Source of the DNA: Actinostola sp. cb2023
Lineage: Eukaryota; Cnidaria; Anthozoa; Actiniaria; Actinostolidae
Length of the DNA stretch: 64,000 bases
Direction: 5' to 3'
Assembly: GCA_033675265.1 (NCBI GenBank)
Contig: JAUJYZ010000694.1
Coordinates: forward strand, 268,843-332,842
Shown piece by piece: positions 1 through 64,000 of the stretch. The stretch's first letter is position 1. The number at the start of each line of letters is the position of its first letter. A program made the position numbers and the translations under genes. Below the pieces are notes generated by a model. That model had not been told where the DNA came from and made no database searches. It saw only the letters and a program-made list of their open reading frames with translations.

Positions 1-68
1 ATGTCACAACTATATACAGACTGTAAATAAGTCCATACTTTGATGTAAATGTGGACATGAGGGTGTAT

Positions 69-218
69 GGAAAACAGGGACCGTGGAACACCCTTGAAAG
101 TGGGGGGAGGCATATATACTATAGACAACAACGTACTGTGACAACCTTTTTGGCTAAAAGTTGACGGTGGTGGGGCAAAGTCCCCCAGCCTCCCCCGTCT
201 CCACGGTCCCTGGAAAAA
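69..218. repeat. Foldback MITE-like inverted repeat
   Basis: Two arms carrying GGGACCGTGGA (near 79) and its complement TCCACGGTCCC (near 200) enclose G-rich and C-rich internal segments that also pair (GGGGGGAGGC with GCCTCCCCC). The layout is that of a short non-autonomous DNA element. No coding sequence was seen in 1-391, which is intron of the gene whose first visible exon starts at 392. Confidence 0.5.
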
Positions 219-391
219 TGCTAAAACATACATGGACTTTACAGACTATAGCAGAACCTTACAAGACACAGATACATGAAGCTTTTCCAATCATGTCTAA
301 TACTTCATACGTACATGTATACACATGTACATTAGTTAAAACTTAAACATTTTGAGAACTAAGTTAATGCATGTGAGATGTTTCTGTACAG

Positions 392-17847
<17,456 letters not shown>

Positions 17848-17876
17848 GACAGATATGGTGCAGTTGTCGAATCATA

Positions 17877-18515
17877 TAGTCGTTTTCGTACGGGTGGGAA
17901 ACCTACGGTACCGTGACACTCAAATGGCTTCCATTCTGGACCAATCAAAAAGCGTGCAGAGGCGTCTCGTCCAATCAAACTCTTTCAATAAGCCAGTTCA
18001 CGCTGTCGGCCGCCATTTTGAATTGGGGCAAACGCGCCAAAATTGATAGAAATCTGGATCACTTTGACTTGCCGTAACTCCGCTCGATTTCGTTGGATTT
18101 TCTAAATTTAAACTTCGATAATCAGCAGGCATGCATATGAGTTTTTGGAGTGAAAATAAGACCAATGTAGGTGTTTTAACTACCTTTTACGAGTCAATCT
18201 TCTTTTCACGAATGGATCTTAAAATGTCGAGCTAATTTGCATATTCACGTGCCGAACGTTTTATTTTGAAAACAACAATCTTTTTTTCTCGATTTGTAGC
18301 CTTCCAATACCCATCATATTATATAGGACATCAATAACAAAGAACATATCTTTTCTAATATGGTACGTTTTTAAAAATCCAACGAAATCGAGCGGAGTTA
18401 CGGCAAGTCAAAGTGATCCAGATTTCTATCAATTTTGCCGAGTTTGCCCCAATTCAAAATGGCGGCCGACAGCGTGAACTGGCTTATTTCCTACTCATAC
18501 GTAAACTCCTCTAAT
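17877..18515. mobile_element. MITE family A, long copy 3 with nested palindrome
   Basis: Its termini ATAGTCGTTTTCGTACGGGT and a diverged complement near 18,486-18,512 relate it to the copies in the AFG2A introns. Inside, arms of about 110 bp pair (AAGCCAGTTCACGCTGTCGG / GATCACTTTGACTTGCCGTA with their complements at about 18,365-18,484). It starts 30 bp after the AFG2A stop codon, so the 3' UTR would be transposon-derived. Confidence 0.8.
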
Positions 18516-18695
18516 ACACTATACAGTAACCACACAACTAGATGCCCGGTATAACCAGCCGGAGTGAATGGCATGCAATTTGGTGAAGAATAAAATGGAC
18601 GGTAGATAGACTACAGTGTATGATGAATATGTCGAAACGCCGTACTATTTTATCAGTGATTTTTGTTGTACAAGGTTTTCCGCAACCTTTTTTTT

Positions 18696-18768
18696 GTTTG
18701 TTTTGTTTTGTTTTGTTTTGTTTTGTTTTGTTTTGTTTTGTTTTGTTTTGTTTTGTTTTTGTTTTTGC
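18696..18768. repeat. (TTTTG)n microsatellite
   Basis: Fifteen or so TTTTG pentamers. The flanking 18,516-19,028 holds no recognised gene. Confidence 0.95.
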
Positions 18769-19028
18769 TTATAACATACTGAGTAGTAGTAATAAAGGAC
18801 TGACTTGCTAGTTGGAGCCCTGTAAGCCGTTATAGACAATTTCTCCCATTCAGTTGGTGCATCACGGCTAATTTTAGCTTCACATTACTATACTAGGAAT
18901 GACTGAGCCAGCAGTTTTACGACACCTCTTTAACCGGAGCTGTTGTTCCGGCCTGCCGGAGTTCGTCATCCAAACAGGTGACGTCATCCCGGTTGCTCTC
19001 GTATCGGTTCGTTTGACAGTTGTCTGTT

Positions 19029-19238
19029 AAGGGCCGTTTATACGGGCGATTTTATCGGCGATTTTGTCGACGATAAAATTTCGAGCATGTTCGAAATTGC
19101 AGCGATTTGGCTGCAATTCTTTATCGCAAGAACAAATCGCCCGTGTAGTTTACACGGGCGATTTGTGGTTGCAATAAAATCGCCGATACTGAATCGCCGA
19201 CAAAATCGCCGATAAAATCGCCCGTGTAAACGGCCCTT
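19029..19238. mobile_element. Palindromic MITE (AAGGGCCGTTTAYACGGGCG ends)
   Basis: Highly symmetrical 210-bp element. The ends AAGGGCCGTTTATACGGGCG and the complement ...GTAAACGGCCCTT pair, and GATTTTATCGGCGATTTTGT blocks pair further inside. It resembles hAT-type MITEs with (A)GGGCCGT termini; no clear 8-bp duplication was seen. Confidence 0.85.
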
Positions 19239-19529
19239 TAGTGTCCGTTGACACCACAGTTTACACACAGTCATTATTTTGTCAATGCTACATTGGTTGA
19301 TTACATTTTAGGACATGCTGTATCGACAAACAAAACAACACATTTTTATTACTACAAAGCCATTTTTACAGCACAAATTGAATGAAATCATTTTCATTTC
19401 AATGTATGACGAGTTTTCGATGGAGATACGGGAAAGAATTTGATTCTCAAGCCAAAAACTGCATCACTTCAGACAACTAAAAGTGCGATAGTACCATGCA
19501 ACAACAAATACACAACACAATTTATGACT

Positions 19530-19833
19530 TTACTGCGGTTCTCAGTAAGTTTTATGCGAACTCAGACATTCAAACAGTCGGCTGGAACTTGGTTTTCGCT
19601 GCCGTCAATCAAATTCAAAACTCAAACAAATTCAAAACTAAATACATTCTTGGACCAAATGATCCATAATTTAGCTCAAAATCATATTTGGTTTCCATTT
19701 GGTGTTTCTTCTGGCTTTTATTTTTAAGTTTACTGATATTTTTATGTTGATTGACAGAGGCGAAAAACCAAGTTCCAGCCGACTGCTTGAATGTCTGAGT
19801 TCGCATAATACTGAGAATCGCAGTAAAGAAGTT
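19530..19833. mobile_element. Palindromic MITE family B, copy 1
   Basis: Arms run from ACTGCGGTTCTCAGTAAGTT through CAGACATTCAAACAGTCGGC to the complement ending CTGAGAATCGCAGT. A second copy (about 20,931-21,137) lies inside the element at 20,096-21,751. It is non-coding. Confidence 0.8.
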
Positions 19834-20243
19834 GAATTTGCAGTCAGGTTTCACATGCATGTTTAAATTGAAAATACGCCTTTGAAACGTCTGAATGAAA
19901 AACAATTTATCTTTACAAACGATCCCCACAATTTCTTTCCTGAATTTAAAACAATAATAGTATTACCAAACTAAGTACAAAGATAGCTAAATATTATTTG
20001 CAAAATTGGAATATTCACTTCAACGAAATAGCGTTCTTTCGTGTATGGCAAATAATCGTTCCAAACATAATCAATCTATATATATCAGTATACAGCAGGA
20101 GCCCATAAGTAGGAGCGTCCATACGGTATTGGGTAGTGTCACAGCGTTTTCACAAGTGTGGTTATTTTTAGAACAGTTTTCCCGCGAATTTTGACCAATC
20201 AGAGAACGTTTCAGGTATGACGTTTTTTATGAATTTTGATGAG

Positions 20244-20396
20244 ATGGCAGGTAAAATAAAGATGGCATCCGATAGCGACAAAGAGTATTCTTCAAGTGAA
20301 CTAAACTACGAATCGTCTAGTGATAGTGAGAGCAGTATTGAGTCATTCGGTACATCAGAATCAATTGAAAGTGATAGTGGTGACGATTCTGCTTAG
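20244..20396 (+). pseudogene. Truncated acidic, Ser-rich transposase N-terminus
   Basis: A 50-codon frame starts MAGKIKMASDSDKEYSSSE and stays rich in Ser, Asp and Glu to its TAG. Such acidic Ser-rich N-termini are common in cut-and-paste transposases (piggyBac- and Harbinger-type proteins, for example). It lies just inside the left arm of the element at 20,096-21,751. The sequence after the stop is Arg-rich in another frame (VRRTRTRSDRLRS), suggesting frame decay. No catalytic domain is seen. Identity is uncertain. Confidence 0.4.
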
Positions 20397-20927
20397 GCAT
20401 CCAAAGCAAGCTAGTGGTTCGAAGAACTCGAACACGAAGTGACCGACTGAGAAGCTGTTGTACAAAGTTGTCAGCGTATGGATGCAAATTAAGCCGAAGA
20501 CTTTCAAAGACATATTTTCGTCTAAACGGCTATTTCGTCAGAAAGTGAATTCAATTTATTCTTGGATGTGGTTTAGTGGTATCTTGTAATTATCGTTGTG
20601 GAGTTTGAAGACAAGGCTACTATTCAAAAACAAATTCGCTGAAACTGCATGATGAGCGACAGGACGAGTCACGAGTGAATCAACTAGATTACAAATAAGA
20701 TCGATTGGTGAAAGTAAGCGTGTTTGTTGTGTCTTTTCTGTGACCTAAAATGACTTAAAAATGGATTGTGAATATTTTTTGTGAGTCTGATTTGAAATAT
20801 ATATACTTAATAAAAACACGCATCATTCAATTTTTGATGTTTAATTTACACACGCTTCACTGTCAATATAGTAAAAGTTGAGCAAAAATGACTCAAAATT
20901 ACTTTGTTTTTAAACATTCAGTGACCT

Positions 20928-21140
20928 TCTTACTGCGGTACTCAGTATTATGCGAACTCAGACATTCAAACAGTCGGCTGGACTTGTCAATTACTCTAGT
21001 AATCAAATTCAAAACTCAAACGAATTCAAAACTAAACTACATATTCTTCGACCAAATGATCCATAATTTAGCTCAAAATCATATTTGGTTTCCATTTGGT
21101 CAGTGGGTCTTCTGACTTTTATTGAGAATCGCAGTAAGAG
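20928..21140. mobile_element. MITE family B, copy 2 (truncated)
   Basis: It begins TACTGCGGTACTCAGTATTA and continues through CATTCAAACAGTCGGCTGG and CAAATGATCCATAATTTAGC as in copy 1, then has only a short right end (TTGAGAATCGCAGTAAG). It is nested inside the 1.66-kb transposon. Confidence 0.75.
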
Positions 21141-21755
21141 GTTTTTGACTGGTTGAAGTAAGCCGTGCTTTGAACCATCGGCATCAACATGACCATGTGC
21201 TCGCGAAGAACTATCGCTTTCAATGCACCTTACTTGACTTTAACTTTGATTTTCTAACGTTTCAGAGACACAACGCTCCATAATACGTTTGTATTTCTCC
21301 GTGAAGTTAACATGAACTGATATTTCTGATCAGAAAACACGCGTTCACATTATCTATCCACGAAACTCTGCCACGAAACCGCCTCAGTGGCCATCACTTC
21401 AATTCAAATCCTGTAAGTTCACTTCGTTCGGGAAACGCAGTCTAGAATTTTAGGTCAAGGTTCAACGGTAGCGGCCTATGGAATCCCGGGAAGTTGTTGG
21501 TATGATAAAATTAGGAATCAGACACAAGCAAAACTGGATAATTCTGACCGTATTTGTACATTTATTCGGGTCTGTCCGCCATTTTATTTTTGTAGTGAAA
21601 CCGGAAATGAAACCGTTATACCAGAAACGTTCTCTGATTGGTCAAATGACCTTTTTTCGCGGAAAAACTGTTCTAAAAATAACCACACTTGTGAAAACGC
21701 TGTGACATAGACCCAATATGGAGCATGGACGCTCCTACTTATGGGCTCCTGTATA

Positions 21756-22044
21756 CAGTCATTTGCAAAAATTCTGGCCGCCACGAAATATCAATATATC
21801 AATATATCGGGTGCATTATGGGTAATAAAATAATACTATTTTGAGTTTCCTAACTTATTAAATGAAGCAAAATTTACAAACAACAAACGTAGGACTAAAA
21901 TAAACATTATACTTAATATCTCTACCAACTTTGCTGGCGTTAACCCGCTTTAAGGGGAATTTTCGATTATTTAATTACCCATAATGCACCCGATATATTG
22001 ACATATTGATATTCCGTGGCGGCCAGAATTTTTGCAAATGACTG
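21756..22044. mobile_element. Tc1/mariner-like palindromic MITE (CAGTCATTTGCAAAAATT ends)
   Basis: Terminal repeats CAGTCATTTGCAAAAATTCT through GGCCGCCACG, plus an inner GGGTGCATTATGGGTAAT pair. It is flanked by TATA on both sides, consistent with TA duplication. It abuts the right end of the 20,096-21,751 transposon. Confidence 0.85.
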
Positions 22045-22141
22045 TATAATCAGCACAAGAGGTATATGTTCTTTTATTTATACATACGTTTATAAAGTGG
22101 AGATATGATCTAAATTTAGAGATAATCTACTGACAAATAAC

Positions 22142-22294
22142 CGTAATTGCTGGTTTTCACGTGACGTCATGGCGGCCATGTTGGTTCCTGATAACAAAGC
22201 ATTCCTCATTAGCTTCTCTTGTTTGTACCACCAACATGGCCGCTGCGTCTTTGTACTTTAAATCTCAAGGGATTGATTGTAAACCAGCAATTGT
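22142..22294. mobile_element. MITE with GGCGGCCATGTTGG hairpin
   Basis: GTAATTGCTGGTTTTCACG and GGCGGCCATGTTGGT pair with ACCAACATGGCCGC and AAACCAGCAATTGTAC. The 13,662 hairpin looks like a fragment of the same family. Confidence 0.65.
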
Positions 22295-22555
22295 ACCTAG
22301 CTCTTTTCTTTATCTAGATTTGTTTAAACATTGCAAGGTTCTCTTAACTTGCAGCTGATCAAAGATAGTTAAAAATAAAAACACACAAACAGACTGCTAA
22401 TTCTCGCCAATTGGCTGAAAAGCAGAGTTATCTCATTAAATCAGTTCAACTGTTTCTCTGGCAACAACTCGAGAGTTCACTGAAGGAAAAAGGGAGAAGA
22501 CACAAAAGTGCTATCAAAATTAGTACAAACCAGTCCGAATTCTGTCGAACAAACT

Positions 22556-23113
22556 TATAATTAGCGCATTTCACATTGTCTCAATGCGCTTTACAACCGA
22601 TGGAGGACTTTTTCGGGCTGCATATGAAAGGCGCCTACGGCAGCCGAGCAGCTTACAATCATGAGGAGTTAGTACGTTAGTGTGTTATGCCTCCAATTTG
22701 AAGTAGGCTGTTGAACCGGGTAACAATCCCCTACTCTTACGAAGAGTTCAACAGGTTCTTTTAATGTCCCCCATGAAACAGGTTAGATTAGGGTCGGGAG
22801 ACAGGACGTACGATTTAACGTCCTTATCCGAGAAGACGTGAAGGTCTAACCATTTGCAGATGTAATTACAAAGGCAGCACCTTCTCCTCAGTTGACAGAG
22901 AAGACGTGAAGGTTAATTTTATTTTACAAAGGCGGCACCTTCTCCTCAGTTGACAGAGAAGACGTGAAGGTCTAACCATTTGCAGATGTAATTACAAAGG
23001 CAGCACCTTCTCCTCAATTATCTTAAGACTCTGAGTAATGGTCCGGCCGGGACTTGAACCACGAACCTCCCGCACAATAGACCGGTACTCAACCAACTGA
23101 GCCAACCGGACGG
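22556..23113 (-). mobile_element. tRNA-derived SINE with internal triplication
   Basis: On the minus strand a tRNA-like head (23,111-23,041; A box TGGCTCAGTTGGTTGAGTA, B box GGTTCAAGTCC) is followed by a body holding three copies of a GAGAAGACGTGAAGG unit (22,830, 22,898 and 22,956 on the plus strand). The typical SINE tail hairpin (GTAAAGCGCATTGAGAC...GCGCTAATTATAA) comes at the end. The loop reads ATT in the anticodon position and the T-stem has mismatches, so this is a tRNA-like SINE head (perhaps Asn-type), not a tRNA gene. Confidence 0.75.
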
Positions 23114-23395
23114 CGGTACATTGGTCAATAGTCGATCACGTGACGCGATAGTGCCGGCTAAGAGAGAAAACAAAGTTTAAAACGAATTCTACACGTTTCC
23201 AGAAGTTAGTGAAAGCACAATAGAAACGATAGTTGATCAGGCAGTTCCCAAGAAAATTAAAAACGTGAATAAAATTGACGGCTTTTTGCATAGAAATGGT
23301 TTTCTAGTGCGTTGTTTCCCCCGCTATGGAACATTTTATTGTTGAAAAATAAAGACAATAGAGTAAAGAAGATTCTTGTAGGTTGTGTTAAGATT
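23114..23395. other. Spacer, nothing recognised
   Basis: AT-rich, no gene. ACAATAGAGTA at about 23,355 repeats the terminal motif of the element at 23,656, a possible remnant of the same family. Confidence 0.4.
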
Positions 23396-23655
23396 CATCA
23401 TTAGCTTGTGTCATCAACCTATGGTATTTTATTTGAACCGAGCTTTCGAGCAACTTGCTCATCTTCAAGGTTACAGATGTTTCAAAAGTGTAATTCCAAA
23501 AATACACGTAAGCAAATACATAGCGCGAGTAGTATGTTTACGTGTATTTTTTGAATTACACTTTTGAAACATTTGTAACCCTGAAGATGAGCAAGTTGCT
23601 CGAAAACACGGTTCAAATAAAATACCATAGGTTGATGACACAAGCTAATGATGGA
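23396..23655. mobile_element. Foldback element with inverted ATGAGCAAGTTGCTCGAAA motif
   Basis: The arms (CATCATTAGCTTGTGTCATC, CAACCTATGGTATTTTATTT, AAGTGTAATTC-like) pair across a short AT centre. The motif CCTGAAGATGAGCAAGTTGC followed by TCGAAA is reminiscent of sequences in Penelope-like retroelement repeats; that link is a guess. Confidence 0.75.
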
Positions 23656-23848
23656 CAATAGAGTAGTTCATATCTCGGGAATTACGCTGTGACAGTTGCC
23701 CTTGGAAACTGAATGTTCCTCAAAACTTCATATTCGCCCTCGAACTCCTCGAACTGCGTTCTCGGGCGACTATTTGTTTTTCTGAACATCCAGTTTCCAC
23801 CGGCAACTATCACACGGCATAATTCCCTCGATGGAACTACTCTATTGT
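23656..23848. mobile_element. Palindromic MITE (ACAATAGAGTAGTTC ends)
   Basis: The ends ACAATAGAGTAGTTCATATC and the complement ...GGAACTACTCTATTGT pair for about 60 bp, including GGAAACTGAATGTTC with GAACATCCAGTTTCC. A poly-C run follows at 23,878-23,899. Confidence 0.8.
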
Positions 23849-24123
23849 TATGCATCAATCAATGCCAGCTGTTACCACCCCCCCCCCCCCCCCCCCCCCA
23901 AATCGGGCATACCCCAGGGATGTGTAAGGACCTGTGTCCATGCAGGGGCGGGGATTTTGTACAACAACGTGTTGGCCCGGGGGAGGGGGGCGGGGATAAC
24001 TTGACCGAGCGTATAATCAATGGAGGAATTCATAATAATGGAATTCGCCGGAAAAGAGACTTTTGTCGTCGATTGGCTTGAAAAACAAGGTCTTGCAAAG
24101 TTAAAGGCTTTCTTAAAAAAACA

Positions 24124-24900
24124 AGACGCTCAATGAGCGTCCACTCTGGCATTATGACAATGACATTTGCGTGACAAAGTAGATTGGAACGATATGAGTT
24201 AGCACAACGATGACCCATCACTTCTAGTTTTCGAACCTAGAGCGAACAATAGTTTGATATACACTCGGAAACTATTTGACCCGTTTGAGCGAATCATACT
24301 TTCGGAATTACTTCATTAGGCGTTCGAATATCATCGCCCCCGTCTTCAGCCAACCGAAACCCTTGCTTTTGATGAGTTCGTGCACCAGCCCTTTCGAAAA
24401 CGCTCAACAAATAATTTTTACCGGCCCCCCAAATTTTAAATACCCTAGTAGCATCGCCTAAATGGGTACAGCAATCAGTAATTCAGCGAATCGTCTGATC
24501 AAGAAAACATATTTAAAATACTCTTTCATAGTTACATGAGCTCTCTGCATGATCTGTTTAATATAATTAAGCTTTAGTGCGCAATTCTAAATTTAAACAA
24601 GACGCTCAATGAGCGTACACTCGGGCTTATGACAAGGACAATGTCAGTTGCGAGAGGAGAGACCTGACAATGACTGACAGTTGCGTGACGAGGGAGACTA
24701 TGTATAGCTGAGCGAACAATAACTTTTTGACACGTTTGTGGCGATATCAATATGCAACCTCAAGTGACCTCAAGTACGTTTAAATATGTAATACAGACGT
24801 ACCTACACGAATCTTTATGAGTGATCGACATAAATTGTTTCTCGTCACGCAACTCTCATTGTCATATTAAATACCCGACTATACGCTCATTGAGCGTCTT
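24124..24900. mobile_element. MITE with GACGCTCAATGAGCGT ends, plus a detached end copy
   Basis: The element at about 24,599-24,898 starts GACGCTCAATGAGCGTACAC and finishes with the complement ATACGCTCATTGAGCGTC. A further copy of the left end (ACAAGACGCTCAATGAGCGT, then ATTATGACAATGACA) lies at 24,120-24,178. 24,181-24,598 shows no gene. Confidence 0.65.
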
Positions 24901-25000
24901 CTTCTTCAACAGATCCCTAATCTCTAATGACGTTTTGATTTTGATTGTATTTTTGCCGTTCACTGACTTGTTTTCAGCGTGGATTTTAACCTGGGTTATT

Positions 25001-25272
25001 TAGAGTGATTGCAACAAACCCGTGAAATAAAAATTAGATACTGGTGTGCATGTGTAATAGTTTAATAAACACAAAAGAAAACAATGGAAATAAAGTCTAC
25101 CAGTGTCTATAGTCTACTGACTGTTTCACAGGTTTATTGCAATCACTCTACTAAAACTACACCAATACACACTATTAGACACTCACTCTTTTGTTTTCTT
25201 TTGTTTCTTTGCATCTAATAAACACTGACAACTAATAATTAGTAGTGCCCAGGTTTATTAGAATCACTCTAT
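25001..25272. repeat. Cluster of TAGAGTGATTGCAA terminal motifs
   Basis: TAGAGTGATTGCAACAAACC (25,001) pairs with GGTTTATTGCAATCACTCTA (25,131-25,150). A third copy, GGTTTATTAGAATCACTCTA, ends at about 25,272. This looks like a MITE with a duplicated right end. Confidence 0.65.
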
Positions 25273-26030
25273 TACATGTACAATGAGAATATTCATTTAA
25301 AAACAAAAGCTGAATTTATCATATTCCTTCTCTGTATACAGAAGTACTCAAGTAGATGCAGTCTCTCAGCTCTTACTTGACTGCGCTCTTGCCGAGTCTT
25401 GGCTGACTTTTCTGAACTCATACCTAGTGAGAAAAGTATATATATTTATAGTTTTAAAGTAACAAACATCCACAGGCTGATATAATGCTAGAATACTTCA
25501 AGATACGCAGTAATAAAACTATATGTTGCTATGAATAGTGACGTGTGAAGTGTCGCTTCAAATACTCAATATTCGTGAAATTCGCGAACTTCAAGGCCGA
25601 TTTTCTCCTTTAAAACGAAGAGGCCCTTTGGGGCCCCTTCACTTTTTCTTCAAGTTTATTATCTATAGAATGTATCTGTGCTAAAAAAATGAAGGATTCT
25701 TACTTTGATCGCTGTAGGATTCACTTCGTGCGTTACTACTTATATTCAATGTTTGACGAACGAAAAATGAAAAGACACAATACTAACTGGACACATTTTA
25801 GGTACTAAAATACCTTAACTGTTCTTGAGAATCCATCCAGGCGTAGTTCACATATCCACCTTCACATTGTATATAAAAGTTTTGTGTAGATATTCAAAAT
25901 AATTTTCTAATAGACGAAATAAATCACACACTTGGAAAATAAAGTTCACAAAAATCTTCAAAACACGGCTAGGCAATCGAGCGTTCTCATTGGATGTTCC
26001 GGACCACGTGGTCCGTGTCCAGCACCGCCT
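25273..26030. other. Spacer, nothing recognised
   Basis: AT-rich DNA without a supported exon, structured RNA or clear repeat. Confidence 0.4.
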
Positions 26031-26460
26031 GGACAATGACATAGTTTATTTGGTACCATAAATATATCCATACAAATACAAATAGCGTATACATAAACTA
26101 GACATCACATCAACTCACTTCGATTCGTTCTAAGTTCTGAAGATCTCTAAACCCTTTGCAGTACTAGTAATGGATTGATAAATCCATATCTCTATGAATT
26201 ATTGTGGTTATTTTGAAAACAATACGACATACCAGCTGTAACCTTCCTCCCGAACTGCTAACAAGGTTTGTGAAGAAACCATGTTGTTTACGGAGCCTTT
26301 GGGTATTATGGATGACTCGGTAGAACATGCTTTCTTTGTAAAATCGATTTCACAAATTCAGCGAATCATAGAAATGACAATGACAATAGTTTATTTGGTG
26401 CCATAAATATATCTGTACCAAATACAAATATAAGCTTAAATAAATTAGACATCGCAGCGT
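26030..26460 (-). repeat. Two copies of a retroelement-like 3' end
   Basis: GACAATGACATAGTTTATTT / TGGTACCATAAATATATCC at about 26,034-26,110 recurs at about 26,374-26,460 (ATAGTTTATTTGGTGCCATA, ending TTAGACATCGCAG). On the minus strand each ends in TTGTCATTGTC, a tail typical of LINE/SINE 3' ends. Confidence 0.5.
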
Positions 26461-27542
26461 GACTCGGCGAACAATCATGCACAATCAGGATATTTCCTGC
26501 CGATTCTGGGCATTCAAATCAGTGATTTACTTATACAATAATTTCAAAATTCAACAAAATAAAGATCTATCAGTGTTATAAGCTTACCATAACACACAAT
26601 TACAGCGGTACAAAGTATAGAAGACATTTGACTTCGTTTAGATGCGTGACGACAGTCAGGCAGCAAGCAAAGCGAGATTAGCTATCAAAACAAAATCTAC
26701 TGGAAAATCAAACCCTCGCTCTCTAGCTTCAGAGACATAATAATATAACATCCAGACGATTCAGACTATGATCTGGCGAAGACGGCTCGCATGGCAATTA
26801 AACTCGAGAAGGTCACATACTTCACATTGTGTGTACCGATATGATCAAATACTTCGCATTCCGTGGCCTAAAAAAAAAAAAAAAATAATAATAATAAAAA
26901 GAAAGCCCATTTTATAACTCGGGCTTCCTTCGGAAGGGCCAGAGTAAAAAGGCAGTGTTTAAGCACAGAAGACTTCTTATCTCTACTGTTATGGTCGATA
27001 ACTCTTTCCAAATGAGGTGTCTAGCTTTATTATTAAACATACCTTTAATATATTCAATTGTTGGTTGCTTTTCCGTTGCCCGAGGGCGGGGAATTTGTTA
27101 TTTCTGGCGGCCCAGGGGCAGGGAATTTGAAGTCCCAAGGAAGAAGAAAAAAATCCCCGGGGGTCAGCCCGGGGGGGGGGGGGGGGGGGGGGGGGGTAGA
27201 TGCTAACAACTGGAATTGATCCATGCATTTAAAACTAATTAGAAGAGAGATAGTATGCAGAATAAAACGTCGATTTGAATGAATTCTGTTGTCAAATCCA
27301 CCAAAATTACGAACGAGATTTTAGCAAATGGAAACAACATTAGCCGTTGCAGAGGAGCAGTATTATAGCATCTAACCTATATATTTTATAATGATGTTTG
27401 GAATCTTTGACCGATATATAATGGTAATTGAATTGAGTGGAGTGCAATTTGGTCTGAAATCAAACGCGCGATGACAAAATCGCACGACCGCGTAATGCAA
27501 AGTCAGTTGAACAATCTACTCACTGACACTTGACAGTCCTTC
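26461..27542. other. Spacer with homopolymer tracts
   Basis: It contains a poly-A run with AATAAT repeats at about 26,872-26,896 and a 26-bp poly-G run at 27,171-27,196. No gene was recognised. Confidence 0.5.
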
Positions 27543-27885
27543 TTTATTCTCTTTCTCGTCGTCAGAATCACAGACAAAAGCCCGACGTCGCTTTTTTACC
27601 GGTGCTGATTGTTCTTTTGAGTAGTAATTGAAAGTACAGCCGGTGTAGTTTTGGGATCACTTGCCCTGCTGTCGTATAAGGAAATGACCTTCGTATTGAG
27701 GATTTGCCGCGAGCCGTGAAATTCCCTGGATATTTACAGTAAATGCTATGCTCATAGGATAATTATTCGACTTCAAATGACGCTCAATGGCACTCTGCAT
27801 AATTCTTAGAGATTGTGGCTCATTGTCTTCACCGTCCTTGCGTTTGACTTCTGCATAAAACTGATCGAGTGAGAGTTTTGTCGAG
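27543..27885 (-). pseudogene. Decayed DUF3504/Crypton-like gene fragment
   Basis: On the minus strand an open frame (about 27,881-27,657) reads KLSLDQFYAEVKRKDGEDNE then PQSLRIMQSAIERHLKSNNY, which matches the N-terminal region of the DUF3504 / KIAA1958-like family derived from Crypton tyrosine-recombinase elements. After a TGA it resumes with YTGCTFNYYSKEQSAPVKKR and an acidic tail, resembling the C-terminal end of the same family. The middle, including the recombinase catalytic region, is missing, so this is an internally deleted remnant. Family assignment is from memory of motif patterns. Confidence 0.5.
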
Positions 27886-28188
27886 GTCTACATTTTTAAC
27901 CAGTCAGATTACAGGAAATGCTAGTGATTTCAAAATGGATATAATTAATAGGATAAGTGTTCCTGAGTGACATTTCTTTTCCAGATGAAAGGCTAGTTCG
28001 TGGCTGTATATATATAGTTATTGATATTGTTTGTGTGGATTTTTTATCCCGTTTTGCGTGTCTCTTGCTGTTGTTTGTACAGTTCTTCACTGTCTGTTGC
28101 AAATTTGCTGATTAAGATTTTTAAATCAACCAAAATAAAGTTTAACGAGAAATCAAAGTTCGTTGCTTTACAGTGTCCTCCAAGACTG

Positions 28189-29154
28189 TCAATTGAAGCA
28201 AAACAGTTTGTTTTTCACACCCTGACGAATGTAGGACAAACGAAGAGAAATGATGAGTGGATTGACGAGAGACTGAAGGTAGATAAAAGACTCATATATA
28301 GGCCTTGCAATGTACTTGAAATCATCCGAGACATCTTTTCCTTTTATGGCTTCGATGATCACCGTTATGATCAAGGGACAGTAAAAGAGAACTGATGTGA
28401 GCACCAACATACTCGTGGTGAAGGCACGCTTGTATTCCTGGAGTCGGTTCTGCTGTCCCTCCTGTTGTACTGCTGCTACTTGTTGGGCGATGGCTCTTCG
28501 TTGACGATGGGCAGTCACTTGCACTTTGATCGCACAGAACAAAATAATTAGAACATTTGAAGCAAGCACCACAAGAGCTGGGACTTTGCGGACAATCCCA
28601 GATTCGTTAGATAAAAACCTGCCCGTCACCAGAGCCGTTGGCATGGATACCCAGATGACTGCTGTTGCGATCATGGTCTTTTTGGTGGTAACATTGGTTC
28701 GGTAGAAGTTCGGGTGTTCTATGGCTAGGTATCTTTCCACGCTCGTCATCATCAAAGTACACAGTGTCAGACAAATACACGTTAGAACCACAAAAATATT
28801 GCTTGTTTGGATTTCACATGGTAACGAGCACTGTAACAGCAGACATCCAAGCCGCCAAACGTAGAGTGGTTGCGCCAGTAAGCCAACCAATAAATCCGTC
28901 ACAGCCAGGGCGGCAAGCAAGAGGTTGTAGCCGACGGATCGAAGATTTTCATATTCCAGCACCGTCCAAATGATCAACAAATTAATGATGACAGTCAGCG
29001 GAGCGGCGATACCGTTGATGACGCTGAGGAAGATCCAAGTTGGCACGACTGAATCTGGAAGGCTTGTTCTGTTATATTCATCAATCTCTGGTAATACGAA
29101 ACAATCGGTAACTGTTCCACTGCTGGTAGAGTTGGTGGCCATAGCCAAGTACAA
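28189..29154 (-). CDS. Class A (rhodopsin-like) G-protein-coupled receptor
   Basis: Single exon, 321 residues. Seven hydrophobic segments lie at about 38-64, 72-98, 112-136, 158-180, 189-212, 243-270 and 286-306. Diagnostic positions: N in TM1 (VIINLLI), LAVTDLLVG in TM2, ERY in place of DRY after TM3, FYCPL in TM6 (family CWxP) and NPLII in TM7 (NPxxY variant). The N-terminus has NST and NRT glycosylation sites. Intracellular loop 3 is Gln-rich. The first Met (29,154) is used; a second lies four codons later. Cnidarians have large expansions of such intronless receptors; the ligand cannot be inferred. No operon or partner is visible. Confidence 0.92.
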   Translation of the reverse strand: MYLAMATNSTSSGTVTDCFVLPEIDEYNRTSLPDSVVPTWIFLSVINGIAAPLTVIINLLIIWTVLEYENLRSVGYNLLLAALAVTDLLVGLLAQPLYVWRLGCLLLQCSLPCEIQTSNIFVVLTCICLTLCTLMMTSVERYLAIEHPNFYRTNVTTKKTMIATAVIWVSMPTALVTGRFLSNESGIVRKVPALVVLASNVLIILFCAIKVQVTAHRQRRAIAQQVAAVQQEGQQNRLQEYKRAFTTSMLVLTSVLFYCPLIITVIIEAIKGKDVSDDFKYIARPIYESFIYLQSLVNPLIISLRLSYIRQGVKNKLFCFN

Positions 29155-31116
29155 CTACATGTACGTGCATGAACGACACATAACGAAAATCCTTGTTGTG
29201 CGAGATGAACGGCTTACAGGAAATGATTTCGGCAGCTGAAAATGTTTACAATGTACTTGTTCATCATAACTTAATTCTCACTAAAAGCTTTACATAATAG
29301 AAAATGTTCGTTCTTTGGTCTAATAATCACAAATCAACAATAACAAGGTGAACTGGACTGCTGGTGTGTTATAATAGCGAAGGCTTATTTATACCCATGT
29401 TGTATATTGGGTCCATGACGCTTGTTGGTAAAGAAACTAAATGAAAAAAAAACACCTGGTAAATAGGTAAGACTGGCTCCCTTAATTCGATCAGTAAGAA
29501 AACAAAGCGATTTGTATCAGAATCCCATAGCTCATATGAAACTCGCGCGCTGATTGGCTGAGAAGCAAACCGGATGAGAGGGAATTCAGCGTGGAATTCA
29601 ACACTTTGAAAAGCTGAATTCAACGATATATAGGGATCCCGCGCTGAATTTTGTATTCAAGTTCGATTTTCGTCTTTGTTTCTCACCAAGAGAACAAATA
29701 AACATTGAGATTGCTTACACAAGAAACAAACAAAAACATTTACAGACAGAAATAATGAATTTTTGTTTTGCAAATGAGATTAAAATCAAGACATTTGAAA
29801 AGCTGAATTCAATGAAAAAACAGGAAGCCCGCACTTTTGATGTTGTTGGCTTTTCGCAAAACAACAAGTTGAAGACAAAACAATCGTAAAACGTATACCT
29901 TGCAAGCTTAAATTAATACTCTTCTGAATGAGTGATACTCCTGATCGATGCACTGATAATTATTGAAATTTCTCAGCGAGATAAGAATTTATTTATTTAC
30001 AAAAAAAAGTTTGAGAAAGAGACCACGAAGTACAAGTAATAAATGGCAGTCACTGCCGTAAGCTTAAATCAACTGAACCGGCTCCAGCAACAACTACAAT
30101 CTAATAGAAGCCAATAGATAAACAACGTTAACAACAATAGTCGAATTTAATATAGCAAAATGGCTGTACCTGTAATATGGCCAAAATCATACAAAACTGC
30201 AAATTACCAGTTGGCTTTGCTTGTCGCTCGGCTGCCGGCTTTGACTTGTTCAGTTGTTGTAGTTGTACATGTACTGGATGTAGCTTCACAATTACTGAAT
30301 CAGAGCGATCACCTCTGGCTCTGTTTATCGATAAATATGTCTTTGTCTGAAATCCTTTGCCTGAGAATCATTAGCATTCAAGGAACGTAGTCAAATTCGT
30401 CAAATCCATCAATGTCGACGTCCTGTGAAAAGAGATCGGATTGAAAGACAACAAGAACTGAACGTCAGTTGAGAAAATTTGAACGATTTATTAAAGTTTT
30501 ATGAGGATAGAATAAGTCCGTAGTTATATCTTTCCGATTAACTTCTGAAGTATAAGCTAAAATACTTACAAGTTTGTCAAGACTGATTCAAACTCAGTTG
30601 AGAACTTCTCTCCCGTGTAGTCAGCTTGTCATTGCTTTTAGTCTTTCTGGTTGTAAGTTTTCGTTAACTACGAACTGGTTATCCATATCTAGATCTATGG
30701 CTGTGTTACTGGGAGTTGTAGATTATCCGTAAATGTATACGTTTAAACGACTGAAGAAAACAACTTTTGTCCTTCAAATAAACTGATTTTAGTATTCAAT
30801 TTTGCTTGATTCCTATTGGCTAGCGTAGTGAAAGACTGAACACTGCACTGGCTTTCTTTGCGACGCGCGATAAATAGTGACTCAAAATTGTCTAAAAACT
30901 ATATTTTTTCTAAAACAAAGAGAACGCTATGGGATTCAAGGTAAATTCATTGGATGACGAGGGAATTCCACGTTGAATTCACGAGAAAAGGCGATATCGC
31001 ACAAGTCGCGAATAATCCGTTACAGATAACCAAATGAATGGCCGAATATATTGAAATAGTAACGTCTCTTTAATTTGTGTTTTTAAAGAAAATCATAATA
31101 AATTATTATAAGTAAT
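29155..31116. other. Intergenic region without recognised gene
   Basis: AT-rich DNA. GGAATTCAGCGTGGAATTCA (about 29,580) and GAATTCCACGTTGAATTCAC (about 30,962) suggest related short repeats. The remaining open frames have no recognisable domain or splice context. Confidence 0.4.
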
Positions 31117-31268
31117 ACCATGGCACTGAGGGATATTAGTGATTAAATGTCCCTGAAGCCGAGGGAAGTTTAGTGGAAGTCCCGAGCCTCCGGGCGAGGG
31201 ACTTTTACTAAACTTCCCGAGGCTGAGGGACATTTAATCACTAATATCCAGAAGATGCCATGGTATTA
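31117..31268. mobile_element. Palindromic MITE (TACCATGGCA ends)
   Basis: Near-perfect 152-bp palindrome. The arms contain GAGGGATATTAGTGATTAAA and GTCCCTGAAGCCGAGGGAAG, and the centre is GGAAGTCCCGAGCCTCCGGG. The GAGGGA...TAAATGTCCCT motif is shared with the palindrome row at 31,883-32,039. Confidence 0.85.
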
Positions 31269-31882
31269 GTTTGTAATACTATGATCACCGAGGAAATGGA
31301 CAAAAATACAGGCTTGAGCCAGTTAACCGGCGCAAAGGAGAATATATTATAGTGTTTTGTGAAAGAGTCTTGATTAGACTGTACTCTGGGGAATGCTTCA
31401 TGTTGCACATCCTTGTTTCATTTACACAATAAAAGAGTATAAATTAGTTATAGTAAAGAGTACCTGAAGGTAAACAGATCAGAAATGGCGGAAGGTCGGT
31501 TTACTTTTATGAGAGATGACGAAGTGGAGCAAGTAAGGGAGAATACGGTTCCTCAAAACACTAAAAAGCACATACAGAAAAAGAGGAAAGTGCCAACTAA
31601 TATAATATTTCATTGTGTGAACAAATAACAGAAATAGGTCTAATAAAATATCCTTTTGACTTTTGTGCATTCCCTTCTATTGCGCATGCGTTAACGATGT
31701 TGTGGATATCAAATTATACCACTCTATTTTGAGCTTCACACATCCCACACGTCTTGAATGCTCGAGTCATCATAAGTAGAGGAGCGATTATGATAAGTAC
31801 TAATGGGTTTGCTCTTGGGTCCCAATGATTGTGTGTACACCTGGTGTATATGAGGGACTGACTTGCATCCTCATGCATAGTA

Positions 31883-32039
31883 ATGAGGGATATTTAGTCT
31901 AAATGTCCCTCATGAATATAATCATGAGGGACATTTAGTCTAAATTTCCCTCATGAGTGTTATATTCATGAGGGAGATTTAGTCTAAATTTCCCTCATGA
32001 TTGTATTCATGAGGGAGATTTAGTCTAAATTTCCCTCAT
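31883..32039. repeat. Row of four 31-bp palindromes
   Basis: ATGAGGGA-N-ATTTAGTCTAAAT-N-TCCCTCAT occurs at 31883-31913, 31924-31954, 31968-31998 and 32009-32039, spaced 41, 44 and 41 bp. The arms are perfect in all four; only the two N positions vary. AT-rich spacers of about 10-13 bp separate them. Each unit could form a hairpin or bind a dimeric protein. Confidence 0.93.
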
Positions 32040-32932
32040 TACTATCCATGAGCGATGCTTGACTTAGAGCTTTCGCGAGGGATGTTCGATATGAAATGTC
32101 CCTCGTGGAACAATGAAAACCGAGGTGATCATGGTATTATTAAATAAAAACAATCTTTTCCTCATATTCCTTCCTGCATTCTAATATTCTACAGCACTCG
32201 TTTCGTCTAGTTTTGAGTTTTACCTGACCCTGTGTGGGATCCCATGATGCCTTGCGCCAATGTCTTGGTTTACTTGCACCTGCTAATACTATACACTGTA
32301 GACTTTAAATAGAACATATTGTTTTTGGTCAAGGATGGTTCAAACAGATTTTATTCTAATTTTTCACGTTTAGATTTTTCGCAGCCTGACAAAATACTTC
32401 GACTGGAATAAATGTGGAATAAATGCTCACCGTTTCTCTTATAATTTCTCTAAACCGTTTCTCTTATAATCCATCCATCGGTTGCTCTACAAGAAATCAG
32501 TTACGTCAACACGTGTGCAAGGAGCCTCTGGGAAGCGACCACCCTCGCCATGAATTTGAAATGGTCGCTTACAGAGGTCGATCATAAATGGTGTTTAGCT
32601 ATAAATAAACCAACCAGTCAATATCCAGATAAATAAATACCATGAATATGTAATGCATGAGGAATTCATTCTCCCTTTACAAATTCAACGTATACAATGA
32701 AACAGGATTATAGTAAATCCCGTTCTCACGTCTACAATTTCCTGATCTTTCTCCTTGTGGGATGAGTTGAAGCATTTTATTTGACGCCAATTATAATCTG
32801 CGCATGCTCACATAAAAAGCCGCTTGAATGCGTAAAAACAATTCTACTTGTTCTGTTTTCTCTTGAGACTCATAGGAATGCTATTGTTTCTATGCAATCA
32901 TTCTGAATCTATTCAACTTTGAGGTCTGAGCA
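32040..32932. other. Spacer, no gene recognised
   Basis: A further degenerate GAGGGATGTTCGATATGAAA / TGTCCCTC arm lies at about 32,078-32,103. A dispersed repeat (TAGACTTTAAATA...GGATGGTTCAAAC) at about 32,297-32,345 matches one at 17,236. Confidence 0.45.
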
Positions 32933-33463
32933 CAGGTAGCCCAAGCTGTGTATCAGTACAATATTATAAGAGAATGTATGTGGATAATGTCAATAAAATA
33001 AATAAGATAATAAAGTTAAAATGAAATCCCCTATAAAGTCGTCTGTATCTTTTTCAATCATTCCTTTATTTATTATACACACCTCATTACGAATTGTAAC
33101 TGATTATAATCGATGGATTTCGATCGAAATAATAAGTAAAAAATGTTTACGCAACTTCTCGTCATCTTATTTATCGTTAAACTATATGCCCAAAAAACAT
33201 ATTTATTCTCTTATTGCCTGTGAAGATTTGAAGCGATTTGGACGAGAATGGGCTAATATTAAAATGGCTAGCTATATCTCGCTCAATTCTCGTCCAAATC
33301 GCTTTAAATCTTCACAGGCAATAAAGAAATGATTGAAAACTAGACACAGACGACTTTATAGAGGATTTCATTTTAACTTTATTATCTTATTGATTTTATT
33401 GGCATTATCCACATACATTCTCTTATAATATTGTACTGATACACAGCTTGGGCTACCTGTGGT
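32933..33463. mobile_element. Foldback element with nested palindrome (CACAGGTAGCCCAAG ends)
   Basis: Outer arms (CACAGGTAGCCCAAGCTGTG, AATATTATAAGAGAATGTAT, AAAGTTAAAATGAAATCC, AAAGTCGTCTG) extend over 100 bp. Inside, TTGCCTGTGAAGATTTGAAG and CGATTTGGACGAGAATG pair with their complements at about 33,276-33,322. The terminal motif also occurs three times at 6,328-6,372. Confidence 0.85.
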
Positions 33464-33835
33464 CTGAGTTCCATAACTATGCTTAAATAATTTCTTACTA
33501 AACCTTTCCTGTGATTATACTTGATTTAAAAGAGAAAATATTTCTTAAAACAACTGTCATTTCTCGAAAACCTCGTTAAGTATCAGTTGAATTTATAAAT
33601 TAAATTATAAATTTATAAATTTGTTAAATTTTCCAACAACTTCGTGTAGCATTCAGTTAGCGTCAGTACATCTAGAACTTTCAACCCGCCAGGGTTCTCA
33701 TCAGGATGGAAGTGCCGGTTTGACTTTAGTGTTTTGTGTTATATCAACACAAGTAGATTTGCATAGGTATGTTATAAGTATGATATAAGACATTTTAAAA
33801 AATACCTCGAAGGTCGGCAATCAGCCTATACATGA

Positions 33836-33930
33836 GTGGTAGGGGTAGGTGTAGGGGTAGGGGTAGGGGTAGGGGTAGGGGTAGGGGTAGGGGTAGGGGT
33901 AGGGGTAGGGGAAGGGGTAGGGGTAGGGAT
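33836..33930. repeat. (GGGGTA)n G-rich microsatellite
   Basis: About 15 GGGGTA hexamers with few variants. The G4 runs could form G-quadruplexes. It differs from the TTAGGG telomere repeat of cnidarians. The open minus-strand frame (Leu-Pro repeats) is an artefact. Confidence 0.95.
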
Positions 33931-33952
33931 AGGCATTGATCGTGAATTGATC

Positions 33953-34172
33953 GATAGTAAAGCGATGGTATTATATCATTCCCTTTTCCATTGTTAGTGA
34001 TGTTAATGTATGGGCATGACACTCCGGTGTAGCAAAGTACGACGCGGAGTGTCGTTATGTGGATAGTAAAGCGATGGTATTATATCATTCCCTTTTCCAT
34101 TGTTAGCGATGTTAATGTATGGGAATGACACTCCGGTGTAGCAAAGTACGACGCGGAGTGTCGTTATGTGGA
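33953..34172. repeat. Tandem duplication, 109-bp unit
   Basis: Two nearly identical copies start GATAGTAAAGCGATGGTATT (33,953 and 34,062). Each contains a GACACTCCG...CGGAGTGTC hairpin. 34,173-34,920 shows no recognised gene and would include the receptor's 5' region. Confidence 0.9.
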
Positions 34173-34920
34173 TGTCCGGTCGCTGAACACAGACAGCGAG
34201 TGTGGGACGGGTGGGTAGCGAACCGCTTTTGGTTCTCTTGTGCATGAAGTGATTAATTATTCTGGGTAAGGCGTGACTTATGTCCATTAACTGGCCAATG
34301 AGAGGAGAGCTTTATCACTAATATATAATATATACTGTGAACATGACTTTGAATCGGTAATTATCCTGAGGGTTCCCGTACTCGACGATAGTACCGAATT
34401 CTTTGATCAGCGCTGTGAAAGCTACATTTTCGTTCAACGTTTGGAAATCGTAATCAGTATTATTGTTATTGTTATTCGAATAATCTACCGATGCAAGAAC
34501 TTTAAGCACAACTGATCTGTCCAAAACACCGTACTGAGAACTGAGAGCTTTGGTGCTGCTCGTTCGGTAAGTATCAGTTTTCCCCTGTGCAATTATTATC
34601 AAAAAATGTCCCTAAATTTATTTTGATTGTGTGTCTTTGTTCGACAATTGTCAGAGTAGAAGAAAGAAACGAGTCAAAGAAACGATAGCAATAGATCAAT
34701 TGAGTGTCCACACAGGTTGTAATAACGAGTGATCGGTTAATACAGGTTAATACAGGTCAATTATCTCATTGATCGGCTCTTCTGCTGTCCATCCCAATAT
34801 TTATTCCTTTATTAATGTTTCCATTCCTTCAATTGTTTATTCATTCATTTATTTTCATTTTTATTTTGTAGCTGAACAGAATCTAAATAATCTTCAAAGG
34901 AAAGCCGCTCTGTCCCCACC

Positions 34921-36234
34921 ATGTTTGCCGTTAAAGTTTTTGTCATGACCGTTGCCATGGTACTGGGTTGTCTTGGTAACACAGGTATCTTGGTGACCTC
35001 GCTATTCACCAGGTCCTACAATTCTTTAATCATCGTCAATGTGGCCGTGTTTGATGTTCTATCGGTCATATTTGGTCCTGGTGTTTACCTCTTCTCGTAC
35101 TACTATGGATCTACGTGGCTCACCCAAAACCCTTTAGTGTGTCATGCTCTAGGGTTCATGAAGAATGTCACCGCACTTGGATCGCTATTTGGTTGGGTTT
35201 GTTTGACATTATACTGCCGTAAGATACATATTTTCGTCCCAAAGGTCATAATGTTTCGCCATCTATTGATAGCGACATGGTTTGGTGCGATCGCAGTTTC
35301 ATCCCTCGGGTTTGGATGGGGTATTTATTCCTATCAGGATCTCTTCAAGTCTTGTTTCTACTCTATAATTCACCCACTGAGTGGCGTCCACGGCTACTCC
35401 TGCTTTGTATCTGCTTTGTCATTGAGTATGCATATTGCTGCTTTGGTCCTTAGCTGGCAGACAGTTCAAGCACAGAAAGGCTATCGCATGAAACTTCAAT
35501 GGCAGAGACACAGGCATGAGCTCCAGCTAAATGACCCAGAACGTACAACCATGCAAAGTTCCCAGTCCGAAATAAGCGTCACTAATTCCATGGAAATGTT
35601 GATGGCAAAGTCTAAACTATACGCAAGATCAGGCGGGGTTATGAACCTGGAGTTGTTGATGTTTGTAGTGGATTCAGCAAACGCAGCTCGCCATGGGAAG
35701 GATGTAGTGCACCAAGACAAGATAAACTGTCCACAGGATTCCTCATTTCCACAAGCGCCGCAGAACAAGCAGGATGAGGATTCGTCCACTAAACACACCG
35801 CCAAAGAGACAACCCAAAGCAAAAGCTACACGATCGCTCTAAGGAACAACAAGCAGCGAAGCGAGATGAAACCTACGAAATTCAAAAGCAATGCCAAAAG
35901 AGATCGAAACAACGCCCAGTTTCTACGTTTTGTTGTCAAAGTTACCTGCCTTTCGCTGATTGGCTGGATGCCACAATACGTCACCACCTTTCTTTCCCTG
36001 TCCCATATGTATGTATCAGGAACTGTGTTGTTTATCGTTCACTGGTCCACTTACTTAAAAGCTGTGCTTTGTCCTATTATGTACCTGGTCTGCTGCAGTG
36101 AGTATAGGCAAGTGGTTCGATACTCCATGCGTAGAATAAAGAAGTCTATACATAACGAGCCGCAGCCAAGAAAAGTTCCCAAAACAGCAGGGTTTCCGGT
36201 TGCTATGCCTGACGTCATAATCTCATTTCGATAA
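34921..36234 (+). CDS. Divergent seven-transmembrane receptor (class A-like GPCR)
   Basis: Single exon, 437 residues, with almost no extracellular N-terminus: TM1 starts at about residue 4. TM1 has GCLGNTG and TM2 NVAVFDVLSVIFG. A Cys before TM3 (LVCHALGFM) is present, but DRY is replaced by TLYCRK. TM4 and TM5 are at about 117-135 and 158-180. Intracellular loop 3 is very long (about 185-330), Gln/Lys/Ser-rich and polar. TM6 has LIGWMPQY (CWxP variant) and TM7 KAVLCPIMYLVCCSEYRQ (NPxxY changed to CPIMY). The start has CACC just before ATG, a good initiation context. Orphan; loss of DRY and NP suggests altered coupling (inference). Confidence 0.85.
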   Translation: MFAVKVFVMTVAMVLGCLGNTGILVTSLFTRSYNSLIIVNVAVFDVLSVIFGPGVYLFSYYYGSTWLTQNPLVCHALGFMKNVTALGSLFGWVCLTLYCRKIHIFVPKVIMFRHLLIATWFGAIAVSSLGFGWGIYSYQDLFKSCFYSIIHPLSGVHGYSCFVSALSLSMHIAALVLSWQTVQAQKGYRMKLQWQRHRHELQLNDPERTTMQSSQSEISVTNSMEMLMAKSKLYARSGGVMNLELLMFVVDSANAARHGKDVVHQDKINCPQDSSFPQAPQNKQDEDSSTKHTAKETTQSKSYTIALRNNKQRSEMKPTKFKSNAKRDRNNAQFLRFVVKVTCLSLIGWMPQYVTTFLSLSHMYVSGTVLFIVHWSTYLKAVLCPIMYLVCCSEYRQVVRYSMRRIKKSIHNEPQPRKVPKTAGFPVAMPDVIISFR

Positions 36235-36241
36235 GTGGGCA

Positions 36242-36297
36242 CTCAAGTACATTAAGGCCTGGGTCTCAAACTTTTCAAAATGGCCGCCGCAATTCAA

Positions 36298-36329
<32 letters not shown>

Positions 36330-36952
36330 AGTCTAATTCTTTCTCTTTGTAATATTTTCTCTTAACACTTTGGCAATTACAATATAGCCACGATGTTGAC
36401 AATTACACATGATAGTTTCCATGGAAATATGGAATGTGACCTTTGAACTCTAATTTAAATAATTGATATAAAAGCCTCCTGCATTATATTAAAGCGTTTT
36501 AATGTGCAGGAAATTGTTATACAAGTGAATCAGAGTTAGTCCATAGTATATATATCCAACGAGGGCAATTGCAAATATTATCGGTAAGGCTGATTTAGGC
36601 TGAAATGAAATATGATACTCTCAATTTAAGATTGTTTAAAATTATTTTTCTTCACCGCCCTCGTTGGGGTTATAAGTAATGACTTACCCCCTATTCATAT
36701 CCATAAAAATATCAGACATATGAAAACACTTTACTATAATGCAGAAGGCTTTTATAAAATGATATTTCAATTAGAGTTTAAAGGTCACATACCAAGTTTC
36801 CATGGAAACTGTTACGTAATTTTTGTTAAGGTCGTGACTATATATTATTTGTCAAAGTTTGAAGGTAAAAGATTACAAAGAAAAGGAGAAAGACTACCCC
36901 CTCATCAAATAAACGGCAGCCATTTTGAAACCCAGGCCTTAATGCACTTGAG
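36242..36952. mobile_element. Foldback MITE with poly-G run
   Basis: The ends CTCAAGTACATTAAGGCCTG and the complement ...GGCCTTAATGCACTTGAG pair, continuing through TCAAA..ATGGC and the GGTCACAT / CATGGAAAC blocks. It is about 711 bp. A 29-bp G run lies at about 36,299-36,328. It begins 7 bp after the receptor's stop codon, so any 3' UTR and poly(A) site of that gene would come from the element. Confidence 0.85.
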
Positions 36953-37207
36953 CATATGTCAACAGTAGCTTGGAAATTAATTTGTATGTCAGTATGTGCG
37001 TTTCTTATATGGACATTTCAAGGAGGAGCACACGTCAAAGCATTTATTTTGGCGCGAAATTATAAATACGATTCCTTACAATCTAAACCTCAATCCTCTT
37101 TTGATGTCGCTTCGTCAACGAAGACTGCAGTAGACTGGCTCTACATTATGGCAAACAACTAAACAGACTACTTTGACTCAGATAAGCATTTTTGCAATTA
37201 ATTTCTC

Positions 37208-38012
37208 TAGTTGGTACATCCAGCGAGAAGTCCTGGCGCTTTATGTGCCTGAGCGCTTCGGAGAAATAGTCGAGTGATGTATGTGGTAATATATTTCTCT
37301 AGTTGGTACATCCAGCGAGAAGTCCTGGCGCTTTGTTTGACTGAGCGCTTCGGAGAAATAGTCGAGTGATGTATGTGGTAATATATTTTATCTAGTTGGT
37401 ACATCCAGCGAGAAGTCCTGGCGCTTTGTTTGCCTGAGCGCTTCGGAGAAATAGTCGAGTGATGTATGTGGTAATATATTTCTCTAGTTGGTACATCCAG
37501 CGAGAAGTCCTGGCGCTTTATTTGCCTGAGCGCTTCGGAGAAATAGTCGAGTGATGTATGTGGTAATATATTTCTCTAGTTGGTACATCCAGCGAGATGT
37601 CCTGGCGCTTTATTTGCCTGAGCGCTTCGGAGAAATAGTCGAGTGATGTATGTGGTAATATATTTCTCTAGTTGGTGCATCCAGCGAGATGTCCTGGCGC
37701 TTTATTTGCCTGAGCGCTTCGGAGAAATAGTCGAGTGATGTATGTGGTAATATATTTCTCTAGTTGGTACATCCAGCGAGAAGTCCTGGCGCTTTGTTTG
37801 CCTGAGCGCTTCGGAGAAATAGTCGAGTGATGTATGTGGTAATATATTTCTCTAGTTGGTACATCCAGCGAGAAGTCCTGGCGCTTTGTTTGCCTGAGCG
37901 CTTCGGAGAAATAGTCGAGTGATGTATGTGGTAATATATTTCTCTAGTTGGTACATCCAGCGAGAAGTCCTGGCGCTTTATTTGCCTGAGCGCTTCGGAG
38001 GAATAGTGTTGT
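37208..38012. repeat. 92-bp tandem array, nine copies
   Basis: Units start TAGTTGGTACATCCAGCGAG at 37208, 37300, 37393, 37485, 37577, 37669, 37761, 37853 and 37945. Differences are few (AAGTCC/ATGTCC, TTTGTTTG/TTTATTTG), indicating recent expansion. The unit differs in sequence from the 92-bp array at 534-1474. The last unit is truncated. Confidence 0.95.
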
Positions 38013-38431
38013 CTGTGGTTACATATTTTTATATGTTGACTGCTGTAATTTAAGAGCCGGTTTCGTTGCAATGTATGGTGTTAGAAGTAACACTACTCGT
38101 TCTCGACAGACCTTTACAAGATAGTCCAGCAAGACCCCCAACAGATGCGGTAATAAACAATTACCGCATCTGTGGAGGGTTCTTTGGTAACTAAGTGACT
38201 GCGGCTCGTTATGTTGTCTCGTGTCGTAGTTTCAGCCACAACAAATGTTAATCGATAGCTTTAAGTGAAAACGTGTGTGATGTCCGTGCCATTGAAGACA
38301 CAGAAAAAAAACTTGTAAAAATGTAATTGAATCAAAAATTAATTGAAGACATTAATTGGTTGCTGAGAGACGATCAGCCTGGAGAAGGAAGACATCGAAG
38401 TGAAATGCAGCGTCAGACCACGTGTTTATGA
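38013..38431. other. Spacer between two tandem arrays
   Basis: No gene was recognised. A small inverted repeat GATGCGGTAATAAACAATTA / CCGCATC lies at about 38,143-38,170. Confidence 0.45.
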
Positions 38432-38970
38432 ATCCACTTGATATTCGTAAACCACAGTTAATAAGTAGTTGTTCTACCAAGTGGTTTGGCTATGTCCACG
38501 TGGTGTAATATCTACCTACATCGTACTTGATATTCGTAACACCACAGTTAATAAGTAGTTGTTCTACCAAGTGGTTTGGCTATGTCCACGTGGTGTAATA
38601 TCTACCTTCATCGTACTTGATATTCGTAACACCACAGTTAATAAGTAGTTGTTCTACCAAGTGGTTTGGCTATGTCCACGTGGTGTAATATCTACCTACA
38701 TCGTACTTGATATTCGTAACACCACAGTTAATAAGTAGTTGTTCTACCAAGTGGTTTGGCTATGTCCACGTGGTGTAATATCTACCTACATCGTACTTGA
38801 TATTCGTAACACCACAGTTAATAAGTAGTTGTTCTACCAAGTGGTTTGGCTATGTCCACGTGGTGTAATATCTACCTACATCGTACTTGATATTCGTTAC
38901 ACCACAGTTAATAAGTAGTTGTTCTACCAAGTGGTTTGGCTATGTCCACGTGGTGTAATTAATATCTACT
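38432..38970. repeat. 90-bp tandem array, six copies
   Basis: The unit starts near TCGTACTTGATATTCGTAAC (38521, 38611, 38701, 38791, 38881) with a variant first copy from about 38,432. The period is exactly 90. Each unit holds CCACGTGGTGTAA and AACACCACAG, which can pair, and CCAAGTGG. Confidence 0.95.
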
Positions 38971-39106
38971 TTCATCATCTATCATCGAACTGTTAGTGAA
39001 GTGTTGTTCACTGATATACCAGGATGCGAAGACAGAAAAGCAATAATATTCTCAGTCTGGGCCGGAACAATGTTGGAAGAGCACGACAGGAAGTCAGGAT
39101 GAAGAA

Positions 39107-39339
39107 AACCCCGGATGCAGTCTATGGGAACCTGTTACAGTAGTGGCAAAACATGACACACCAAGATCCTATACATGGTCAAAACTGAGGATGGCCCCGC
39201 CTATAGGAGGAATCGTCGTCACTTGATGATAGTCAAAGAAAACAGCACTGTACTTCCAGCTGAGGATTACATTGACCTGACACCATCTCCAGTCAGCTCG
39301 TTAATAATGCCAGGAAACAAACAAACAAGAGACACCTAG
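39107..39339 (+). pseudogene. Ty3/gypsy integrase C-terminal remnant
   Basis: A 54-codon frame (39,175-39,339) contains VKTEDGPAYRRNRRHLMIVK, matching the conserved tail of gypsy integrases (RSYxV-T-G--YRRNRRHL). The preceding AKHDTPRSY is in another frame, so the copy is frame-broken. No other Pol domain is nearby. Confidence 0.65.
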
Positions 39340-39700
39340 TGCGATGTGTCAAGAACCAAACAACATCAGAATCAGCAGCTTCGGGAGAATTATCAAACCC
39401 AACCCAAGATAGATCAGAATTAATTAAGAGGGCCAACATTGAAAGACCAAGTGGAGAAGTGAGACGGAGAAGGTGGAAGTTCTTGGGTCATACTCTCAGA
39501 ATGGAACACGACAACAGCTGTGTAACGGCACTTACATGGGCACGAGAAGGAAGGAGGAAGAAAGGAAGGCCAAAGACAACATGGCGACGAACAGTTGAGA
39601 AAGAGAGAGCAAGAGCTGGTTGGAAGTCCTAGGATGAATGTGCGCAGCCAGGAACAAGACTAAATGGAAGAATTAAGGATGTTGAGTCCTTATGCACCTC
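39340..39700 (+). pseudogene. LINE reverse-transcriptase C-terminus, broken by TAG
   Basis: The frame from 39,339 contains RRRRWKFLGHTLRMEHDN and GRKKGRPKTTWRRTVEKE, the hallmark of the C-terminal end of many animal non-LTR retrotransposon ORF2 proteins. A TAG replaces the conserved Trp (WKS-stop-DE) at 39,630; the frame then continues to LCTS and a stop near 39,703. No endonuclease or catalytic RT region is present, as expected for 5'-truncated copies. Confidence 0.75.
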
Positions 39701-39734
39701 TTAAGGGCACGTAGAAGATAGGTGACAGTACCAT

Positions 39735-39892
39735 AGTACTACAGTTGAGAAAGAGATAGCAAGAGCTGGTTGGAAGTCCTGGGATGAAGTACGCCAGTGC
39801 TCAGCCAGGAACAAGACTAGTATGGAAGAAGGATGTTGAGGCCTTATGTACCTCTTAGAGGTGCGTAGAAGATAGGTGACAACCCAAGACAT
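39735..39892 (+). repeat. Partial tandem duplication of the LINE 3' end
   Basis: AGTTGAGAAAGAGATAGCAA through GAAGATAGGTGACA repeats the segment starting near 39,590. Here the Trp codon (TGG) is intact, but later frame shifts occur. On the minus strand it gives a spurious open frame. Confidence 0.75.
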
Positions 39893-39936
39893 GCTTCTTG
39901 AACTTTATTTACCATTAGTGACATTAATTATATGAG

Positions 39937-40441
39937 CGATGTTAGTACAGAAGGGGTCTTCAAAACTAAGACCCATTTCATAACCCGCTTTAAAAAGAAT
40001 GGGAAGGTTTCTCAAAGTTACATCCGTTCCAAGACCCTATTTGAGCTAGCAATTCTCATGATGTGTCCTCCTATTCGTCTACACAATTACGTACCTTGAC
40101 AAAACTACTGACGGGCTAAACGCGAACATGTGTAGCTTGCACTACAATGCATGACACGTCTGCAAAGAATACAATTAGTGAAGACGCATTACAGCCATTG
40201 TGCTATTTGTGACAATGTAGGTTATCAATAAATCTAGAAAATACTGAATAGAACTCCGCTCTATGCGATGACGACACAGTATCATTGCGTCACATGTCCT
40301 TCAGTCAACAATTGAGAGATGTTAGTACAGAAGGGGCCTTCAGAACTAAGACCCATTTGATAACCCGCTTTAAAAAGAATGGGAAGGTTTCTCAAATTTA
40401 CATCCTTTCCAAGACCCTATTTGAGCTAGCAATTCTCATAT
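39937..40441. repeat. Direct repeats of about 120 bp
   Basis: TGTTAGTACAGAAGGGGTCT ... TTGAGCTAGCAATTCTCAT at about 39,938-40,059 is repeated at 40,319-40,440 with about 95% identity by eye. The spacing is 381 bp. The function is unknown; it may be a solo repeat pair from a lost element. Confidence 0.85.
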
Positions 40442-40956
40442 GTATATACTCATCACTATTCCATAGTTACGCATGTACATAGTTAATCCATTTTACTTTA
40501 TTTACTACTTTATTTACTTTATGATGTAATGTTTCAAATACTAGTCACTGTATTCTATTGGGGTTTCAAAATTCGAGTGAAATTTCAAATGCCGAAGCGC
40601 AGCTGAAATCATGTTTTACTGAATCTGATCAACCTTGTTATCAAACTTTTTGAACTCATGGGAGAGCTTTCTACCATTGTTTCAAAATACTGCACGTGGT
40701 ACAAATTAGAAACCCTGGTTGGTGGATTCCCTCATGAATAATTAATGAGAATCTGTCTTTGTAAGCACAAGCCCGCCTAGATTAGCTTTGCTATTTGCGG
40801 GTAGGTGTGTGTTACACTATGTATATATTAATCAATGTGAATAAACTGAACTGAAGTTCACCTCGTCTATCTAGTATCTTCGCAACCACAACACACCACA
40901 GGTTATTATGGCGCGCCGTTTCTTTCAGAATTAATGTTTCGCTTGATTATGGATTT
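40442..40956. other. Spacer before the satellite, nothing recognised
   Basis: AT-rich single-copy-looking DNA with no exon or repeat that could be supported. Confidence 0.4.
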
Positions 40957-41455
40957 GTCTACCGTGATGTGGTTAGAATACCGTAATGCTACTGTCACAA
41001 CTTGACTAAAATGCTTTCTGTCCGGCTTAAAATTTATACTACCGTGATAAATTCACTATACCTTGATAAAGTTTAACAGTACTACCGTAATACACTCATT
41101 CTACCTTAATAAACTTTATACTACCGTGATAAAAAAAATTCACCTGGGACTAGGGGTAGATTATACCACCGTGATTCATTCACTCTCTTGATAAAGTTTT
41201 ATACTACCGTGATTCATTCACTCTACCTTGATAAAGGTTTATACTACCGTGATACATTCACTCTACCTTGATAAAGTTTTACACTACCGTGATTCATTCT
41301 CTACCTTGATAAAGTTTTATACTACCGTGATTCATTCACTCTACCTTGATAAAGGTTTATACTACCGTGATCCATTCACTCTACCTTGATAAAGTTTTAT
41401 ACTACCGTGATACATTCACTCTACCTTGATAAAGTGGTATACTACCGTGATACAT
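40957..41455. repeat. Degenerate about 40-bp array (TACCGTGAT / TACCTTGAT)
   Basis: The alternation CTACCGTGATWCATTCACT + CTACCTTGATAAAGTTTTATA gives a unit of about 40 bp, tidy at 41,160-41,455 and increasingly decayed to the left. Both halves share CTACCKTGAT with the main satellite, so this appears to be the older edge or a related family. Confidence 0.85.
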
Positions 41456-41470
41456 TCATTGATACTGATA

Positions 41471-44400
41471 CGACCTTGATGCGTTTTCTACCTTGATGTA
41501 ACTCATACGACCTTGATGCGTTTTCTACCTTGATGTAACATAAATACGACCTTAATGCGTTTTTTACCTTGATGTAACATAATACAACCTTGATGCGTTT
41601 TCTACCTTGATGTAACATAAATACGACCTTGATGCGTTTTCTACCTTGATGTAACATAAATACGACCTTGATGCGTTTTCTACCTTGATGTAACATAAAT
41701 ACGACCTTGATGCGTTTTCTACCTTGATGTAACATAATACAACCTTGATGCGTTTTCTACCTTGATGTAACATAAATACGACCTTGAAACGTTTTCTACC
41801 ATGATGTAACATAATACGACCTTGATGCGTTTTCTACCTTGATGTAACATAAATACGACCTTGATGCGTTTTCTACCTTGATGTAACATAATACGACCTT
41901 GATGCGTTTTTTACCTTGATGTAACATAATACGACCTTGATGCGTTTTCTACCTTGATGTAACATAATACAACCTTGATGCGTTTTCTACCTTGATGTAA
42001 CATAAATACGACCTTGATGCGTTTTCTACCTTGATGTAACATAATACAACCTTGATGCGTTTTCTACCTTGATGTAACATAATACAACCTTGATGCGTTT
42101 TCTACCTTGATGTAACATAAATACGACCTTAATGCGTTTTCTACCTTGATGTAACATAATACAACCTTGATGCGTTTTCTACCTTGATGTAACATAAATA
42201 CGACCTTGATGCGCTTTCTACCTTGATGTAACATAATACAACCTTGATGCGTTTTCTACCTTGATGTAACATAAATACGACCTTGATGCGTTTTCTACCT
42301 TGATGTAACATAATACAACCTTGATGCGTTTTCTACCTTGATGTAACATAATACAACCTTGATGCGTTTTCTACCTTGATGTAACATAAATACGACCTTG
42401 ATGCGTTTTTTCTACCTTGATGTAACATAATACAACCTTGATGCGTTTTCTACCTTGATGTAACATAAATACGACCTTGATGCGTTTTTTCTACCTTGAT
42501 GTAACATAATACGACCTTGATGCGTTTTCTACCTTGATGTAACATAAATACGACCTTGATGCGTTTTCTACCTTGATGTAACATAAATACGACCTTGATG
42601 CGTTTTCTACCTTGATGTAACATAATACAACCTTGATGCGTTTTCTACCTTGATGTAACATAAATACGACCTTGAAACGTTTTCTACCATGATGTAACAT
42701 AATACGACCTTGATGCGTTTTCTACCTTGATGTAACATAAATACGACCTTGATGCGTTTTCTACCTTGATGTAACATAAATACGACCTTGATGCGTTTTC
42801 TACCTTGATGTAACATAATACGACCTTGATGCGTTTTCTACCTTGATGTAACATAAATACGACCTTGATGCGTTTTCTACCTTGATGTAACATAATACGA
42901 CCTTGATGCGTTTTCTACCTTGATGTAACATAATACAACCTTGATGCGTTTTCTACCTTGATGTAACATAATACAACCTTGATGCGTTTTCTACCTTGAT
43001 GTAACATAAATACGACCTTGATGCGTTTTCTACCTTGATGTAACATAATACAACCTTGATGCGTTTTCTACCTTGATGTAACATAATACAACCTTGATGC
43101 GTTTTCTACCTTGATGTAACATAAATACGACCTTGATGCGTTTTCTACCTTGATGTAACATAATACAACCTTGATGCGTTTTCTACCTTGATGTAACATA
43201 AATACGACCTTGATGCGCTTTCTACCTTGATGTAACATAATACAACCTTGATGCGTTTTCTACCTTGATGTAACATAAATACGACCTTGATGCGTTTTCT
43301 ACCTTGATGTAACATAATACAACCTTGATGCGTTTTCTACCTTGATGTAACATAATACGACCTTGATGCGTTTTCTACCTTGATGTAACATAAATACGAC
43401 CTTGATGCGTTTTCTACCTTGATGTAACATAATACGACCTTGATGCGTTTTCTACCTTGCAATTGATGTAACATAATACAACCTTGATGCGTTTTCTACC
43501 TTGATGTAACATAAATACGACCTTGATGCGTTTTCTACCTTGATGTAACATAATACAACCTTGATGCGTTTTCTACCTTGATGTAACATAAATACGACCT
43601 TAACGCGTTTTCTACCTTGATGTAACATAATACAACCTTGATGCGTTTTCTACCTTGATGTAACATAAATACGACCTTGATGCGTTTTTTTTCTACCTTG
43701 ATGTAACATAAATACGACCTTGATGCGTTTTCTACCTTGATGTAACATAATACAACCTTGATGCGTTTTCTACCTTGATGTAACATAAATACGACCTTGA
43801 TGCGTTTTCTACCTTGATGTAACATAAATACGACCTTGATGCGTTTTCTACCTTGATGTAACATACTGATACAACCTTGATGCGTTTTCTACCTTGATGT
43901 AACATAAATAGGACCTTAATGCGTTTTCTACCTTGATGTAACATAATACATGCAACCTTGATGCGTTTTCTACCTTGATGTAACATAATACAACCTTGAT
44001 GCGTTTTCTACCTTGATGTAAAATAAATACGACCTTGATGTGTTTTCTACCTTGATGTAACATAAATACGACCTTGATGCGTTTTCTACCTTGATGTAAC
44101 ATAATACAACCTTGATGCGTTTTCTACCTTGATGTAACATAAATACGACCTTGATGCGTTTTCTACCTTGAAGTAACATAATACAACCTTGATGCGTTTT
44201 CTACCTTGATGTAACATAAATACGACCTTAATGCGTTTTCTACCTTGATGTAACATAAATACAACCTTGATGCGTTTTCTACCTTGATGTAACATAAATA
44301 CGACCTTGATGCGTTTTCTACCTTGATGTAACATAACTACGACCTTGATGCGTTTTCTACCTTGATGTAACATAAATACGACCTTGATGCGTTTTCTACC

Positions 44401-47400
44401 TTGATGTAACATAAATACGACCTTGATGCGTTTTCTACCTTGATGTAACATAATACAACCTTGATGCGTTTTCTACCTTGATGTAACATAAATACGACCT
44501 TGAAACGTTTTCTACCATGATGTAACATAATACGACCTTGATGCGTTTTCTACCTTGATGTAACATAAATACGACCTTGATGCGTTTTCTACCTTGATGT
44601 AACATAAATACGACCTTGATGCGTTTTCTACCTTGATGTAACATAATATACGACCTTGATGCGTTTTTTTACCTTGATGTAACATAAATACGACCTTGAT
44701 GCGTTTTCTACCTTGATGTAACATAATACGACCTTGATGCGTTTTCTACCTTGATGTAACATAATACAACCTTGATGCGTTTTCTACCTTGATGTAACAT
44801 AATACAACCTTGATGCGTTTTCTACCTTGATGTAACATAATACAACCTTGATGCGTTTTCTACCTTGATGTAACATAATACGACCTTGATGCGTTTTTTT
44901 ACCTTGATGTAACATAAATACGACCTTGATGCGTTTTCTACCTTGATGTAACATAATACGACCTTGATGCGTTTTCTACCTTGATGTAACATAAATACAA
45001 CCTTGATGCGTTTTCTACCTTGATGTAACATAATACAACCTTGATGCGTTTTCTACCTTGATGTAACATAAATACGACCTGATGCGTTTTCTACCTTGAT
45101 GTAACATAATACAACCTTGATGCGTTTTCTACCTTGATGTAACATAATACAACCTTGATGCGTTTTCTACCTTGATGTAACATAAATACGACCTTAATGC
45201 GTTTTCTACCTTGATGTAACATAAATACGACCTTGATGCGTTTTCTACCTTGATGTAACATAATACGACCTTGATGCGTTTTCTACCTTGCAATTGATGT
45301 AACATAATACAACCTTGATGCGTTTTCTACCTTGATGTAACATAATACAACCTTGATGCGTTTTCTACCTTGATGTAACATAAATACGACCTTAATGCGT
45401 TTTCTACCTTGATGTAACATAATACAACCTTGATGCGTTTTCTACCTTGATGTAACATAAATACGACCTTAATGCGTTTTCTACCTTGATGTAACATAAT
45501 ACAACCTTGATGCGTTTTCTACCTTGATGTAACATAAATACGACCTTGATGCGTTTTCTACCTTGATGTAACATAACTACGACCTTGATGCGTTTTCTAC
45601 CTTGATGTAACATAAATACGACCTTGATGCGTTTTCTACCTTGATGTAACATAATACAACCTTGATGCGTTTTCTACCTTGATGTAACATAAATACGACC
45701 TTGATGCGTTTTCTACCTTGATGTAACATAAATACGACCTTGATGCGTTTTCTACCTTGATGTAACATACTGATACAACCTTGATGCGTTTTCTACCTTG
45801 ATGTAACATAAATAGGACCTTAATGCGTTTTCTACCTTGATGTAACATAATACATGCAACCTTGATGCGTTTTCTACCTTGATGTAACATAATACAACCT
45901 TGATGCGTTTTCTACCTTGATGTAAAATAAATACGACCTTGATGTGTTTTCTACCTTGATGTAACATAAATACGACCTTGAGGCGTTTTCTACCTTGATG
46001 TAACATAAATACGACCTTGATGCGCTTTTCTACTTTGATGTAACATAACTACGACCTTGATGCGTTTTCTACCTTGATATAACATAAATACGACCTTGAT
46101 GCGTTTTCTACCTTGATGTAACATAATACGACCTAGATGCGTTTTCTACCTTGATGTAACATAAATACAACCTTGATGCGTTTTCTACCTTGATGTAACA
46201 TAAATACGACCTTGATGCGTTTTCTACCTTGATGTAACATAATACGACCTTGATGCGTTTTCTACCTTGATGTAACATAAATACAACCTTGATGCGTTTT
46301 CTACCTTGATGTAACATAAATACAACCTTGATGCGTTTTCTACCTTGATGTAACATAAATACGACCTTGATGCGTTTTCTACCTTGATGTAACATAAATA
46401 CAACCTTGATGCGTTTTCTACCTTGATGTAACATAATACAAACTTGATGCGTTTTCTACCTTGATGTAAAATAAATACGACCTTGATGCGTTTTCTACCT
46501 TGATGAAACATAAATACGACCTTGATGCGTTTTTCTACCTTGATGTAACATAATACAACCTTGATGCGTTTTCTACCTTGATGTAACATAAATACGACCT
46601 TGATGCGTTTTCTACCTTGAAGTAACATAATACAACCTTGATGCGTTTTCTACCTTGATGTAACATAAATACGACCTTAATGCGTTTTCTACCTTGATGT
46701 AACATAATACAACCTTGATGCGTTTTCTACCTTGATGTAACATAAATACGACCTTGATGCGCTTTCTACCTTGATGTAACATAACTACGACCTTGATGCG
46801 TTTTCTACCTTGATATAACATAAATACGACCTTGATGCGTTTTCTACCTTGATGTAACATAATACAACCTTGATGCGTTTTCTACCTTGATGTAACATAA
46901 ATACGACCTTGATGCGTTTTCTACCTTGATGTAACATAAATACGACCTTGATGCGTTTTCTACCTTGATGTAACATACTGATACAACCTTGATGCGTTTT
47001 CTACCTTGATGTAACATAAATACGACCTTGATGCGTTTTCTACCTTGATGTAACATAATACAACCTTGATGCGTTTTCTACCTTGATGTAAAATAAATAC
47101 GACCTTGATGTGTTTTCTACCTTGATGTAACATTAATACGACCTTGAGGCGTTTTCTACCTTGATGTAACATAAATACGACCTTGATGCGTTTTCTACTT
47201 TGATGTAACATAACTACGACCTTGATGCGTTTTCTACCTTGATATAACATAAATACGACCTTGATGCGTTTTCTACCTTGATGTAACATAATACGACCTA
47301 GATGCGTTTTCTACCTTGATGTAAAATAAATACGACCTTGATGCGTTTTCTACCTTGATGTAACATAAATACGACCTTGATGCGTTTTCTACCTTGATGT

Positions 47401-50400
47401 AACATAATACAACCTTGATGCGTTTTCTACCTTGATGTAACATAAATACGACCTTGATGCGTTTTCTACCTTGAAGTAACATAATACAACCTTGATGCGT
47501 TTTCTACCTTGATGTAACATAAATACGACCTTAATGCGTTTTCTACCTTGATGTAACATAATACAACCTTGATGCGTTTTCTACCTTGATGTAACATAAA
47601 TACGACCATGATGCGCTTTCTACCTTGATGTAACATAACTACGACCTTGATGCGTTTTCTACCTTGTAACATAATACAACCTTGATGCGTTTTCTACCTT
47701 GATGTAACATAAATACAACCTTGATGCGTTTTCTATCTTGATGTAACATAAATACGACCTTGATGCGTTTTCTACCTTGATGTAACATAATACGACCTTG
47801 ATGCGTTTTCTACCTTGATGTAACATAAATACAACCTTGATGCGTTTTCTACCTTGATGTAACATAAATACAACCTTGATGCGTTTTCTACCTTGATGTA
47901 ACATATAATACGACCTTGATGCGTTTTCTACCTTGATGTAACATAAATACAACCTTGATGCGTTTTCTACCTTGATGTAACATAATACAACCTTGATGCG
48001 TTTTCTACCTTGATGTAAAATAAATACGACCTTGATGCGTTTTCTACCTTGATGAAACATAAATACGACCTTGATGCCTTTTCTACCTTGATGTAACATA
48101 ATACAACCTTGATGCGTTTTCTACCTTGATGTAACATAAATACGACCTTGATGCGTTTTTTCTACCTTGAAGTAACATAATACAACCTTGATGCGTTTTC
48201 TACCTTGATGTAACATAAATACGACCTTAATGCGTTTTCTACCTTGATGTAACATAATACAACCTTGATGCGTTTTCTACCTTGATGTAACATAAATACG
48301 ACCTTGATGCGCTTTCTACCTTGATGTAACATAACTACGACCTTGATGCGTTTTCTACCTTGATATAACATAAATACGACCTTGATGCGTTTTCTACCTT
48401 GATGTAACATAATACAACCTTGATGCGTTTTCTACCTTGATGTAACATAAATACGACCTTGATGCGTTTTCTACCTTGATGTAACATATATACGACCTTG
48501 ATGCGTTTTCTACCTTGATGTAACATACTGATACAACCTTGATGCGTTTTCTACCTTGATGTAACATAAATACGACCTTAATGCGTTTTCTACCTTGATG
48601 TAACATAATACATGCAACCTTGATGCGTTTTCTACCTTGATGTAACATAAATACGACCTTGATGCGTTTTCTACCTTGATGTAAAATAAATACGACCTTG
48701 ATGCGTTTTCTACCTTGATGTAACATAAATACGACCTTGATGCGTTTTCTACCTTGATGTAACATAAATACAACCTTGATGCGTTTTCTACCTTGATGTA
48801 ACATAAATACGACCTTAATGCGTTTTCTACCTTGATGTAACATAATACATGCAACCTTGATGCGTTTTCTACCTTGATGTAACATAAATACAACTTTGAT
48901 GCGTTTTCTACCTTGATGTAACATAAATACGACCTTGATGCGCTTTCTACTTTGATGTAACATAACTACGACCTTGATGCGTTTTCTACCTTGATATAAC
49001 ATAAAAATACGACCTTGATGCGTTTTCTACCTTGATGTAACATAATACGACCTTGATGCGTTTTCTACCTTGATGTAACATAAATACAACCTTGATGCGT
49101 TTTCTACCTTGATGTAACATAAATACGACCTTGATGCGTTTTCTACCTTGATGTAACATAATACGACCTTGATGCGTTTTCTACCTTGATGTAACATAAA
49201 TACAACCTTGATGCGTTTTCTACCTTGATGTAACATAAATACAACCTTGATGCGTTTTCTACCTTGATGTAACATAAATACGACCTTGATGCGTTTTCTA
49301 CCTTGATGTAACATAAATACAACCTTGATGCGTTTTCTACCTTGATGTAACATAATACAACCTTGATGCGTTTTCTACCTTGATGTAAAATAAATACGAC
49401 CTTGATGCGTTTTCTACCTTGATGAAACATAAATACGACCTTGATGCCTTTTCTACCTTGATGTAACATAATACAACCTTGATGCGTTTTCTACCTTGAT
49501 GTAACATAAATACGACCTTGATGCGTTTTCTACCTTGAAGTAACATAATACAACCTTGATGCGTTTTCTACCTTGATGTAACATAAATACGACCTTAATG
49601 CGTTTTCTACCTTGATGTAACATAATACAACCTTGATGCGTTTTCTACCTTGATGTAACATAAATACGACCTTGATGCGCTTTCTACCTTGATGTAACAT
49701 AACTACGACCTTAATGCGTTTTCTACCTTGATGTAACATAATACATACAACCTTGATGCGTTTTCTACCTTGATGTAACATAAATACGACCTTGATGCGT
49801 TTTCTACCTTGATGTAACATAATACAACCTTGATGCGTTTTCTACCTTGATGTAACATAAATACGACCTTAATGCGTTTTCTACCTTGATGTAACATAAT
49901 ACATTCAACCTTGATGCGTTTTCTACCTTGATGTAACATAAATACAACCTTGATGCGTTTTCTACCTTGATGTAACATAATACAACCTTGATGCGTTTTC
50001 TACCTTGATGTAACATAAATACAACCTTGATGCGTTTTCTACCTTGATGTAACATAATACAACCTTGATGCGTTTTCTACCTTGATGTAAATAAATACGA
50101 CCTTGATGCGTTTTCTACCTTGATGTAACATAAATACGACCTTGATGCGTTTTCTACCTTGATGTAACATAATACAACCTTGATGCGTTTTCTACCTTGA
50201 TGTAACATAAATACGACCTTAATGCGTTTTCTACCTTGATGTAACATAATAATGCAACCTTGATGCGCGTTTTCTACCTTGATGTAACATAAATACGACC
50301 TTGATGCGTTTTCTACCTTGATGTAAAATAAATACGACCTTGATGCGTTTTCTACCTTGATGTAACATAAATACGACCTTGATGCGTTTTCTACCTTGAT

Positions 50401-51955
50401 GTAACATAATACAACCTTGATGCGTTTTCTACCTTGATGTAACATAAATACGACCTTAATGCGTTTTCTACCTTGATGTAACATAATACATGCAACCTTG
50501 ATGCGTTTTCTACCTTGATGTAACATAAATACAACCTTGATGCGTTTTCTACCTTGATGTAACATAAATACGACCTTGATGCGCTTTCTACTTTGATGTA
50601 ACATAACTACGACCTTGATGCGTTTTCTACCTTGATATAACATAAATACGACCTTGATGCGTTTTCTACCTTGATGTAACATAATACGACCTTGATGCGT
50701 TTTCTACCTTGATGTAACATAAATACAACCTTGATGCGTTTTCTACCTTGATGTAACATAAATACGACCTTGATGCGTTTTCTACCTTGATGTAACATAA
50801 TACGACCTTGATGCGTTTTCTACCTTGATGTAACATAAATACAACCTTGATGCGTTTTCTACCTTGATGTAACATAAATACAACCTTGATGCGTTTTCTA
50901 CCTTGATGTAACATAAATACGACCTTGATGCGTTTTCTACCTTGATGTAACATAAATACAACCTTGATGCGTTTTCTACCTTGATGTAACATAATACAAC
51001 CTTGATGCGTTTTCTACCTTGATGTAAAATAAATACGACCTTGATGCGTTTTCTACCTTGATGAAACATAAATACGACCTTGATGCGTTTTCTACCTTGA
51101 TGTAACATAATACAACCTTGATGCGTTTTCTACCTTGATGTAACATAAATACGACCTTGATGCGTTTTCTACCTTGAAGTAACATAATACAACCTTGATG
51201 CGTTTTCTACCTACCTTGATGTAACATAAATACGACCTTAATGCGTTTTCTACCTTGATGTAACATAATACAACCTTGATGCGTTTTCTACCTTGATGTA
51301 ACATAAATACGACCTTGATGCGCTTTCTACCTTGATGTAACATAACTACGACCTTAATGCGTTTTTCTACCTTGATGTAACATAATACATGCAACCTTGA
51401 TGCGTTTTCTACCTTGATGTAACATAAATACGACCTTGATGCGTTTTCTACCTTGATGTAACATAATACAACCTTGATGCGTTTTCTACCTTGATGTAAC
51501 ATAAATACAACCTTGATGCGTTTTCTACCTTGATGTAACATAATACAACCTTGATGCGTTTTCTACCTTGATGTAAAATAAATACGACTTTGATGCGTTT
51601 TCTACCTTGATGTAACATAAATACGACCTTGATGCGTTTTCTACCTTGATGTAACATAATACAACCTTGATGCGTTTTCTACCTTGATGTAACATAAATA
51701 CGATCTTAATGCGTTTTCTACCTTGATGTAACATAATACATGCAACCTTGATGCGTTTTCTACCTTGATGTAACATAAATACAACCTTGATGCGTTTTCT
51801 ACCTTGATGTAACATAATACAACCTTGATGCGTTTTCTACCTTGATGTAACATAATACAACCTTGATGCGTTTTCTACCTTGATGTAACATAAATACGAC
51901 CTTGATGCGTTTTCTACCTTGATGTAACATAAATACGACCTTGATGTAACATAAT
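41471..51955. repeat. Satellite block, 38-39-bp unit, plus-oriented, about 10.5 kb
   Basis: Roughly 270 copies of ACCTTGATGCGTTTTCT + ACCTTGATGTAACATAAWACR. The unit is dimeric: both halves begin ACCTTGATG. The two common forms differ by ATAAATACG versus ATAATACA. Rare variants (CTTGCAATTGATG at about 43,457 and 45,289; ATACTGATACAACC at about 43,864, 45,770, 46,979 and 48,530; AATACATGCAACC at seven sites) recur together, showing larger duplicated blocks. Because 39 is divisible by 3, long repetitive open frames (MLHQGRKRIKVV type) appear on the minus strand; they are artefacts. Confidence 0.97.
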
Positions 51956-52460
51956 ACTAGGAACAACAATTTCGTCATATCATTGACTAAAATACGGAGT
52001 TTGGAAATGATGTTTGATCACTTTTATTTAACCAATTTCCCTCATCGTCTGCCTGGACATTCTTGGGTAATCGTAGCAGTTATACGGAGTTATATACCTG
52101 GTTGAATTTAATAATTGCAAAAGAAAATCCCGTAACCTATCAGCGGAATAACACATTTCTAAATAATATGATGATTGAAGTTTCGGTTATTCGATATTTG
52201 AAAAATTCAGAAATAAATAAATCATACTTCAAAAGGTCAGACATCGACGTGTAACAGGCTTGTTGTATTTGTGGTTTCCGGTGATCACAAGTAATTATTT
52301 TTACCTCTAGTTCTACAGATTCAGTTGTGATCAGTCGGTTAAGCGAAGTGATACTGATGGAATTCACTGAGTTTATTGATGTAGTCTTTAGACTTTGTTC
52401 TGAAGTAGAACGGAGGATTCATTCGTCGGACTCAAATGTACGGTGGCCCATAAGTGTCAC
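51956..52460. other. Spacer between satellite and HECT gene
   Basis: No recognised domain or RNA. It would hold the promoter of the gene starting at 52,750; no TATA-type element could be assigned with confidence. Confidence 0.45.
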
Positions 52461-52660
52461 ATCAAATACAAATCGCTCACATCAAATACAAATTGCTCAC
52501 ATCAAATACAAATCGCTCACATCAAATACAAATCGCTCACATCAAATACAAATCGCTCACATCAAATACAAATCGCTCACATCAAATACAAATCGCTCAC
52601 ATCAAATACAAATCGCTCACATCAAATACAAATCGCTCACATCAAATACAAATCGCTCAC
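52461..52660. repeat. 20-bp tandem array, ten copies
   Basis: ATCAAATACAAATCGCTCAC occurs exactly ten times with one substitution. It ends about 90 bp before the ATG of the HECT gene. Three open frames through it are repeat artefacts. Confidence 0.97.
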
Positions 52661-52749
52661 ATCGTGGAGGCCTGGATACCACTTACAGATCGCGAAGCAT
52701 TATGGGAATTTCTTCCTACGTTAATGACGGACTTCACGTGTTCAAGATC

Positions 52750-52822
52750 ATGTTTTGTTCCAGCTGTGGAGCTAGTATACTACCTAACAATAGCGGCCGG
52801 TTTTGTTCTAATTGTGGAAAAG
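52750..52822 (+). CDS. HECT gene exon 1 (zinc ribbon)
   Basis: ATG followed by CxxC (residues 3, 6) and CxxC (19, 22), ending phase 1 at gttagt. It lies 90 bp downstream of the 20-bp array. Chosen as the start because the ribbon begins at this Met, as in many zinc-ribbon proteins, and because the integrase gene opposite starts the same way. Confidence 0.75.
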
Positions 52823-55800
52823 GTTAGTATAATGCATAGTGTCATACAGTGCTGTGGTAAAGGATCGTTGGTACAAATCGGGTATAGCACTTTGAAATGA
52901 AGCCAAAATAAGAAAATTATGAGCCCCTGGTCCTATCACCTATGCTTTATTCCTTTTTACCTTAACTTATATTAATTACTGACTACCAAGTGTTGAACTA
53001 AATTCTTGCAAGTATTCTTGCAAGATTTAGAGGGAATTAGTGTATTTAGAAACCTTCCTAGCCAGTTCTTGTAAGTCTGAAATCTGTATGACGTTCAAAG
53101 TGGGCGGTGGGTTTTTTGTTTAGCTCTTGACGTAAGCGCTTATAAGCTTAATTTAAATTGGTTTTATGGATAGCTGACGAGTGTCGAAGTGATTCATAAT
53201 CAACAATGTTATTACATACAGTAACTTATATACAACTTGTATACTACATGTATATTACAAATGTAAAAAACTGTCATTGTCAATTACTTCAAGTTCACAA
53301 ACAATAGATTGATAGACTTGTTACTTCGACTTTGGTGTTTGGAAAAACATCATAAAGTGAGTTTGTCGTACCGTACCTCCATTTGTTTTCATGTTCATCC
53401 ACCATAATATACTCTATAACGTTGAGAGGGGGTGGGTGGGTCTTGAACCTAACATACAAATGTAATAACGCTAAGCGTGCCAAAATCGATATGTGGATGC
53501 CCCCTAACAAATAAAGTAAATGTAGAAATACACTATAATATATAAGCCATAATTTTGTCTATAATTACAGTTCCCAATGAATTAGTGGAGAAGTACGGAC
53601 ATGGGGAGGTTTTCACTGAAACGTGTCCAACGTGTGGCTTTCAAGAAGAGCTTTACTCTTCTGGCGTACACGAGTCAAGTGGCTGTTTAAAAATTTATTC
53701 AGTAGATGATGAGTTTGAGTGTCCACGCTGTATTACAAAGCAGCATGACTCAGAAATACATGCAGGTACTCATATTCATTAAGTTTTAAATATGTAAAAA
53801 ATACATGGGGATATGTAGATATTAATAATATATTGTCAGTTGATAGAGTGATTTTATTAAACACATCAACTGATCAAAGAGGTATTAGTCTAATAGACAT
53901 TTGGTATATAACCCTATATTAATACTACAATTTAAAACAAGCAAGAGCATAATGCATACATGTATCTAACTTCACTTTCCTGTCAGTACAACTATTACAA
54001 AGCATGTATCATCAGGATTCTACTAATTATGTAATGTTCTTTCATATTTCATTAGAACTCCTCGTCTCACCTGATGAAGAAGCACATGGTGCTGCTAGTC
54101 CTAAACCAGTCTTGTCTTTTCAAGATTACAAGATAGCTAAGGGAAAGCAGTGGAATTCAAGAGTGAAGGGACAACCAAAGGGTGGAAAATCAAAAAAGGA
54201 AAAGTCCAATGATGTAGTGATCTTTATCAGCTTAATGGAATGGAATGAAAATGTTTGCTGTCTCAAACTAAAAAGGGGCAAAAGAATAGCATTAAAAGTA
54301 CCTGTAACCTCACAATACTCATCTCGATCTGAAGATGAATGCAGAGGAGAAATGGAAGAATTACCATAGTAACCTATACGATGAGGAACAAGTCTATGTT
54401 CTTCTTTACGAAGATGGCCAGAAAGCACTTTTTTTGCCTGGGGGAAAGGAGGTATTTTGCTTGAAGAAATACCAGGAAGAATTGGGTAAAGATTACAACA
54501 GGATAACATTGTACTTATGCACAGTAACTGACTATAATATTTCAATAGGAAAAGATGAAGTACATGTTCATGATTCAGATTCCAATGATGAAATGGGCCC
54601 ACCACCCTCCAAGTTTGCAAGATTATCAAATGGTTCTAGCTCATATATTGATATTGATAAAACCTATGATGATGATGGTAACACTTCATGCATACTTCAA
54701 TTAAAACATGATGAAGAACTAGCCAAGGAGCTGGAAAAGCAGCTGAACAAGCCAGTAGATGTTGCAATTTGCAAACCTGATGATGAATGTAAAGATCCAA
54801 GCTCAGTAGTGAAAGCTTTGGAAAAAAGGGTTGATCATTCAGAGCAGCTCTCCTTAGTCATAAGAAGAGGGGCTCCTTTAACAAGGGTATTGTCTCTCTG
54901 GAAAAGGGAGGTGAGTAAAAAGTCCCCAGAGAAAAAGCTAGTAGTTCAGTACCATGGAGAAGAAGGAGTAGACAATGGTGCTATTGCAAAAGAGTTTTTA
55001 TCTGAAATCACCAAGGACATAAGGAGGACAATGTTTCCAGATGGAAGTCCAATAAATTCCACATACCATGTGCAAAATGGGAACTTTAAAGCTTGTGGGC
55101 AGATCATTGCTGTAAGTCTGGCACAGGGTGGCCAACCCCCTTGTTTTATAGATGAGAGTGTGTATGATCTACTAATTGATCCTGATGTGGATTTAAAAGA
55201 ACTTGATCAGGAGAAATACCTTACTGCAAAGGAGAAGGAAATGATTAACAGCATTAAAGAAGATGTCAGCTCACACCATGAGGTCATCATTGATCATGGC
55301 TTTACTGGAGTGATTAACCAGGAGAACATTGATGAAATAGTGAAGTCTGTTGTGGTCTGTCTTGTTACAAGGAAGAATGTATTTCTGAAAGAGTTTATGG
55401 CGGGTTTGCAGCTATATGGATTGGCCAGTATTATTATCCACAACCCAAAAGCCTGTAAATCACTATTGGTGCAGCAGGATCTTCAAGAGGCTGTGACTGC
55501 AAACGATGTATTTGCTATGATACAACCTGAATATTCACCATTGGGCACTTCAAGGAGAAATATTGAAGAAAAGCTTATCGACTTTCTTCAAGATTTCTTA
55601 TTTCACCTTGAAGATGATTCAAACATTGCAGGATATCAATCAGCCCTAGCTTGGAATTACGATGATGGTGAGGGTGATGATCTGTATTGTGACATGCCAA
55701 ATGAAAAGTTTGAAATGGCTGAATTGACACCAGCTGGAGTTATGCAGTGGCTCACAGGACAGAATCACAAACCCCTCAATGGGGAGATCTTGAAGGTAAT

Positions 55801-55979
55801 TGCACATTTTGACCATGACTGCCTTTCTCAAAATCCCAAAACACAAAATCTGCTTTCCTCGAGTGGCAGCCTGTTCTCGTGAAATCACTTTCCCAACAGC
55901 GCATATGGGAAATTCTGAAGATTTCCAGCAAGTCTTTCTGTTGGCATATTGCAAGGGTCAAGCTTTTGGGAGGCCATGA
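52750..55979 (+). CDS. Zinc-ribbon + HECT-type E3 ubiquitin-ligase-like gene, three exons, two frame breaks
   Basis: Exons: 52750-52822, 53571-53765 and 54056-55979, with donors gttagt and gtactc and acceptors ataattacag and tttcattag; phases agree. Exon 1 encodes a zinc ribbon (MFCSSCG...FCSNCG). Exon 2 adds CPTCG and CPRC pairs. Exon 3 has DYKIAKGKQW, a VYVLLYEDGQ / FCLKKYQEELGKDYNRITLY module, then a HECT-like region (LVVQYHGEEGVDNGAIAKEF, a version of the HECT N-lobe start) and the C-lobe. The HECT catalytic Cys is probably in RVAACSREITFP (Cys codon 55,872), followed by HMGNSEDFQQVFLLAYCKGQ and TGA at 55,977. Two +1 shifts interrupt the frame, near 54,345-54,350 and in CCCAAAACAC near 55,838. 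The longest uninterrupted piece is 54,335-55,882. The family is common in cnidarians and fish; its link to a transposon is inferred here. Confidence 0.8.
53571..53765 (+). CDS. HECT gene exon 2
   Basis: It starts VPNELVEKYGHGEVF and contains TCPTCGFQ and FECPRCITK, a second likely zinc-binding unit. It is phase 1 at both ends. The flanking intron sequences are AT-rich and unremarkable. Confidence 0.78.
54056..55979 (+). CDS. HECT gene exon 3 (HECT domain, two frameshifts)
   Basis: The first part (54,056 to about 54,345) is in one frame, the bulk (to about 55,838) in the next, and the catalytic C-terminal piece (to 55,979) in the third. Strong conservation on both sides of each break argues that they are recent indels or assembly errors. 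Confidence 0.78.
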
Positions 55980-56801
55980 ATCTACAGATACATGTACATT
56001 TGCATTCCAGGCCACTACTATTGTAATTTAACAAGGAACTGCAAGTGTCTGTCCAAACTGATTCCTATTCTCAGAAACATTAACCAAAGTTTGGCAACTT
56101 ACATTGAACTATATTTGTGTTCCAGTTATTGCATTATGTTATGAATGCATCTGATTATTGTTATGAATGCTGATTATGTAAAAGAAATTCTTCATCAATA
56201 ATGGAGGCTCACAATAACTGTTACAAGTTGTATTGCTTAGAACAAAACTTTACCAGTCAATGACTGTTGGAAATAATACAGGTTTGACTGTTCAAAGCCT
56301 AATTTTGGCCAGAAGTACAGTATGGACCATTCACCAACCATTATTTTGTATGCTGCAGTGGCATAGACAAAAGTTGTTGTTCAATTTATATTATTATATA
56401 GTAATTGACTTTATCAGTCATTTGCATTTTTACACTATTTTTGTGCGGTCATCTGGTATCTATTATAGATTTTACATGTACAATGAATTTCTTTCACCAA
56501 CTACATTTATATTAACCTTCAAGTTATCAACAAATAACATGAACCAGTTCATGTGTATAGACTATGAACCATGCTAGCCTATTAACGTGATTAGACCCAT
56601 TACAGTTTGCCTCAATGTTACCTACTTTCAAATGTTTGTGTGTGGTTTTTTTTTTGGGGGGGGGATCTGGGGGCTGGTGCTTCAAGTGTCTCCATATCAA
56701 TGAATGTTAACAAGAAATTAAAGAAGCAATATTCAAAGGAATAGTCATGTGGTCAGAAATGAGACAATATTGAACCAATCTGAATAGGTTTATTTCTAGT
56801 A
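55980..56801. other. Gap between the convergent gene ends
   Basis: AT-rich 3' flanks of both genes. No exon of either gene was recognised. A poly-T/poly-G stretch lies at about 56,647-56,663. Confidence 0.5.
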
Positions 56802-56866
56802 TTAATTTGAAACTTGAACCAGTGTTTTGTATAATGCAAGTGCATCTTGCCAATTACTTGGTTGTT

Positions 56867-57367
56867 CTATGGCCAAGTGTTCTTGTGCATATTCAAAATA
56901 TTCCTGGTAGTCATTCTTTTCGGGCTCTTCGACAATGTGATGCAAAAACATAATTCCTTTGAGTCATCGGTATTTCCATCTTGAAATTTCTGGCTGCACC
57001 ATGAAGTTCTGGAAATAAGAAACAATGAATCAGGGCGCACAGGTATTGTGTTGTGTCTTGATTTCCGAATCCTGTGGGAATTCCAGTGATCTTTCATGTA
57101 ATCAAGCTCTTTCTGGAGAACTTTGTTAAAACAGTACCATAAACATTCCATGCAAAGCACAGATGAAGTATCAATCACACCCTGAAACTCTAAATCTGTG
57201 AAAAACCTTCTCCACCATATAGAATGACTCTTTGAGAAATAAGACCACCATCCTTCAATTCTCTGGTTTCGTGGTGATGCGACATACCTATGTGCATCAT
57301 GATTGTCACGAAAGAATGTCTGAATCGCTGCTGCTAGTCCATTTTCGGTTCCTAAATCTGTTATCAA
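56867..57367 (-). CDS. Integrase gene: second Asp, Glu and C-terminus
   Basis: It begins ITDLGTENGLAAAIQTFFRD and includes YVASPRNQRIEGWWSYFSKS and WNSHRIRKSRHNTIPVRPD. After about 57,010 the conserved C-terminal part (HGAARNFKMEIPMTQ ... YQEYFEYAQEHLA) is in another frame and reaches a TAA at 56,802. Confidence 0.75.
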   Translation of the reverse strand: MITDLGTENGLAAAIQTFFRDNHDAHRYVASPRNQRIEGWWSYFSKSHSIWWRRFFTDLEFQGVIDTSSVLCMECLWYCFNKVLQKELDYMKDHWNSHRIRKSRHNTIPVRPDSLFLISRTSWCSQKFQDGNTDDSKELCFCITLSKSPKRMTTRNILNMHKNTWP

Positions 57368-57369
57368 TT

Positions 57370-57986
57370 CTACTGGACAACCCCAACCTCTGAAACTGTT
57401 TCAACAAAATATGATGCAATTTTGTCTGGAGAATTGTTTGATCGAGTTACCTCTAGCCATAATATTTTTCGACTGAATCCATCGATTCCACCATGAATTG
57501 GAAAACCCCAATGTTTCAACTTATCGTAACCATCCATATGCCATGCATAGTTTGGCCCAGGATTGTTGTAGGTTCGCCTTTTTAAGCGGTGTCGTTTTCT
57601 TTCTTCTGTTCCCTCTGGATCCATCTCCTTCAGCAAATCCTGTACAATAATTCGAGGAACCCTTAGACCTTCCATTTCTAGGGTATGCCATATTGCTCGA
57701 TACCCCATAGATGACGAAGGGCCTTGGATCAGCTCACCCATGCGCTTTTGGACCTTCAAAAACTTGTCATTAAAGTTGTCTTCATCTGCAACACCACGCC
57801 TCTTTTAACCCATATTGTTTTAAATCGTCGTAATAGTGTACTACGACTCATTGGATGCTGATGGCGCTCAGAAAGAAAATGAAGAATATCTTTATATTCG
57901 AATCCACGATTGAAGTAATATTTAATCACCTCTTCTTCGTCAAATCTCCCCTCTTGTTGGTCATCATCTGTGTCTGAATCTGGCAT
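57370..57986 (-). CDS. Integrase gene: HTH region and first catalytic Asp
   Basis: Two open stretches (57,986-57,756 and 57,759-57,370) cover the acidic N-terminal part, the HTH-like helices and the first half of the catalytic core (HMDGYDKLKHWG, GGIDGFSRKILWLEV). The break between them lies in short A runs. Confidence 0.75.
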
Positions 57987-58211
57987 TTGCTCCTCTTCAC
58001 TTGAACGAGCAGATGAGGCTAAAAGTAAAAGGCAGTCGAGAACACACTTAATTACGATTCAATATTAAGTCAAAGGAAGAACGAATGTATATAACAACAT
58101 AATTTGCTAACCTTGACCACAAAAAGAACAAAAATTCGCTTGTAAAGGCAGTTCAGAGGACCCACAGGCTCAACATAACATCGTCTGCAGAGAGGACGCC
58201 ATTTTATTTTT

Positions 58212-61200
58212 GTATTATGTTACATCAAGGTAGAAAACGCATCAAGGTCGTATTTTGTTACATCAAGGTAGAAAAACGCATCAAAGTTGTATTATGTTAC
58301 ATCAAGGTAGAAAACGCATCAAGGTCGTATTATGTTACATCAAGGTAGAAAAACGCATCAAGGTTGTATTATGTTACATCAAGGTAGAAAACGCATCAAG
58401 GTCGTATTTATGTTACATCAAGGTAGAAAACGCATCAAGGTCGTATTATGTTACATCAAGGTAGAAAACGCATCAAGGTCGTATTTATGTTACATCAAGG
58501 TAGAAAACGCATCAAGGTTGTATTAGTGTTACAATCAAGGAGGAAAAACGCATCAAGGTCGTATTTATGTTACATCAAGGTAGAAAACGCATCAAGGTTG
58601 TATTATGTTACATCAAGGTAGAAAACGCATCAAGGTCGTATTATGTTACATCAAGGTAGAAAAACGCATCAAGGTTGTATTATGTTACATCAAGGTAGAA
58701 AACGCATCAAGGTCGTATTTATGTTACATCAAGGTAGAAAACGCATCAAGGTCGTATTATGTTACATCAAGGTAGAAAACGCATCAAGGTCGTATTAGTT
58801 TAGGTAGAAAAACGCATCGAGGTCGTATTTATGTTACATCAAGGTAGAAAACGCATCAAGGTCGTATTTATGTTACATCAAGGTAGAAACGCATCAAGGT
58901 CGTATTTATGTTACATCAAGGTAGAAAACGCATCAAGGTTGTATTTATGTTACATCAAGGTAGAAAACGCATCAAGGTCGTATTATGTTACATCAAGGTA
59001 GAAAACGCATCAAGGTTGTATTATGTTACATCAAGGTAGAAAACGCATCAAGGTCGTATTATGTTACATCAAGGTAGAAAACGCATCAAGGTTGTATTAT
59101 GTTACATCAAGGTAGAAAACGCATCAAGGTCGTATTTATGTTACATCAAGGTAGAAAACGCATCAAGGTCGTATTTATGTTACATCAAGGTAGAAAATGC
59201 ATCAAGGTCGTATTTATGTTACATCAAGGTAGAAAACGCATCAAGGTTGTATTTATGTTACATCAAGGTAGCAAAGGTCGTATTACGCATCAAGGTAGAA
59301 ACGTCAAGGTTGTATTATGTTACATCAAGGTAGAAAACGCATCAAGGTCGTATTATGTTACATAGTGTTACACGCAAGGTTGTATTATGTTACACATCAA
59401 GGTAGAAAAACGCATCAAGGTCGTATTGTATTATGTTACATCAAGGTAAAAACGCATCAAGGTCGTATTTATGTTACATCAAGGTAGAAAACGCATCAAG
59501 GTCGTATTTATGTTACATCAAGGTAGAAAAACGCATCAAGGTCGTATTTATGTTTACATCAAGGTAGAAAACGCATCAAGGTTGTATTATGTTACATCAA
59601 GGTAGAAAACGCATCAAGGTCGTATTATGTTACATCAAGGTAGAAAACGCATCAAGGTTGTATTATGTCAAGGTAGAAAACGCATCAAGGTCGTATTTAT
59701 GTTACATCAAGGTAGAAAACGCATCAAGGTCGTATTTATGTTACATCAAGGTAGAAAAAAACGCATCAAGGTCGTATTTATGTTACATCAAGGTAGAAAA
59801 CGCATCAAGGTCGTATTATTATGTTACATCAGGTCGTATTTATGTAGAAAACGCATCAAGGTCGTATTCTAGTGTTACATCAAGGTAGAAAACGCATCAA
59901 GGTTGTATTATGTTACATCAAGGTAGAAAACGCATCAAGGTCGTATTATGTTACATCAAGGTAGAAAACGCATCAAGGTTGTATTATGTTACATCAAGGT
60001 AGAAAACGCATCAAGGTCGTATTTATGTTACATCAAGGTAGAAACGCATCAAGGTCGTATTATGTTACATCAAGGTAGAAAACGCATCAAGGTCGTATTT
60101 ATGTTACATCAAGGTAGAAAACGCATCAAGGTCGTATTTATGTTACATCAAGGTAGAAAACGCATCAAGGTTGTATTATGTTACATCAAGGTAGAAAACG
60201 CATCAAAGTTGTATTATGTTTACATCAAGGTAGAAAACGCATCAAGGTCGTATTATGTTACATCAAGGTAGAAACGCATCAAGGTCGTATTTATGTTACA
60301 TCAAGGTAGAAAACGCATCAAGGTTGTATTATGTTACATCAAGGTAGAAAAACGCATCAAGGTCGTATTTATGTTACATCAAGGTAGAAAACGCATCAAG
60401 GTCGTATTATGTTACATCAAGGTAGAAAACGCATCAAGGTCGTATTATGTTACATCAAGGTAGAAAACGCATCAAGGTTGTATTATGTTACATCAAGGTA
60501 GAAAACGCATCAAGGTCGTATTATGTTACATCAAGGTAGAAAACGCATCAAGGTTGTATTATGTTTACATCAAGGTAGAAAACGCATCAAGGTTGTATTA
60601 TGTTACATCAAGGTAGAAAAACGCATCAAGGTCGTATTTATGTTACATCAAGGTAGCAAACGCATCAAGGTTGTATTTATGTTACATCAGGTAGAAAACG
60701 CATCAAGGTCGTATTATGTTACATCAAGGTAGAAAACGCATCGAGGTCGTATTTATGTTACATCAAGGTAGAAAACGCATCAAGGTCGTATTATGTTACA
60801 TCAAGGTAGAAAAAACGCATCAAGGTCGTATTTATTTTACATCAAGGTAGAAAACGCATCAAAGGTTGTATTATGTTTACATCAAGGTAGAAAAAACGCA
60901 TCAAGGTCGTATTATGTTACATCAAGGTAGAAAACGCATCAAGGTTGTATTATGTTACATCAAGGTAGAAAACGCATCAAGGTCGTATTATGTTACATCA
61001 AGGTAGAAAATGCATCAAGGTCGTATTTATGTTACATCAAGGTAGAAAACGCATCAAGGTTGTATTATGTTACATCAAGGAGGAAAACGCATCAAGGTCG
61101 TATTATGTTACATCAAGGTAGAAAACGCATCAAGGTTGTATATTATGTTACATCAAGGTAGAAAACGCATCAAGGTCGTATTATGTTACATCAAGGTAGA

Positions 61201-61298
61201 AAACGCATCAAGGTCGTTATTATGTTACATCAAGGTAGAAAACGCATCAAGGTCGTATTTATGTTACATCAAGGTAGAAAACGCATCAAGGTCGTATT
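58212..61298. repeat. Satellite block in inverted orientation, about 3.1 kb
   Basis: About 80 units of TACATCAAGGTAGAAAACGC + ATCAAGGTYGTATTWATGT, the reverse complement of the 41,471-51,955 satellite. It carries more indels (A4-A6 runs, lost half units) than the left block. It starts about 10 bp upstream of the integrase gene's first ATG, so the satellite must supply or replace that gene's promoter. Confidence 0.97.
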
Positions 61299-62180
61299 CT
61301 AGTGTTTGTTACGCACGCTCACCCGTTCTCAATTACATTAGTAATTAATCCCTACTTCTGACGAGGGAAAGGTTAATGTGCGCTTCGGATTACAGTTTTT
61401 CGAAAGCTTAAACCAACGCGTTTATATCAATCTCCAAATTAATAACACTAAAGTCAACGACGTAAAAGAGACATTGATGCAACTGCCAGACAATCCCCAA
61501 ACGACTTTGTGAGTATTGTAGGAACATTGTTGTTGTGCCTTTCCATAGATTCATTGTTGTATTTACGTGTAAATTTGCAGTTGACTTTATCTTCACTCTA
61601 CCGATCGACCCCGTGTATTGTGATGTAAGTTCAAGAATAATAAGGGAAAACTGGTGAAATCAGTGTGTGGTGTTTTAAAGCTTAAATCAAGTAACGGCCC
61701 GCCACGAGGACGCGAAACAGTCAAAAAGTCTACAACCAAGCTACACGAAATCGTCGACTGAAGGACAACAACACCGTATTAAACAAAGACAACCGATAGC
61801 CATTTATCGAGCGACTGACCGTCTTTTGAGAACTTAGCAACCTCAAAATATCAAAGGACAACTATCGAGTAGGTATAAACCGTCCAAAAGCCCCCAAAAA
61901 TGATATTTCAAAAGTATTTGAAGATTTGAACCACGATTTATTGATGTGTTTTTGTAATTGTTGGAAATCGCCAAAGTCATGGAAAGGTCATCCCGCGTGG
62001 GCGTGCACGAAAACGAGGCTGGCATAATTTTGCATACAATTTGCATTTCCACCGGAAGTTCGTGAAAATGCCACCAAAGATCGATGTTAAGAACTCTCCT
62101 TGGGAAGATGAGGAAACTCAATTCACAGTTTGGTGAATTGTTAGAAGAATTTGACGTTTTGTCGCAACAAAACCACATTT
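61299..62180. other. Right flank of the satellite, nothing recognised
   Basis: Unique-looking sequence with no domain found. If the satellite-bounded unit is a transposon, its right terminus would lie here or at the satellite edge. Confidence 0.4.
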
Positions 62181-62181
62181 A

Positions 62182-63760
62182 GAAAGGCTAACAACTGTAT
62201 TTGACGAGATTGAAACCAAGTACAGAAGTATTAAGAAACTTCAAGAGAATATCGCTAATAAGTTGTTTGATGCAGATGATGGAGATGATCGTTTGAAAGA
62301 CATTGAAATCGCTGGATCTAAAGTTGTAAAAACGACGTATGTACAATTGGCACAAAAATACGCTACATATCAGAAAGGATTTACTCTACAAAAGGTCATG
62401 AATCTACTATGCCAAGTCAGAACAAGATGCCATAGACGCATGACCGCGGCAGTACAAGATGGCAGAATCTTTAGATCAAAGCCTATACAAGTGCTCTTGA
62501 AAGGTTGCCAGTACTCTGGGATGGAAACGACCGTAGAACTACAGACCTGGGAAGAAACGGAATTTATCACTCAATAGCAATATCGACAAGATCCAGATGA
62601 ACAACTACAGCGAGGAAAAAGCGATGCCCAAGGCTACTGGGACGAGCAGTGCAGACCTGTACGACTATCGTCCAGCTTGGAGTATCCTTGATGTCTAATT
62701 TTGAAGATAAGCGAAAGCTTATGGACACTCTCCTCCGAGATGAAACCAAACTTGAACCTGTAAGCAAAGACTCAAAAGTCTCTCACAATGTTCGCTACAC
62801 CGTCCAAGTACTTCACGACAATGGAAGACACTGGCTGTTCTGTGAACAACGCTCTGAATCACCGTTCTTTAGGTCTCACTCTATCAAGCTCGATTCCCGA
62901 GACAACGTAGATTTGGAGAGAGATGAAAAACAGAGTAAAGAAAGAAAATGTGGAAAATCTGTTGGATTGGCTCCCATCAATAAGCGAGTCTTCGGTCTAG
63001 AGGAAGATAGATTTTGAAACGACAGACATATAGAACGGAGCCAACGAGTAGTTCATCAAACAAACGGAAACCATTGCCAACGCTACCTCAGTTCCCGATG
63101 ACGCACCTGCCCACTTGGCATGTCTGAAAAGCATCCTCTCCCAGCATGCCCTGCTACCAGAGCTCACCGTGAGTCAACGATGGGATGCATTAAAAGCACC
63201 AAGGTTGTCGAAGTGTTTTGAGTCTCATCAACCAACGATTGTAAGAGACGGATGGTACTCTGTGATAAGTTTTTTTTTTGGGGGGGGCGAAAGAATCACC
63301 ATCGTTCTCTGCACAGTGAAAAGAGATGCTAACTTCTAGTTCCAATCGAATCCTATACGGCATCTCCATTCTACAGTGAACGGTTGCTGCAACACACAAC
63401 ATCCAGCTAGTACCGGCAAAGAGGAGAACAGTGTTGAAGAATAGTCACTGGGTTGTGCCAGTTGCAACAAATCAAAATCCACGACGTCAACGGAGAGTTC
63501 ATCGAAATCTTGCCATGTTGGAGCAGCGGTTCTAACCAATCTATTATCCAAAAGGCAGCCAAGCACCTTGGACTCACAGGACCATCACCTCACCTTCCAA
63601 TGATCTCGCTGGAGAAAAACAAATCAGAAATGGCAAACCTTACTTCAAATTGTACTTGCTCCAACAGCAAAGAAAGCATCACAAATACACTCCAGGTCTA
63701 CACAGTAGGCAGACCCTGTGGCAACGCCAAACAATCTCAGAGCGTGTAGAAGAGTATTAC
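62182..63760 (+). pseudogene. BEL/Pao-like retrotransposon remnant (gag to protease)
   Basis: Pieces occur in the expected order on the plus strand: a coiled-coil-like RLTTVFDEIETKYRSIKKLQ segment (62,182-62,577), a segment of unknown identity (62,649-63,017), a zinc-knuckle-like region (63,115-63,330; LTVSQRWDALKAPRLSKCF and, in another frame, HHRSLH), and a protease-like stretch (63,453-63,749; HDVNGEFIEI, AAKHLGLTG). The protease active-site region is frame-shifted. RT and integrase are not seen before the window ends. The BEL/Pao call rests on the HHxxLH signature and element order, not on a search. Confidence 0.45.
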
Positions 63761-64000
63761 CCATCTCAAACCAGTACCGCATAAAACGTCACCTTTCAGG
63801 TGGAACAATAGATTTTTACTCATATGAAACTGACTTTGCTGATGCGTTTATGACAGCCATACTCTCTCTGGAGAAATCAGGAGACCCCTTTGGCACGAGA
63901 AACTGTTTTGGTTTGGTAATCCATGGGACAGTTCTTCAACGATGACCACAGATGATGTACACGTGTACAGTCGGGGATGAACGTGGGGACAGTGAGTGTC
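63761..64000. other. Window end, unrecognised open frame
   Basis: A 75-codon plus-strand frame (63,718-63,945; SNQYRIKRHLSGGTIDFYSY) has no domain I recognise. It may continue the decayed retroelement. Confidence 0.3.

Follow-up and report, generated by a model that had tools for sequence, protein, structure and literature searches.

The question raised by this locus is whether an integrase gene and a HECT ubiquitin ligase gene, lying between two blocks of the same satellite in a 64,000-bp stretch of the Actinostola sp. cb2023 genome (the whole stretch analysed, hereafter the window), form one giant transposon together with the satellite, as proposed in a first-pass annotation, or whether genes and satellite belong to different elements. 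The features collected in Table 1 very probably represent two nested DNA transposons, designated E1 (the gene pair) and E2 (the satellite arms), with E1 inside E2 and the whole later damaged. The locus is covered by two contigs, C942, which contains the window, and C742, from which the outer right end of E2 at this locus was taken.

The arrangement first described was observed again: the 39-bp satellite occurs in opposite orientations, with 269 copies of the unit (93% matches) in the left array and 80 copies (90% matches) in the inverted right array, and two convergent genes, one for HECT and one for an integrase recognized by its match to Pfam rva_4, occupy the approximately 6.3 kb that separates the arrays. 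The limits initially assigned to the element (41471 to 61298) proved too narrow on both sides. E2 begins at 40907 with a 99-bp unique terminus, outside the 39-bp array. Position 61298 was ruled out as its right end, since the arm is merely cut there by an LTR retrotransposon, bordered on both sides by a GTGTT duplication (window and C742), and resumes on C742, where the 39-bp satellite extends over 8.1 kb and is followed by a 40-bp array of 0.7 kb and the matching outer end. The 6-bp target duplication GGTTAT flanks E2 on both sides, its left copy being in the window and its right copy on C742. As reconstructed from the two contigs, E2 would measure ~29 kb, or about 37 kb if the LTR element and a ~600-bp insert are counted in. 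Within the arms, the repeat motif grades from the E2 terminal repeat through 40-bp units to the 39-bp units.

Table 1. Features of the E1/E2 locus (window coordinates unless a contig is named) and both-ended HECT-type copies elsewhere in the genome
Feature	Position	Strand	Remarks
E2 target-site duplication, left copy GGTTAT	40901..40906	+	Identical six bases after matching outer end, C742:37265-37270
E2 outer terminal inverted repeat TATGGCGCGCCG..	40907..41005	+	97/99 bases identical to inverted end C742:37166-37264
E2 diverged 40-bp subterminal array	41033..41458	+	TRF; inverted counterpart C742:35820-36522; motif also after the end in other E2 copies
39-bp satellite, E2 left arm	41468..51946	+	Tandem repeats; half units 17 + 21-22 bp
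E2 left interior with coding-frame remnant	51947..52438	+	92-96% identical pieces inside E2 copies C54, C78, C93
CAAATG, left flank of E1 insertion	52433..52438	+	Candidate duplication, right copy lost; uninvaded copies C54, C78
E1, HECT-integrase transposon	52439..58211	+	Intact left end TACGGTGGCCCATAAG; right end lost in a deletion reaching into the satellite arm; both-ended relative on C1067
E1 20-bp subterminal repeats (TCACATCAAATACAAATCGC)n	52457..52663	+	Inverted counterpart at right end of C1067 copy
HECT exon 1, zinc ribbon (CxxC..CxxC), then GTTAG	52750..52822	+	Putative splice site
Probable HECT exon 2, two more CxxC pairs	53571..53765	+	Reading frame; putative exon limits from splice signals
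HECT main exon(s)	54056..55979	+	Frame breaks near 54330 and 55830
Integrase (DDE, PF24764 rva_4), convergent to HECT	56802..58020	-	Interrupted by several frame breaks; approximate upper limit
Integrase exon 1, zinc ribbon (CxxC..CxxC)	58112..58181	-	Stop at codon 4; putative exon end
39-bp satellite, E2 right arm part 1	58212..61298	-	Resumes past LTR element at C742:27695-35799
LTR retrotransposon in E2 right arm	61307..64000	+	First LTR 61307-61719; runs off contig; second LTR C742:27284-27693
Joined flank at E2 insertion site, E2 removed			..CACAGGTTATCATG.. (reconstructed sequence)
HECT-type copy	C1067		Duplication GATTTG
HECT-type copy	C673		Duplication GAAATG
HECT-type copy	C1005		Duplication ATTTTG
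HECT-type copy	C1097		Duplication ATTTTG
HECT-type copy	C1386		Duplication GATAAA
HECT-type copy	C636		Duplication GTCATTC (7 bp)
HECT-type copy	C790		Duplication CAATAG
HECT-type copy	C1141		Duplication CAATCA
HECT-type copy	C581		Duplication TACAAC

E2 is a multicopy transposon family. Its ends gave at least 40 matches in the genome among the matches listed, most of them beginning at the terminal base of the window copy, and inverted pairs of ends were present on 13 contigs besides the window locus. Duplications were scored at 10 of these 13 pairs (C54, C1526 and C1592 being left out). Seven showed an exact 6-bp duplication, as did the window locus, and three lacked a direct one, two of the latter having inverted copies of one flank. 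All 10 pairs and the window locus carried TATGGCGCGCC at both ends, that is, TA..TA termini. With matching outer ends, a 6-bp duplication and a multicopy family, the proposed giant transposon, its satellite arms in inverted orientation, was borne out as far as E2 is concerned. That the inversion is an assembly artefact is unlikely, given the inverted ends on 13 other contigs, the duplications at 7 of the 10 pairs and the presence of the locus on two contigs. E4 is a sister family of E2; no direct 6-bp duplication was found for its copy on C882.

Alternatively, the arrays might be ordinary genomic satellite on which genes or transposons happened to land, with a chromosomal rearrangement accounting for the inversion. 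The satellite is indeed abundant (1270 genome matches to the 39-bp pattern, versus 0 for the reversed control), and the genome of this animal is rich in tandem arrays. However, among the 100 matches listed of the 1270, the arrays on six of seven contigs (not C49) adjoin an E2 end, the E2 ends form inverted pairs with 6-bp duplications, and the motif passes gradually from terminal repeat to satellite unit. Chance insertion in plain satellite DNA was rejected on these grounds, and we consider it scarcely credible.

The middles of other E2 copies were informative about the gene pair. In none of the four examined was either the HECT or the integrase gene present, and no intact gene was seen; three of them (C54, C78 and C93) contained an uninvaded E2 interior, and C225 consisted of arms only. 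The interior frame matched a protein fragment of family E4, weakly in the window (E value of 0.005) and with E values of 7e-11 to 7e-25 in C54, C78 and C93. Across the point of E1 insertion, the uninvaded copies C54 and C78 run ..CAAATG|GGCTTCAGG. The HECT-integrase pair, regarded at first as cargo of the satellite element, is instead part of a separate element, E1 (52439-58211).

In agreement with this, E1-type copies elsewhere have ends of their own. Both ends were visible in 9 of the 15 HECT-type copies examined, with TACGGTGGCCCA at both (TA..TA termini), and one end only in the other six. All nine had a target duplication, eight of 6 bp and one of 7 bp, although the C1005 and C1097 copies have common flanks and are not independent. 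Target-site duplications, which the first-pass annotation had suggested looking for, were therefore found both at E2 (GGTTAT) and at every both-ended HECT-type copy. It had also asked which repeats flank the pair: in these nine copies the pair is bounded by ends of its own, and among 52 HECT loci only C942/C742 have one of the 40 listed E2 ends at a distance of 250 kb or less.

These data bear on the reading in which satellite arms and HECT-integrase genes (transposase and helper) move as one giant transposon. The outer ends and the GGTTAT duplication do enclose everything, and the right end of E1 is lost, so that E1 could now move only as part of E2; moreover, the ends of E1 and E2 resemble each other (TACGGTGGCCC and TATGGCGCGCC, agreeing by eye at 7 of 11 bases), and 6-bp duplications are made by both lineages. 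Against it stand the four E2 middles devoid of both genes, the independent ends of E1-type copies, the near-complete separation of HECT loci from listed E2 ends and the stop in the integrase first exon here. Similarly, the 39-bp satellite was not found around the E1 relatives C673 and C1067, and the tandem repeats of C581, C947, C1249 and C1005 did not include it. A single giant autonomous transposon was rejected because E1 and E2 have separate ends, duplications and copies; as the origin of the structure it is largely refuted, and we judge it highly improbable.

According to the nested reading, E2, a foldback-like element, very probably inserted at GGTTAT, and its arms of ~11-12 kb probably arose when a subterminal motif of ~20 bp multiplied in tandem in a runaway manner, as 40-bp and 39-bp units. 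E1 is a transposon of ~5-6 kb; it has ends TACGGTGGCCCATAAG and subterminal repeats of 20 bp, and its convergent genes are those for a HECT ubiquitin ligase and a transposase of the integrase type. It very probably entered the interior of E2 at CAAATG. A later deletion probably joined the gene end of E1 to the satellite arm on the right, and an LTR retrotransposon interrupted this arm.

The HECT-integrase pair is a recurring transposon design. The co-occurrence of both genes in convergent order, suggested from this locus, was found again throughout the genome: an integrase lay at most 8 kb from HECT at 32 of the 52 HECT loci, convergent in all 32 and in the other orientation in none, with a chance expectation of 0.0037 per locus. 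These loci are partly dependent (C942/C742 are one locus, C1005/C1097 have common flanks and C1249/C474 have a common flank on one side). The remaining 20 had no listed integrase within 8 kb, two of them being fragments of the C1067 copy. The integrase list comprised 100 matches out of 978 first candidates, and HECT was nearby for 27 of the 36 matches listed first and for 7 of the 64 listed after them. Its scarcity near lower-ranked matches suggests that some of the integrase lineage may not need HECT.

Indirect signs of linkage were also found among relatives. The Dendronephthya genes LOC114535677 (HECT) and LOC114535679 (integrase) are on contigs of equal size (697,552), and HECT and integrase relatives on equal-sized contigs formed seven pairs, an indirect measure, versus 0.85 expected (maximum of 6 in 2000 shuffles). 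For contigs larger than 4.5 kb, there were six pairs versus 0.12 expected (maximum of 3). The count used 118 of 120 relatives, P0036 and P0080 being left out because no contig size was recorded. Protein distances of HECT and integrase across the seven pairs showed no significant relation (273 of 5040 permutations). The pair P0118/P0214 is doubtful: the integrase equals P0136, yet the HECT proteins differ by 48%.

The window integrase matched Pfam rva_4 on its two pieces (6e-15 and 6e-13). PF24764 was annotated on the 120 listed of 835 integrase relatives, and the D, D and E motifs were all present in 110 of these 120; a PDB sequence search with the integrase piece gave no matches. The assignment of HECT came from its relatives, as the window piece had no Pfam match at an E value of ≤1. 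PF00632 was matched by 6 of 36 HECT relatives at that threshold (best, 2e-07), and the catalytic cysteine was present in all 36 chosen relatives and in all 90 that showed the motif (of 120). The AlphaFold model of the relative P0002 (mean pLDDT, 79) gave 45 PDB structure matches at an E value of ≤0.001, all HECT ligases by title, with low TM-scores by query (0.22 to 0.36). The HECT fold and the C-lobe cysteine are conserved, and the E1 protein is a putative ubiquitin ligase. The window copy has frame breaks in both genes, and its HECT frame is without the C-lobe because of one of them; the break near 55830 is missing in C742, which has the C-lobe. The stop in the integrase zinc-ribbon exon is common to C942 and C742.

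Whether HECT serves transposition is a separate matter, and a functional role can be put forward only tentatively. The integrase would bind the subterminal repeats for cut-and-paste movement, and HECT, with a similar zinc ribbon, may likewise be recruited to these repeats, or else to the transposase, where it would ubiquitinate the transpososome or local chromatin proteins and regulate or complete transposition. Host chromatin or repair proteins, named by the first-pass annotation as substrates of the ligase, are hypothetical targets. HECT might instead be passive cargo acquired by one transposon ancestor and hitchhiking since, in accordance with the 66 of 100 listed integrase matches that have no listed HECT nearby. 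This is unlikely, as the cysteine and fold are kept across divergent families, the convergent order is fixed (32/32), the HECT gene and the integrase gene each have a zinc-ribbon first exon and these resemble one another, long open HECT frames are kept in several copies, and HECT relatives occur in corals and octocorals.

Among known systems, FB and sea-urchin TU are foldback elements with tandem repeats in their terminal inverted repeats, and E2 likewise has tandem repeats within its long terminal inverted repeats. It resembles Tetris of Drosophila virilis, described as having long inverted tandem-repeat arms expandable into satellite-like arrays and as apparently non-autonomous (PMC4079207); in the E2 middles examined, too, no intact gene was seen. 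The Tetris arms described there reach ~1.7 kb, with ~220-bp units and 8- to 10-bp duplications (PMC4079207), whereas the arms of E2 at this locus are ~11 kb long and built of 39-bp units, and E2 has 6-bp duplications and TA..TA ends. Mutator-like duplications of 8 to 10 bp are found in most, but not all, foldback families; those of E2 are of 6 bp, so that E2 is foldback-like in form and was rejected as a Mutator-type foldback member.

For its part, E1 has ubiquitin-related counterparts in other transposons. Peptidase passengers occur in plant and animal transposons (Ulp1 in MULEs and OTU in Ginger1) and place a gene of the ubiquitin or SUMO pathway next to a DDE transposase, as HECT stands beside the integrase; they are, however, proteases removing the modifier, in contrast to a ligase attaching it. 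RAG1 itself has a RING-type ubiquitin ligase, whereas the E1 ligase is a separate HECT protein, and the RAG-like transposase family is not known to be related to the E1 integrase. RAG-like transposons nevertheless resemble E1 in having two convergent genes, RAG1L and RAG2L, one of them a DDE recombinase, as described in PMC7204232. IS3EU/GingerRoot transposons are described as having TA..TA termini, usually 6-bp duplications and an integrase-like DDE core without an HHCC domain, relatives being supposed in animals (PMC10045372). HECT-type copies have TA..TA termini, 6-bp duplications (8/9) and an integrase-like DDE transposase and are candidate members; the TA..TA termini and 6-bp duplications of E2 agree with the description as well. 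Neither HECT nor ubiquitin is mentioned in the main text of PMC10045372, whereas here a convergent HECT gene is present, and both E1 proteins carry a zinc ribbon.

No relative was confirmed in viral contigs or found in a phage collection. Prokaryote genome contigs gave two weak matches in metagenome-assembled bins, one of them a sponge symbiont. No paper on a HECT gene in a DNA transposon was found in the literature searched, most subscription papers and Repbase being outside its scope, and passages in PMC8195603 proved to have no bearing on such a gene.

As a tentative proposal, marine invertebrates may host a DNA transposon lineage with a two-protein machinery, an IS3-like integrase and a dedicated HECT ligase, in which zinc ribbons would address both proteins to arrays of ~20-bp subterminal repeats, ubiquitination of transpososome or local chromatin proteins would be built in, and runaway repeat growth could give rise to satellite DNA, as in E2. 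A HECT ligase kept in fixed convergent order with an integrase would represent natural, testable ubiquitin signalling in a mobile element, and HECT-integrase transposons could explain the HECT and integrase-core genes of corals that are listed as uncharacterized. In E2 and the sister family E4, satellite DNA is seen to grow within transposon ends, to as many as hundreds of units in an arm, and numerous young copies can be compared.

The first-pass annotation had proposed a candidate giant transposon at 41471..61298, with satellite arms around a HECT ligase and a DDE integrase. Tandem Repeats Finder placed the two inverted 39-bp arrays, whose unit consists of two half units (TACRACCTTGATGCGTT and TTCTACCTTGATGTAACATAA), and a 40-bp array of diverged units outside the left arm (see the table). 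Between the arms lie a HECT-like gene on the plus strand and an integrase (Pfam PF24764) on the minus strand. Further tandem arrays in the window are, as far as seen, unrelated to the 39-bp satellite, and two open frames were judged by eye to resemble seven-helix receptors, the plus-strand one having only two relatives in a protein search.

The window sits at the end of contig C942 within the 424-Mb assembly. A second contig, C742, matched the window core with 99.46% identity across 6277 columns and carries the same LTR element at the identical point of the satellite, from which we infer that it covers the same locus; it extends farther to the right. The outer end on C742 is an inverted match to window 40907-41005 (99 bp, two differences); the similarity of the two outer ends begins exactly at TATGGCGCGCCG, and both are flanked by the six bases GGTTAT. 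The complete satellite-armed element, E2, therefore spans ~29 kb once the two later insertions are left out, as measured across two contigs. The right boundary proposed at 61298 was false, having been produced by the LTR retrotransposon inserted in the arm.

Coordinates of features in the window and on contig C742
Feature	Sequence	Position	Strand	Remarks
40-bp array	window	41033-41458	+	diverged version of the 39-bp satellite, outside left arm
39-bp array, left arm	window	41468-51946	+	
39-bp array	window	58212-61298	-	inverse of left arm
LTR retrotransposon	window	61307-64000		in right arm; LTR ~413 bp, TGTTACGC..GAAACA; duplication GTGTT
Tandem arrays, units ~73-92 bp	window	533-1442, 2837-3464, 37201-38007, 38436-38959		
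Receptor-like open frame	window	34921-36234	+	
Receptor-like open frame	window	28189-29154	-	
Satellite	C742	18009-21132		
LTR retrotransposon	C742	21141-27693		flanked by GTGTT
Satellite after LTR element	C742	27695-35799		
40-bp array	C742	35820-36522		
Insert, ~600 bp (L012)	C742	36566-37166		short terminal inverted repeat TTCTTCGTGTGCAA; in right end region of E2

Of 44 genomic candidates for the E2 outer end, 40 were scored, giving at least 40 listed matches with this locus counted among them, and the 21-base exact form of that end gave 58, some of them belonging to E4, a second satellite-armed family. Among the ends listed, inverted pairs were present on 13 contigs besides this locus. 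Both ends were read in ten of these pairs, and an exact 6-bp direct duplication was observed in seven (C219, C1449, C1358, C225, C389, C1226 and C780). No 6-bp duplication was found at the flanks of the C62 pair, and on C541 and C93, which share their flanks, one flank is the inverted copy of the other (tttccggtatgttc); at these loci (L036/L037 and L040/L041) either E2 lies within a palindrome of larger size or the assembly is folded back on itself. The first 94 bases were identical in 15 of the 21 ends compared (20 from the ten pairs plus the window), so the family has moved recently. The satellite pattern gave 775+495 matches versus 0 for the control. Among 100 places listed, arrays adjoined an E2 end on six of seven contigs, the exception being C49; the C225 copy consists solely of arms built of 40-bp units. 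The matching outer ends, GGTTAT at both flanks and the multicopy family thus bore out the earlier reading of the inverted satellite arms as transposon ends.

E4 shares its first 21 bases with E2 and has inverted arms of 0.7-2.6 kb made of 21-bp units. Three copies were read, with duplications AGTGCT in C927 (L074/L075) and CTCTGG in C874 (L076) and no 6-bp duplication in C882 (L073). The E2 interior encodes a remnant resembling a protein fragment of E4; Pfam gave no match for this fragment, which we tentatively take to be the N-terminal portion of an integrase from another branch.

The middles of four E2 copies were read (C54, C78, C93 and C225), and window 51947-52438 was present in the first three as pieces of 92-96% identity. 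In C54 and C78, CAAATG continues into GGCTTCAGG.., ~400 bp absent from the window, at the point where the window switches from CAAATG to TACGGTGGCCCATAAG, so the HECT-integrase segment, E1, entered E2 at CAAATG. In the window E1 has lost its right end and E2 its right interior, and the join at 58211/58212 is identical in C742. At the same E2 spot C93 carries an unrelated insert (L052, C93:40500-42120; ~400 bp, flanked by repeated ACTCAAATG), and the spot is a possible insertion hot spot.

The E1 copy on C1067 is bounded on either side by TACGGTGGCCCATAAG, with 20-bp repeats internal to each end and the duplication GATTTG; it is interrupted by four insertions, whose junction overlaps measure 6, 2, 3 and 8 bp. 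That on C673 retains its left end, with a deletion in HECT and a broken right end. The 39-bp and 40-bp motifs were both absent from the stretches inspected around these copies (C673 346-436 kb, C1067 170-230 kb). A second family (C673:346704-351668, duplication GAAATG) has the 16-base end of E1, ~340-bp inverted ends that are identical and contain 20-bp repeats, and fragments of both genes. Ends were sought at 15 HECT-type copies (window, C673 twice, C1067, C581, C947, C1249, C1005, C474, C1097, C1386, C636, C790, C1141 and C1178). In nine, both ends were seen together with a duplication: GATTTG, GAAATG, ATTTTG twice (on C1005 and C1097, which are probably one site), GATAAA, GTCATTC (7 bp), TACAAC, CAATAG and CAATCA. 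A single end was seen in the other six, in some because the limits of the stretch inspected were guessed. Subterminal repeats in the copies inspected were ~20, 41 or 43 bp. At the expected left end of one HECT-integrase element, at least 1.3 kb of a 17-bp satellite with inverted matches (L056, C1249:216900-218198) forms another transposon-satellite junction.

Genome searches with one integrase and one HECT protein listed at least 100 matches (978 candidates at first look) and at least 86 (304 candidates), respectively. The 86 HECT matches correspond to 52 loci counted per contig, partly non-independent (C942/C742 are one locus; C1005/C1097 share flanks). The convergent pair described in the window recurred: among the matches listed, an integrase lay within 8 kb at 32 of the 52 loci (0.0037 expected per locus), convergent in all 32. 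The other 20, including two C1067 fragments, may have partners among integrases outside the listed matches. Membership of the pair in a satellite-armed unit did not hold, since E1-type copies have their own ends and duplications and, of the 52 loci, only C942 and C742 have one of the 40 listed E2 ends at a distance of 250 kb or less. The named HECT relatives from other genomes came from corals and octocorals, and a tunicate was among the integrase relatives; in Dendronephthya gigantea the locus numbers of the two genes are neighbours, and the contigs that carry them have the same length. P0063 and L018, relatives of the pair filed under bacterial metagenome bins (one gammaproteobacterial, one of a sponge Cycloclasticus symbiont), are probably host contamination.

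The structure model of a HECT relative (P0002, mean pLDDT 79) gave 372 PDB matches at E≤10, and the 45 at E≤0.001 all carry HECT ligase titles (TM-scores by query, 0.22-0.36); a HECT fold is recognised on this predicted model. All 36 chosen relatives have the C-lobe cysteine. A strict cysteine motif was seen in 90 of the 120 listed, with Cys in every one, and not in 30, many of them truncated or frame-shifted; under a looser pattern, which 103 matched and 17 did not, the residue was Cys in 101 and T and R in one each. D, D and E motifs occurred together in 110 of 120 listed integrases. In both genes the first exon, adjacent to an element end, is small, encodes a CxxC..CxxC zinc ribbon and precedes GTTAG. 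The ribbon, whose Pfam scores were below curated cut-offs, began 7 of 120 HECT and 3 of 120 integrase relatives listed, low numbers that may arise because most database entries do not represent spliced models. In C942 and C742 alike, codon 4 of the integrase ribbon exon at this locus is a stop; copies without this stop exist. The remaining frame breaks differ between these contigs, which makes some of them assembly or haplotype differences. The window copy of E1 is probably inactive.

The ends and duplications, together with a DDE core identified by motif, point to integrase-type cut-and-paste with 6-bp staggered insertion. Given their position and recurrence, the ~20-bp subterminal repeats are putative binding sites; the Tetris paper argues similarly from Galileo (PMC4079207). 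The fixed linkage, the conservation of the cysteine and a zinc ribbon resembling that of the integrase suggest that the HECT protein would work with the integrase, the leading candidate roles being turnover of the transposase or removal of chromatin proteins.

The ends and duplications fit IS3EU/GingerRoot as outlined in PMC10045372, and E2 is alike in form to the foldback elements treated in PMC4079207, but is not Mutator-like. We found no paper describing a HECT-bearing DNA transposon in the literature searched, Repbase entries lying outside its scope. HECT-integrase elements form a lineage, and the satellite-armed layout recurs among the transposons of this genome.
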